50,648 bases of DNA, taken from positions 1-50,648 of the forward strand of contig JAIOYN010000004.1 in NCBI GenBank assembly GCA_021741065.1, in the 5' to 3' direction. Source of the stretch: Sphingomonadaceae bacterium. GTDB lineage: Bacteria; Pseudomonadota; Alphaproteobacteria; Sphingomonadales; Sphingomonadaceae. A program made the position numbers and the translations under genes. How positions within the stretch are numbered: position 1 is the first letter of the stretch; every line of letters begins with the position of its first letter. The notes below the pieces were generated by a model. It was not told the DNA's origin. It made no database searches and saw only the letters and a program-made list of their open reading frames with translations. Below, piece after piece: positions 1 to 50,648 of the stretch.

Positions 1-831
1 ATCGGAAAAATCTACTGGCGTTTGCGGTGGATCATATTTTTCGGCCTCAATCCGACTTAGGGACATAAGGTCTCGAACAAGCGCTTGCATCCGGTCGGTC
101 TCGGTCGCCATGATGCCAAGAAACCGGCTGCGCGTCGCAGCGTCATCACCCGCCGCTGGATTATCCAGCGTTTCAATAAAGCCCTTGATAGCGGCCAAAG
201 GTGTCAACAATTCGTGGCTGGCATTGGCGACAAAATCGACCCGCATTTTTTCGGCGGCCTGTGTTCCGCTGCGATCGGCCAGATGCACGATTTTCTGCGA
301 CTGACCCATGGTTTGAATCCGCATGTCCCATAATTGGTTTTTCTGGCCAATGCCGGCCAGTCGAATCGGTTGCCCGCTGTGCTGTGCATCTGGGTCTGAC
401 AGCCGTTCAATTGCGCCTGCATGACGGAACGCCATGCGCACATTTTGCCCGACAATATTTGCATTAAGCAAACGCAGCGCCACTTGGTTGGCAGCGGTTA
501 CCCGAGCATTTTCCACCATCAATATGGCGTCGGCCGACGAATCGATAAATGCCTGCAACTGTGGATGTGAACTAATCGCCAGAACTTCTATATCTGTTGC
601 GGCTGGCTTAGCCGTCTCCTGCAATGCATCTTCGCGATCATGCGGATCAGCGACAATGAATAACGCAACTAACAATGAGACGAAAACAACAAGAACGCGT
701 TCGCCGGATCCCGCCATTTGGCCAGCGAATATGGCCCCGACAAATGCCAAGGCAAATGCAACAATCATGCGAGGCGACAACCAACTGTTCACTTTGTACC
801 TTGGTGCAATTCCTGTGAGATCGTCCCACAT
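1..831 (-). CDS. phoR: PhoR-like sensor histidine kinase, C-terminus beyond the window
   Basis: This is the N-terminal 277 residues of a membrane histidine kinase read on the minus strand; it runs off base 1 with no stop. Translation by hand from the ATG at 831 gives two hydrophobic segments (about residues 22-38 and 44-60), a PAS-like stretch (about 80-190) and a HisKA dimerisation box with the phospho-acceptor motif NASHELLTPLAAIKG around residue 205. The catalytic ATPase domain lies outside. In the PhoR family the kinase phosphorylates PhoB under phosphate limitation; that role is inferred from the architecture only. An in-frame stop lies about 50 bases upstream of the chosen ATG. The gene follows gph by 76 bases in the same direction. 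Confidence 0.85.
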   Translation of the reverse strand, partial: MWDDLTGIAPRYKVNSWLSPRMIVAFALAFVGAIFAGQMAGSGERVLVVFVSLLVALFIVADPHDREDALQETAKPAATDIEVLAISSHPQLQAFIDSSADAILMVENARVTAANQVALRLLNANIVGQNVRMAFRHAGAIERLSDPDAQHSGQPIRLAGIGQKNQLWDMRIQTMGQSQKIVHLADRSGTQAAEKMRVDFVANASHELLTPLAAIKGFIETLDNPAAGDDAATRSRFLGIMATETDRMQALVRDLMSLSRIEAEKYDPPQTPVDFSD

Positions 832-907
832 ATAGACGCAGCGATTTGGTGCAAGCAACGCCGATGGAAAAATCTAGACAGCCCGGCGTCCTTTGCGTGA
901 CTTAATT

Positions 908-1588
908 TCATCCCATGCCTTTTAGGCAATCGAGAAGTTCGTCAAAATGGTGGATGATTGCGTCTGCGCCCATATCCTCGACCGGCCCGTGCAAAAACCC
1001 GAAGCTGACGGCTACACTCGGGACATTGGCATTTTTGGCCGCCATCATATCGTAAATAGAATCGCCGACATAGGCCGCGCGCCCGCCGCCACAGCGCTTA
1101 ATCATTTCAAAGATAGGTGCGCCAGAAGGTTTGGCATTTTCCTTGCCTAAAGTATCTGCGCCCAAAATGCATCCCATGCGGTGCGCCAAGTTCAGGTCGG
1201 TCAGCAATTTGAGGGCGAGGCTCTCAAATTTGTTGGTTACGACCGCGTAACGCACGCCCATATCGTCAAGCGCATCCAGCACCGCCAAAGCGCCATCAAA
1301 GGGTCGGCTGTGCATCGAAACATTGGCTTCATAAAAAGTCAGCATCTGGCGATAGAGCGGTTTGAAATCATTATCGGGAATACCGCCCGTCGCTTCCAAA
1401 CCCTGTTGCAGCATCAGTTTTGCGCCGCCGCCGATATATTGCTTTACTGTTTCTGGCGAGAGCAGCGGCCTGCCCAAGTTGTCCAGCACATGATTGACTG
1501 CAGCGGTCAGATCACCGCTTGTGTCCACCAAAGTGCCATCAAGGTCAAAGCCAACGATATCGAAAGGAAATTTCAAGCCAAGCTCCAC
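908..1588 (-). CDS. gph: Phosphoglycolate phosphatase (HAD superfamily)
   Basis: The 226-residue protein has the HAD nucleophile motif FDLDGTLVDT at residues 14-23, a VVTNKFE motif II region and a motif IV GDSIYDMMAAKNA, so all catalytic elements of the DXDGT phosphatases are present. The length fits Gph, which hydrolyses 2-phosphoglycolate to glycolate in the cytoplasm, mainly clearing product from DNA-end repair and oxygenase side reactions. The start codon is GTG at 1588. It is divergent from glmU and upstream of the PhoR-like kinase. Substrate specificity within HAD phosphatases is never certain from sequence; pyrophosphatase or sugar phosphatase activity is an alternative. Confidence 0.85.
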   Translation of the reverse strand: MELGLKFPFDIVGFDLDGTLVDTSGDLTAAVNHVLDNLGRPLLSPETVKQYIGGGAKLMLQQGLEATGGIPDNDFKPLYRQMLTFYEANVSMHSRPFDGALAVLDALDDMGVRYAVVTNKFESLALKLLTDLNLAHRMGCILGADTLGKENAKPSGAPIFEMIKRCGGGRAAYVGDSIYDMMAAKNANVPSVAVSFGFLHGPVEDMGADAIIHHFDELLDCLKGMG

Positions 1589-1698
1589 AATATTCCGTCG
1601 GCGTCTCGACTGCGCTCGAACCGAACCGATTATAATATGTTGCCATAATTGAAGCGTTGTTCTGGAAACCGCAACAATTTGCTGGCATGAAGTTAATT

Positions 1699-3057
1699 AT
1701 GACAGATTTAGCCGCCATCATTCTCGCCGCGGGCAAGGGCACGCGCATGAAATCCGACCTGCACAAGGTGCTGCATCCGATCGCCGCTCGCCCCATGCTG
1801 ATGCATTTAATGGCATCGGTGGATGCCTTAAACCCTGCCAAGAAGGTTGTGGTGGTCGGCAGCGGTAAGGATCAACTGGAGGCCGCTCTGGCAGGCACGG
1901 CAGAACTTGCAGTGCAAGAGCCCCAATTTGGCACTGGCCATGCCGTACAGCAGGCCCAAGGCGTGCTGAAGGGGTTTGATGGCGATGTCCTCATCCTATA
2001 TGGCGATGTGCCCTTCGTGCCGACGGCTACGATGCAGGCAATGGTCGCGCGGCTCAATGCACCCGATGCGCCGGCGGTGGTTGTCTTGGCGTTCGAACCA
2101 GAAGATCCAACGGGCTATGGCCGCGTAATCGTCGAAGATGGTCGCATCATCAAGATGGTCGAGCAAAAGGACGCGACTGACGCCGAAAAAGCGGTGAAGC
2201 TCTCGAATTCCGGCCTGATGGCGGTTAAGGCTCGCGACCTGTTCCCGCTTCTGAATCGCGTCACCGACGACAATGCGCAAAAGGAATATTATCTCACCGA
2301 TATCGTCAACATAGCTAGCGAAGACGGGCGGATTTGCGTGGCTGTGACAACCGAACCCTACAAGGTCGCAGGCATCAACAGCCGCGCGCAATTGGCCGAG
2401 ATGGAGCAAGCCTGGCAACAACGCCGCCGGACGGAAGCCATGGATGATGGCGCAACTTTGATTGCGCCGGAAACCGTCTGGTTTGCGTGGGATACGCAGA
2501 TCGGCCGCGATGTTCTGATCGAACCCAATGTGTTTTTTGGTCCCGGCGTCAGCATATCCAACAATGTGAAAATCCGCGCAAACAGCCATATTGAGGGCGC
2601 TATCGTCGGCAGTGGTTGCGAAATTGGACCCTTCGCGCGGCTACGGCCGGGAACGGTGCTGGAGGAAAACGCCAAGATCGGCAATTTCGTCGAAACCAAA
2701 AAAGCCCATCTGGGCAAGGGCGCCAAGGCCAATCATTTGACCTATTTGGGGGATGCGACAATTGGCGCGGGCGCGAACATCGGCGCTGGCACCATCACCT
2801 GCAATTATGACGGCTATTTCAAATATCAAACCGTCATCGGCGAAGGCGCATTCATCGGCAGCAACAGCGCCCTCATCGCGCCCGTCAAGATTGGCCGTGA
2901 TGCGATTGTTGCCGCAGGCAGCCCGGTATCCCGCGATGTAGCCGATGGCGAACTGCGCATGGTTCGCGCCGAGCAATTGGTGAAACCCGGCTGGGCGGAT
3001 CGTTTCCACGATGCGATGCGGAAGAAGAAAGCCGCCGATAAAAAGACACAAGAGTAA
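1699..3057 (+). CDS. glmU: Bifunctional GlmU: GlcNAc-1-P uridyltransferase / GlcN-1-P acetyltransferase
   Basis: GlmU makes UDP-N-acetylglucosamine, the precursor of peptidoglycan and lipid A, by acetylating glucosamine-1-phosphate and then transferring UMP. The N-terminal nucleotidyltransferase domain has the signature LAAGKGTRMKSDLHKVLH (from about residue 9); the C-terminal half is a left-handed beta-helix of hexapeptide repeats with the acetyltransferase segment NHLTYLGDATIGAGANIGAG and NYDG. The total of 452 residues is normal for the family. I chose the ATG at 1699 because it places the GlmU N-terminus correctly (MTDLAAIILAAG); the same frame is open upstream to 1657. A toxin-antitoxin pair separates it from glmS, which supplies the preceding step of the pathway. 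Confidence 0.95.
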   Translation: MTDLAAIILAAGKGTRMKSDLHKVLHPIAARPMLMHLMASVDALNPAKKVVVVGSGKDQLEAALAGTAELAVQEPQFGTGHAVQQAQGVLKGFDGDVLILYGDVPFVPTATMQAMVARLNAPDAPAVVVLAFEPEDPTGYGRVIVEDGRIIKMVEQKDATDAEKAVKLSNSGLMAVKARDLFPLLNRVTDDNAQKEYYLTDIVNIASEDGRICVAVTTEPYKVAGINSRAQLAEMEQAWQQRRRTEAMDDGATLIAPETVWFAWDTQIGRDVLIEPNVFFGPGVSISNNVKIRANSHIEGAIVGSGCEIGPFARLRPGTVLEENAKIGNFVETKKAHLGKGAKANHLTYLGDATIGAGANIGAGTITCNYDGYFKYQTVIGEGAFIGSNSALIAPVKIGRDAIVAAGSPVSRDVADGELRMVRAEQLVKPGWADRFHDAMRKKKAADKKTQE

Positions 3058-3062
3058 AATTG

Positions 3063-3095
3063 ACATGATATCATGATATGATATCAGTATATCAT
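3063..3095. promoter_or_regulatory. Palindromic operator-like cluster of the toxin-antitoxin operon
   Basis: The 40 bases between the glmU stop and the antitoxin start contain two copies of the perfect palindrome TGATATCA (3066-3073 and 3079-3086, 13 bases apart) and a degenerate third copy ending at 3094. Ribbon-helix-helix antitoxins typically bind arrays of short palindromes over their own promoter, so this is probably the autoregulatory operator. It abuts the ATG at 3097, so the transcript would have a very short leader or begin within glmU. Confidence 0.6.
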
Positions 3096-3096
3096 T

Positions 3097-3405
3097 ATGA
3101 CTCGTATCCTCGCCGATTTGCCTGATGAAGACATCAAATGGCTCGACCAACTTGCCGCTGAACAGGGCAAGTCGCGCGCGGCTGTTTTGCGGGAGGCTGT
3201 GGAGGCCTATCGCACGGACGGGCCAGCATCCGGCAATACCGATTGGCTTGAGGCAGGTTTCGGTTTGTGGGCAAAATATGGCTTCACGGAAGATGGGATG
3301 GATTATCAAAACCGGCTGCGCGAGGAATGGGTGCGCGAATGGGACCCGGAATATGACCCTGCAAGACATGCCCCGCCGACCGATGAGAAAGACGCCGCCG
3401 CGTGA
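3097..3405 (+). CDS. Ribbon-helix-helix (CopG-like) antitoxin
   Basis: The 102-residue protein starts with a short beta-strand and helix-turn-helix pattern (TRILADLPDEDIKWLDQLA, then EQGKSRAAVLREAVEAY) characteristic of ribbon-helix-helix repressors that bind DNA as dimers. The C-terminal half is acidic and tryptophan-rich (EEWVREWDPEYDP), the part expected to wrap around and neutralise the toxin. It overlaps the PIN-domain gene by four bases (GTGA), the usual translational coupling of antitoxin to toxin. A palindrome array sits directly upstream. The function as antitoxin is inferred from fold, gene order and partner; the exact family (VapB-type) is not certain. Confidence 0.75.
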   Translation: MTRILADLPDEDIKWLDQLAAEQGKSRAAVLREAVEAYRTDGPASGNTDWLEAGFGLWAKYGFTEDGMDYQNRLREEWVREWDPEYDPARHAPPTDEKDAAA

Positions 3406-3782
3406 GCGACATCTATTTCGATACCAATATCATTATCGATGCGTTGGCGAGAAGACCCGAGGCACTTGCCGAGCTTCGCCGCGCTAAGCGTCAGTGGATT
3501 AGCCGCATGACGTGGATTGAAGTTCTCGCTGGCATGCCCGTGCCAGCACGAGCTGAAACCGAAGCCTATTTGCAAAATTATTCCATACGCGAGTTATCGC
3601 CGGAGATCGCACGACGGGCTGCCGACCTTCGGTTCAACAAACGCTCGCTCAAACTGCCGGACGCTGTAATTTTTGCTTCGGCGCAAGAGCATGGCGCAAT
3701 TTTAGTGACGCGCAATGTGCGGGACTTTCCGGCAAATATGCCGGGCATTCGCGTCCCTTACATCACGCCAGATAAGGTTTAG
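3402..3782 (+). CDS. PIN-domain toxin (VapC-like ribonuclease)
   Basis: The 126-residue protein has the PIN fold acidic residues in the expected order: FDTNIIIDAL near the N-terminus (Asp 7), a middle Glu in WIEVLAG (about residue 40), and LPDAVIFASA (Asp about 95) with the later RNVRDF motif. PIN toxins cut RNA, often tRNA or rRNA, in a metal-dependent manner and are inhibited by the cognate antitoxin. The start is GTG at 3402, overlapping the antitoxin stop. glmS begins six bases after its stop, so the toxin-antitoxin transcript may read into glmS. All catalytic residues look intact, so the toxin is probably functional. Confidence 0.8.
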   Translation: MSDIYFDTNIIIDALARRPEALAELRRAKRQWISRMTWIEVLAGMPVPARAETEAYLQNYSIRELSPEIARRAADLRFNKRSLKLPDAVIFASAQEHGAILVTRNVRDFPANMPGIRVPYITPDKV

Positions 3783-3787
3783 AGTTT

Positions 3788-5611
3788 ATGTGCGGAATTA
3801 TCGGAATTGTTGGCAAATCTCCCGTCTCGGATCGGCTCGTCGATGGCCTGAAGCGGATGGAATATCGGGGCTATGACAGCGCGGGCGTCTGCACCGTTTT
3901 TGACGGCCAACTCATCCGCCGCCGCGCGGAGGGCAAGCTGGCCAATCTCGTCAATGTCCTCAAGACGGATGATGCCGCTGGCGATATCGGCATTGCCCAC
4001 ACCCGTTGGGCCACACATGGCGCGCCAACCACAAGCAACGCGCACCCGCATGCGACGGGTGAAGTGGCGCTCGTTCACAATGGCATCATCGAAAATTTCA
4101 CACAGTTGCGCGATGAACTGACGGCGCGCGGCCGGAAGTTTGAAAGCGAAACCGATACCGAGGTTGTCGCGCATTTGGTTTCGGAACAGGTTGAGGCGGG
4201 CCATGCACCGGCCGATGCGGTCAAAGCGGTGCTGCCGCGACTGCGCGGTGCGTTTGCGCTGGCGATCGCGTTCCGGCAATTTCCCGATTTTCTGATTGGC
4301 GCGCGGCTAGGTAGCCCGCTCGTCGTCGGCTATGGCGATGGCGAGACCTATTTGGGATCCGATGCGCTGGCGCTTGCCCCATTGACGCAAAAAATTGCCT
4401 ATCTGGAAGAAGGTGACTGGGTCATAGTTACCCGCGGTGGCGCGCAGATTTTCGATAAGGACAATGCGCCGGTCACGCGCGATATCACAACCTCCGGCGT
4501 GTCTGCGGCGCAGATCGAAAAGGGCAATTACCGCCATTATATGCAGAAAGAGATTTTTGAGCAGCCCACCGTGGTCGCGCAAACGCTCTCCAGCTATATT
4601 CGCCCCTTGGAGCAAACCGTTGCCTTGCCGCAGATGGATTTTGATCTTGCCGGTGTCAAACGCATTACCATCGTTGCCTGCGGCACGTCTTATTATGCCG
4701 GCATGGTCGCGAAATATTGGTTCGAAACCTTCGCCCGCGTGCCCGTCGACATCGATGTCGCGTCGGAGTTTCGGTATCGCGACCCTGTGTTGGAGGAAGG
4801 CGGTCTTGCGCTGTTCATTTCTCAATCGGGCGAAACCGCAGACACGCTAGCGGCCCTGCGCCATTGTAAGGAAAATGGCCAGACAATCGCGGTTGTCGTC
4901 AACGTGCCGACATCGAGCATGGCACGCGAGGCAGACCTGTTATTGCCTACCCATGCTGGCCCCGAAATCGGCGTAGCCTCGACCAAGGCATTTACTTGCC
5001 AGCTGGCGGTGTTGGCTGCGCTGGCTGCGCATTTGGCACTGGTGAAGGGCAAGTTGAGCGCTGAGGAAGAACGCGAAATCGTCCGGCATTTGATCGAAGC
5101 GCCCGCCGCTTTGAATGCTGCCCTCGCGCATGATGACGACATCGCCGCGATGGCGCATTTGATCGCGCCGGCGCGTGATGTGCTCTACCTTGGCCGTGGC
5201 CCGGATTATCCGCTGGCGATGGAAGGCGCGCTCAAGCTCAAAGAGATCAGTTATATCCATGCCGAGGGCTATGCCTCTGGCGAAATGAAACATGGACCAA
5301 TCGCGTTGATTGACGAAGCGGTGCCTGTCATCGTCCTCGCGCCCAGCGGGCCGCTGTTTGAAAAAACCGTCAGCAACATGCAAGAGGTACGTGCGCGCGG
5401 GGGCAAGGTTGTGTTGATTTCTGATGCCAAGGGCATAGCCGAAGCGGGCGAAGGCTGCCTCGCCACCATCGAAATGCCGACCGTCCACCCGTTGATCGCA
5501 CCATTGGTCTACGCCGTGCCCGTGCAATTGCTGGCCTACCATGTCGCGTGCGCCAAGGGCACGGACGTGGACCAGCCCCGCAATTTGGCAAAGTCCGTTA
5601 CCGTAGAGTGA
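3788..5611 (+). CDS. glmS: Glutamine-fructose-6-phosphate aminotransferase (isomerizing)
   Basis: GlmS converts fructose-6-phosphate and glutamine to glucosamine-6-phosphate, the first step toward UDP-GlcNAc. The N-terminal glutaminase domain starts with MCGIIGIVG, Cys 2 being the Ntn nucleophile, and continues with RWATHG; two SIS sugar isomerase domains follow (CGTSYYAG, SQSGETADTLAAL, and a second with KLKEISYIHAEGYASGEMKHGP), ending in the typical PRNLAKSVTVE. The 607-residue length is standard. It lies six bases after the PIN toxin gene. A hairpin at 5627-5648 follows the stop. Confidence 0.96.
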   Translation: MCGIIGIVGKSPVSDRLVDGLKRMEYRGYDSAGVCTVFDGQLIRRRAEGKLANLVNVLKTDDAAGDIGIAHTRWATHGAPTTSNAHPHATGEVALVHNGIIENFTQLRDELTARGRKFESETDTEVVAHLVSEQVEAGHAPADAVKAVLPRLRGAFALAIAFRQFPDFLIGARLGSPLVVGYGDGETYLGSDALALAPLTQKIAYLEEGDWVIVTRGGAQIFDKDNAPVTRDITTSGVSAAQIEKGNYRHYMQKEIFEQPTVVAQTLSSYIRPLEQTVALPQMDFDLAGVKRITIVACGTSYYAGMVAKYWFETFARVPVDIDVASEFRYRDPVLEEGGLALFISQSGETADTLAALRHCKENGQTIAVVVNVPTSSMAREADLLLPTHAGPEIGVASTKAFTCQLAVLAALAAHLALVKGKLSAEEEREIVRHLIEAPAALNAALAHDDDIAAMAHLIAPARDVLYLGRGPDYPLAMEGALKLKEISYIHAEGYASGEMKHGPIALIDEAVPVIVLAPSGPLFEKTVSNMQEVRARGGKVVLISDAKGIAEAGEGCLATIEMPTVHPLIAPLVYAVPVQLLAYHVACAKGTDVDQPRNLAKSVTVE

Positions 5612-5626
5612 GTTTGCGCAACAATC

Positions 5627-5648
5627 ACGCCGCAGACTTTTGCGGCGT
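5627..5648 (+). terminator. Hairpin after glmS
   Basis: An 8-base perfect stem (ACGCCGCA / TGCGGCGT) with a six-base loop starts 16 bases after the glmS stop. It has no clear U-tract, so it is either a weak intrinsic terminator or an mRNA 3'-end stabiliser. Confidence 0.5.
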
Positions 5649-5690
5649 ATCAGGGTTGTTCAGCGCTCCAGCGGCGTTATGGGTGGGAAT

Positions 5691-5816
5691 ATGAGCACGC
5701 CCGCTAAAATAATCACCATATGCATCCTGCTTTGGGTGGGCGTGCATTTGTTGCTCTATGGCTATTTGAAACGCCGCATCGCTGCTGCCAAGCGTGACAG
5801 GGACGCGGAGGCATAG
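5691..5816 (+). CDS. Small single-pass membrane protein, 41 residues
   Basis: This short ORF starts at ATG 5691 (an in-frame ATG at 5679 would add four residues). It encodes a hydrophobic segment, KIITICILLWVGVHLLLYGY, followed by a strongly basic tail KRRIAAAKRDRDAEA. That layout predicts one transmembrane helix with the tail in the cytoplasm. It sits between the glmS hairpin and a good intrinsic terminator at 5861, which fits a real transcription unit. I do not recognise a family. It could still be a chance ORF. Confidence 0.4.
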   Translation: MSTPAKIITICILLWVGVHLLLYGYLKRRIAAAKRDRDAEA

Positions 5817-5860
5817 CTTGATTTGCCATTTTCGCATGCCTATAGCGGGAAGACAGAAAC

Positions 5861-5885
5861 AAGCGGTCCCTAGGGGCCGCTTTTT
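5861..5885 (+). terminator. Intrinsic terminator upstream of argD
   Basis: A GC-rich stem (AGCGGTCC paired with GGGCCGCT, one wobble) around a CTAG centre is followed directly by TTTTT. It ends the glmS/small-ORF transcript before the arg operon. Confidence 0.75.
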
Positions 5886-5929
5886 GGCTTTTGGAATATG
5901 CCAAACATTTGGTCGAAAGGAAGAAAACC

Positions 5930-7117
5930 ATGTCGATTACGCCCTTGATGCCAGTCTATCCGCGCTGCGGTTTTCGGCCGGTGCGTGGTGAGGGCGCATG
6001 GTTGATTTCTGAAGACGGCAGCCGCGCGCTAGATTTCGCTGCGGGTATTGCGGTGAATTTGCTTGGCCATGGCCATCCGCATCTGACCAAAGCCATTCAG
6101 GATCAGGCGGCAACACTTATCCATGTGTCGAACCTCTATGGCAGTCCGCAAGGCGAGGCCTTTGCGCAGCGGCTGGTGGATACGACCTTTGCCGATACCG
6201 TGTTTTTTACCAATTCGGGTGCAGAAGCCGTTGAATGTGCCATCAAAACCGCGCGGGCATATCATCAGAGCCAAGGCAGCGACCGTTTTGAGATAATCAC
6301 CTTCAAGAACGCCTTTCATGGCCGGACGATGGCGACGATTTCTGCAAGCAATCAGGAAAAGATGCACAAAGGCTTCATGCCGTTGCTCGAAGGCTTCAAA
6401 TATGTCGATTTTGACGATTTGGAAGGCGCAAAAGCCGCCATCGGACCAAAGACCGCCGCGTTTCTGGTTGAACCCATTCAGGGCGAGGGCGGCGTTCGGC
6501 CCGCTTCAGATGCGTTCATCCAAGGCCTGCGGGCGTTGGCGGATGAGCATGGTATCATGTTGATCTTGGACGAAGTGCAATGCGGCGTGGCGCGCTCAGG
6601 TACGCTATATGCTTATGAACAATATGGCATCGTTCCGGATATCATGGCGACGGCAAAGGGTCTGGGCGGGGGATTTCCGGTCGGCGCATGCCTTGCCACC
6701 GAAGCGGCTGCACGCGGAATGGTCGTTGGCACACATGGATCAACCTATGGCGGCAACCCCTTTGCGATGGCGGCGTGTCAGGCGGTCTGGGATGTCGTCG
6801 CGAACGACGAATTTTTGGCACAAGTGCGCTCCACTGGCGACAAGCTGCGTTCAATGCTGGAACAGTTTATCGGTAATTATCCGGATTTGTTTACCGGCGT
6901 GCGCGGTAAGGGCTTGATGCTCGGCGTGATGATGACGCATGAAACACGTCCATTCGTGGCGCATTTGCGCGACAATCATGGTCTGTTGCTGGTGGCCGCG
7001 GGTGATAATACCTTCCGCGTATTACCGCCGTTGAACATCGGTGATGCCGAAATCCAGACATTCATGGAAAAGCTGTCGGCAGGTGCTGCCAGCTACCAGA
7101 TGCCGGAAGCTGCATGA
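5930..7117 (+). CDS. argD: Acetylornithine aminotransferase (class III PLP transaminase)
   Basis: ArgD transfers an amino group from glutamate to N-acetylglutamate semialdehyde in arginine synthesis, and can serve as succinyldiaminopimelate aminotransferase. The protein shows the class-III features: [16 protein letters not shown] near residue 95, FHGRT, the Asp that contacts the pyridine nitrogen in [14 protein letters not shown], and the Schiff-base lysine in [14 protein letters not shown] chose ATG 5930 because an AAAGGAAG ribosome-binding site lies just before it and it gives the usual N-terminus. The stop overlaps the argF start by four bases (ATGA), so argD-argF-hslO form one translationally coupled operon. 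Confidence 0.92.
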
Positions 7118-8040
7118 CGCGCCATTTCTTGAATTTGAGCGACGCCGGCGGCGACGCAATCGCAGCGATGTTGCAAGACGCGATGCACAGGAAGAGCGCG
7201 CGGGCCGCCTGGCCCAAAGGCAAATCTGATGCTGATGCCCCGCTAGCCGGTCATACGCTCGCGATGGTGTTCGAGAAAAATTCGACCCGCACGCGCACCT
7301 CGTTTGAAATGGCGATGAAGCAACTGGGTGGAGACAGTATCTTCATGGCATCGGGGCAGATGCAACTTGGTCGCGGCGAAACGATTGCCGACACGGCGCG
7401 GGTATTGTCCCGCTATGTCGACGCCATCATGATCCGCACGGATGATCATGATAAGGTCGAGGAACTGGCACATTACGCCAGTGTGCCCGTCATCAACGGC
7501 CTTACCGATCTGTCCCACCCGTGCCAGATTGTGGCCGATTTGTTGACTATCATGGAGCATAAGAAGGCATTGCCGGGGCTTGAAATTGCATGGCTTGGCG
7601 ATGGCAACAATGTGCTGAATTCTTTGGTAGAGGCCGCTGGGCTGTTCAAGTTTAACGTGCGTATTGCGGTTCCCGAAGGATATGAAAGCGACAGCAATTT
7701 CATAGTAGCCGCCCAGGGCGCTGGTGCAAATATCACGCTCATCCGAGACGCAAGCGAAGCGGTGGCGGCCGCCGATGTAATTGTTACCGACACATGGGTG
7801 TCGATGGGGCAGGAGCATGCGCATAACAAGATAGCGGCGATGATGCCCTATCAGGTGAACGAACGTCTGATGGCTTTGGCGAAGGCAGATGCTAAATTCT
7901 TGCATTGCCTGCCTGCCCATCGTGGCGAGGAAGTAACAGACGCCGTGATCGACGGACCGCAATCTGTCATTTGGGATGAAGCGGAAAACCGGCTGCATGC
8001 GCAAAAATCGATTTTATTGTGGTGCCTTGGAAAATCATAA
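7114..8040 (+). CDS. argF: Ornithine carbamoyltransferase
   Basis: ArgF condenses carbamoyl phosphate with ornithine to give citrulline. The carbamoyl-phosphate motif STRTR (residues 57-61), the HPCQ motif (about 134) and the ornithine-side [10 protein letters not shown] motif (about 267) are all intact. The 308-residue length is normal. Start and stop both overlap neighbours (ATGA with argD, TAATG with hslO), which implies reinitiation along one mRNA. Confidence 0.95.
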
Positions 8041-8960
8041 TGGCCGAGCAATCGGAAACATTATCTAACCAACCCTTGCGCTTTTCCATACCGACGCGGG
8101 ATGCGCGCGGACGGCTGGTGCGTCTGGACGATGTCCTTGGTGAAATTTTGGCGGCGCATGCGTATCCGCCGGTGATTGAGCGGACGTTGGCCGAAGCGTT
8201 AGTCTTGACCGCTTTGTTAGGCGCATCGTTGAAGGAACCGAGCAGCCAGCTCACACTGCAAACGCAGACGGAAAAGGGCGCAATTCGGCTCTTGGCCTGC
8301 GACTATAAGGATGGCGCATTGCGCGGCTATGCGCAGTTTGATCTCGCGACTGCCGCTGCCCTGCCGAAGGATTCGACGTTATTTGGCATCTTCGGACAAG
8401 GCTATCTCGCAATCACATTCGACCGGATGAAACCCGCGAGCGAAGGCGGGGGGCGCTATCAGGGGATTGTCCCGCTTGAAGGCGAAACGCTCGCGGATGC
8501 GGCGCAAAACTATTTTGTGCAATCCGAACAAATCCCGACCTTGATCCGCGTTGCTGTGGACCATGTCGATGGCCGCTGCGTGGCGGGTGGCCTGCTGGTG
8601 CAGCATTTGCCAGAGGGGGAGGAAGGTCGCGAGCGGTTACATGTGCGGCTCGACCATCCCGAGTGGGCGCATATCGAAGTTATGTCTTCGACCATCGCCG
8701 CCGCCGAACTTGTCGACCCAGCGCTTCCGCTTGAGGAAATCGTCTGGCGATTGTTTCATGAAGAAAAGGAAGTGCGCATTGAGCAAGGCGATCTGCTGTC
8801 AAAGGGCTGCCGCTGTGACCCTGTTCACATCCGCGATGTCATTGCCAAATTTCCTGCCGTTGACCGCGCCGAAATGGCGGATGATGCCGGAGACATCGTC
8901 GTTGATTGCGAATTTTGTTCGCGCCGCTTTCCAATAAGCTTGGCCAGCTTTAACAGCTGA
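8040..8960 (+). CDS. hslO: Redox-regulated chaperone Hsp33
   Basis: Hsp33 is a cytoplasmic holdase activated when oxidation releases zinc from four C-terminal cysteines. Those ligands are visible as CRC and CEFC in the last 50 residues, at a spacing typical of the family. The body matches HslO (RLVRLDDVLGEILAAHAYP, then GYAQFDL). The ATG at 8040 shares a base with the argF stop and is preferred over an in-frame ATG at 8019 inside argF. Linkage of argF and hslO recurs in alphaproteobacteria from general knowledge; no functional link is evident. Confidence 0.92.
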   Translation: MAEQSETLSNQPLRFSIPTRDARGRLVRLDDVLGEILAAHAYPPVIERTLAEALVLTALLGASLKEPSSQLTLQTQTEKGAIRLLACDYKDGALRGYAQFDLATAAALPKDSTLFGIFGQGYLAITFDRMKPASEGGGRYQGIVPLEGETLADAAQNYFVQSEQIPTLIRVAVDHVDGRCVAGGLLVQHLPEGEEGRERLHVRLDHPEWAHIEVMSSTIAAAELVDPALPLEEIVWRLFHEEKEVRIEQGDLLSKGCRCDPVHIRDVIAKFPAVDRAEMADDAGDIVVDCEFCSRRFPISLASFNS

Positions 8961-9096
8961 ACTGCACAATAACGGCGGCGCTTCATTGAACTTTCATGAA
9001 CCAGATACTAACGTGCGCAACCCCACAAATGATGTTATGCAGAACACGAAAAACAAGGCGCTTCGCTGTATAAGGCTAGTTTGCGGATAGAAGCTT

Positions 9097-9501
9097 ATGA
9101 ACAAAATTTTCCGTCTTTATGCTTTGCCATGTGTGTTTTTGCTTTCGCTGGCAGCGGCGGGTGCCGCAAAGCCAGATGGTGATATGGCTTTGCTTGACAC
9201 ACTTGATCGGGGAATGTGGCAATTGCGACCAACGGGCGGGAGTGTGCCGACTTCCAAAATCTGCCTTGGCAAATCGGACAGCCTTACCCAAATCCAACAT
9301 AGCGGCTTAGCGTGCGAACAATATGTCGTGCGTTCGAGCCCAAATTCCCTGACGGTCAGCTACAGCTGCGAAGGGCATGGTCAGGGGTTGACGATTATCC
9401 GTAAGGAAACAAACCGGATCATCCATATTCAATCCCAAGGCATTCGAAATAATGCGCCATTTTCGTTTTCAGCTGAGGGCCGCAAAACCGGTCCGTGCTA
9501 A
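9097..9501 (+). CDS. Exported protein resembling DUF3617 family
   Basis: The 134-residue protein starts with a signal peptide (MNKIFRLYALPCVFLLSLAAAGAA). The mature part begins with a Gly-Met-Trp motif (LDRGMWQLRP) and carries three cysteines (ICLGK, LACEQ, SYSCEGHGQG) before a C-terminal GPC. This pattern, 'GxW ... C ... C ... G', is what I associate with DUF3617 proteins that are common in sphingomonads and of unknown function. It is a periplasmic protein by its signal. It stands alone between hslO and the convergent gcdH gene. Confidence 0.65.
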   Translation: MNKIFRLYALPCVFLLSLAAAGAAKPDGDMALLDTLDRGMWQLRPTGGSVPTSKICLGKSDSLTQIQHSGLACEQYVVRSSPNSLTVSYSCEGHGQGLTIIRKETNRIIHIQSQGIRNNAPFSFSAEGRKTGPC

Positions 9502-9510
9502 TGGGTTATT

Positions 9511-10695
9511 TCAGAACGCCGCAATACCGGTAATGGCGCGGCCCAATATCAGCGCATGGACATCGTGCGCGCCTTCATAGGTGTTGACCGTTTCCAGGTT
9601 CGCCATGTGGCGCATAACCTGATATTCTTCGCTAATACCGTTGCCGCCATGCATGTCGCGCGCAGCACGGGCGATATCGAGCGCTTTGCCTACATTGTTG
9701 CGCTTGACGATAGAAATCATGTCCGGCGCCAGCTGTCCTTCGTCCATCAAGCGCCCAACGCGCAAGGATGCCTGAAGTCCCATGGCAATATCGGTCATCA
9801 TATCCGCCAGTTTCTTTTGATATAACTGGTTAGCGGCAAGCGGTTTACCAAATTGGTGGCGATCAAGGCCATATTGCCGCGCGGCGTGCATGCAGAATTC
9901 TGCTGCACCTAATGCGCCCCAACTAATGCCATAGCGGGCGCGGTTGAGGCAACCGAACGGGCCTTTTAATCCTTGCACATCGGGCAACAATGCGTCTTCG
10001 CCAACTTCGACATTGTCCATCATGATCATGCCCGTGGTCGATGCGCGTAATGACAGCTTGCCCTGAATTTTCGGCGCAGTGAGGCCCTTCATGCCCTTTT
10101 CAAGCACAAAGCCGCGAATGCCGCCACCATGCGCTTCGGATTTTGCCCAGACGACAAAGACATCGGCAAAAGGTGCATTGGAAATCCACGTTTTCGATCC
10201 ATTGATGACATAGCCGCCATCAACCTTTTTGGCGAAAGTGCGCATGCCGGCGGGGTCCGACCCCGCATCAGGCTCCGTCAACCCAAAGCAGCCGATCAGC
10301 GTGCCGGCAGCCAAGCCCGGCAGATATTTGCGCCTTTGTTCTTCCGATCCATAAGCATGGATAGGATGCATCACGAGCGACGACTGCACCGAAGCCATCG
10401 AACGATAGCCGGAATCGACGCGCTCAATTTCGCGCGCGATCAGCCCGTAAGCGACATAAGACGCGCCAGCGCCGCCATATTCCTCCGGTATGGTCGCGCC
10501 AAGTAAGCCTGTTTGCCCCATCAATGGGAACAGCTCAGGCGCATCGCATTCGGTCCGATAGGCGTTGATGACGCGCGGCTGCAATTCGTTTTGCGCAAAG
10601 GCATACGCGCTGTCGCGGATCATGCGTTCGTCTGCGGTCAGTTGTTCCTCCAGACGAAAAGGGTCAGACCAATCGAATGCTGCCAACTCGGCCAT
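9511..10695 (-). CDS. gcdH: Glutaryl-CoA dehydrogenase
   Basis: GcdH oxidatively decarboxylates glutaryl-CoA to crotonyl-CoA at the end of lysine and tryptophan breakdown. The 394-residue protein has the acyl-CoA dehydrogenase FAD motifs ([22 protein letters not shown]) and the GcdH-specific C-terminal catalytic motif [16 protein letters not shown], the Glu being the base. I chose ATG 10695, which has GGAG eight bases upstream, over the long upstream extension. It is divergent from an ALDH7-type dehydrogenase with 145 bases between them; both fit lysine catabolism through aminoadipate. Confidence 0.92.
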
Positions 10696-10840
10696 TATTA
10701 TCTCCATTGGGCAGGCCTGCTGAATAGCGACCTGCGTCCTGTTTGCCTTTATAAGCGTGTGGGCAAGGCGGCAACCCTTGCCATCAACTCTGCGCCTTGC
10801 CATGCGTTGTGGACAAGCAGAACAAAGACTGGGGACAATA
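10696..10840. promoter_or_regulatory. Divergent promoter region gcdH / ALDH7
   Basis: This 145-base spacer must carry promoters for both the leftward gcdH and the rightward aldehyde dehydrogenase. I could not pick convincing -35/-10 hexamers. Shared control of two lysine-catabolic genes is inferred from the divergent arrangement. Confidence 0.5.
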
Positions 10841-12334
10841 ATGGCATTAGCAGCCGAAACGAAAACGCTTCTTGAAACGCTGGGCTGCGCCGTTGATGGC
10901 GGTGACCTTGCTGTGCACAGCCCCATTGATGGCAGTCGCATCGGGGCGGTGGCGACCGCAACGGCGGGCGAGATTGAGGCTGCTGTTGCGCAATCGCGGG
11001 CCGCGTTTCTAAGCTGGCGCAGCGTTCCTGCGCCGCGGCGTGGGGAGCTTGTCCGCTTGTTTGGGAATGCGTTGCGTGCTCACAAGAAAGAACTTGCCCG
11101 TCTTGTCACCATAGATTGCGGAAAGCCACTGTCGGAAGGGCTTGGCGAAGTGCAGGAGATGATCGACATTTGCGATTTTGCCGTGGGTCTGTCGCGGCAA
11201 TTACATGGTCTGACCATCGCCAGCGAACGACCCGGCCACCGGATGATGGAGCAATGGCATCCATTGGGGCCGGTTCTTGTCATTTCCGCATTTAACTTTC
11301 CGGTCGCGGTATGGGCATGGAATGCCGCTTTGGCATTGGTGTGCGGCAATAGCGTCATTTGGAAGCCATCGGAAAAAACGCCGCTGACGGCCGCTGGCGT
11401 CCAGGCCATTTTTGAAAAGGCGGTTGCCGAATTTGGTGACGCACCGGCCCATTTGTCACAAGTCGTTCAGGGCGGGCGCGATATCGGGGCAACGTTGGTT
11501 GCCGACCCACGCATCGCTTTGATCTCCGCCACGGGCAGCACGGAAATGGGCCGAAAGGTTGGGCAAGTGGCCGCGGCCCGCTTTGCCAAAACCATCCTTG
11601 AACTTGGCGGGAATAACGCCGCAATTATCAGCAACAAAGCTGACCTTGCGTTGGCGCTACGCGGTGTGCTGTTCTCGGCATTTGGCACAACGGGCCAAAG
11701 ATGCACCAGCTTACGCCGCCTTTTTGTGCATGATGCGATTTATGACAGCTTCGTCAGCGCGCTGCAGTCGGCCAGCGGCTCGATGGCGGTGGGTAACCCG
11801 CTGGACGGCAACAATCTTGCAGGACCGCTGATTGACGAGGCTGCTTTTGCTGGGATGCAAGCCGCGCTGGATGAGGCTTGCGCACTGGGCGGGCAAATCA
11901 TCGGTGGTGAACGTATCGCTATGGACGGCGTCTATGTCCGCCCGGCTTTGGTCCAGATGCCCAATCATATTGGTCCAGCGTTAAGGGAAACATTCGCGCC
12001 TATTCTCTACATCTTCCGCTATCATGATTTGGCGCACGCCATTGCCCTGCAAAACAGTGTTGGCGCAGGATTATCATCTTCCCTATTCTCGACCGACATC
12101 CGCGAATGTGAAAAGTTTTTGTCTGCAGAAGGAAGCGATTGCGGCATTGCCAATGTTAACATCGGCACCTCAGGTGCAGAAATTGGCGGCGCCTTTGGCG
12201 GAGAAAAAGAAACTGGCGGTGGTCGGGAGTCCGGTTCAGACGCATGGAAGGCCTATATGCGACGGGCCACAAACACGATAAATTACTCCGACAATCTGCC
12301 ACTTGCGCAAGGGGTCACATTCGACATAGGCTGA
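10841..12334 (+). CDS. ALDH7-type semialdehyde dehydrogenase (aminoadipate semialdehyde / P6C)
   Basis: The 497-residue protein belongs to the aldehyde dehydrogenase superfamily. It has the NAD-binding region [13 protein letters not shown], the general-base motif ELGGNNAAI typical of ALDH7 (antiquitin), and the nucleophile Cys in [15 protein letters not shown]7 enzymes oxidise alpha-aminoadipate semialdehyde, in equilibrium with piperideine-6-carboxylate, to aminoadipate. The neighbouring gcdH supports this lysine route. The start at ATG 10841 removes a non-conserved N-terminal extension; GGGGA precedes it. A carotenoid oxygenase gene follows after 19 bases, apparently in the same operon. Confidence 0.85.
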
Positions 12335-12353
12335 GTGCCCAGAGGAGATTGAA

Positions 12354-13808
12354 ATGCGCGTTGAAAAACTGCCGCCGGTGAAAGCAACGCTGCAACCCAG
12401 CAACCATCCTTATCTCAACGGAGCGTGGACGCCGCAGCATGAGGAAGTCACCGCGTTCGACCTTGATGTGATTGAGGGCCGCATTCCCGACGACATTAAC
12501 GGCATTTATTTACGCAATACCGAAAACCAGTTGCATCAACCCCTTGGTCGTTACCACCCCTTTGACGGCGATGGCATGATCCACCAGATCGATTTTTCCG
12601 GCGGCAAGGCCAACTATCGCAACCGCTTCATCCGCACCCGCTGTTTTCAGGCGGAGCAGGATGCTGGCGGGTCTTTATGGGGCGGGTTGATGGACAAAAG
12701 CAGCCTGTCCATCCGCCCCGGATTTGGCGCGCATGGCAGCCTCAAGGATTCCTCCAGCACGGACATCATCGTGCATAACGGCAAAGCAGTGTCTACTTTC
12801 TATCAATGCGGGGAGGGCTATGTGCTTGACCCGGAAACGCTGGAGCAAGAAGGCGTGGCGCCTTGGGTGCCGCTTGATGGTATTTCCGCACACCCCAAGG
12901 TGGATGAGCGCACCGGCGAATTGTTATTCTTCAACTATTCCAAGCACGCGCCTTACATGCATTATGGCGTCGTTGATCGCAGTGGGAAGTTGGCGCATTA
13001 TGTGCCCATCCCGCTGCCGGGGCCGCGCCTGCCGCATGACATGATGTTCACTCAGAACTGGTCAATATTGTGCGACTTCCCGTTGTTCTGGGATGAAGAA
13101 TTGCTGAAGCGCAATGTCCATGTGACTCGGCTGCACGAAGGGCTGCCGTCGCGTTTTGCGCTCATTCCGCGTTATGGGCAGCCAGAGGATATTCGGTGGT
13201 TTGAGGCGGATCCGACCTTCGTCCTGCACTTCATTAACGCCTATGAAGACGGCGACGAAGTCATACTCGATGGCTATTTCGAAGAAGATCCCTATCCGCC
13301 GCCCATAGAAAATGCGGACGGCTATGGTCATATGATGGCTTATGTTGACGAACATAGCTTCAAGCCAAAGCTGCACCGCTGGCGGTTTAACTTGGCAGAT
13401 GGCACAACGCGCGAAGAGCGAATGGACGACCGCATCCTCGAATTCGGGATGATGAACCAGCGTTATTTGGGCCTGCCCTATAGATATGCCTATAGCACGA
13501 CTTCTAAGCCCGGATGGTTCCTGTTTAACGGTTTTGTGAAGCACGACATGGTCACGGGCGAGTCATGGTCGCTAGAGCTTCCTGAGGGGCGCTACGGCAG
13601 TGAGGCACCCTTTGCCCCCCGCGTCGGTGCGGTGGACGAAGACGATGGCTATCTCGTCAGTTTTGTCACCGACGAAAATCGCGGAACATCCGAATGCATA
13701 TTAATTGACTGCAAACGCTTTGCAGCAGGGCCGGTGTGCCGGATTGCGCTGCCGCATAAGATCAGCAGCGGGACCCATGCGCATTGGATGGATCGTTCGG
13801 CGCTTTAA
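12354..13808 (+). CDS. Carotenoid / stilbene cleavage oxygenase (RPE65 family)
   Basis: The 484-residue protein has the family landmarks: an N-terminal GIYLRNTENQ and HPFDGDGMIH pair, and four histidines expected to hold the non-haem iron in the seven-bladed propeller, seen in ISAHPKV, LPHDMMF, VLHFINAYE and the C-terminal SGTHAHW. Members cleave carotenoids, lignin-derived stilbenes or isoeugenol-type double bonds with O2. Which substrate applies here cannot be told from the sequence; stilbene cleavage is common in sphingomonads. A strong GAGGAG ribosome-binding site precedes ATG 12354. It sits 19 bases after the ALDH7 gene, an unexpected partner. Confidence 0.88.
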   Translation: MRVEKLPPVKATLQPSNHPYLNGAWTPQHEEVTAFDLDVIEGRIPDDINGIYLRNTENQLHQPLGRYHPFDGDGMIHQIDFSGGKANYRNRFIRTRCFQAEQDAGGSLWGGLMDKSSLSIRPGFGAHGSLKDSSSTDIIVHNGKAVSTFYQCGEGYVLDPETLEQEGVAPWVPLDGISAHPKVDERTGELLFFNYSKHAPYMHYGVVDRSGKLAHYVPIPLPGPRLPHDMMFTQNWSILCDFPLFWDEELLKRNVHVTRLHEGLPSRFALIPRYGQPEDIRWFEADPTFVLHFINAYEDGDEVILDGYFEEDPYPPPIENADGYGHMMAYVDEHSFKPKLHRWRFNLADGTTREERMDDRILEFGMMNQRYLGLPYRYAYSTTSKPGWFLFNGFVKHDMVTGESWSLELPEGRYGSEAPFAPRVGAVDEDDGYLVSFVTDENRGTSECILIDCKRFAAGPVCRIALPHKISSGTHAHWMDRSAL

Positions 13809-14090
13809 CGCAGAGTTATTGCTGTCCTTAGGGCCGACATTTTGGTTCGCAATTGGCGCACCACTCAGAATAAAACCGAGAACAATTATCTTTTTGTAAT
13901 TAAGCGATTATAATCCAAATCAACTCTAAGCTATCGGATGGTCGCTTTTATGGGGTTAGCGGTATACCCCAGGAGTGGCTTGCTAAGCTTGATTGGCGGG
14001 AGGGTTTAGCAGGATGGGTGCTGGAATTGCTTGTACATCGGTGAGCCTGCATGACTAAATCGCTGGTCGTACGATGCCGATTGAGTGTCA
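13809..14090. other. Gene-free junction between backbone and catabolic island
   Basis: This 282-base stretch has no convincing ORF. Base composition shifts here from GC-rich backbone to an AT-rich patch (around 13860-13930), and the genes downstream are catabolic with regulators, so I take it as the left boundary of the accessory island. I see no tRNA, attachment repeat or clear terminator in it. Confidence 0.5.
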
Positions 14091-14262
14091 TTACCTTAAC
14101 TTTGTTAGTGAGGTAATCCTCTGCAACACTCAGATTCAATCCTTGTGGCATCCAAGCAATCAAATGTCCGGATTTAACCTTTTACTCACTTCGCCAAGCT
14201 GCAAGTCCATTACGTAAGAGCAGGTTGCGTCCAAGATCGGGGGGAGGTTTATCATGACCATA
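14091..14262 (+). repeat. Leader repeat A (copy of the TonB-receptor 5' region)
   Basis: This segment matches 23511-23682 at a constant offset of 9420 bases, with only one single-base indel near the end; by eye 56 of 60 bases agree in the central block 14161-14220 and 48 of 60 in the block before. Both copies begin with the inverted repeat TTACCT-N14-AGGTAA (here 14091-14096 and 14111-14116), share TCCGGATTTAACC and TTACGTAAGAG, and end in a GGGGGGA ribosome-binding site plus ATGAC. It is probably a promoter-operator-leader module that was duplicated. Confidence 0.8.
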
Positions 14263-14295
14263 CACGAGTATTCTGGGAAAGCACGATGGGAGTAA
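14254..14295 (+). CDS. 13-residue leader peptide overlapping the SDR start
   Basis: The ATG at the end of leader repeat A opens a tiny frame, MTIHEYSGKARWE, that stops at 14295, ten bases into the SDR gene that starts at 14286. The strong GGGGGGAGG site is in front of this ATG, whereas the SDR start has no good site. In the other repeat copy the equivalent ATG starts the TonB receptor. So this is either a vestige of a receptor gene or a translationally coupling leader; the sequence alone does not decide. Confidence 0.45.
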   Translation: MTIHEYSGKARWE

Positions 14296-15062
14296 AGCTG
14301 AGCCGGTCCGTAAAGGGACTAACAGTGCTGGTGACAGGCGCGGCGAGCGGGATGGGAAAGGCTACTGCAGAGGTCTTTGCAGAAGAGGGTGCCAACGTCG
14401 CGTTGACTGATCTTTCGGCTGAGGCCGTAGAGTGCATTGCGCAGGAACTGCGGGCTAAAGGCCTTAGCGCGGCGGCGTGGGCGCTTGACGTGTCAGACCA
14501 AATCGGGATCCGTCAGGTAGTGGATGATGTCGCTATGCACTTTGGTGGGCTGGATGTGCTGATTAACAATGCCGGGATAAGCGCTTTTTGTCCCATTGAT
14601 GATGACGAGCACTACGATGCGATATGGGACCGCGCCTTTGCTGTGCTGCTGACTGCCCATCAGCGCATCGTCCGCGCTGCCCTGCCGCACCTGCGCCATT
14701 CGGCTAGCCCTCGTATCGTTAATATCGCCAGCACCGAGGCGTTGGGCGCGACCTCGCGCGACAGCCCCTATAGCGCCGCCAAGGCGGGTGTGACCGGCCT
14801 GACTCGAGCTCTGGCGGTAGAACTTGGCAAGGAAGGAATCACAGTCAATTGCATTTGTCCCGGTCCGATTGACACCAACATGACCGCCGATGTGTCGGAC
14901 GCAGACAAGCAAACCTTTGCTCACCGCCGCACTGCGCTACGCCGCTATGGCATACCAGAAGAGGTAGCGCACATTACATTAAGTCTGTGTTTGCCTGCGG
15001 CCAGTTATATCACCGGGACTACGATACCAGTTGACGGTGGGTTGATGGCACGCAACTTTTAG
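14286..15062 (+). CDS. Short-chain dehydrogenase/reductase
   Basis: The 258-residue protein is a classical SDR. It has the nucleotide-binding TGAASGMG (residues 18-25), NNAG near 92, an active-site Ser region IVNIAST and the catalytic YSAAK. It would oxidise or reduce a hydroxyl/keto group with NAD(P); an Asp after the second beta-strand (ALTDLS) favours NAD. It begins within the 13-residue leader frame and probably depends on it for translation. An alpha/beta hydrolase gene follows after 61 bases. A role in processing the island's substrate is inferred from location. Confidence 0.85.
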   Translation: MGVKLSRSVKGLTVLVTGAASGMGKATAEVFAEEGANVALTDLSAEAVECIAQELRAKGLSAAAWALDVSDQIGIRQVVDDVAMHFGGLDVLINNAGISAFCPIDDDEHYDAIWDRAFAVLLTAHQRIVRAALPHLRHSASPRIVNIASTEALGATSRDSPYSAAKAGVTGLTRALAVELGKEGITVNCICPGPIDTNMTADVSDADKQTFAHRRTALRRYGIPEEVAHITLSLCLPAASYITGTTIPVDGGLMARNF

Positions 15063-15123
15063 GGTGGATAGGCATCGCCGCCGAGTTGATGCTGTCTCGT
15101 CTGACTTTAAACGGGGGCGTTGA

Positions 15124-16077
15124 ATGACCGAAAAAATTTCTACTAAGCACCTCGTCGACCCAGATTTGCAGCCGCTCCTCGAGCAGTTGCCGTCTTTTGA
15201 GCTTAATGTTGAAAGTCTAGCGCAAGTGCGCAGCATTAGCTGGAGGGTGTCTGATCAACTTCCGGTTACAGCCGTCGAGAAAATCATTGAAGGCCCTGAT
15301 GGGCCGTTATCGCTACTTTGGTTCGATCCCTCTCCTGGGGTTTCAAATCGGGCGGTGCTACTCGATATCCATGGCGGTGGTATGGTATTTGGTTCGGCGC
15401 ACGACATGCAAGAAACACCGTCGCTGCTGGCGCACCAGCTTGGAATTCCAGTAGCTACAATCAACTACAGGCTCGCCCCAGAAACGCCCTTCCCGGGGCC
15501 GCAGGAGGACTGCTTTGCAGCGCTCCAATGGCTTTCGGAGAATGCCAAGCAACTTGGTATCGATCCCCAGCGCATAGGCGTGACCGGTCAAAGCGCCGGT
15601 GGAGGCTTGGCAGCTGCCGTTGCTCAGATGGCCCGCGATCGTGGTGGTCCGGCGATCCGATGTCAGATATTGGTCTATCCCATGCTTGATCACCGCAGTG
15701 GTAGCGAAGCTGACATTTGGAAAAATCGGCATACGGGAGAGTTCGTCTGGTCGCGTGATAGCAACCAGTTCGGCTGGGAAGCATTGCGAGGAGATTACGA
15801 GCCGACAGATGCTCGAAAGGGCTGGTTTTCTCCTAGCCTTGCCGAGGACTTGAGTGGCCTACCTCCGGCATGGATCGGGGTTGGAACACTTGACTTATTC
15901 TTCGACGAAAACCTTGACTATGCTAGACGTTTGACCGACGCTGGCGTTCCAGTAGAACTACATGCCTATTCAGGCGCATTTCACGGCTTCAACATAGCAA
16001 CTAGCGCGCGTCAGACCGTGGACTTTGAGCGTGACATGCTTGCCAGTACTGCCCGGCTTCTTAACCTTCATGCGTAG
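15124..16077 (+). CDS. Alpha/beta hydrolase, hormone-sensitive-lipase (GDXG) type
   Basis: The 317-residue cytoplasmic esterase has the oxyanion motif HGGGMVFGS (about residues 84-92), the nucleophile elbow GQSAGGGLAA (Ser about 156), an acid in GTLDLFFDEN and the catalytic His in GAFHGFN. These define the HSL family of esterases/lipases acting on short-chain or bulky esters and lactones. It has no signal peptide. Placed after the SDR in the same operon, it may open an ester or lactone intermediate. The IS5-type relic begins about 190 bases downstream. Confidence 0.85.
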   Translation: MTEKISTKHLVDPDLQPLLEQLPSFELNVESLAQVRSISWRVSDQLPVTAVEKIIEGPDGPLSLLWFDPSPGVSNRAVLLDIHGGGMVFGSAHDMQETPSLLAHQLGIPVATINYRLAPETPFPGPQEDCFAALQWLSENAKQLGIDPQRIGVTGQSAGGGLAAAVAQMARDRGGPAIRCQILVYPMLDHRSGSEADIWKNRHTGEFVWSRDSNQFGWEALRGDYEPTDARKGWFSPSLAEDLSGLPPAWIGVGTLDLFFDENLDYARRLTDAGVPVELHAYSGAFHGFNIATSARQTVDFERDMLASTARLLNLHA

Positions 16078-16269
16078 CCGATAGATTCTGCTGATAGCTC
16101 ATCAGCACTTGCCTGATGTTATGTCATCGCTCTGATAAAGCGACGACATACAAAGTAAGTGAGGTGGATGCTGAGCGTTTGGCTGGAGTAGACTAATTAG
16201 GGTTTATCTCTTCGATAAAAGCCACCGAGTTTTGCTCGGATTGTCTGATCTGTAACATGGATCAAAGAT

Positions 16270-16605
16270 GCTGAGCACCGCTGGATCGGTTGACCAATGG
16301 CTTTTATTTTGACCAATCTGAGATCCTTCAATGTGGCGCTGCGTTAGATGTTCGAGGCAAAGACGGACTACCGCCGTTCGGACCGACGATCATGTTCTAA
16401 GCATTGGCGCTGACGGTGTGCTCTTTGTTATCGGATGGTAACAACGTTACGAATTGAAGATCGTTTCTCGTTCCAGCGCTTCCTGCGCCTTAGACTAGAT
16501 TGTTGTGACTGGGACGAAGCCATTATTTGGCATTTCTAATTTAGTTATGCAGAGCTCATGCCGTTCGACGAGCTTGTTGTTCACTTTGATGTGAATACAT
16601 TTTGC
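16270..16605 (+). pseudogene. Degenerate IS5-family transposase relic
   Basis: No intact ORF exists here, but translation across frames recovers the N-terminal half of an IS5-type transposase. One frame gives APLDRLTNGFYFDQ, then GKDGLPPFGPTIMF, a stop, and ALALTVCSLLSD; a shift then gives LRIEDRFSFQRFLRL, AIIWHF, a stop and AELMPFDELVVHFD. These match the family pattern 'PLxRL...GGRPPFDPxLMFKALVLQ...NLSD...IRDRLSFMRFLGL...TIWLFRE...LFxxFD' in order and spacing. At least two stops and one frameshift make it dead. The rest of the element and its inverted repeats are not visible, so it is an old remnant in the 680-base gap 16078-16757. Confidence 0.75.
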
Positions 16606-16757
16606 CGTTTTTGGACGTACTCATTTAATAAAAGTGGCCCATAGTCTGCTCGGAAGACTTAAAATACATATCTCGACACGCGTGTGTAGCGGTCGGTTTG
16701 CAGCAGGCCTTGTCTGATGCACTCTAGAAACTGCTTCGGGCCAAAACAATTCCAATT

Positions 16758-17933
16758 TTGAGTGAGCAAAATATGCCGAACCTTGATGTTTTCCGATTTG
16801 AAATTGGCGCTTGGCTTGAACAAAACTGCCCACCCGAGATGCGCGAACCGGTTCGTGACGATGGCGATGTCTGCTGGGGAGGTCGCAAGTTCAAGTTCAA
16901 GAGTGAAGCCCAAAAGTTATGGCTCGAACGATGCGCGGCCAAAGGTTTCACCGTGCCCGATTGGCCGAAGCCCTATGGTGGTGCCGGCATGAACGCAAGC
17001 GAAGTGAAGATCTTACGCGAGGAAATGCAGCGCATTAACGCGCGCCCCCCACTGTCGTCGTTCGGTATCTGGATGCTTGGCCCGGCTCTTTTGAAGTTTG
17101 GTACCGAAGAGCAGAAGCTGTATTACCTAAACCAAATCGCCCGCGGCGAAATCCGCTGGTGTCAAGGCTATTCGGAACCAGGTTCAGGCTCGGACCTCGT
17201 TTCCTTGCAGACCTATGGCGAAGACAAGGGCGATCACTGGGTGGTCAACGGCCAGAAGATTTGGACCTCTTATGCCGACCAGGCAGACTGGATCTTCTGC
17301 CTGGTCCGGACGGACAAGACCAACAAGTACCAGGGCATTTCCTTCCTGCTGTTTGACATGGACAGTCCCGGCGTCACGATTAAGCCGATCCTGCTGATCA
17401 GCGGAAACTCGCCGTTTTGCGAAACGTTTTTCGACAACGTGACGGTACCCAAGCACCAGATCGTTGGTGAACTGAACCGCGGCTGGGATGTCGCCAAGTA
17501 TCTACTCGGCCACGAGCGTGAGATGATCTCGGGCGCGGGCGGCGGCGACCGGCTCAACACGATAGGTGCTGTGGCCAAGCGCAACGGCCTGGAAGACCCG
17601 CTGCTGCGCGCCGAACTGGCGATGTTCGATGTCGATGCCCTGGCGTTTAGTGCGCTGGGCGAGAAGTTCCTCGACGAGATCAAGGTCGGCAAGGCCCATC
17701 CGGCTCAGCCCAATATGATTAAGTATGCGGGGACCGAGCTCAACAAGCGCCGACATGAGCTGCTGATGGCGGCTGGCGGTTCGGCCGCGCTCGAATGGGA
17801 CAGCGAAGGTTCGAACGGCGGTTCCAAGGCACGTACCTGGCTGCGCACTAAGGCCAATTCGATTGAGGGCGGGACCAGCGAAGTCATGCTCAACGTCATT
17901 TCCAAACGCATTCTCGATCTGCCAGGGGCCTGA
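16758..17933 (+). CDS. Acyl-CoA dehydrogenase, catalytic subunit of a heteromeric pair
   Basis: The 391-residue protein has the acyl-CoA dehydrogenase FAD motifs (WCQGYSEPGSGSDL, VVNGQKIWTS) and the catalytic Glu in the C-terminal SIEGGTSEVML. Its long loop and overall form recall the large subunits of alpha2beta2 enzymes acting on ring- or dicarboxylate-derived CoA esters (PimC, steroid FadE pairs). The next gene, three bases downstream, is a second dehydrogenase lacking that Glu, as expected for such pairs. Both genes look more GC-rich, with more C/G-ending codons, than their neighbours. The start lacks a strong ribosome-binding site; ATG 16773 (MPNLD) is a possible alternative. Confidence 0.88.
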   Translation: MSEQNMPNLDVFRFEIGAWLEQNCPPEMREPVRDDGDVCWGGRKFKFKSEAQKLWLERCAAKGFTVPDWPKPYGGAGMNASEVKILREEMQRINARPPLSSFGIWMLGPALLKFGTEEQKLYYLNQIARGEIRWCQGYSEPGSGSDLVSLQTYGEDKGDHWVVNGQKIWTSYADQADWIFCLVRTDKTNKYQGISFLLFDMDSPGVTIKPILLISGNSPFCETFFDNVTVPKHQIVGELNRGWDVAKYLLGHEREMISGAGGGDRLNTIGAVAKRNGLEDPLLRAELAMFDVDALAFSALGEKFLDEIKVGKAHPAQPNMIKYAGTELNKRRHELLMAAGGSAALEWDSEGSNGGSKARTWLRTKANSIEGGTSEVMLNVISKRILDLPGA

Positions 17934-17936
17934 TTC

Positions 17937-19091
17937 ATGGCGCTTTATCATACCGAAGACCAGGCCATGCTGGCGGACACCGCGCGTCAGTTCATGGGCG
18001 AAGAAGGCGCCATAGCCAAGCAGCTCCGCCACTGGCGGGACAAGCAATCTATGGACGGTTTTGGCCGTGTGCTGTGGAAGCAATTTGCCGAGTTGGGTTT
18101 CACCGGCATTCTCGTGAGCGAGGCCGATGGCGGCCTTGGCATGGGTCATGTCGAAGCCGGCATCGTGCTGGAAGAGATCGGTCGCAACCTGACGCCTTCA
18201 CCTTTCCTGACCAGTTCGGTCATGGCCGCGACCGCGATCGGGGCCGGCAATGATGAACTGCGGGGGCGATATCTGCCTGGCTTGCTTGCTGGTGACAGCG
18301 TTTTTGCCATGGCGATCGATGAAGGGCCGAAGCATCGTCCGGAACGGATTGCCACCCGCGCCGAGCGCGCCGGCAATGGCTTCCGGCTGGCTGGTAGCAA
18401 GACCTTCGTTGTTTACGGCGGCAGCGCCGACATGCTGGTGGTTGCGGCCCGGACTGCCGGAGCTGACGGTGACCAGGACGGGATCACGCTGTTTGCGGTG
18501 CCCAAGGATTCGGCAGGGCTCAGCCAGGACCCGATCCGGCTGGTTGACAGCTCAAAGGCAACGCACGTCAAGCTCGATGGCGTCCAAGTATATGACGATG
18601 CTGTGATCGGCGAAGTCGATGCCGGACGCGCCCTGCTCAACCGGGTTCTCAATGCGGGCCGTATTGGCGCAGCAGCAGAAAGCGTTGGCGTGGCCGATGG
18701 CGCCTTCGATATGACCACCACCTACCTCAAGCAGCGCAAGCAGTTCGGAAAGCTGATCGGGGAGTTTCAGGCGCTGCAGCACCGCGCTGCCCATCTCTAT
18801 TCCGAGCTTGAGATTGCACGGGCCAGCGTGATCAAGGCCCAGCAGCTGCTCGATGCCACAGCTTGCGGAAAGCCGTCGCAATATGCCGATCTGATGGTTT
18901 CGGTGGCCAAGGCCAAGGTCGGCAAGGTCGCAAGCCTCGCCGTGCGCGAAGGCGTGCAGATGCATGCCGGGATCGGCATGACCGACGAGTACGATATCGG
19001 GCTCTACATGAAGCGCGACCGTGCGCTAGCCGAGTTCATGGGCGACATGTACTACCATGCCGAGCGCGTGGCCCAGTTCAGCGGATACTAA
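17937..19091 (+). CDS. Acyl-CoA dehydrogenase, partner subunit
   Basis: The 384-residue protein is an acyl-CoA dehydrogenase (LGMGHVEAGIVLEEIGRNL, then RKQFGKLIGEFQALQHRAA and MHAGIGMTDEYDIGLYMKR) but where catalytic family members carry a C-terminal Glu in YEGT it reads EFMGDMYYHAERVA, so it probably binds FAD/CoA structurally and relies on the preceding subunit. This resembles PimD and the small subunits of steroid FadE heterotetramers. It is three bases behind the large-subunit gene and shares its codon style, pointing to joint acquisition. Confidence 0.85.
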   Translation: MALYHTEDQAMLADTARQFMGEEGAIAKQLRHWRDKQSMDGFGRVLWKQFAELGFTGILVSEADGGLGMGHVEAGIVLEEIGRNLTPSPFLTSSVMAATAIGAGNDELRGRYLPGLLAGDSVFAMAIDEGPKHRPERIATRAERAGNGFRLAGSKTFVVYGGSADMLVVAARTAGADGDQDGITLFAVPKDSAGLSQDPIRLVDSSKATHVKLDGVQVYDDAVIGEVDAGRALLNRVLNAGRIGAAAESVGVADGAFDMTTTYLKQRKQFGKLIGEFQALQHRAAHLYSELEIARASVIKAQQLLDATACGKPSQYADLMVSVAKAKVGKVASLAVREGVQMHAGIGMTDEYDIGLYMKRDRALAEFMGDMYYHAERVAQFSGY

Positions 19092-19159
19092 CCTCTTTCT
19101 TCCCACTTCGGGGAGCGGATTACACGAAGGCCCGGCTATGCGGGTATTGGAGACGATTT

Positions 19160-19975
19160 ATGGATTTCACCAAACTCTTCAGTCTTGACGGGAAGGTTGC
19201 CATGATCACCGGCGGCTCGCGCGGGATTGGTAAGATGCTGCTCGAAGGCTTTCTCGCCGCCGGCTGCGAACGGGTCTACATCACAGCCCGCAAGCGAGAG
19301 CAACTGGCGGAGACGGAGGCTGAGTTCAATGCGGCCTATCCCGGCAAGGTTATCGGTCTACCGGGCGACCTTGGCCAGATGGATGAAATTAAGCGACTGA
19401 CCGAAGAACTCGCCAGCCGCGAAAGCAAGTTGGACGTCCTGATTAACAACGCCGGGACGGCATGGGGAGCGGAATTTGAGCAATTTCCTGAAGCTGGCTG
19501 GGACAAGGTCATGGACTTAAACGTCAAGAGCTTGTTCTTCTTGACGCAGAAACTGTATCCACTGCTGAGTGCTGCCGCCAGTTTTGACCGCCCAGCCAAG
19601 GTTATCAACATTGCATCAGTCGATGGGTTGCGCGTGAATCCTTGGGAAACCTATTCCTACCAAGCTTCGAAGGCGGCGGTGATCCAGCTGACCAAACGCA
19701 TGTCTGCGCGCCTGATCAACGACAACATTGTCTGCACATGCATTGCGCCAGGCTCCTATCCAAGTGAAATGAACAAGCCCGCGGTTAAAAATCCCGCAGG
19801 CAGCGCTAAGGGTATCCCCTACAAGCGGGTTGGCGTGGCGGAAGACATCGCAGGTGGAGCGATTTACCTCGCGAGCCGCGCTGGTGACTATGTCGTCGGC
19901 AGCACAATTGTGATTGATGGTGGTGTCGTTAATGCTTGGATCCCAAGCGAGTTCGACGATCCGTCAGGGCATTGA
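19160..19975 (+). CDS. Short-chain dehydrogenase/reductase
   Basis: The 271-residue protein has TGGSRGIGK, NNAGTAWGAEF, an INIASVDG serine region and YQASKAA for the catalytic Tyr and Lys. The form resembles 3-oxoacyl-ACP/acyl-CoA reductases and SDRs of steroid or sugar pathways. The ATG at 19160, with GGAG eight bases upstream, is the real start; the open frame extends far back into the previous gene. It follows the dehydrogenase pair by 68 bases in the same direction. The likely task is oxidation of a hydroxy intermediate, inferred from context. Confidence 0.85.
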   Translation: MDFTKLFSLDGKVAMITGGSRGIGKMLLEGFLAAGCERVYITARKREQLAETEAEFNAAYPGKVIGLPGDLGQMDEIKRLTEELASRESKLDVLINNAGTAWGAEFEQFPEAGWDKVMDLNVKSLFFLTQKLYPLLSAAASFDRPAKVINIASVDGLRVNPWETYSYQASKAAVIQLTKRMSARLINDNIVCTCIAPGSYPSEMNKPAVKNPAGSAKGIPYKRVGVAEDIAGGAIYLASRAGDYVVGSTIVIDGGVVNAWIPSEFDDPSGH

Positions 19976-20195
19976 GGCATCGTCAACGCGGCTAATTGAA
20001 AGGCGAAAGAGGTGCATTTTCAACTTTGGTTGCTTTCACCGCTTACATAATCGAAGCGACATTCAACTTCAGCTGAGGGCAGGCGGGCGAGATGACGATT
20101 TAATCCTTCAGGCGCCCACGTTAGCAGTGTCCAACTTCGGCAATTTGAAAGCGCAGCCCCAGCATGAGCTTGCTCTTGATAATAGCATAATTAAA

Positions 20196-20211
20196 TCTCC
20201 GTTCTCGGAGA
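20196..20211 (+). promoter_or_regulatory. Hairpin over the fadD-like ribosome-binding site
   Basis: A perfect six-base stem TCTCCG / CGGAGA with a TTCT loop contains the GGAGAG site of the acyl-CoA ligase that starts at 20222. It could hold translation back until opened. The rest of the 246-base spacer 19976-20221 shows no gene. Confidence 0.45.
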
Positions 20212-20221
20212 GCACTGAACC

Positions 20222-21811
20222 ATGCTGGATCAAAAAACTTACGATCGTTTGTTAGCCAAGGCCAAGCAAACTGCAGATCTTTTTACCTTTGATGAATTCC
20301 TTCTCTACTGGGCCAAGGATCGCCCAGAGAAGCTAGCCCTGGAAGGCGATGACCTGCGTTTCAGTTTTGCCGAGATGGAGGACGCAACTGCGCGTGTAGC
20401 TTCGGCCCTCTTGGAGATTGGTCTGAAGAAAGGCGACCGGATTGCTTGGTTTGGCAAGAACAGTGTCACCTATTTCACCCTGTTTTTTGGCGCGGCGCGG
20501 GCCGGCATCGTAATGGTGCCAGTAGGCTGGCGTCTAGCTGAACCAGAAGCGGCCTTCATTATCGATAATGCCGGAGCGAAATTGCTCTTCTTGGGCGACG
20601 GCTTTGAAGCATGTATCAATACCATCGGCCATTGTCATAACTTAATCCGTACTTTCACCTCGGAAGAGGCCCGCCGCGAAGTGCTGGTAGCGCCTCGCAC
20701 AGAATTCTCGCCGTCAAGCTCGGACGAAGCGATCCTCCAGCTGTATACCAGCGGCACAACCGGCCATCCTAAGGGTGTAGTTCTGTCGAGCCGCAACCTG
20801 TTTGGCTTGCGCAAGGTCGATCTCGATAATCCGCCTGAATACAACCTTTGGGACGAAGACGAATCGGTGTTGGTCGCGATGCCTTGTGCGCACATCGGTG
20901 GTACCGGTCTTGGCGTAATGGCTCTAGCATTAGGCTTGCCCGGCGTGATATTGGCCGAATTCGAGCCGTCCCGTGTATTCGATGCAATAGAAAACCGTGG
21001 GGTAACGGGTTTCTTCATCGTTCCGGCTGCGCTGCAGATTCTGCTTAACCACCCGGACTGTGCCAAGACTGATTTTAGCAGAATCAAGTATATCCTTTAC
21101 GGAGCGAGTCCGATCCCACTGGAGTTGCTGCGCGAATGCATCGCAATGTTCGGTGCCCAGTTTGTCCAGCATTATGGTATGACTGAGACCACCGGCACGA
21201 TTTGTGTACTGCCACCTGAAGATCACAGCGTCGAGGGTAACAAGCGGATGCGCTCTGCCGGCAAACCGCTTCCCGGTGTGGAAGTGGTAATCCGGGGGGC
21301 GGACGGAAAGGATCTCCCTACAGGAGAGATCGGTGAAATTGTAACCCGGTCATCCAACAATATGTTGGGCTACTGGAACCTGCCCGAAGCCACTGCTGCG
21401 ACGATGAAGAATGGTTGGGTTGCAACCGGTGATTTAGGTTATATGGACCAAGATGGTTACGTCTACATTTATGATCGCGCGAAAGACATGATCATTACCG
21501 GTGGCGAGAACGTCTATCCGGCGGAAGTCGAGAGCGGTATTTATGGCCACCCTGACGTTCTGGAAGTTGCAGTGATCGGTGTACCAGACGAGAAGTGGGG
21601 CGAAGCGGTCAAGGCAGTTTGCGTGCCCAAGCCAGGTGCGTCGATCGATCCGGACAGTGTAATCAACTGGGCGCGCGAACGACTCGCCAGATTCAAAGTC
21701 CCTAAAAGCGTCGACGTAATCGATTCCCTGCCTCGCAACCCCAGCGGTAAGATCCTTCGTCGCCAGCTGCGTGCACCCTATTGGGCAGGATACGACCGTC
21801 AGATCAATTGA
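20222..21811 (+). CDS. Acyl-CoA synthetase (AMP-forming ligase)
   Basis: The 529-residue protein belongs to the ANL adenylating superfamily. It has the phosphate loop YTSGTTGHPKGV (about residue 178), YGMTETTG, the hinge GDLGYMDQDGYVYIYDRAKDMI, and the C-terminal lysine in NPSGKILRR. It activates a carboxylic acid to its CoA ester with ATP, the entry step for the island's acyl-CoA genes. No signal or membrane anchor is present. The substrate is unknown; relatives activate fatty, cyclic and steroid side-chain acids. It is likely co-transcribed with the upstream SDR and the downstream 3-hydroxyacyl-CoA dehydrogenase. Confidence 0.9.
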   Translation: MLDQKTYDRLLAKAKQTADLFTFDEFLLYWAKDRPEKLALEGDDLRFSFAEMEDATARVASALLEIGLKKGDRIAWFGKNSVTYFTLFFGAARAGIVMVPVGWRLAEPEAAFIIDNAGAKLLFLGDGFEACINTIGHCHNLIRTFTSEEARREVLVAPRTEFSPSSSDEAILQLYTSGTTGHPKGVVLSSRNLFGLRKVDLDNPPEYNLWDEDESVLVAMPCAHIGGTGLGVMALALGLPGVILAEFEPSRVFDAIENRGVTGFFIVPAALQILLNHPDCAKTDFSRIKYILYGASPIPLELLRECIAMFGAQFVQHYGMTETTGTICVLPPEDHSVEGNKRMRSAGKPLPGVEVVIRGADGKDLPTGEIGEIVTRSSNNMLGYWNLPEATAATMKNGWVATGDLGYMDQDGYVYIYDRAKDMIITGGENVYPAEVESGIYGHPDVLEVAVIGVPDEKWGEAVKAVCVPKPGASIDPDSVINWARERLARFKVPKSVDVIDSLPRNPSGKILRRQLRAPYWAGYDRQIN

Positions 21812-21908
21812 AAGAAGACTTTGTCTTTGCGACGAGCATTGCGACACGGCAATCCACCGATCGGTTGAACTGCGGCGGCCTCCCGCCTGCAACTTTCGCA
21901 ATAACTAG

Positions 21909-21921
21909 CTCTCGAAGAGAG
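21909..21921 (+). promoter_or_regulatory. Hairpin at the ribosome-binding site of the 3-hydroxyacyl-CoA dehydrogenase gene
   Basis: CTCTC-GAA-GAGAG forms a five-base stem with a three-base loop. Its right arm plus the next two Gs is the ribosome-binding site GAGAGG for the ATG at 21932. It resembles the hairpin in front of the acyl-CoA ligase gene. Confidence 0.4.
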
Positions 21922-21931
21922 GAATAGTTTC

Positions 21932-23197
21932 ATGTCCGTACCCAAGCCCGACCCCGAAGCTCATATCGACACCGCTCTAAAGTTGACTGCAAACATCGAC
22001 GGTATTTCTGCCTCTGTTCCGCTGATACCGATCTCAAAGGTTGGTGTGATTGGTGCCGGCACAATGGGCGGCGGCATAGCGATGAACTTCCTCTCCGCAG
22101 GCATCCCTGTAACCATCGTTGAGCAGGATCAGCGCGCGCTAGATCTTGGTTTAGGGGTGATAAGTAAGAATTATGAAACCAGCGTCAAGCGCGGGCGATT
22201 GTCATCGATAGAGGTGGAGGCAGCCATGGGCCGCCTGATTCCCAGCTGCAGTTTTGACGATCTGGCTGATTGCGATCTTGTTATTGAAGCCGTCTATGAA
22301 TCGATGGAGGTGAAAAAGCACGTCTTTAATCGCCTTGACAAGATCGTGCAGAAGGGCGCGATACTCGCGTCGAACACCAGTTATCTAAGCATCGACGAAA
22401 TCGCCACGGCTACCCAGCGTCCCGAAGCAGTAGTCGGCATGCATTTCTTTTCACCTGCGAACATCATGAAGCTGTTGGAAGTAGTGCGGGGCGCTAAGAC
22501 AGGTCACAGTCAGCTCGTCACGGTAATTCATCTCGCCGAGAAAATTGGTAAGGTTCCCGTTGTCTCCGGCGTGTGCCATGGTTTCATTGGTAATCGCATA
22601 CTCTTTAAGCGGCAGGAGCAGGCCAATAATTTGCTGATAGAGGGTGCGCGATATTACGATATTGACCAGGTCTTACTCGATTTCGGTTTCCCGATGGGGC
22701 CGTTCCAAATGGGCGATCTTGCCGGTCTTGATATCGGTTGGCATCGCGATCCCAGCAAGGTCACCAGTATACGGGAAGCGCTGTGCGCTGTTGGACGCTG
22801 GGGACAAAAGACTGGCGCAGGCTTTTACGATTATAACGAGAACCGACAGCGAACCCCTTCCCCTAAAGTTCAGGGCATTATTGCCGACTTCGCTTCGAGG
22901 TCCGGCGTAAATCAGCGCGAGATCCCTAGACAGGAAATTTTCGAACGCCTTCTCTATCCGATGGTGTCGGAAGGAGCCCAAATCCTTTGCGAAAGAATTG
23001 CTCAGCGCTCGAGCGACATCGATCTAGTCTTGCTCTATGGCTATGGCTGGCCGGCTCGGACCGGCGGCGTTATGTTCTGGGCCGACAACAACGAAGGACT
23101 GACAAAGATCGTCGATGGCCTTAAGCGCCACAACATGCCAGTTGCACCTTTGCTTGAGAAACTGGCAGCCGAAGGTGGCAGGTTTAACCAGGGTTGA
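21932..23197 (+). CDS. 3-Hydroxyacyl-CoA dehydrogenase
   Basis: The 421-residue protein has an N-terminal Rossmann fold ([14 protein letters not shown], residues 33-46), the family signature with catalytic His in [10 protein letters not shown], and two C-terminal HCDH domains ([27 protein letters not shown]; later [13 protein letters not shown]). It corresponds to the dehydrogenase half of FadB/FadJ-type proteins; the hydratase half is absent. It would oxidise a 3-hydroxyacyl-CoA to the 3-keto form with NAD. It is last in the run from 16758, followed by a 475-base spacer. Confidence 0.9.
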
Positions 23198-23510
23198 GGT
23201 TTAAATTCGACCGTGACGTGAATTTTTTTGGAAAATGAAAATTAACGGGTGCCGTGTTCGTTTGCCATCGTTGCTTTTCTAGATTGGTGTCTGCGGAGAA
23301 CGTTGGATTTGGCGTTTTTGCAACCCAACTTAGCCGATCCAGCAAATCCATCCAGCGTGATAACTCGATACAGGTTTGGACCTGTTTTCGTCGATAACAT
23401 GGGCACTCTCCTGCTTTAGCTATTAGTCGCAAATTAGCCCTATTTTATGGTTATTGACGAAGTAGTCGGGGGCTATCCGGAGCGAAAAACTCAGCGAACC
23501 TAGCCAAATA
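23198..23510. other. Gene-free spacer before leader repeat B
   Basis: No convincing gene is present in these 313 bases. Small open frames on the minus strand around 23184-23432 resemble nothing I know. No clear terminator for the dehydrogenase gene is visible. Confidence 0.4.
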
Positions 23511-23682
23511 TTACCTTGCCCTTTTTAGTGAGGTAATCTGCTGCAACGATCAGATCCATCCCTTGTCCCATCCAAGCGATCAAATGTCCGGATTTAACCT
23601 TTTACTCGTCTCGCCAAGCTGCAAATCCATTACGTAAGAGAAGGTTGCATCCAAGACGGGGGGAATTTTATCATGACAATAC
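23511..23682 (+). repeat. Leader repeat B (5' region of the TonB receptor)
   Basis: This is the partner of 14091-14262. It has the same inverted repeat TTACCT-N14-AGGTAA (23511-23516, 23531-23536), the block TCCGGATTTAACC, TTACGTAAGAG and the GGGGGGA site, and runs into the receptor's start codon at 23673. The match stops soon after the start codon, so the repeat is essentially the untranslated leader and promoter. Confidence 0.8.
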
Positions 23683-25934
23683 AGATACGTTCTTGTTTTC
23701 TAATTGGTGCCGCAGTTTCGGCGATGCTTTATTCTTCGACAGCTTTGGCCCAAACTGAAGGAACTTTGACAGAAGAGGCTGGTGTTGGCGACATTGTGGT
23801 TACAGCTACCAAGCGATCTGAGAATCTACAGAAGGTTCCCATTGCAATCAGCGCTTTGACTGGCGACCAATTAGCCAATCAAGGCATAGTCAATGTCACC
23901 GGTATCGCTTCTCAGGTTCCAAATTTCCAGATTACCACACCCTACAGCGACGCTATCCCCATCTTTTCGCTGCGCGGCATTTCCGCAGTGGACTTTAATC
24001 AGAATCAGTCCAGCCCAGTCGCGCTCTATGTGGATGAAGACTACAAAGGTGTGCCGGTTTTTACGTCACTTCAATTATTCGACGTAGATAGGGTCGAAGT
24101 ACTACGCGGTCCTCAGGGTACGCTATTTGGGAAAAATACCACAGGTGGCGCAGTCAGCGTTGCATCAAAGTCTCCCGACCTATCGGCTGGCTTCAACGGA
24201 AATCTAACCGCCGGTATTGGACGATTCAACCGTTTCGAAATGATGGGCGGAATAAACATCCCCCTGATTGACGACAAGTTGGCGGGGCGCCTCGCCTTCA
24301 TTCGTACTAAAGCTAATGGTTTTGTGAAAAACCTTATGCCCGACGGCGTTGATCAAGGGAGCATCGACGATTGGGCTGTGCGTGGTAGCATTGCTGCGAG
24401 GCCATCGGAAAGCCTCAAGCTGACGCTACGGTATACTCATTCGGAGTCGACTCCCACCGGCTACGGCGTTTTGGCCGGCAATATAGGACCTGAGGGTGTT
24501 GCTTTTACTGGCTACGATAGGTCAGGCCTCGATTTCTTCGAAAACGAGGTGGATGATCCAGGTTTTTTAAGAATCCGCAACGATAGTGTTTCGCTGCGTG
24601 CCGATTGGGATTTATCGAACGCAGTCACGCTAACTTCACTAACTTCCTATAATAATGGTCGATGGTTGACTAGAGAAGACGCCGACGGTTCGCCATTTGA
24701 GCTGTTGGCTGCTAATTACTATAGTAGTGCGAAGGCTTTTTCTCAGGATATTCGTCTTACTTCTTCTGAGGAATCTTCATTGAAGTGGCTTGTGGGAGCT
24801 TATTTCTATAGTGATTCGATTGATGCCAGCGTCAACAATAACTTCTTTTTCGAAGATGATTTTGATGGTGATGGTATACTTAGCATACCCAATTGCCTAG
24901 AAGATGAGTTTTTCTTTATTGGTTGTGGATATACTAATGATTTGAAACAAAAGCGTAAGAGTTTTGCTCTCTATACGCATAATGACTACCGCTTCGAAAA
25001 TGGACTTACCATCACATTCGGGTTGCGTTTTACACATGATAACAATCACCTCGCTCGCTACACTAGCTTCTTGAGTTACCTCGATCCCTCAACCGGTCAA
25101 ATTTCAGCTGACCAGTTTCCTATTTTCGAAGAGCCTCCTATTGATCGCCTCAAGAGCAATAATCTAAGTGGTAAAATTGGCCTGTCCTACGAAGCGCCAA
25201 CTGGTAGTCTCTTCTATGCTAGTGTCAGTCGTGGTTACCGTGGTGGTGCTTTCAATGGCCAAGCTCTGTTCAGTCCTGCTGAGATTACAATCGCCAAGCC
25301 TGAACTGCTTTACGCTTATGAAGTGGGAGCAAAGCTACAGACCGCAGACAAACGCGTGCGTCTGAATACATCGGCTTTCTTTTATAATTATCTCAACCAG
25401 CAGTTCATCGATACCACCCCAGAGCTTTTGGGCGTACTTTATAACGCTCCAAAGTCACATCTATGGGGGATCGAAGCAGAGCTGACTGCAAGGCCAGTCA
25501 ACAGTCTTACCGTCCGCGTAGGTGGGTCATACCTGAATGCTAAGTACAAAGAGAATAATCTGCAGGGCCAAGATCTCTCTGGTAATCGGCTAGTTCTGGC
25601 GCCGCGATGGACATTGGCTGGTGGTCTTGACTGGGATTTGATTGAAGGGTCTTTTGGCAAGTTGGCGCTGCATACCGATCATAGATATTCTTCACGAATT
25701 TATTTCGATCCCTTTAATACTTTGCCTATTTCGCAAGGAGGATATTGGGTCCACGACGCGCGGTTCAGCTATACTGTCGCGAGCGGTGCACTGGAAATCG
25801 CTGGCTGGATCCGCAACATTGGCAACGAAAAGTATAAGACTTATGCCTTGGATCTATTTGAAACGGTTAACAGCAATTACATTCAACGCGGCCGGCCTCG
25901 CGAATATGGCGTTCAAGCTACCGTGAGGTTTTAA
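23673..25934 (+). CDS. TonB-dependent outer-membrane receptor
   Basis: The 753-residue protein has a signal peptide ending in STALAQ, a TonB-box-like DIVVTATKR (about residues 39-47), a plug domain (PIAISALTGDQL, ALYVDEDYKGVP, VEVLRGPQGTLFGKNTTGG) and a 22-strand barrel C-terminus closing on RF. Sphingomonads use many such receptors to import hydrophobic or complex substrates. The composition is clearly AT-richer than the backbone genes. It is driven from leader repeat B, whose duplicate drives the SDR-hydrolase genes, so uptake and first processing may be co-regulated. The ligand is unknown. Confidence 0.92.
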   Translation: MTIQIRSCFLIGAAVSAMLYSSTALAQTEGTLTEEAGVGDIVVTATKRSENLQKVPIAISALTGDQLANQGIVNVTGIASQVPNFQITTPYSDAIPIFSLRGISAVDFNQNQSSPVALYVDEDYKGVPVFTSLQLFDVDRVEVLRGPQGTLFGKNTTGGAVSVASKSPDLSAGFNGNLTAGIGRFNRFEMMGGINIPLIDDKLAGRLAFIRTKANGFVKNLMPDGVDQGSIDDWAVRGSIAARPSESLKLTLRYTHSESTPTGYGVLAGNIGPEGVAFTGYDRSGLDFFENEVDDPGFLRIRNDSVSLRADWDLSNAVTLTSLTSYNNGRWLTREDADGSPFELLAANYYSSAKAFSQDIRLTSSEESSLKWLVGAYFYSDSIDASVNNNFFFEDDFDGDGILSIPNCLEDEFFFIGCGYTNDLKQKRKSFALYTHNDYRFENGLTITFGLRFTHDNNHLARYTSFLSYLDPSTGQISADQFPIFEEPPIDRLKSNNLSGKIGLSYEAPTGSLFYASVSRGYRGGAFNGQALFSPAEITIAKPELLYAYEVGAKLQTADKRVRLNTSAFFYNYLNQQFIDTTPELLGVLYNAPKSHLWGIEAELTARPVNSLTVRVGGSYLNAKYKENNLQGQDLSGNRLVLAPRWTLAGGLDWDLIEGSFGKLALHTDHRYSSRIYFDPFNTLPISQGGYWVHDARFSYTVASGALEIAGWIRNIGNEKYKTYALDLFETVNSNYIQRGRPREYGVQATVRF

Positions 25935-26826
25935 TAAGCCTAAAGAATTAAACAAATCGGGCGTCTTGAACGACACTTAGCTAGAGACGTCCATTTGGTT
26001 GGTTTTGGATGAGTAATCCAACTTGTAATAAAGGCTTTTAATTACATGCAATTGGCTGTTGCAGATCGCAGGTGTGATCTGCATCCACGCAAATGAGATA
26101 GTCGGCTCGGCAAGCCTCTAGTTCAAAGTGGCAAAAACATTCTCGAGTAGCCGGTTTTATGTTGTGTAATTGGCTGCTAATGACCCTCTCCCTAGAATGT
26201 AATTGCATAGAGCTAGAGCCCTTGCGCTTCATCGGCCGGGGTTAGCCTCGGCCGATGAAGCAAGCTAGGCAGGCGTCATTAACTTCAAAGATGTGTCGTT
26301 GCGTCGTCCACTTGACATAGCCCGTTCAGCGCACGCCTAGCTTTCTGTCACCCGCCCAATAAGTTCGTATGGTACTTGCTAACTTGCTTCCGATAAACAT
26401 ATGAGCGACGATTCTCGTGTGCCTGTAAACCATTCAAGTCTGACGCAACTTTTGACATATTTGGTTTTAGCAGAGACAGTATTCAATTTCCATTCGAAGT
26501 CCCATAATCTTGCTACCCAGTAAGGAGACGGCCGTCCGCGGGACTAGAATATGGCGCAGCAATGCTTTAGATTTTGGGTCATAGCGTCACGTAAAGCGAA
26601 CGTTGCTCTTGCAGCTTTGATCTTCAGGCGTCTCACAGGATATTTGCGACGCTTTTTCAAGTTGTATTGCTGGCTTAACTCGCTGCCATCTCTAGTTTTT
26701 TACGGTTCGTCCGAGCAAAGAAACGGTGCAGCCAGACAAGCAGAGGGGTTACGCGACATTGTTTCGAGCAAGGCACAGTTCTCGATCGCTAAAATTAACA
26801 TGCAGTATGAACTTGTAATGTTGGTT
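25935..26826. other. Long intergenic region with two hairpins
   Basis: About 890 bases between the convergent receptor and AraC genes hold no supported gene. A perfect 8-base stem TGCAGATC/GATCTGCA lies at 26060-26083. A 13-base perfect stem (left arm 26226-26238, right arm 26249-26261), extendable by three pairs inward, lies at 26226-26261. Neither has a U-tract; they may still end transcripts. An open frame at 26551-26847 gives a composition that does not look coded. Confidence 0.5.
26226..26261. terminator. Strong 13-16 bp hairpin between convergent genes
   Basis: The arms GCTTCATCGGCCG and CGGCCGATGAAGC pair perfectly around GGGTTAGCCT. It is symmetric, so it could act for either the TonB receptor (upstream) or the AraC gene on the other strand. 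There is no U-run next to it. Confidence 0.45.
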
Positions 26827-27951
26827 CTAGCGGCTCTCGCGTTTTGATGTTTCGCTGCAGTCCAAATTTGCGCAATTCCCAAAGTACCCTTGAGTGGTCA
26901 CCCAAAGATTGGTTCTTGCCATTTTCTTCCGAAAAAAGCTGGGTGGTTCGCCATGCCAACGCTTGAAAGCATGGCGAAAGTTGGCTGCGTCACTGTAACC
27001 AAGCCGTTCAGCCACATCTTCAGTGCTCTGAGTGCTGTCTAAGAGTAATTCCGCGGCTAGGGCAATACGGACTTGATCTCGCAATTCTGAAAAGGAAGTA
27101 TTTAATTTGATAAGCTTTCGTCTTAGCGTCCGCTCTGACATATTTAGGTCCGCAGCAATCTCCGCCATTGTTGGAACGCCGATATCGAGGTGTTGCAAAC
27201 GCGATATAATTGCGAATTCTATGTCAAGAGTTTCTCGTAAATTATCTAGTGCAGCATTGCCTTCAGATAAACAACGACTATGCGTTTCGGCAACTGCGCT
27301 ATGAAGTGGTGACAAAAGTTGGCTTTGGGGAATTTTAAAATCGACAGTAATTTCTGATAAATTTGATTTTATCAAAAAATCATTTATAAAATTATTGAAT
27401 TCATCAATTTTAGTTTCATATCCACAAACATATATAGATTTATTTATGCAACTATGCGGTATTATATCTTCGATAAAGTTGTGTATTTTGAAAACATCTA
27501 TTTCAAAAAGCAACATCGAGGTTTTTGGATCGATCTGATCCGAGGTGGGTATACGCAGTCTAATTATTCCGTCTGAGTTAAAATCTACCGGAAACTTGAT
27601 ATTCAGAAGAACGGCGAAACGCATAACTGTCTCGATCGCTTCACGAAGTGTTGGGCTAGTCAAAATGGCAATGCCAGGTATGCCATAAGTTTGTAGATGG
27701 AGGCGTCTAGCAAAGCCGCTTGGCAGTTTGCCATTGTTAGCATTAGCCAATATTCGCACTATTTCGATATAGTTGTCCCATGACAATCGTCCGGAATGGC
27801 GCAGGAGTTCTCTGTGAACGTATCTGAATCCACCGATATCGGTGGTTAGGTCATGGCCCTGTTCACGTGCTAACGACAAGAGCTCCCAGATTTCGCAGTT
27901 CGAAAAGACTGACTGCTCGTTTGTCCACCATTGAGCCGCAAATGCAGACAT
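26827..27951 (-). CDS. AraC-family regulator with arabinose-binding-like N-domain
   Basis: The protein of about 374 residues has a large N-terminal effector domain of the type seen in OruR/ArgR-like AraC members and a C-terminal double helix-turn-helix: TMAEIAADLNMSERTLRRKL followed by AAELLLDSTQSTEDVAERLGYSDAANFRHAFKRW, with the FRRAFKRW-like signature intact. It is notably AT-rich. ATG 27951 has GGGGG nine bases upstream; ATG 27966 is an alternative. It is divergent from the TetR gene, with a perfect palindrome between them. It probably activates part of the island. Confidence 0.88.
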   Translation of the reverse strand: MSAFAAQWWTNEQSVFSNCEIWELLSLAREQGHDLTTDIGGFRYVHRELLRHSGRLSWDNYIEIVRILANANNGKLPSGFARRLHLQTYGIPGIAILTSPTLREAIETVMRFAVLLNIKFPVDFNSDGIIRLRIPTSDQIDPKTSMLLFEIDVFKIHNFIEDIIPHSCINKSIYVCGYETKIDEFNNFINDFLIKSNLSEITVDFKIPQSQLLSPLHSAVAETHSRCLSEGNAALDNLRETLDIEFAIISRLQHLDIGVPTMAEIAADLNMSERTLRRKLIKLNTSFSELRDQVRIALAAELLLDSTQSTEDVAERLGYSDAANFRHAFKRWHGEPPSFFRKKMARTNLWVTTQGYFGNCANLDCSETSKRESR

Positions 27952-28039
27952 TCTCGTTTCCCCCATCCCACTCGCCGTTGGTTTGGAACCTGCAAAATCC
28001 CTCTAATGAGTTTATTCGGTCACATTAACTAGTAATGCC

Positions 28040-28051
28040 GGTCATATGACC
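28040..28051. promoter_or_regulatory. Palindromic operator GGTCATATGACC
   Basis: This perfect 12-base palindrome lies between the divergent AraC and TetR genes. A 10-base partial copy (GGTCATATGA) recurs at 28907-28916 just after the TetR gene, and GGTCACATTA lies at 28019-28028. It is the best candidate site for the TetR protein. Confidence 0.55.
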
Positions 28052-28121
28052 TAATGGATTGTGTTAGACCAGAGCTATGGTTAGAGATGGACCACAGATT
28101 GCCGAAAACGGAGATTGGGTG

Positions 28122-28871
28122 ATGAATTTAACTGGGCCAATGCATCACATTGCGCTTGAAGCAGGGAGCGCCCGGGAATCCGATCCATTGCAGGTAGTCC
28201 GACCTTCGTTTAGCCGCCGGGGGTTGCATTTGTCTGCTCGACACCTTCCCATTTCGAAAAGTAGTGAACTGCGGAATGCAAAAATTCTTCACATTATTTC
28301 ATCGGCACTAAACGTTTTGTCCCGCGAAGGGCACGCACGGCTATCAATGAGATCTGTGGCGACCGAGGCCCAACTCAGCCTGAGTACATTGCAGCATTAC
28401 TTTGAGAGTAAAGAAAAGCTGCTTATGGAGACTGTCAGAGTCTTCGCTTACAGCTTTATGGATCGTTACAAAGCATTTTCTTTGCAAAAAGAACTTACTG
28501 CGCGAGAAGCGTTGGACCATGTTTTGCAGGAAATTATTGACGAAGCTACGCACAAAGAAATCGCAGGAATTTTGATAGAAATTTGGGCGCTTGGCGTTCA
28601 CGATCAAGCGATCGGCGAGCTGCTTACTGAACTTTACGGAGAGTATAGGAGGCTCTTAGCAAAGCTTTTTATGGACCTTGACATCGGCCTGAGTCCAAAA
28701 GCTGCTGACGATCTTGCGTCGTTGCTTGCAATGCAGAGCGAAGGACTAGTTATGATGGCGTTCTATGGTGGGATTCTACATCCACTACCTGAATCGCTGT
28801 CGTATCAATTTAAAACCATGTGGACGATTCTGGCCCGACAGATGGTTACTGATGCACCAATTCCAGGGTGA
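28122..28871 (+). CDS. TetR-family transcriptional regulator
   Basis: The protein (249 residues from ATG 28122; the frame opens at 28077) has the TetR helix-turn-helix at about residues 60-100: AKILHIISSALNVLSREGHARLSMRSVATEAQ then LSLSTLQHYFESKEKLL, with a C-terminal ligand domain. I prefer ATG 28122 because GGAG lies eight bases before it. The first 50 residues before the HTH are unusually long for the family. It is divergent from the AraC gene and flanked on both sides by GGTCATATGA-type sites, so autoregulation is likely. Confidence 0.85.
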   Translation: MNLTGPMHHIALEAGSARESDPLQVVRPSFSRRGLHLSARHLPISKSSELRNAKILHIISSALNVLSREGHARLSMRSVATEAQLSLSTLQHYFESKEKLLMETVRVFAYSFMDRYKAFSLQKELTAREALDHVLQEIIDEATHKEIAGILIEIWALGVHDQAIGELLTELYGEYRRLLAKLFMDLDIGLSPKAADDLASLLAMQSEGLVMMAFYGGILHPLPESLSYQFKTMWTILARQMVTDAPIPG

Positions 28872-29618
28872 TTAATGACCTCATTATGAGTTGGGTAGTT
28901 ACTACCGGTCATATGAATTACCCGTAATGCCTGAGTTGAATGTCTTCCGGTTTCGGGTATGAAAGTCCTTTGTTTATTTCGCTGCGTCTAGGGACATCAC
29001 GGAAAATTTTCAAATTTCGTTTGAATTGCGGCGGTATTGGTTTGCCGTCGCGCCGAATGAGCTATGTTTGCTAACATCGTTAAGTTTTGCTTGTCCACTT
29101 AAGGTCTCCAAAAGCTGCGATCTGTGTCAGCTATGGATGCGGACAGCGCCTCGATATTCCAATTCGCCGACTTTTTTATTGCGGTGTCTGGCTTGGTTCA
29201 AAAATACGCGCGGGAATAAGACGCAAAGAGCGTTTAAAGACGCCCGTAAGCTGTCCTACTAAGTATTTCGGGTCAATTGGTATCTAGAACGGAATCCCGC
29301 TATTGCAGTCAGCAATACGGCGGCCGCATTGCGTTAATGCGGTTGCCATTTTTGGCTACTCGACTTCGCCTAGATAGACTTAATCAAGCCTAAATGCAGC
29401 GGGAAAGGGTTGATGGAGATTGCCCGCATCACGCGGGGTGTGCGCGGCCGGTTGGAACTAGGCGCAATTGGAGAGCTCATTGGCTTGAATTTCGGCAAGC
29501 GATGCAAGTGCGGTTTAAATTTTGCCATTTACTAAAATAGCGCTGGGGGAATTGCTCTGACGACGGACAGTTTTGTTTTTAACGAACCATCCAGTGCTGT
29601 AATAATTATTGGGAGTGC
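28872..29618. other. Long intergenic region with regulatory-type repeats
   Basis: No supported gene lies in these 747 bases. At its left end are the inverted repeat TAATGA-CC-TCATTA (28873-28886) and the partial operator GGTCATATGA (28907-28916). Frames at 29026-29287 and a 41-codon frame at 29413 (starting MEIARITRGVRG) resemble nothing I recognise and could be decayed genes. The promoter for the acyl-CoA dehydrogenase at 29619 must lie near the right end. Confidence 0.45.
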
Positions 29619-30785
29619 ATGATGAACTTTTCGGAGTCAGATGAAATCTTGTCACTGCGTGATAACTTGCGCCGGTATGTTGCGCGAGAGTGCCCTCCAG
29701 ACAAGTTGGAATTGTGGGACCGTGAGGACTTTATTCCACGCGAGGAACTAACAAAGTTAGGCGACCTTGGCGTCTGCGGTGTCTGTATTCCGGAAGAGTT
29801 TGGCGGTCTTGGCCGCAACGTCTTAGCTATGGTCGCTACTATTGAGGAATTGGCTAAAGCTAGCGTTGGCCTCGGGAGCTACTACGTCATGAGCGCTGCA
29901 TATGGCGGCCTAAACATTGCTGAGTCCGGGTCTGATGCCCAGAAGCGCAAGTTTTTACCAGATCTGGCGGCCGGGCGCATCGCTTTTTCATATGGTTTGT
30001 CTGAACCGGAAGTGGGCGCAGACCTGGGTAACGTTAAAACCCGTGCTGATCGGGTCGGTGACACAATCATCATCAATGGTGCCAAACGCTGGACATCGGC
30101 GGCTTCGATGAACGACTACATTTACGCCTTGGTTCGTAGCGGTCCCCCCGAAGCTGCGCGCCAAAACTTGTCTTTCATTATCATTCCCACTTCTGCGCCG
30201 GGCGTAAACATAACTACGTTGAGCGCGATGGGGCATAATGGGGTTCCGCTTGCTGATGTAGTTTTCGAGGATGTTCAGCTGAGTATCCAAGATGTAGTTG
30301 GCGAAGAAGCAGGTTGGAACCAAGGTTGGTCAACCCTTGCAGGCCCAGCACTAGAAGTCGAAAAGCTCTGTCCGCCAGCACTGGCGCTTGGTGTGGCAGA
30401 AGCAGCAGTCGCCGAAGCTTGGGAATATAGCCAGCAGCGGGTTCAGGGCGGTAAGCGGATATGTGGCCATCAGGCTGTTCGCCATACCCTCTCCGAAGCT
30501 CGTACTCAATTACAGGCTGGCCGGCTTATGCTCGCCAACGCAGCTTGGCTGGTTCAGGAAGGCAAGCCTAGTGCCGTGGCGACCTCCATGGCAAAGCTCT
30601 TTGTTACAGAGCGTGCAAAAGAGGTTACGCTTGCCTGCCAGCAGGTAATGGGCGCCTATGGCTATGCGCATGGCTTTCAGATGCAACGTTATGTTAGAGA
30701 TGTTATTGCCATTCCAATCTATGGTGGGTCTAGCGCCATTCAGCGGAACAACATTGCAAACCTCTTGAAGTTACCAAAGAATTGA
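29619..30785 (+). CDS. Acyl-CoA dehydrogenase (isovaleryl-type active site)
   Basis: The 388-residue protein has the FAD motifs FSYGLSEPEVGADLG and INGAKRWTSA. At the usual C-terminal catalytic position it reads IYGGSSAIQRNNIA, with Gly instead of Glu, but it carries ALEVEKL near residue 248, the place where isovaleryl-CoA dehydrogenase has its catalytic Glu. So it is probably active with the alternative base, typical of branched or 2-substituted acyl-CoAs. Starts at 29619 or 29622 share a GGGAG site. It stands alone between long spacers; the flanking TetR gene may control it. Confidence 0.88.
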   Translation: MMNFSESDEILSLRDNLRRYVARECPPDKLELWDREDFIPREELTKLGDLGVCGVCIPEEFGGLGRNVLAMVATIEELAKASVGLGSYYVMSAAYGGLNIAESGSDAQKRKFLPDLAAGRIAFSYGLSEPEVGADLGNVKTRADRVGDTIIINGAKRWTSAASMNDYIYALVRSGPPEAARQNLSFIIIPTSAPGVNITTLSAMGHNGVPLADVVFEDVQLSIQDVVGEEAGWNQGWSTLAGPALEVEKLCPPALALGVAEAAVAEAWEYSQQRVQGGKRICGHQAVRHTLSEARTQLQAGRLMLANAAWLVQEGKPSAVATSMAKLFVTERAKEVTLACQQVMGAYGYAHGFQMQRYVRDVIAIPIYGGSSAIQRNNIANLLKLPKN

Positions 30786-31291
30786 TACGATTGACTTTTA
30801 TTGCGCTTCTACGCGCAGCGCAACTTTACGCCCTAGCTTGCTCACAATCAAACAAAGGGAGGCCCTGCTAGGGGTAGGACGCCGACGCAATATGTTCGGC
30901 CTAACGCGCCGCGGCTGCCATGATCCGATCATAAAATGAGCGAACAGATGCCGAGTTAGTTTTTTAGTGGGCTACTGCTTAAGTCCTCCACTGCAAGCCA
31001 ATAAAAGTCCTCGTGCTTAGAGTAGTTTTGATACGAATTTAATAGTCGCGGTCGAAAATTCATCGAAAACCTTCATAATCACGTCAGTACGGAGGGTGCG
31101 TGATTGAGCTGACGTTACCGCTCATCTCGTCGGCCGCGTTGGCCCGCCCAACGTTTTGCCGTTTTAGGCTAACTGTTTATCCAGTCAGGAACCTAGCTTG
31201 CTTCCTCTTGCCGATTATTCCGTTGTCGCCCAATTCCCCGTTGGCGGGGCTTGGAAGAACTGGTGTCGTTGCTGATGTTATTGAGGTGGCT
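30786..31291. other. Intergenic region upstream of the quinohaemoprotein gene
   Basis: These 506 bases hold no supported gene. A small inverted repeat ATGAT-CCG-ATCAT lies at 30920-30932. The frame of the next gene is open back to 31100, but that part shows no coding resemblance. Confidence 0.4.
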
Positions 31292-33364
31292 ATGCAATTT
31301 TTGTCTCCTGCTAGGTCTCTAATTCTATTTTTCGTTTTTTCGGTTCTTTTGGGTGGTTGCTCGCGCGGACCGACGGATACTGACCCAGCGAATTGGTGGC
31401 AGATAGGCAATAACGATTACGCTCAGCATTTCAGCAAGATCACTGACATAAATGCTCAGACAGTAAGCGGACTAAAGCTGAAGTGGTTTGTAGACATGCC
31501 AACCCTTGATGGCTTAGTTGGCGTTCCACTGGTGTCTGATGGAGTTGTCTATCAAAGTGGGCCGCTCGGAACCATTTACGCGAATGACGCAAGAACAGGC
31601 AAATTGCTTTGGACATTCGACGCGGAAATAAAGTTCCCGCAAGGTATAGTTCAATCATGGGGCTCGCGCCTTAGTAGGGGATTGGCCATTTGGGATGACA
31701 AGGTCATCCGTGCAACTGGCGATTGCCGTCTTATAGCTGTCCATCGCAAGACGGGTAAAAAGGTTTGGGAAGCGCAACAATGCGATCCAGCTGTTCACAC
31801 TATTACCGGTGCACCCCGGGTTGGAGATGGCATGGTTTTTATAGGCACTGCCAACGCTGATACTGGGGTCGGGCGTGGTCATGTTGATGCTTATGACGCG
31901 CATACGGGGAAGCATTTGTGGCGATTTTATACTGTGCCTGGCGATCCGGCGAAGGGTTTTGAAAACCCTGCAATGGAGATGGCTTCCAAGACGTGGGGTA
32001 AGGAATACTGGAAGAAGACAGGCGGGGGTAATGCTTGGGAAGCAATGACCTATGACCCACGCACTGGCTATCTTATTTTTGGTACGGACGGTTCGGTGCC
32101 TTTATCGCCACTCGAGCGGGGTGAGGGAGCTGGAGACGAGTTGTTTACAAATGCAATAGTCGCTGTGAATGCAAAGACCGGAGCGTATGTATGGCATTAT
32201 TCCACAACACCTGGCGATGGCTGGAACTATAGCGCGACGATGCCGATCGTTCTCGCCGACCTCAAAATCGATGGTAAAGATACACCAGTCGTGATGGAGG
32301 CGCCAAAGAATGGCTTCTTCTATGTAATGGATGCCCGGACAGGAAAGTTGGTAAACGAGCCCAAGCCTTTTGCCAAGGTAAACTGGGCGACCAGGATCGA
32401 CATGCGGACTGGGCGTCCCGTCATGACTGAGGAAGCTAAGTGGTGGCTCAAAGGGGATAAAGGCGCAGTTGTTTATCCTTATGGGCTGGGCGCGCACAAC
32501 TGGATGCCGATGGCCTTCAGCCCAGAAACGGGCCTAGTGTATATTCCAGTTTCCGAGGCATCGACCAGATACTGGAGTGATCCGCGGGTACTCATTGGTA
32601 AGGTAGATGTCGACAATTACCACAACCGCACAACTGGCGGCCTGTTCAAGGGGGTATTGGTTGCCTGGGACCCAGTCGCTCAAAAAGTCCGTTGGAAGCG
32701 CGACATTGGTGCACCCTACCAGGGGGGGACCTTGGTGACTGCTGGTAACGTAGTGTTTCAGGGTACCACGGAAGGGCAGTTCCACGCTTATCGGGCTGAC
32801 AATGGTAAGAAGTTGTGGTCATTCAACGCAGGCGGCGGCATCCTTGGCGCACCAAGTACGGTTCGCATTGATGGTGAGCAACTTGTACTTGTGCCAACGG
32901 GCTCGGGTACGACCTCTTCGGTCGGCTTCGCTCCATTGATTGGTGGAGGCGTTGGAGGGCCGCCGCGGTTGCTGGCTTTTTCCCTCAAGGGAGCGGCTGA
33001 ATTGCCTGTCACTGATTTGGCTCCTTTACCCTTGCCTAGGCCGATCGAGCCCCGTCCCAATCCGAAACTGGCGGCCGCTGGCAAGGTTGTTTGGGATGGT
33101 GCTGGGTGTGAACTGTGTCACGGATTGCAGGCAATTGGAGGCCCTGGTTCCGTACCTGATCTACGTCGGACAGAGTCTGCAAGATGGGCGCTTTTCTCTG
33201 AAATGGTTCGGGGAGGATATTTTACCAGTTCAGGTATGCCAAACTTCAGCGAGGTGGTTCAGGAAAGGGAGATTCCCGCACTGAAAGCTTATATTATGGA
33301 AAAGGCTTGGCAGGGCTATGAGCAACAGCAAAACAAAGGAAAGTTAGGCTCTACTGCTCGGTGA
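31292..33364 (+). CDS. PQQ-type quinohaemoprotein dehydrogenase, lipoprotein, atypical active site
   Basis: The 690-residue protein is an eight-bladed PQQ-type propeller with a C-terminal cytochrome c domain (CELCH at 606-610, Met ligand probably in SSGMPNF). The start at 31292 has GAGGTGG before it and yields a lipoprotein signal with lipobox LLGGC (Cys 23), so it should be anchored on the periplasmic side. Family form is clear (TNAIVAVNAKTGAYVWHY, EAPKNGFFYVMDARTG, VNWATRIDMRTGRP). However, the usual vicinal Cys-Cys is absent (GSRLSRG instead of CCDVVNRG), the catalytic WDYD region is WNYS (Asn 312, Ser 314), the metal-ligand Glu appears as Asp 190, and the GTGNG Asn is missing (GTDG, 264-267). 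These comparisons are from memory of methanol/ethanol dehydrogenases. Confidence 0.85.
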   Translation: MQFLSPARSLILFFVFSVLLGGCSRGPTDTDPANWWQIGNNDYAQHFSKITDINAQTVSGLKLKWFVDMPTLDGLVGVPLVSDGVVYQSGPLGTIYANDARTGKLLWTFDAEIKFPQGIVQSWGSRLSRGLAIWDDKVIRATGDCRLIAVHRKTGKKVWEAQQCDPAVHTITGAPRVGDGMVFIGTANADTGVGRGHVDAYDAHTGKHLWRFYTVPGDPAKGFENPAMEMASKTWGKEYWKKTGGGNAWEAMTYDPRTGYLIFGTDGSVPLSPLERGEGAGDELFTNAIVAVNAKTGAYVWHYSTTPGDGWNYSATMPIVLADLKIDGKDTPVVMEAPKNGFFYVMDARTGKLVNEPKPFAKVNWATRIDMRTGRPVMTEEAKWWLKGDKGAVVYPYGLGAHNWMPMAFSPETGLVYIPVSEASTRYWSDPRVLIGKVDVDNYHNRTTGGLFKGVLVAWDPVAQKVRWKRDIGAPYQGGTLVTAGNVVFQGTTEGQFHAYRADNGKKLWSFNAGGGILGAPSTVRIDGEQLVLVPTGSGTTSSVGFAPLIGGGVGGPPRLLAFSLKGAAELPVTDLAPLPLPRPIEPRPNPKLAAAGKVVWDGAGCELCHGLQAIGGPGSVPDLRRTESARWALFSEMVRGGYFTSSGMPNFSEVVQEREIPALKAYIMEKAWQGYEQQQNKGKLGSTAR

Positions 33365-34462
33365 GTTGGTGACGAAGAGACTGTCTATCGATGATCTTCC
33401 GGAAGCTGCCGTCGTTTCAGATGGCAGTTCCCCAAAAGACTCTCTGTAGTATTGAGCAAAGCGACTAAGATGCTCGAATCCGAACGATTCAGCTACTCGG
33501 TTGATAGACTTTTCTGCGCCGCCATTCAGTAACACGCGGCGTACGGCATGAAGTCGCAGCGAAAGCATGTACTGCATGGGTGAAACCCCGACGATTTGCT
33601 CGAAGCTGTAGCGCAATGTGCGGGGGCTGACCCGAACTGCTTGGCATATGCGAGACATCGGGAGCTTTTCACTAAGGTGAGCTTCCATGAAAGTTATCGC
33701 CTTGTCGACGATATATGCTCGTGTCGATGGGGCGGGCAGATTCAGCGGCGCAGATAATCCAGCCTTTATTACTTGCAGGAGTAGGCGGTGAATCCTCTCA
33801 ATGTTGTGGTCGCGCCACATTGTATCTTCCGACCGTGCATGTGCATCAGACGTGTGTTCGATTATGTCGAATATAGTTTCGGTAAAGTTTTGTACTATTT
33901 CCGGATCACTGATGCGCAGGCCTCTATGCAAGCAACCCTGATCAATCTCGCCGTTCGTCATTCGGTTTACATAATTCGCTAAGGAATCCAGATCTACCGT
34001 GATTGCTACCGCTTCAATTGGGCCAGTGCAGAAGGTTCGATGCAAATAGTTGATGGGGAATTTTAGGATCATGTTGGCGTCAAGCGGCCGACCATGACAG
34101 TAAGCCGCGCCTTCGGATGGGAGGATTACAACGAAACCAACCTTTCCTTCAGCGGGTGCGCCTTGATATTCAATTGGGTTGCACACTCGTTCAAGGACAA
34201 TTTGAAGAGAACCAAACTCTAGTTCTGTTATATGACCGGCAAACGGTTCCCGCTTAACCTGTTTGTATGCATGGGACCAACTGGTGGTCCCTCTACTGTG
34301 CGCCTCGCAGTTCCAGGTATCTATTGACCGATAAGAACGTTCAAAATCTAGTTCGAAAGACTCTAGTTTTGCCTGCGTGTTCACTGAAAGGCCTCGCGTG
34401 AAAGTTCTGCCAATAAAAATATAACAGGCGTTAGGTAATTTGCAACGGCTCATTGGGCTCAT
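33344..34462 (-). CDS. AraC-family regulator (EutR-like)
   Basis: The 372-residue protein has a C-terminal AraC DNA-binding domain (LPMSRICQAVRVSPRTLRYSF then NRVAESFGFEHLSRFAQYYRESFGELPSET) and an N-terminal sensing domain whose layout recalls EutR-type regulators. It converges on the quinohaemoprotein gene, the two 3' ends overlapping by 21 bases, and is divergent from the membrane-protein/amine-dehydrogenase block, which makes it the likely regulator of that block. An AAAGGGA site precedes ATG 34462. The effector is unknown; an amine would fit the neighbours. Confidence 0.87.
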   Translation of the reverse strand: MSPMSRCKLPNACYIFIGRTFTRGLSVNTQAKLESFELDFERSYRSIDTWNCEAHSRGTTSWSHAYKQVKREPFAGHITELEFGSLQIVLERVCNPIEYQGAPAEGKVGFVVILPSEGAAYCHGRPLDANMILKFPINYLHRTFCTGPIEAVAITVDLDSLANYVNRMTNGEIDQGCLHRGLRISDPEIVQNFTETIFDIIEHTSDAHARSEDTMWRDHNIERIHRLLLQVIKAGLSAPLNLPAPSTRAYIVDKAITFMEAHLSEKLPMSRICQAVRVSPRTLRYSFEQIVGVSPMQYMLSLRLHAVRRVLLNGGAEKSINRVAESFGFEHLSRFAQYYRESFGELPSETTAASGRSSIDSLFVTNSPSSRA

Positions 34463-34652
34463 TGGAAAGTCCCTTTCGTAGCGCGTTAGGCTAGACTGAA
34501 CTCTCTCCGCAAAGCCAATGATGTCGGTTTTAATCGCCGTGCAATTCGCGGCACGATTGAGTGATTAAATCGTACCGCGCTTCAAGGCGTTGTGCCTGTG
34601 TAGGCAAGTGCCGGCCTGCCGGAGCTTGTCTGAGCAATCGCTCTGTTATTGG

Positions 34653-34795
34653 CCGATTATAACCTGTTGGCATGTCGTTCAGCCAATATGTTATCATTTT
34701 AGGCGGTATTGAGCGAGGGGGCGCCAAATGCAAAAATTGTCTGAAAGTCTTGGGTGGACGCTTGGCTTGACACTCGCCTTAGCCGCCGCTGCAAC
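34653..34795 (+). repeat. Leader repeat C (upstream and start of the membrane-protein gene)
   Basis: This segment resembles 35789-35926. Both begin with CCGATT(A/C)TAACCTGTT, carry a GAGCGAGGGG/GAACGAAGGGG site, and have the start codon at almost equal distance (75 and 71 bases). The similarity runs about 65 bases into the coding sequence, giving QKLSESLGWTLGLTLAL here and RKLSASFGRTFGLALAL there. The middle of the leader is diverged. Confidence 0.65.
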
Positions 34796-35474
34796 TGCCG
34801 TTCGCGCTGCTGTAGGATTGACTGATCTTAAAACATTAATCCAGTTTGGCGCCTGTGTATTCTTCCTCTCAACATTGGTATTTGGGGCGTTCAATTTCTT
34901 CCAGAAGCGCAATCTAATCCTTTTTGCCGAGTGGGCACTGATGTCCGTCTCCTTGGCTAACCTGACCACATGGACTTTTACGCAGTGGCAATGGCAGTAT
35001 GATTTCGTATTGTACCTTGACGCGTTTTCTCGCGTTGCCGGTATGAACATGCTTGTTGTTTTTGGTTTTCTTGCTGTGACCCACAACTTCAGATCGTCAG
35101 TTTTGACTGATTTGTTCATCTTCTTAGGGATTGGTACTATCGCCGCGATCTTAATGTACGTCGATTATATGGAACCTATACGGCCATATGTCTTCTTCGC
35201 GGCCTTCTTCATGTTTGTGCCCTTTCTTATTATGCTTACATGGAAGCTGTTTTCCATCGGCAACAGGGCATTGGGCATCCACATGGCCATCACCACGCTA
35301 CTTCTCACCTACCTTCACAGCATTGCCGATTTCTATTCCATTCCAGGCGACGCCACTAATTTGTTCTACAATTTTGCGTTCATGGCGTTGACGATCTGGG
35401 CCTATGGATATCTTGTGATCTACTTCTCTTACGTCGCATTGGAACGACACAATGTCAGTTTAGGCCGGAACTGA
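34728..35474 (+). CDS. Unknown membrane protein, about seven helices
   Basis: The 248-residue protein is almost entirely hydrophobic with about seven predicted membrane segments (roughly residues 10-30, 38-58, 66-88, 100-115, 127-145, 154-172, 215-238). I recognise no family, motif or cofactor site; scattered His, Trp and Tyr residues (TWTFTQWQWQYDF) are notable. It shares its promoter-to-signal-sequence leader with the amine dehydrogenase heavy-chain gene that begins 385 bases downstream, so joint expression is likely. Roles in substrate transport or in TTQ maturation would fit the position but are guesses. Confidence 0.75.
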   Translation: MQKLSESLGWTLGLTLALAAAATAVRAAVGLTDLKTLIQFGACVFFLSTLVFGAFNFFQKRNLILFAEWALMSVSLANLTTWTFTQWQWQYDFVLYLDAFSRVAGMNMLVVFGFLAVTHNFRSSVLTDLFIFLGIGTIAAILMYVDYMEPIRPYVFFAAFFMFVPFLIMLTWKLFSIGNRALGIHMAITTLLLTYLHSIADFYSIPGDATNLFYNFAFMALTIWAYGYLVIYFSYVALERHNVSLGRN

Positions 35475-35788
35475 ATCCGACGCAGTTCAAGTTACATCTA
35501 TCGCCTTTATCGTTGCAAACCAGTTCCTGCAGTAGGTCGTTTTAAGCTGCAGCGCGATGACGGTTGCTATCAAAGGCTTTTCGCGGTGATCGGTGGTGTG
35601 TCGTGAAAACGCTGAAGCCGGATCGAACTCAATATGCCCAACTAAATCACAATTTATTGCCTTCAACCTTTGATCAGAGGCACTTCAAAAATAGCGTCCA
35701 GTTAGATGGGAATTATCACATCCCTCGTCCCGCCCTAGCAACTCTCAGCGGCCTTCAACTTCTATCCGATAAATGGCGAAATTGATGA
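35475..35788. other. Spacer between membrane protein and amine dehydrogenase operon
   Basis: These 314 bases contain no supported gene or clear terminator. Its right end leads into leader repeat D. Confidence 0.4.
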
Positions 35789-35926
35789 CCGATTCTAACC
35801 TGTTTGCAAGCAGCCGGGCCGCTAGGAATAGAGAAGCTGCACTGAACGAAGGGGAAAATATGCGGAAATTGTCTGCCAGCTTTGGGCGTACGTTTGGTTT
35901 GGCGCTCGCTTTAGGCGCAGCCGCTC
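35789..35926 (+). repeat. Leader repeat D (upstream and start of the heavy-chain gene)
   Basis: This is the partner of 34653-34795. It starts with CCGATTCTAACCTGTTTGCA, ends in the signal-peptide region of the heavy chain, and probably holds the promoter of the amine dehydrogenase operon. Confidence 0.65.
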
Positions 35927-37044
35927 ATGTCAACGCCCAAGCGCCGACAATAAGTGACACAGAAGTGATTGCAAGGGAATTGCCTGAGCAAAAGGCAGGC
36001 GAACGTTGGGTGTGGTCCGGAGATTTCGCCAGTGGTTATGCCCGCTCTGTTCTTGTCAATGCTGACACCGGCGAATATCTCGGCACAGTCGATACCGGCT
36101 GGTACGGTATCAAGCCCGACATTCCGAAGACTGGCGACGTTTTTTACAATCATGGTGTATTTATGGCACGCGGCTTTCGAGGGCAGCGTGTTGATGCCGT
36201 CGAGATTCTAAATCGTCATAGCTTGAATAAGGAAGGGGAGATTTTGGTTCCCCCTAAAATGGTTCGCGGCTGGCCAAATACCAATCATTCTGCATTAAGT
36301 GACGATGACCGCTTCCTCTTTCTACAATTTTTCACGCCGGCTTCGAGCATCGGTATAGTTGATCTTCAAGCGAGAAAATATGTCGGAGAGATAGAGACTG
36401 CAGGCTGCGCGCACATTATGGCGGCGGGTCCGCGTCGGTTCTTTTCGCTTTGTGGGGATGGATCTGCGCTTGCAGTCTCTATTGACGATCAAGGTCAGGA
36501 GGTGGCTCGCGAGAAGCTCCAAAAACTATTTAATCCTGACAAGGATCCTCTTCATGGAACTGGCGTCCGAAATGGCGATGACTGGTATTTTGTCACCGAA
36601 CTTGGTGATGTAAAGATAGTCGACGTCTCTGGCCAAATGTTACGGCAGAAGAAGGGGTGGAAGGCTGGTGAGCAGGCCAATGAAAGAGGCTGGGTGCCGG
36701 GAGAAATTCAGCAGAACTTAGCTTTCAATGGGCCAACAAATCAACTCTTCGTATTAATGGCGGATGCCAGTCTTGCTCCTAAAGGCGGAGGAACCGACTA
36801 TCATCGGCAGATGGGCACCGAGGTTTGGGTCTGGGATGCTGCAACGGCTACGCGAACTCGACGCATCAAACTCAAGGATCCACAAAATGCGATAGCCGTG
36901 AGCAACGACGAGCGTCCAAATCTTTACACGTCATCGACATGGGCTCCGAAACTAGATGTTATCGATCCCGAAAATGGTAGCGTTCTACGCTCAATTGTTG
37001 TCGGTTCAACGCCTACTTTGATCCAGCCAGTGACACGTCGATGA
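35860..37044 (+). CDS. mauB: TTQ amine dehydrogenase heavy (alpha) subunit
   Basis: The 394-residue protein has a signal peptide ending in AHVNAQA and a seven-bladed propeller body with the family segments LSDDDRFLFLQFFTPASSIGIVDL, GCAHIMAAGPRRFFSLCGDGS and DPQNAIAVSNDERP. It resembles methylamine and aromatic amine dehydrogenase heavy chains, which hold the TTQ-bearing light chain in the periplasm. The start at 35860 follows a GAAGGGGAA site; the frame is open upstream to 35773. It overlaps mauE by four bases. Whether the enzyme prefers methylamine, aromatic or other amines cannot be told from the heavy chain by eye. Confidence 0.87.
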   Translation: MRKLSASFGRTFGLALALGAAAHVNAQAPTISDTEVIARELPEQKAGERWVWSGDFASGYARSVLVNADTGEYLGTVDTGWYGIKPDIPKTGDVFYNHGVFMARGFRGQRVDAVEILNRHSLNKEGEILVPPKMVRGWPNTNHSALSDDDRFLFLQFFTPASSIGIVDLQARKYVGEIETAGCAHIMAAGPRRFFSLCGDGSALAVSIDDQGQEVAREKLQKLFNPDKDPLHGTGVRNGDDWYFVTELGDVKIVDVSGQMLRQKKGWKAGEQANERGWVPGEIQQNLAFNGPTNQLFVLMADASLAPKGGGTDYHRQMGTEVWVWDAATATRTRRIKLKDPQNAIAVSNDERPNLYTSSTWAPKLDVIDPENGSVLRSIVVGSTPTLIQPVTRR

Positions 37045-37589
37045 TCACCATAGAGCCTTCACTAGCTTGGGGATTGCGTATCGCAATGGTGGTCCTAATT
37101 GGTCTGGCTCTGCTTCATAAATTGCGTGCTCCATTAGAATTTAGGAGCGCGATGCAGGCATATTTAAGAAATACAGTATTGGATAAGGAAAGCATAGTGA
37201 GCTTCCTTAGCCTTACGGTGATCACTCTGGAGTTGGCGATCACCTTCTTGGTTGCTGTCGCTTGGTGGCCTCTCGTTGGGGCTGTTGCATTAGCAACGCT
37301 TTTCCTCATTTACGGGGTGGCAATGGCCGCAAATCTTTTGCGGGGTAATGCTCTTCTAGATTGCGGCTGCTCTTGGGGTGCGGATCGCCAACCAGCGACA
37401 TGGCATCGTGTCTGGGGTAACGCCGGACTGAGTGCGCTTTCCCTGCTGCTTGCAGTCCCCGTCGTTGAACGGCCTGCCAATAATATTGACCTCTTCGTTG
37501 CGGGCGCCTTCGCCGGTTTTGTAATCATTCTTTATGCGATCTCAAATCAGTTGATGGCAAATTCCGGACGTTTGGAGCAAAAACTATGA
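37041..37589 (+). CDS. mauE: MauE, membrane protein for amine dehydrogenase light-chain maturation
   Basis: The 182-residue protein has four membrane helices and the family motif DCGCSWG at residues 107-113. MauE and MauD are both needed for a stable light chain, MauE presumably passing reducing or oxidising equivalents for disulfide formation; this is known for methylamine dehydrogenase in Paracoccus. It overlaps mauB by ATGA and mauD likewise, so the three are translationally coupled. Confidence 0.9.
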   Translation: MITIEPSLAWGLRIAMVVLIGLALLHKLRAPLEFRSAMQAYLRNTVLDKESIVSFLSLTVITLELAITFLVAVAWWPLVGAVALATLFLIYGVAMAANLLRGNALLDCGCSWGADRQPATWHRVWGNAGLSALSLLLAVPVVERPANNIDLFVAGAFAGFVIILYAISNQLMANSGRLEQKL

Positions 37590-38224
37590 CCCAGACCTTA
37601 GCAGTAATCATCGCCCTGCAATGGATCGGACTCATCGGACTTGGGCTCGTTGTTCTCGGTCTCGCGCGACAAATCGGCGTTCTTCATAACAGGTTGGGTC
37701 CTGCCGGGGCACTAATGCTCAGTAAGGGTGTTAAGGTCGGCGAACCGAGCCCCAAGTTTCGGCTCCAATCGATAGAAGGCGGTGACGTTGTGCTGGGCGG
37801 GAGTGATGCTTCGGGGCAGTCTACGTTAGTCATGTTCGTTGCGCCTGACTGCCCAGTATGTGCAAGCCTGATCCCTACTATAAAGTCGATCGCCAAGGCT
37901 GAATCTGGGCGTACCCGTGTAATTTTTGCAAGTGATGGCGACCCCGAAAAGCACCGTCGTTATCGCGCTGAGAAGGATATTGAGGGAATGCCCTATGTTC
38001 TTTCTGGGCAGCTCGGCATGACTTATTCGATAGGGAAACTGCCTTATGCTGTGTTGATCGATCAAGACGGGATTATTGCCAGCCAAGGTCTCGTCAACAC
38101 CCGAGAACATATCGAAAGCCTGTTTGAGGCTCATCGCATGAAGATTGCCACAATCCAGGACTACCTGGCGTTGAAGAATGATGGTGAAGATCGTCGCGAC
38201 AATTCGGTATTACAAACATATTGA
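37586..38224 (+). CDS. mauD: MauD, thioredoxin-like disulfide factor
   Basis: The 212-residue protein has one N-terminal membrane anchor (residues 5-28) and a periplasmic thioredoxin-like domain with the redox motif CPVC at 89-92 (VMFVAPDCPVCASLIP) and the cis-Pro region GKLPYAVLID. It is thought to help form or isomerise the many disulfides of the light chain. The mauA gene begins 13 bases after its stop. Confidence 0.92.
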   Translation: MTQTLAVIIALQWIGLIGLGLVVLGLARQIGVLHNRLGPAGALMLSKGVKVGEPSPKFRLQSIEGGDVVLGGSDASGQSTLVMFVAPDCPVCASLIPTIKSIAKAESGRTRVIFASDGDPEKHRRYRAEKDIEGMPYVLSGQLGMTYSIGKLPYAVLIDQDGIIASQGLVNTREHIESLFEAHRMKIATIQDYLALKNDGEDRRDNSVLQTY

Positions 38225-38237
38225 GCGAGGGGTCATT

Positions 38238-38759
38238 ATGAACTGGTTTGACAAGCTTTTCCTTTCTTCCGCTTCGAAGCTAGCCGCCGAAACTTCGCGT
38301 CGTAGCTTCATTGCGAAGCTGGGTGTTGTCGCGGCAGGTGGCATGGTGCTTCCATTGCTTCCGGTCGCTCGTTTTGGCCAAGCGCACGCCGCAATTCCTG
38401 ATGGCGTGCCGGCTGGCTGGAATGATGATAAGACGTGCGATTATTGGGCCAACTGTGCAACCGATGGCTGGCTTTGCAGTTGTTGCGGTGGGACATCAAC
38501 AGATTGCCCGCCTGGATCGCAACCTTCACCCATTGCTTGGGTTGGTACGTGTTTAAACCCGGGCGACGGCAAGGCCTATGTCGTTCAGTATAACGATTGC
38601 TGTGGTCTATCGGCATGCGGCCGCTGTTTCTGCAACAGAAACGAAGGTGATACGCAAAAGTATCGGCCTCAAAAATCTAACAGCGTTACTTGGTGTTATG
38701 GTGGTGTGGATTCAACGTACCATTGTACAGTCCAAAGAGTTATTGCCCTAGCGGAATAG
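38238..38759 (+). CDS. mauA: TTQ amine dehydrogenase light (beta) subunit
   Basis: The 173-residue catalytic subunit has a long Tat leader (SRRSFIAKLG at 20-29, cleavage near HAA at 50-52). Trp 101 (PIAWVGTC) and Trp 152 (VTWCYGG) sit 51 apart, exactly as the two Trp residues that form TTQ in the Paracoccus enzyme, and the catalytic Asp (YNDCCG, Asp 120), Asp 76 (ATDGW) and Thr 164 (TYHCT) are at matching positions. All twelve standard cysteines are present plus two more, Cys 83 and Cys 127, which could form a seventh disulfide. The start at 38238 follows GAGCGAGGGG; upstream extension into mauD is not needed. Confidence 0.93.
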   Translation: MNWFDKLFLSSASKLAAETSRRSFIAKLGVVAAGGMVLPLLPVARFGQAHAAIPDGVPAGWNDDKTCDYWANCATDGWLCSCCGGTSTDCPPGSQPSPIAWVGTCLNPGDGKAYVVQYNDCCGLSACGRCFCNRNEGDTQKYRPQKSNSVTWCYGGVDSTYHCTVQRVIALAE

Positions 38760-38762
38760 TCT

Positions 38763-39206
38763 ATGTCTCGCCTTGTGTTCCCCTTTGCAGCTTTGATTAC
38801 CTGCGCTGTGCTTACAATCACAGCCGCGACAGGGGCGGCGCGACAACGCGACGATCCTGAGTTCCTTTATGAATTGCACTGTTCGGGATGCCACAAGCGT
38901 GACGGTTCAGGTCAAGGGACGTTCATCCCACGTTTGCAAGGCCAGGTCGCGCAGTTTTTGCATAGACCAGGTGGAAGAGAGTTCCTTATTCAAGTGCCGG
39001 GTGTTTCACAGTCGATGCTGAGCGACAAACAAGTAGCACAGGTGACGAATTGGGCTTTGGTTCGATTTGACAGCGAAAACATGCCTGTAAATTTTGAACC
39101 AATTACAGAAAAAGAAGTCGCTGCGCTGAGGCAGAAGCCACTTTCAGATGCCAGTAGGGTGCGCGCTAAAGTGCTAGCCGGGGCTGGCAAGCAGCATGAC
39201 CATTGA
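38763..39206 (+). CDS. Exported mono-haem c-type cytochrome
   Basis: The 147-residue protein has a signal peptide (about 1-26) and one haem-binding motif CSGCH in the mature N-terminus, followed by GQGTFIPRLQGQV. A C-terminal His-rich tail (GKQHDH) is present. It begins four bases after mauA. Amine dehydrogenase operons of the aromatic type carry a small cytochrome gene after the light chain, so this is a plausible electron acceptor or accessory factor. It is not a di-haem MauG: only one CxxCH is present. Confidence 0.85.
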   Translation: MSRLVFPFAALITCAVLTITAATGAARQRDDPEFLYELHCSGCHKRDGSGQGTFIPRLQGQVAQFLHRPGGREFLIQVPGVSQSMLSDKQVAQVTNWALVRFDSENMPVNFEPITEKEVAALRQKPLSDASRVRAKVLAGAGKQHDH

Positions 39207-39217
39207 AGGGAACTGAC

Positions 39218-39613
39218 ATGAATCGAGCTCTAGTATCAGCAGCAATTGTCGGAATTGCGGTAACGATCGGAATTGGCTTGCCAGAAACGCGAACCTTAGC
39301 GGCCTCGGCTAAAACAACACCTCCTCCTCCCGCGTTTCAGGCATGCGCGGCATGCCATACGATTTCAAATGATCGAGCAAATGGGATGGGACCGAACTTG
39401 CGTGGCATCTTTGGGCGACGTGCTGCTACCGTACAGGGATTCAATTATTCTAATGCGATGAAACGTTCTAAAATCATATGGAATGCAAGCGAAATCGATG
39501 CGTTCATCGCTAACCCGCGTGCCAAAGTGCCGGGTAATTCTATGGCCTATGTTGGTATGAAGAACGAAGCTCAACGTGCGCAAGTTGTCAGTTATCTTAA
39601 GTCACTAAAATGA
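39218..39613 (+). CDS. Class I cytochrome c (cytochrome c2-like)
   Basis: The 131-residue protein has a signal sequence, haem motif CAACH (FQACAACHTIS), the conserved GPNLRGIFGRRAA loop and the distal Met ligand in KVPGNSMAYVG, as in mitochondrial-type cytochrome c/c2. It would carry electrons in the periplasm from the quinoproteins to the terminal oxidase. ATG 39218 has AAGGGA before it; the TTG at 39203 is less likely. It is the last gene of the amine dehydrogenase operon, 11 bases behind the previous cytochrome. Confidence 0.9.
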   Translation: MNRALVSAAIVGIAVTIGIGLPETRTLAASAKTTPPPPAFQACAACHTISNDRANGMGPNLRGIFGRRAATVQGFNYSNAMKRSKIIWNASEIDAFIANPRAKVPGNSMAYVGMKNEAQRAQVVSYLKSLK

Positions 39614-39815
39614 AATAGTCAGAGATATAAAATTCAATAATATCGCCAAAAGAGTGTTTTTGTTTAAAAGAAATTAATCTCGGAAGATGCTATAAATGCT
39701 TTTTGTCTCCTTAAAAGTACCTGACTATTCGGTATTATTTAAACAAAAAATGGTTACGAAATCTACTAGCTAGGTCACGATCATCTATAATCTCGATAGT
39801 TGCGCTTAGCCGAAT

Positions 39816-39850
39816 GGGCGGTCGGTTTCAGGATTGATCGTCCCGCCCAA
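39816..39850. terminator. Hairpin between convergent cytochrome and crotonase genes
   Basis: A seven-base GC-rich stem TGGGCGG / CCGCCCA spans 39816-39850, ten bases from the crotonase stop. It could end transcription of the crotonase gene. Further left, a 12-base inverted repeat of TTTTTGTTTAAA (39657-39668 and 39738-39749) lies in a very AT-rich stretch after the cytochrome gene. Confidence 0.4.
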
Positions 39851-39860
39851 TCACCGACAA

Positions 39861-40649
39861 TCAGCTCGCCTTCACATTTTGACGTGCGCGTATTGCGGCC
39901 ACGGCCGCACGGTGTTCCTCAGTCTGGCTCGACATGCCTTCATAGGCGATGCCCGTATCCATGATGGTTCCTGCCAATTGCTTGAGACCGGTGTTTATTG
40001 TGGCCTTGCTCCAGCGGATTGCATTAGTTGCACCATTTGCAAGTCGGTTTGCCCAAGTATTGACCATGTCATCGAGTTCCGAGGCGGGAACGGCAAAGTT
40101 AATTAAGCCCATTTGCTGCGCTTCTCCAGCATTGATGAGGTCGCCGGTTAGCAGATACTGCTTTGCTCGGGCGTAGCCGATCAGTTGCGGCCAGATCAGT
40201 GCTCCTCCATCTCCTGTTACTAGGCCGACACGGACATGTGGGTCGCCTATGCGGGCACTATCGTTGGCAATGATGATATCGCAGAATAGGGCAAGTGTGG
40301 CGCCTAATCCCACGGCGTCGCCGTTCATTCGACAAATGATTGGTTTGTCGCAGTCGAGAATGCAGTTAATGATAGTCCGAGCCTCGCGTAGGACTGTGTT
40401 GAATGTGCTCGGATCGCGAATACACTCTTCCATGAATTCTAGATCGCCGCCAGCGCAGAACGCCTTGCCTGCACCTGTAAGGATAATAACGTCGCTTTCC
40501 TCATCGGCGGTTATTTCGGCAAATACCCGGGCAATTTCACGATGTGGTTCCCGTGCGATAGCGTTCAAGCTCTCAGGATTGTTGAGTGTTACAGTTAGAA
40601 TTCTGCCATTCCGCTTAAATTTTAGGAAGTTGTAACTGCTGAAGTCCAT
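39861..40649 (-). CDS. Crotonase-fold enoyl-CoA hydratase/isomerase, non-canonical active site
   Basis: The 262-residue protein is a crotonase (oxyanion motif AFCAGGDLEFM near 65-74, NGDAVGLGATLALFCD, GLVTGDGGALIWPQLIG). The two Glu residues of classical enoyl-CoA hydratase are replaced: Thr 118 in GLGATLA and His 138 in GDPHV. The GDPHV-GDGG form recurs in a subgroup of uncharacterised crotonases. It may therefore isomerise, hydrolyse or decarboxylate rather than hydrate. The start at ATG 40649 has AGGAGGG; the frame opens at 40691. It is divergent from the CoA-transferase gene. Confidence 0.87.
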   Translation of the reverse strand: MDFSSYNFLKFKRNGRILTVTLNNPESLNAIAREPHREIARVFAEITADEESDVIILTGAGKAFCAGGDLEFMEECIRDPSTFNTVLREARTIINCILDCDKPIICRMNGDAVGLGATLALFCDIIIANDSARIGDPHVRVGLVTGDGGALIWPQLIGYARAKQYLLTGDLINAGEAQQMGLINFAVPASELDDMVNTWANRLANGATNAIRWSKATINTGLKQLAGTIMDTGIAYEGMSSQTEEHRAAVAAIRARQNVKAS

Positions 40650-40816
40650 GTGATTTACCCTCCTGACCGTGCATCGGTATACTTGGCACATAAAAGTGAT
40701 AATGTGTTAGAAAATGATGTGAAATGTACCCTATATATAAGAATAAGATACATTCAAATGATTCGAATTTATGTTCGAAAATAGTTGTCTGATTTAAAGG
40801 AAAGAGGGGGAAATGC
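40650..40816. promoter_or_regulatory. Divergent promoter with two TTCGAA sites
   Basis: This AT-rich 167-base region separates the crotonase and CoA-transferase genes. TTCGAA occurs at 40762-40767 and 40774-40779, 12 bases apart, and a looser ATTCAAATGATTCGAAT lies across 40752-40768. These are plausible operator sites for the TetR protein encoded at 42134. Confidence 0.45.
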
Positions 40817-42043
40817 ATGGAGTATCCTGAAGCAAAGGGCGGAACAAAGGTCGCGCCGCTTCGCGGTGTTCGTGTGGTAGACCTCAGCCGCTTTGTCGCT
40901 AGCCCTTATTGCGCTTCTATCCTTGCGGATCTGGGGGCCGAGGTAATTCGGGTTGAGCCTGCCCTGGGCGGGGAAGACCGAGGCCTAGTTCCTGTCGGTG
41001 GAGGACCAGGCGGCGCTTTGTTTTTGCAGGTGAATCGAAATAAGAAATCGCTTGCGTTGGATATCCGGAAGCCTCGGGCACGTGCTTTGCTCGATCGGTT
41101 GATTGCTACTTGCGATGTCGTGGTGACAAATATGCCAGTGCAGACGCTGGCGCAGCAAAAGCTAAACTATACGGAGCTATGCAAGATAAAGCCGGACATC
41201 ATCGCTGCCAACACAACTGCATTCGGAACGCTAGGTTCTATTAGCATGCGCGGGGGCTTTGACGGGCTAGGGCAGGCGATGAGTGGCGCTGCTTATTTGG
41301 CCGGTTCAGAGGAAGGTCCGCGTCGAGCCGGTTGTTCGTATGTTGATTATGGCACTGGCCTAGCTCTTGCCGTTGGAGTGCTGGCGGCACTAATGCACCG
41401 CAATGCTACAGGCGAGGGGCAGGAACTCCATTCATCGCTGATGACGACGGCGCTAACCTTTACCAATGGCTGGCATATTGAAGCGGCCGTGGCGGGTATA
41501 GATCGTGCCCCCTTTGGCAATCTTAGCCCCAATTCAGCTCCTTCGGACATTTATCAAGCGGCGGACGGACATGTTGTCGTGCAGGCAATTGGTTCGCGTA
41601 TGTTTGCCAGTTGGGCTCATCTCGTTGGACGTCCTGACCTTTTGGAAGATCAACGTTTTACCTCAGATTCTGAGCGCGGACGGCATGGGACGTTTTTATC
41701 ATCGGTCATGCAAGAATGGATAGCTAATCAAACTGTTGCCGATGTGGTGCATTCACTTACTGAAAATGGCATACCTTGCGGACCGGTCTATTCGCCGAAG
41801 CAGCTGCTAGAAGATGAATTGGTATTAGAATCAGGTGTGTTTACACCTGTTGACGTTCCGGGGGTCTCAAACTCTGTTCCGCTCGTCCGGCCTATTGTTG
41901 AATTCGCTGGTTGTGACGTGTCAATTCGAGAGGCGGCTCCTTCCGTCGGCGCGCAAACGCGAGTTATACTTGCTGATCTTGGCCTTTCGGAAGAGGACAT
42001 CGAAGCATTGATCGACGCTCGCATTGCAGCGGTACCGGCTTGA
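40817..42043 (+). CDS. Family III CoA-transferase (CaiB/BaiF)
   Basis: The 408-residue protein has the family start LRGVRVVDLSRFVASPYCASILADLGAEVI split over residues 15-44, and the active-site Asp at 177 (SYVDYGTG) that forms the aspartyl-CoA anhydride. It moves CoA from an acyl-CoA product to a new acid, an ATP-free alternative to the ligase at 20222. A GAGGGGG site precedes ATG 40817. The TetR gene and a further acyl-CoA dehydrogenase follow in the same direction. Confidence 0.92.
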   Translation: MEYPEAKGGTKVAPLRGVRVVDLSRFVASPYCASILADLGAEVIRVEPALGGEDRGLVPVGGGPGGALFLQVNRNKKSLALDIRKPRARALLDRLIATCDVVVTNMPVQTLAQQKLNYTELCKIKPDIIAANTTAFGTLGSISMRGGFDGLGQAMSGAAYLAGSEEGPRRAGCSYVDYGTGLALAVGVLAALMHRNATGEGQELHSSLMTTALTFTNGWHIEAAVAGIDRAPFGNLSPNSAPSDIYQAADGHVVVQAIGSRMFASWAHLVGRPDLLEDQRFTSDSERGRHGTFLSSVMQEWIANQTVADVVHSLTENGIPCGPVYSPKQLLEDELVLESGVFTPVDVPGVSNSVPLVRPIVEFAGCDVSIREAAPSVGAQTRVILADLGLSEEDIEALIDARIAAVPA

Positions 42044-42133
42044 CCTCGGTGCGGACACTCGACTAGCCACAAGATGAGGCTCTTGACCAAGGGCCGGTCT
42101 TATCCGCCGCTTGATAGAGATAGGTAGGGCGCA

Positions 42134-42784
42134 ATGCCAACTAAATCGTTGCTCGACCGCAAGGCTGCCGGCTCAACAATCAAGAAGATGAAAGCCACCC
42201 TTTCGCGTGAACGCGTTTTGAAAACGGCGGCACAAGTTTTTGCGGAGAAGGGCTATGCGGGGACCACAATGCGTGTAGTCGCGGAGCGCGCAGGTCTGCA
42301 AGCAGGCAGTTTGTATTATCACTATCGCTCGAAGGAAGAGTTGATTGAAGCCGTTTTATCAATGGGCTTGCGAGGTGTAGCCGATTCGGTAAGGCTCGCT
42401 GTGGCTGCGGTGCCGGAAACCGCATCGGCCCGTGAACTTATAGACACTGCAATCATAGCTCATCTTACCAGTCTGCTCGAATACGGCGATTATGCCTTGG
42501 CTTCCCGACGGCTATTAGGGCAGGTTCCACCCCGCATCCGGCGCAAACATATCGATCTGCGCGACGAGTATGGTGATTTTTGGTTAGCGCTGCTTGAAAC
42601 GGCATTAGGGTCAGGTGAACTGCGCCCAGGGGTCGATCTCCATCTGGCGCGGGCATTCACGTTGGGTGCATTGAATTATGCATTAGAGTGGTATCGCCCT
42701 GGCGGAAAGCCATTGGAGGAGATTGGCAGTGAGTTTTCCCTGATGATCTGCGACGGCATTTTCTCCCGTCGGTTGTCCGAATGA
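42134..42784 (+). CDS. TetR-family transcriptional regulator
   Basis: The 216-residue protein has a standard TetR helix-turn-helix (RVLKTAAQVFAEKGYAGTTM, then RVVAERAGLQAGSLYYHYRS) and a C-terminal domain with the HxDL-DEYGDFW pattern common in regulators of acyl-CoA pathways (KstR2/FadR-like). It follows the CoA-transferase by 90 bases and precedes an acyl-CoA dehydrogenase, so it probably represses this end of the island in response to an acyl-CoA, which is inference. Confidence 0.87.
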   Translation: MPTKSLLDRKAAGSTIKKMKATLSRERVLKTAAQVFAEKGYAGTTMRVVAERAGLQAGSLYYHYRSKEELIEAVLSMGLRGVADSVRLAVAAVPETASARELIDTAIIAHLTSLLEYGDYALASRRLLGQVPPRIRRKHIDLRDEYGDFWLALLETALGSGELRPGVDLHLARAFTLGALNYALEWYRPGGKPLEEIGSEFSLMICDGIFSRRLSE

Positions 42785-42825
42785 CCTTTTCTGCCAATCG
42801 TCAATTAGCGCCATCACACAGATAG

Positions 42826-42878
42826 CCTGATCCGGCAATCAGGATCCCTTCCGATTGAATTTAATCTAACATTGATTA
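42826..42878. promoter_or_regulatory. Hairpin and inverted repeat upstream of the acyl-CoA dehydrogenase gene
   Basis: CCTGAT-CCGGCA-ATCAGG (42826-42843) forms a six-base stem, and TAATC-N7-GATTA (42862-42878) is a second inverted repeat. The first may end the TetR transcript; the second is a possible operator for the gene at 42917. Confidence 0.4.
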
Positions 42879-42916
42879 GGCCAGTTGCAGCTTTGGTCAT
42901 CAAGGAGGGCAATCCC

Positions 42917-44083
42917 ATGTGGTATAGCGACAAAGACGCTCATCGCGAGATCCAGTCGAGCATCGAGCGTATCTGCCAGAACTTTGGCGACGACTACTGG
43001 TTGCAAAAGGATCAGGAAGGCACATTTCCCCACGAATTCCATCGTGCAATTGCTGAAGGTGGCTGGTTAGGGATCGCGATGCCGGAAGAATACGGCGGGA
43101 GCGGTCTTGGCATCACGGAAGCGGCGATCATGATGCGCGGTATTTCGCAGTCAGGCGCTGGCATGTCGGGGGCATCTGCCGTTCACATGAACATCTTTGG
43201 TCTGCAACCTGTCGTTGTTTTTGGTACAGTCGAGCAGAAAGCGAGGATGCTTACTCCTCTCATTCAGGGAAAAGAAAAGGCATGTTTTGCGGTAACTGAG
43301 CCGGATGCAGGGTTGAATACCACACAGATTAAGACTCGGGCGGCACGTAATGGCGATAAATATAATATTACGGGACAGAAAATTTGGATCTCGACTGCCC
43401 AAGTGGCCGACCGAGCTTTGATTTTAGCGCGTACCAGCGAAACGGATGGCGGTCGCGGTAAGACTTCTGGTCTTAGTTTATTTTACACTCCGCTTGATCG
43501 CAGTCGGATCGAAATTCGTGAAATCCACAAAATGGGGCGTGCCGCTGTCGACTCAAACATGCTCTTTTTTGACGGGATGGAAGTTCCCGCCGAAGACCTG
43601 ATTGGGGAAGAAGGTGCAGGGTTCAAGCAGATCTTACATGGCCTGAATCCAGAGCGTATACTGATCGCATCCGAGGCTGTCGGCTTGGGGCATGCTGCCT
43701 TGCGTAAAGCCTGTGCTTATGCACGGGAGCGTATAGTATTTGATCACCGGATCGGTGAATATCAGTCCATCCAGCACCCGCTGGCTAAGTGTTGGATGAA
43801 CTTGGAAGCATCTTGGCTGATGGTCATGCGTGCAGCTGAGCTTTATGATGCGGGACTGGAATGTGGAGCAGAAGCTAATTCCGCCAAATATTTAGCTGCC
43901 GAAGCGGCATTTGCAGCATGCGAGGCTGCGATTTTGACTCACGGCGGCATGGGCTACTCGGCAGAATATCACGTCGAGCGCTATTTGCGCGAAAGCTGGA
44001 TTCCGCGCATCGCGCCAGTAAGCGCACAGATGATTATGAACTTTGTTAGCGAAAAGGTGCTAGATTTACCTAGATCTTATTGA
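42917..44083 (+). CDS. Acyl-CoA dehydrogenase (isovaleryl-type active site)
   Basis: The 388-residue protein has the FAD motifs CFAVTEPDAGLNTT and ITGQKIWISTA, and the catalytic Glu 246 in GLNPERILIASEAVG, the isovaleryl-CoA dehydrogenase position. The C-terminus HGGMGYSAEYHVERYLRES is standard. ATG 42917 has a strong AAGGAGGG site; the frame opens at 42872. It is the last catabolic gene before base composition and gene content change, so I place the right boundary of the island after it. Confidence 0.9.
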   Translation: MWYSDKDAHREIQSSIERICQNFGDDYWLQKDQEGTFPHEFHRAIAEGGWLGIAMPEEYGGSGLGITEAAIMMRGISQSGAGMSGASAVHMNIFGLQPVVVFGTVEQKARMLTPLIQGKEKACFAVTEPDAGLNTTQIKTRAARNGDKYNITGQKIWISTAQVADRALILARTSETDGGRGKTSGLSLFYTPLDRSRIEIREIHKMGRAAVDSNMLFFDGMEVPAEDLIGEEGAGFKQILHGLNPERILIASEAVGLGHAALRKACAYARERIVFDHRIGEYQSIQHPLAKCWMNLEASWLMVMRAAELYDAGLECGAEANSAKYLAAEAAFAACEAAILTHGGMGYSAEYHVERYLRESWIPRIAPVSAQMIMNFVSEKVLDLPRSY

Positions 44084-44274
44084 ACAGAACGATACCCAAA
44101 TTTCTTCGACGCAACATTGAAATCGCACCGAAGCGCAGAAACAATGCAATTGGATTGAAGCTTGAGTTGAAATGCTGATTTTCAGTCCAAGCTGCTGTCT
44201 CTTTTCTCTACTGTGTGCCGTTAGATAATTGTAAAATCTTATCGGATAGTTCGGCTGTAACAGGGGGTGCCGAC

Positions 44275-44571
44275 GTGCGTAATCTGGTTCTGATTAGCTT
44301 GCTGTTTTCAAGCATGTACGTTTCCCCTGTGGCAGCGCATCCAGGTGGGTTGGCTGCCGACGGCTGTCACAACGATAGGCGCAATGGCGGCCGGCATTGC
44401 CACCGCGGATCTTCACCACAAGTCCAGGCTCCGCAGCGAGCATTTGGTGGAGATGTATATTTCCGCAATTGCGCCGCAGCACGCGCGGCTGGTGCTGCGC
44501 CCATTAGGGCCGGGGAGCCGGGATATGGACGTCATCTGGACCGCGATGGGGATGGCAAGGCTTGCGAATAG
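44275..44571 (+). CDS. Exported Excalibur calcium-binding-domain protein
   Basis: From the GTG at 44275 (GGGGG upstream) the 98-residue product has a signal peptide ending in PVAAHPGG, a Cys/His segment DGCHNDRRNGGRHCHRG (YHYH-like) and a C-terminal Excalibur domain: VYFRNCAAARAAGAAP, then LDRDGDGKACE with the DxDxDGxxCE calcium-type loop. Such proteins are exported; their role is poorly known. The last 68 bases overlap the opposite-strand Tat protein gene. The ATG at 44215 would give a longer start without coding resemblance. Confidence 0.75.
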   Translation: MRNLVLISLLFSSMYVSPVAAHPGGLAADGCHNDRRNGGRHCHRGSSPQVQAPQRAFGGDVYFRNCAAARAAGAAPIRAGEPGYGRHLDRDGDGKACE

Positions 44572-45139
44572 CGCTACCCACTGCCGACCCCAGCTTTAAT
44601 TCCTCCAACCGCGCTTGAAGTAGCGTCAATGAAAATTGGTCATGCACCTCAACCCAACGTGCGCTGCTCGATGGGTTAGGATAGGACTGGAAGATCAACT
44701 CGCCTTCGCGCTTGCCGTTGCGGCCTGATGGAAAAATGTCGTGCTTTTCCAGAAATGCAAAAGCCTGCGCTTCGGGTGAACAATTATGCTCCCATTGGGT
44801 TTCCCAATCCCATTCTTTCATTGGTGCAAAAAGCTCAGCGTCGCTCCAGCCGGTCTCATCGCAAAAGTCGTCAATCTGCGCCTGCGTATTGAGGATGTAT
44901 CCGTGGAACCGAAGATTATCGATCAGCAATGGCGGCTCGGGGATTTCGAACTGGGGTTTGCCCAGGTGCAGGCGCCAATGGTCTTCAAATGGTTCGTAAT
45001 AGATGTTTGTGTAACCAATGCGCCCGGCGATTGTTGCGGAACTGGCGGTGTCGGCGGCAAGTGCGAGGGCTTCTTTTACAAAGGCAGCGGTGATTATGGA
45101 GCCAGCGCCAATTAAAAATGAACGTCGAGATACGGGCAT
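44504..45139 (-). CDS. Tat-exported protein of unknown function
   Basis: From ATG 45139 (AAGGAAG upstream) the 211-residue protein has a Tat signal (PVSRRSFLIGAGSIITAAF) and a mature part rich in Trp, Asp and Glu (FEDHWRLHLGKPQFE, MKEWDWETQWEHNC). I recognise no family. Its end overlaps the Excalibur gene on the other strand; the last 25 residues (from about GSAVGSAIRKPCHPHRGP) are the antisense of that domain and may be a read-on after loss of the original stop. Confidence 0.6.
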   Translation of the reverse strand: MPVSRRSFLIGAGSIITAAFVKEALALAADTASSATIAGRIGYTNIYYEPFEDHWRLHLGKPQFEIPEPPLLIDNLRFHGYILNTQAQIDDFCDETGWSDAELFAPMKEWDWETQWEHNCSPEAQAFAFLEKHDIFPSGRNGKREGELIFQSYPNPSSSARWVEVHDQFSLTLLQARLEELKLGSAVGSAIRKPCHPHRGPDDVHIPAPRP

Positions 45140-45466
45140 ATGTCTTCCTTTCGATATGCATCGAAAAGAAGCTCGACCTGATGTTGCGGAACGTTGCTGC
45201 GCTCGTTTGCTTGCGTGCTTCCGCCACATCTCGCTCTTGCGAATACCACCTTACCCGAGCAGGCAGGTTGGTGAAGGATGGAACCTTCTCTTGATGCTGG
45301 ATGAGATTAGCCGATCGTCCTGCTAAAGCAAATCGCAAATAATGCAGACACAGAGCCGCGGGCGCAGTCTAACTTCCTGGTGCGTGTCCAGCTAGCGCAT
45401 AACCTCGCTCGTTTTTGATGAGGTTGCGCCCGTGATTGGAATGGCGACTCGCGGCATGGTTGCGGC
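45140..45466. other. Spacer before the recombinase module
   Basis: No supported gene lies in these 327 bases. A partial inverted repeat pairs AACCTC (45401-45406) with GAGGTT (45420-45425), flanked by GCGC on both sides. It could be a terminator or part of an attachment region; no second copy was found in the window. Confidence 0.35.
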
Positions 45467-45826
45467 ATGTCCTGCGACAAACCTTTTCGCGACCAAACAG
45501 CCGATGTGGATGCCGTCCGCAGCGCGACGTCGTCACGCGCGCCCTGTGGCGCGATGGGCTTGCCCGACTGGGTGCATGCCCCAGCGGAGAAGGTAGATCA
45601 ACCCAAGCGTGCGCCGCTCGGTACAGTCGACACGCTCATGACCGTCGAAGAGGTTGCAGCTTATCTGCGTGTCTCCACCAAGACCGTGCGCCGTCAGATT
45701 GCCGCGGGACATATCCAAGCCATCCGTATTGGCCGTTCTATCCGAGTATCACCGGAGGAGTTGGCATGTCTTGGGAGAATTAAATATCAATGCGATAGTA
45801 ATAGTAATGATGAGTATCGTGAATAG
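45467..45826 (+). CDS. Excisionase-like helix-turn-helix protein
   Basis: The frame encodes 119 residues; only the C-terminal part is recognisable, an HTH_17/MerR-like DNA-binding domain (LMTVEEVAAYLRVSTKTVRR, then QIAAGHIQAIRIGRSIRV) found in excisionases and small regulators. The true start may be 45467, ATG 45554 (MGLPDW) or ATG 45638 (MTVEEV). It lies upstream of two integrase genes in the same direction, which supports an excisionase or directionality role. Confidence 0.7.
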   Translation: MSCDKPFRDQTADVDAVRSATSSRAPCGAMGLPDWVHAPAEKVDQPKRAPLGTVDTLMTVEEVAAYLRVSTKTVRRQIAAGHIQAIRIGRSIRVSPEELACLGRIKYQCDSNSNDEYRE

Positions 45827-45910
45827 GTAAGTAAAGTAATGGGGTTAAAAATGTAGTATATGTACCCACGAATATCACCTTATTTCCGCTCCAGTCCTCA
45901 CGAGGTTTAG

Positions 45911-47590
45911 ATGACCGATAACGACCAACATAAGCCAACCCTTGCAGATGCGCTTGTTGCGCTGGCGGAAGCGCCGCTGACCGAAATCCAGAAGCGCGAT
46001 ACGCGCAGCGCGGTGATGACCTTCTGCAAAGCGCTGGGTCTGTCGCCCGATGAAGTGCCTGCAAGCAATAAGTATATCCGGCGTAAATTAGAAAGCATCT
46101 CGTATATTGCGCTTGGATATTCCAAGGGCCGCTGGGGAAATGTGAAAACCGGTGTGGCGCGGGCTGTGGGTCTTGTGGGCAAAAGCTATCCAAGCCGCAA
46201 CACAACACCACTGCTGCCGCAATGGGCTGCGCTTCTGGAGAAGCTGCCGGCGTCGCTTAAACGGAAAGTTTCATCAGGCGCGCGTTATCTTAGTGGCCTT
46301 AGTCTCGGTATTGATAGCGTGTCATTGAGTGACCTGCATGGCTACCGCGATACCATATTGAACGATCGCATGCGGGCAAATGCCGAGCAGGCATGGGACG
46401 ATTTTCTGTGGGGGTGGAACCGTGCGGTCGAGCAATTTCCAGAAGTATGGCCACAAATCACAATCCCGCGGGTCGAGAAACGCGAAGTCTATGTCTATCC
46501 ATTCGCATTCTTCCCTTCTTCGTTCGAGGCGGACGTGAAAGCTTATGCTGATCGCATGCGTAATGTAAACTTGGACGATGATGGCCCATTGCGACCATCA
46601 CGCCCCGCGACCATTGAAACCCGCACCCGCCAGTTGCGGACCGCTGCATCCGTACTTGCCCGCTCCGGCGTTGATCCTGCAACCATTACTAGCATCGCAC
46701 GTTTGGTCGAGGTCGATAACTTCAAGCTGATTTTGCACTTTCACATGGAGCGGGCTGGCGGCAAAACGTCTGCAGGGGTCGCGCAAATCGCATCGTGCCT
46801 GCGCAATGTTGCCCGCCAATACATCAAGGTAGATGAGGAGCATGATCGGAAGATGAGTGCTCTATGCAAAAGGGTATCTGTGCAGACAGGCGGGCTTACG
46901 GCTAAGAACCGTGAGCGGCTTCGCCCGTTTGATGATCCTGAGCATGTAAGGCAGTTCCTGTGCCTGCCAGACACCATTCGGCAGCATGTGGAGCGCGATA
47001 AGCGCGCGCCTGCACAAAAGGCAGTCTTGGCACAGATGGCAGCGGCAATCGCGCTGTTGCAGGCAATACCTATCAGGATTGCAAATATGTGTGCGATCGA
47101 CATTAACCGGCACCTCAAACCGCAGCGCAAGGGCGTCCATCTGGTCATTAGCGAAAGCGAGACCAAAAACAGGCACCCTGTGGATTTTAACATCCCGGAA
47201 CATGCCTTGGGTATTTTGCGCTGGTACATGACCGAGTATCGGCCATATCTGGTTCGTGAACCAACTGATGCCTTGTTCCCAGGACGAAAAGGAAATCACA
47301 AAACCGCCCCCACGCTTGGCCTGCAAATTAAAAAGAACGTCTTTGAGTTTACCGGCCTTGCGTTCAACGTTCATCTGTTCCGGCATTTTGCCGGAAAGGC
47401 GTTCCTCGACCAGCAGCCGGGTAATTATGAAGTAGTGCGGCAGGTCCTTGGACACAAACGGTTGGATACCACCACAAGCTTCTACTCTGGGGCGGAAGCC
47501 AAGCAGGCAAGCGTCATGTTCAATGACATGGTCGATACGCTGCGGGCGCAGCATGCACCAAGACCTACGAAGCGGAGGGTCAGCAAATGA
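45911..47590 (+). CDS. Tyrosine recombinase (first of a tandem pair)
   Basis: The 559-residue protein has the C-terminal catalytic domain of phage-type integrases: first Arg in QAIPIRIANMCAID (about residue 394), HLFRHFAGKAF for His-x-x-Arg, VLGHKRLDTT for the second His, and the nucleophile Tyr in SFYSG. The N-terminal 300 residues are long and of no domain I know, longer than in most integrases. A GAGG site is just upstream. It overlaps the second recombinase by four bases. Confidence 0.88.
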   Translation: MTDNDQHKPTLADALVALAEAPLTEIQKRDTRSAVMTFCKALGLSPDEVPASNKYIRRKLESISYIALGYSKGRWGNVKTGVARAVGLVGKSYPSRNTTPLLPQWAALLEKLPASLKRKVSSGARYLSGLSLGIDSVSLSDLHGYRDTILNDRMRANAEQAWDDFLWGWNRAVEQFPEVWPQITIPRVEKREVYVYPFAFFPSSFEADVKAYADRMRNVNLDDDGPLRPSRPATIETRTRQLRTAASVLARSGVDPATITSIARLVEVDNFKLILHFHMERAGGKTSAGVAQIASCLRNVARQYIKVDEEHDRKMSALCKRVSVQTGGLTAKNRERLRPFDDPEHVRQFLCLPDTIRQHVERDKRAPAQKAVLAQMAAAIALLQAIPIRIANMCAIDINRHLKPQRKGVHLVISESETKNRHPVDFNIPEHALGILRWYMTEYRPYLVREPTDALFPGRKGNHKTAPTLGLQIKKNVFEFTGLAFNVHLFRHFAGKAFLDQQPGNYEVVRQVLGHKRLDTTTSFYSGAEAKQASVMFNDMVDTLRAQHAPRPTKRRVSK

Positions 47591-48669
47591 GCGGCGGTAG
47601 ATATGGACCAACCAAGACGCCGGAGCGGCGTTGCATGCGCCTTGCGCTTTGGCCAGAGGCCGACCGCATTGTGTGGCAAAATGCACTGACCCCGGGAACC
47701 ATCCTTGACGATCACCTCGGTGCATTGGCGCATCTATCCGTTGCATCCAATTACAAAGTCGAACGAGGATATGGGCGGTTCTTGACCTACTGCAGAATAT
47801 ACGAGCCTGACTGCCTACAGGAGGCGCCTGCCGAACGTATTAGCCCACAGCGGGTAAAGTCGTACGTCAACCACCTCACCGACATAGGTAACAGTACACA
47901 GACCACCATGGCCCGGCTGCAGGATCTGGGTAGTATGGCGTCCTTGTTCGCGCCTGAGCGGGACTGGTCGTTTATCAACCGCCTGGCAGCGCGCATCCGC
48001 GCCCGTCACAAGCCCGCCCGTGAGAAAAGCCGCATCTTGATGACCGATGAATTGGCGCAGCTTGGCTATGACCTCATGCATGCCGCCCAAAGTGACGACA
48101 GCATATCGGATGCCGTTCAATATCGCGATGGGCTCATGATCGCTTTGCTTGCCTATGTTCCCATCCGGCGAAAAAACTTCACCGCGCTTGAAATCGGCAG
48201 CAGTATTGTGCGGCGACAAGGTCAGTGGTTTATTCAACTTACGCCTGAGCAGACTAAAACCCATGCATGGTTCGAGACGATACTGCCGCCGGTCCTTGAG
48301 CAATACCTGCAGCGCTACCTCGACTTTTATCGCCCAATGCTGGTGGCCTGCACAGGCCGCTGGCAGAGGCCAACAGGCGATTTCCTTTGGATATCGAACC
48401 ATGGATCGCCGATGACGCAGGATGGCCTCTACAGCCGTATCTGCCGGCACACAGGGGAACGGTTCGGGGAGCACTGCTCGCCGCACATGTTCCGCGACGC
48501 AGCAGCCTCAACTCTGGCAACCGAGGCGCCTGAATATGTCCGGTTGGCAGCGCCGCTGCTCGGCCACCGCAGTTTTCAAACCACCGAGAAATACTACCGC
48601 CAAGCCAAGTCCCAAGTGGGGCATGACAGATTTACACAAGCAATTACCGCACTGAGGGGAGAAGGATGA
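47587..48669 (+). CDS. Tyrosine recombinase (second of a tandem pair)
   Basis: The 360-residue protein has an N-terminal SAM-like core-binding region (SNYKVERGYGRFLTYCRIYEP) and a catalytic domain with Arg in VPIRRKNFTALE, His-x-x-Arg in HMFRDAAAS, LGHRSFQTT and the nucleophile in EKYYRQ. All four catalytic residues are intact. It overlaps the first recombinase by ATGA and the next gene likewise, so the three are translated together. Confidence 0.88.
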   Translation: MSGGRYGPTKTPERRCMRLALWPEADRIVWQNALTPGTILDDHLGALAHLSVASNYKVERGYGRFLTYCRIYEPDCLQEAPAERISPQRVKSYVNHLTDIGNSTQTTMARLQDLGSMASLFAPERDWSFINRLAARIRARHKPAREKSRILMTDELAQLGYDLMHAAQSDDSISDAVQYRDGLMIALLAYVPIRRKNFTALEIGSSIVRRQGQWFIQLTPEQTKTHAWFETILPPVLEQYLQRYLDFYRPMLVACTGRWQRPTGDFLWISNHGSPMTQDGLYSRICRHTGERFGEHCSPHMFRDAAASTLATEAPEYVRLAAPLLGHRSFQTTEKYYRQAKSQVGHDRFTQAITALRGEG

Positions 48670-49457
48670 TGACTAAGACAAACTCAATGACGGCTGAAGA
48701 TATTCTGGCTTTAGCGCATTCGGTTGTGTTGCCAGATGAAGAAACGTTCAAGGAGCTTGCCAAAACGCACAAGCTCAATCCAGAACAGTTGCTTGCGCTT
48801 ACTCGAACTCTCACGGATACGATCGCACAAATCAAACGTCACGCTGCAAGGCGGCAGGATATGCCAGATCCCGAAACAATAAACGGGCGCGCAAAAATTA
48901 TCCTCGATCTACTGAACAAGCTTAGCACTCAGATAACAAAAGGGCGCTCTACCCTTGAATACATCCAAGTTCCTGAAAATATGGGATCGCTGGGCTCAAT
49001 GCTATCATTCGAAGCTATCAAAGAAATGAACCCCAATATCCAGTTCGAACCCGATGTCAGTGATTTTGTTGCGCAACAAAAATCCATGAACTTGCCGACA
49101 AGTTTAATCGAGCTTGAGTACCAGTTTGCTCAGCCAAAACTCATATTTGATTTAGCAAACAGGGCAGATGTCCTCATTTTCCTTATAGGCAAAATGCAGG
49201 ATCAGTTTGAAGGTTATGTTGCAGAGATTCCGAAAAACAAAGGCGGCGCTCCAAGTAACTGGGTTCGTGACCATATCTTGTTTAATTTGGCGTGCGACGC
49301 TCCCTTGATTATCGGCAGACGGCCTACACCATCTGTCAACGCTCCTTTTGAAAAGCTTTGCGCTGATGTCTTAAGCGCCCTTGGTTTAGAAATAGGCGAC
49401 CACACCACAGCTATTGCTCGGATGCTTAAAAAATATGGCTCGAAGGTCAACTTTTGA
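48666..49457 (+). CDS. Unrecognised third protein of the recombinase operon
   Basis: The 263-residue protein overlaps the second recombinase by four bases. It is helical, polar and carries no motif I can name; a hydrophilic N-terminal coiled region (LNPEQLLALTRTLTDTIAQI) is followed by a segment with NKGGAPSNWVRDHILFNLAC. It lacks recombinase residues, so this is not the three-integrase (RIT) layout. Coupled translation implies that it acts with the recombinases. ATG 48669 is an alternative start. Confidence 0.7.
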   Translation: MMTKTNSMTAEDILALAHSVVLPDEETFKELAKTHKLNPEQLLALTRTLTDTIAQIKRHAARRQDMPDPETINGRAKIILDLLNKLSTQITKGRSTLEYIQVPENMGSLGSMLSFEAIKEMNPNIQFEPDVSDFVAQQKSMNLPTSLIELEYQFAQPKLIFDLANRADVLIFLIGKMQDQFEGYVAEIPKNKGGAPSNWVRDHILFNLACDAPLIIGRRPTPSVNAPFEKLCADVLSALGLEIGDHTTAIARMLKKYGSKVNF

Positions 49458-49560
49458 GGGACTGTCAAATCACAAAAGGCCCATTCTCCTGCACAACCGC
49501 GGTCGGAATTCATCTGGTTCTGCCAATGGCAAGGGCATTCGAATCTGACATCGGTTATGC

Positions 49561-49731
49561 ATGTCCAGTGCAACCAGCCCGAATCAGACAATCGAGAAAG
49601 AGCCCGCTGTTAGCGGTATTTCGCAGTGCGTCGAGTTCGTTGCGTTTGATGGACAGCTGCCCGTTTCAGACGCTGAACTTGATGCGCTTGAGCAGCTTCT
49701 TGGCCCAGATCTGCAACAACTATTCCAATAA
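49561..49731 (+). CDS. Small acidic protein, 56 residues
   Basis: The frame from ATG 49561 encodes 56 residues ending in LPVSDAELDALEQLLGPDLQQLFQ, an acidic amphipathic helix with coded-looking composition. It is 49 bases upstream of the serine recombinase and may be its partner. No good ribosome-binding site is visible. I recognise no family. Confidence 0.45.
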   Translation: MSSATSPNQTIEKEPAVSGISQCVEFVAFDGQLPVSDAELDALEQLLGPDLQQLFQ

Positions 49732-49780
49732 CCCACCAGCCCTCACTGCGGCTGGTCGACGCCGTAACTGAGAGGTCGAT

Positions 49781-50648
49781 ATGGCATTTTCTTTACCCCA
49801 AGCCGATTTGCCAGCAGGCAAGCGTGCAGTTCTGTATCTGCGGGTCAGCACAGGAAGGCAGGCTACAGGCGACGTCTCCATTCCGTCCCAACGGGATCTT
49901 ACGCAACGCTTTTGCTTGGCAAATAACTGGCAGGTTGTGGACGAGTTTGTGGAACCGGGCGCGTCTGGGACCGATGATCGTCGTCCAGTCCTCCAAAAAA
50001 TGATTGAACAGGCCAAGGAAGGACGGTTTGACGTTATTTGCGTTCACTCTTTCTCACGCTTTTATCGCAATGGCGCCGAGATGGAGCTGACCATTCGCAA
50101 TCTGCGCAAATATGGCGTTGAGGTTGTGTCCATGACGCAGCCAACTGGTGATGATCCGTCACAGACACTGATGCGTCAGATCATTGGCATCTTTGACGAA
50201 TACACATCTCGCGAGAACGGAAAGAACGTTACGCGTGCGATGCGCGAGAATGCAAAGCAGGGTTTTTGGAATGGCGCTAAGCCGCCGCTTGGATATCGTA
50301 TCTGTGACGTAGAGCTGCGCGGAGCCAAAATGAAAAAGGGTTTGGAGGTTGACCCTGTCGATGCCGAGACGGTCCGTCTGATATTCCGGCTTTATGCCGA
50401 AGGAGACGGACAGAGCGGCCCCATCGGTGTGAAAAAGGTAACCGAATGGTTGAACTCCAACGGCTACCGAACCCGTGTTGGTGCTACGTTTGGCATAGGA
50501 CCGGTTCACGGCATTCTGACCAATAAATGCTACGCGACAGGCAAGTGGCCCTACGGTGTGAAAAACTTCAAAACCAAACAAAATCACGACCCCAGCACAG
50601 TGATCGAGATAAACATCCCGACCATTATACCCATGGAATTGTTCGAGC
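49781..50648 (+). CDS. Large serine recombinase, C-terminus beyond the window
   Basis: The 289 residues in view start at ATG 49781 and comprise a resolvase domain with the catalytic serine in AVLYLRVSTGRQ (about residue 23), GTDDRRPVLQKMIEQAK, VHSFSRFYRN and the hinge helix QTLMRQIIGIFDEYTSRENGK, followed by a recombinase domain (GFWNGAKPPLGY, GPVHGILTNKCY). The zinc ribbon and coiled coil expected in large serine recombinases lie past the window end. It is in the same orientation as the tyrosine recombinase genes. Confidence 0.9.
   Translation, partial: MAFSLPQADLPAGKRAVLYLRVSTGRQATGDVSIPSQRDLTQRFCLANNWQVVDEFVEPGASGTDDRRPVLQKMIEQAKEGRFDVICVHSFSRFYRNGAEMELTIRNLRKYGVEVVSMTQPTGDDPSQTLMRQIIGIFDEYTSRENGKNVTRAMRENAKQGFWNGAKPPLGYRICDVELRGAKMKKGLEVDPVDAETVRLIFRLYAEGDGQSGPIGVKKVTEWLNSNGYRTRVGATFGIGPVHGILTNKCYATGKWPYGVKNFKTKQNHDPSTVIEINIPTIIPMELFE

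Follow-up and report, generated by a model that had tools for sequence, protein, structure and literature searches.

A mono-haem cytochrome as a candidate TTQ maturation factor in an aromatic amine dehydrogenase-type operon without mauG

We propose that six genes on a contig from a Sphingomonadaceae bacterium encode a TTQ amine dehydrogenase that is periplasmic and belongs to the aromatic amine dehydrogenase (AADH) type, and that the small mono-haem cytochrome beside the light chain (Cyt1) shares in making TTQ in place of MauG. We give this proposal about an even chance (a probability of roughly 0.5). The window is the whole stretch of DNA that we analysed (50,648 nucleotides), and the operon occupies 35860-39613.

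A protein makes the cofactor TTQ out of tryptophans in its own chain; in Paracoccus the di-haem enzyme MauG finishes it. We know of no other established TTQ-finishing enzyme, and to our knowledge the making of TTQ in AADH, which has no linked mauG, has been an open question since the aau cluster was sequenced. The absence of mauG from the aau cluster of Alcaligenes faecalis had reportedly been noted already; this cluster was reportedly studied by Chistoserdov (2001) and Hothi (2005). A search by title and start of abstract, with subscription papers mostly outside its reach, found no literature on AADH maturation or on the role of its cytochrome. Our results single out one gene and make the question testable: where MauG would stand, both the window and the relatives that we studied beyond the methylamine group have a small, unusual haem protein.

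The earlier note on this DNA had described a complete operon, mauB-E-D-A plus two mono-haem cytochromes, and all six genes are indeed present in that order (Table 1). Plausible ribosome-binding sites precede the starts of the heavy chain and the light chain, and both starts yield export leaders; the light-chain leader was judged by eye to be of the twin-arginine type. MauE and MauD presumably set the light-chain disulfides, with MauE as a redox factor that helps this chain to fold. Downstream of the light chain come cytochromes, not amicyanin, and a Pfam scan of 40 window ORFs (which cover only part of the small ORFs) found neither mauG nor amicyanin, in agreement with the earlier note. Cyt2 resembles mitochondrial-type cytochromes c (E 5e-23, with an alignment that spans the methionine), and scores 90 bits against the Cyt550 model, under its cut-off of 240. 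The divergent AraC-family regulator scores 102 bits against the AndR model (cut-off 350). Judged by its proteins, this is an operon of the TTQ amine dehydrogenase superfamily, and TTQ is predicted in the enzyme.

Table 1. Features of the window (positions in nucleotides).
Feature	Position	Strand	Remarks
Apparently acquired island with the operon	13863..50648		Left edge about 13862; no right edge seen up to contig end
AraC-family regulator	33344..34462	-	PF12833, 73 bits; divergent; possible operon regulator
Heavy chain (mauB/aauB-like)	35860..37044	+	394 aa including leader; PF06433, 105 bits (cut-off 21), E 4e-30
MauE-like membrane protein	37041..37589	+	PF07291, 61.5 bits, E 1e-16
MauD thioredoxin-like factor	37586..38224	+	TIGR02661, 211.6 bits, over its cut-off of 188.6
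TTQ light chain (mauA/aauA-like)	38238..38759	+	PF02975, 147 bits (cut-off 25), E 3e-43; twin-arginine leader; both TTQ tryptophans
Cyt1	38763..39206	+	Mono-haem c552-family protein without axial-methionine loop; one CXXCH; candidate TTQ maturation factor
Cyt2	39218..39613	+	Class I cytochrome c; one CXXCH; PGxxM motif; probable electron acceptor
Three head-to-tail genes	45911..49457	+	First two PF00589 (tyrosine recombinases); third without Pfam match

Both TTQ tryptophans of the light chain (W121 and W172, numbered in the 193-aa ORF) and two aspartates (D96 and D140) are invariant in 109/109 aligned light chains. We take these to correspond, in position and role, to W57, W108, D32, and D76 of methylamine dehydrogenase (MADH). 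Loci with Cyt1 and loci with MauG do not differ in the TTQ residues. The light chain is 56% identical to AADH and 46% to MADH, and its aligned domain has 14 cysteines, as does A. faecalis AADH. One extra pair, C103 and C147, is shared with AADH and is missing from most MADH: a cysteine is found at each of these positions in 90 of the 94 rows of the Cyt1 group (including the AADH reference) but in just one of the six rows of the MauG group. The closest solved relatives of the heavy chain are AADH chains (E 9e-33), and the AADH structure 2agl is a PDB match.

According to the earlier note, a light chain that falls among the methylamine dehydrogenases, with a mauG homologue clustered elsewhere beside more amine genes, would make this an ordinary mau locus. 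In our tree (from which 14 Caballeronia rows were removed beforehand), membership of the light chain in the MADH clade is rejected (AU p 0.00126), so the operon does not encode an MADH. The equivalog scores agree: 124.6 bits for the heavy chain against TIGR02658 (cut-off 454.45) and 163.6 bits for the light chain against TIGR02659 (cut-off 196.85). In the tree, the window's light chain stands alone on a long branch, on the AADH side. A joint clade with the A. faecalis enzyme is absent from the tree and is not rejected (p 0.247). An AADH-like light chain fits the larger amine substrate that the earlier note predicted.

The A. faecalis aau cluster has the order B-E-D-A, then a mono-haem cytochrome, and is not known to contain mauG. 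The window shares all of this, and has in addition the mitochondrial-type Cyt2, of which the aau cluster is not known to have a counterpart. The mau cluster of Paracoccus denitrificans shares the mauB-E-D-A core and the TTQ residues with the window; unlike the window, it has mauF, amicyanin, mauJ, mauG, and genes annotated as napG and napH, it has no Cyt1 beside the light chain, and its own light chain is in the MADH clade.

Cyt1 is closely associated with AADH-side light chains. Among 121 light chains in 120 loci (not all independent, as L058 and L143 have the same light chain), 107 have Cyt1 adjoining and no MauG; five have MauG without Cyt1; nine have neither nearby; and none has both. The five with MauG all fall in the MADH clade, and light chains with MauG form one clade (support 100/99). 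On the AADH side such operons usually lack mauG, and its absence here is not odd. These loci include the best 80 of at least 555 relatives, which are those most like the window. We also searched evenly drawn genomes. In the class draw, strong Cyt1 matches (>120 bits) were in the same 13 of 389 genomes as strong light-chain matches; in the phylum draw (>95 bits), they were in the same 12 of 396 genomes, and all 14 places were adjacent pairs of Cyt1 and light chain. The next best Cyt1 match was 45 bits in either draw. Since the A2 profile includes the window's Cyt1, the match of that protein carries no weight; without it, the draws give 12/12 and 11/11. Some genomes in the draws may also have contributed loci to the profile, and the class and phylum draws overlap. 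(We disregarded two weak PF02975 matches: G214, at 22 bits, is under the cut-off, and G705, at 24.5 bits or 25.1 with neighbours, is just over the cut-off of 25.)

Some loci depart from this arrangement. The second light-chain copies L155 and L156 have neither Cyt1 nor MauG nearby. In four loci no Cyt1 adjoins the light chain, but the genome encodes a full Cyt1 at another place (141-176 bits). In one of these, the genome of L074, that Cyt1 (at L236) comes after mauE-mauD, and neither mauB nor mauA lies in the 11.6 kb covered. L061 and L079 come from genomes without a match to either MauG model that keep an unlinked Cyt1; in both, mauE and mauD lie no more than a few kb from the light chain and Cyt1 does not, so Cyt1 does not always travel with the maturation genes. 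In 19 loci Cyt1 is present and mauE/mauD are absent from the stretch covered. We count the unlinked copies of Cyt1 and the L236 cluster in favour of our proposal, and the separation from mauE-mauD, the 19 loci, and L155 and L156 against it.

Cyt1 is a relative of cytochrome c552 that has the fold and the CXXCH of that family but is short of about 18 residues in the axial-methionine stretch. Of 108 Cyt1-type ORFs, 105 have exactly 15 loop residues, while all 57 methionine-bearing c552 paralogues have 32-34, including a methionine. The other three are two contig-end fragments and L045, which has 14 loop residues and whose second cytochrome is a divergent short-loop ORF (37 bits, below our limit of 80). 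On the cytochrome tree, the loss of the loop is one change (support 99/98; 37 of 165 haem ORFs, from a Caballeronia/Burkholderia surplus or short fragments, were removed). The AF2 model of Cyt1 (pLDDT 90) aligns with Thermus thermophilus c552 (1c52, 1dt1, and 1qyz) over 107-110 of 129-131 residues, at Z 12.0-12.6 and 35-36% identity over the aligned part. These proteins have the same fold, but T. thermophilus c552 has 21 residues in the axial-methionine stretch (the axial ligand is presumably Met69), where the Cyt1 profile has 3.

Because those residues are gone, the haem of Cyt1 should be open and reactive, which gives a structural reason why the protein could be catalytic. We found no conserved sixth haem ligand in the Cyt1 alignment. 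Another sixth ligand is possible, as the short loop of the window's Cyt1 contains M85, some methionine is present there in 39/108 short forms, and tyrosine is found at position 114 in 71/96 and at position 36 in 60/96. Cyt1 and MauG are both haem-c proteins linked to a TTQ light chain, but MauG has two haems and belongs to a different family: the Pfam matches of Cyt1 members are to general cytochrome c domains only (PF00034 in 32 of 52 and PF13442 in eight of 52), with none to CCP_MauG. That they do the same job is our proposal.

We infer the following pathway. The light chain would leave by the Tat route, and MauE and MauD would form its disulfides. Its two active-site tryptophans would then become TTQ with the participation of the adjoining mono-haem Cyt1, instead of the di-haem MauG; the open haem may oxidise the precursor tryptophans with peroxide or oxygen. 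The mature enzyme would convert a primary amine to an aldehyde and ammonia, and the electrons would probably pass to an ordinary cytochrome, which would be Cyt2 here and the methionine-bearing c552 paralogue in many relatives. Against this stands that MauG uses two haems, whereas Cyt1 would have to carry out a multi-electron oxidation with one.

The linkage would also suit a dedicated electron acceptor. Cyt1 could receive the electrons itself, with its distal haem face capped by a partner or another ligand, while TTQ is made by some other factor or by the protein itself. We consider this a serious competitor, though a less probable one than our proposal. Cyt1 adjoins the light chain and is inherited with it, its kin are an electron-carrier family, and its separation from mauE-mauD in L061 and L079 would also be expected of an acceptor. 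Moreover, 51/108 Cyt1 loci show no c552-type paralogue. However, 55/108 carry a methionine-bearing paralogue and the window has a normal Cyt2, so in these a carrier is already available. Cyt1 also lacks the loop that defines the carriers, is absent from the five MauG-clade loci, and in L236 follows mauE-mauD without mauB-mauA.

The earlier note had suggested that either a distant mauG or another oxidant completes TTQ. The whole-genome search that it called for found no CCP_MauG match over the cut-off in the host draft genome (1.9 Mb, including the window; best E 0.29), but this genome is only 84% complete, so the absence is weak evidence. Genomes of TTQ light-chain hosts with no detectable member of the MauG family do exist: in 22 of 73, neither of the two models (PF03150 and TIGR03791) finds a match at E<=1e-3. 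These include the single-contig genomes G095, G105, and G395, as well as the isolate genomes behind L052 and L073. No member of the MauG family was found in Novosphingobium mathurense. (For this test, 50 of the 80 window-like loci were submitted and 49 were searched. The genomes of L058 and L143, two loci whose light chains do not differ, share a match at the same place, so one genome is seemingly counted twice among the 73.) An unlinked MauG-family enzyme that makes TTQ in each genome, as the linked one does in Paracoccus, could draw on the 48/73 genomes that have CCP_MauG family proteins at E<=1e-3, some of which score as high as 315 bits against the MauG model. None of the 73 reaches the MauG equivalog cut-off (443.85 bits), but this cut-off alone is too strict, as a MauG-like gene beside an MADH-type light chain in G333 scores 251.6. 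Still, wherever Cyt1 adjoins the light chain (107 cases), the locus contains no MauG-like gene. ORFs with two or more CXXCH near the light chains of L027 and L160 do not match MauG. Given the 22 genomes without a match, we disfavour a distant mauG as the general answer and think it very unlikely that unlinked enzymes serve throughout. The other possibility in the earlier note, that another oxidant finishes TTQ in an operon without mauG, was well judged.

TTQ might instead arise by self-processing with a free oxidant or through an unrecognised factor, with Cyt1 at work in a different step, for instance in keeping peroxide in check or in providing haem. A passage of PMC7876137 describes the first hydroxylation in MADH as thought to be autocatalytic, which lends this some plausibility. 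But we noticed no other gene of comparable linkage (short of a full census of neighbour families), and the clustering of mauE, mauD, and Cyt1 points to maturation; we rate this explanation as improbable.

More broadly, most TTQ enzymes may do without MauG and be finished by a one-haem protein that split from the c552 carrier by one old, loop-removing change, and the MauG route would be a branch limited to methylamine dehydrogenases. We hold this broader view a little more tentatively than the proposal for the window itself.

The operon apparently lies on an acquired island with recombinase genes. In stretches from five congeners, the match to the window (86-91% DNA identity) stops at 13819-13862; the light chain is absent from all 44 congeners; and the G+C content is 51.3% for 13862-45900 versus 55.6% upstream of 13862. 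A mis-binned contig is ruled out: the identity of argF to its counterparts in congeners reaches 95%, and the match to five of them runs to 13.86 kb. The earlier note had tied the operon to the surrounding acyl-CoA genes. We see proximity only: the operon lies in an apparently acquired island, and no scanned neighbour names a substrate; among the NCBIfam matches listed for ten neighbouring proteins, only a CoA ligase, of a broad subfamily, was over its cut-off. The aldehyde dehydrogenase at 10757-12334 lies outside the island, in the stretch that is common to congeners.

The earlier note described a TTQ amine dehydrogenase operon with a heavy chain, MauE, MauD, a light chain and two cytochromes. 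We found all six genes, filling the stretch with neighbours that overlap or nearly do (see the table). The first four are beyond doubt from their family scores, and the heavy-chain start as first noted is the better one. As that note also said, the light chain has both tryptophans from which the cofactor TTQ is built; it also has two aspartates with a known part in making TTQ. These four residues are invariant across 109 aligned light chains. The leader of an unnamed upstream ORF is nearly the same as that of the heavy chain (MQKLSESLGWTLGLTLALAAAA / MRKLSASFGRTFGLALALGAAA), with DNA similarity across ~90 bp; judging from this likeness, the two leaders are a duplicated start region.

Features of the window and their positions
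Feature	Position	Remarks
Part shared with congeners	up to 13.86 kb	glucosamine and arginine genes, hslO, acyl-CoA dehydrogenase, aldehyde dehydrogenase, carotenoid-oxygenase-like gene
PQQ-type alcohol dehydrogenase	31100-33364	cytochrome-like C-terminal stretch; 469.8 bits, just under the 480-bit cut-off of the methanol/ethanol family model
Unnamed ORF	34728-35474	upstream of heavy chain; no Pfam match
TTQ operon	35860-39613	six co-directional genes; heavy chain from 35860
Cyt1	38763-39206	mono-haem, c552 family; after light chain
Cyt2	39218-39613	class I cytochrome c
Recombinase row	45911-50647	three overlapping head-to-tail genes (first two PF00589 tyrosine recombinases, third without Pfam match), then serine recombinase at contig end

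Over the aligned parts, the light chain shares 56% identity with that of aromatic amine dehydrogenase (AADH) and 46% with that of methylamine dehydrogenase (MADH), and the window's proteins score under the cut-offs of both MADH equivalog models. In a 109-row tree, it lies on the A. faecalis AADH side of a branch with 100/99 support. The five light chains with MauG, the di-haem TTQ-finishing enzyme, in their locus form a single clade with the reference MADH (100/99); outside this clade, the MADH side holds 7 more rows (5 with Cyt1, 2 with neither gene). Placement inside the MADH clade, which would have made this an ordinary mau locus, was rejected (p = 0.00126), while grouping with A. faecalis AADH was not (p = 0.247). 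The window's end branch (0.96) is the longest of the tree, so its placement is unsure, and the protein is best called a putative divergent AADH-side enzyme rather than AADH proper.

This kind of operon is already known. In A. faecalis, the aau cluster reportedly has no mauG and consists of aauBEDA together with orf-2, which encodes a mono-haem cytochrome. Introducing aauBEDA and orf-2 into P. denitrificans reportedly gave active AADH; as P. denitrificans carries a mauG itself, this result does not show whether MauG is needed. For Burkholderia, one paper reports no conserved mau operon and a MauG-like enzyme of unknown function (PMC6405878).

A distant mauG or another oxidant had been proposed to complete TTQ. 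In the window's draft genome, no CCP_MauG match was over the cut-off (best E = 0.29). Because this genome is only 84% complete, we put the question to relatives, searching, at E ≤ 1e-3, 73 genomes that encode a TTQ light chain (G089 and G516 are seemingly one genome counted twice). PF03150 (CCP_MauG) was without a match in 25 (11/49 plus 14/24), TIGR03791 in 23, and both in 22. These 22 include three single-contig genomes listed as 100% complete (G095, G105 and G395) and those of Novosphingobium mathurense (locus L052) and N. meiothermophilum (L073). Against this, a protein of the CCP_MauG family occurs in 48 of the 73, though it may be an ordinary peroxidase. Given the 22, a distant mauG is disfavoured as a general answer; another oxidant may complete TTQ, with Cyt1 as the candidate.

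We sorted 121 light-chain neighbourhoods from 120 loci. In 107, a Cyt1-type gene (80-bit limit) lies immediately downstream of the light chain and MauG-like genes are absent; in 5, MauG occurs without Cyt1; in 9, neither is nearby; and in none do both occur. In the four annotated plasmid regions of MADH type, mauJ and genes annotated napG/napH accompany mauG or a "cytochrome c peroxidase"; in five of AADH type, the light chain is followed by one or two small cytochromes. Two of the loci with neither gene stop at a contig edge (L057, inside a Cyt1 gene, and L076), and two (L155, L156) hold second light-chain copies, the genomes concerned (G271, G441) having a Cyt1 operon as well. L045, counted as negative, has a divergent short-loop cytochrome under the limit.

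For the remaining four of the nine loci (L015, L061, L074 and L079), a Cyt1 gene lies elsewhere in the genome (141-176 bits). It adjoins a second complete operon in the first (L239) and follows mauE and mauD in the third (L236), with no mauB or mauA within the 11.6 kb examined. The L061 and L079 genomes match neither MauG model; their Cyt1 lies apart from the light chain, which still has mauE and mauD nearby, and its neighbour is, by eye, a histone-deacetylase-like gene. Across the loci with unlinked Cyt1, a gene resembling by eye the histone-deacetylase/acetylpolyamine amidohydrolase family adjoins it at L237 and L238 and lies ~3.5 kb upstream of it at L236. In G333 (L161, L162), a MauG-like di-haem gene accompanies a light chain of MADH type, and a Cyt1-type operon lies separately; this genome thus holds both systems, each with its own haem gene. 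For 23 of the 121 light chains (e.g. L008, L014, L016, L019), neither mauE nor mauD is in the stretch examined; Cyt1 is still present in 19 of the 23.

Against the bias of a similarity-ranked locus set, we used two overlapping even draws, both including the window's genome. In the class draw, 13 of 389 genomes had light chains over the cut-off (16 places), and the same 13 genomes gave strong Cyt1 matches at 13 places, none under 126.6 bits, with the next match down at 45.1 bits. In the phylum draw, the 12 of 396 genomes with a strong light chain (14 places) were again those with strong Cyt1 (14 places, down to 95.9 bits, the next match being at 45.1), each pair on the same strand and <0.9 kb apart. 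(G705 was set aside: its light-chain match, 24.5 bits by itself, gets to the cut-off only when neighbours are added.) Without the window's genome, Cyt1 was in 12/12 and 11/11 light-chain genomes, respectively.

Among solved structures, the Cyt1 profile is closest to Thermus cytochrome c552 (E = 1e-23, two aligned stretches). At the site of the axial methionine, Met69, c552 has 21 residues whereas the profile has 3. An AF2 model of Cyt1 (mean pLDDT 90) matches c552 with Z 12.0-12.6 and rmsd 2.5-2.6 Å over 107-110 residues. The c552-family ORFs near light chains number 165. In 57 of them the loop is 32-34 residues long and always includes a methionine; in the other 108 it is short, with exactly 15 residues in 105, the rest being two contig-end fragments and L045 (14 residues). 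One long and one short form occur together in 55 of 108 loci, one long and two short in 1, only short in 51 and only long in 1 (L076, contig end). With loop columns removed, one branch (99/98, 128 rows) still separates the forms. We infer a change from long to short, because the long form is common to Thermus c552. Apart from the CXXCH motif, 96 Cyt1 sequences share no fully conserved methionine, histidine, lysine, tyrosine or cysteine; coming closest are Tyr at position 114, present in 71 (the window has Ile), and Tyr at position 36, present in 60. The window's short loop has its own Met at 85. The family matches no NCBIfam model (1 of 52 members weakly matches a c551 model), and Pfam gives general cytochrome c domains only. 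In the open-access literature searched, we found no report of a light chain paired with a loop-deleted cytochrome, or of genomes that have a TTQ light chain but in which MauG goes undetected.

The missing axial loop suggests that the Cyt1 haem is open. According to a paper on another tryptophylquinone enzyme, the substrate of MauG is a light chain with one hydroxyl already on tryptophan, and the first hydroxylation is thought to be autocatalytic (PMC7876137). An open Cyt1 haem, if driven to the ferryl state by peroxide, could oxidise this same precursor. We put the probability that Cyt1 takes part in TTQ maturation at about one half. Co-inheritance with the light chain, taken alone, would fit Cyt1 as the dehydrogenase's dedicated electron acceptor, but a methionine-bearing carrier is already alongside it (55 loci; Cyt2 in the window). 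Together with the mauE-mauD-Cyt1 cluster and the mutual exclusion of Cyt1 and MauG, this carrier leads us to favour maturation and makes the acceptor role the less likely of the two. We count against maturation L061, L079 and the 19 Cyt1 loci that lack both mauE and mauD in the region examined.

The first part of the window matches stretches of five congeners (86-91% where overlapping), with no match beyond. Because the match stops there, the light chain is absent from all 44 congeners searched, G+C drops from 55.6 to 51.3% past the shared part, and recombinases lie at the right, the operon is apparently on an acquired island of at least 36 kb, if the stretch is one piece. The recombinase row looks like a recombinase-trio element within it. 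The acyl-CoA surroundings described earlier are real, in that CoA genes lie near the operon, but family scans of them name no substrate. A PQQ-type alcohol dehydrogenase gene also lies near the operon.
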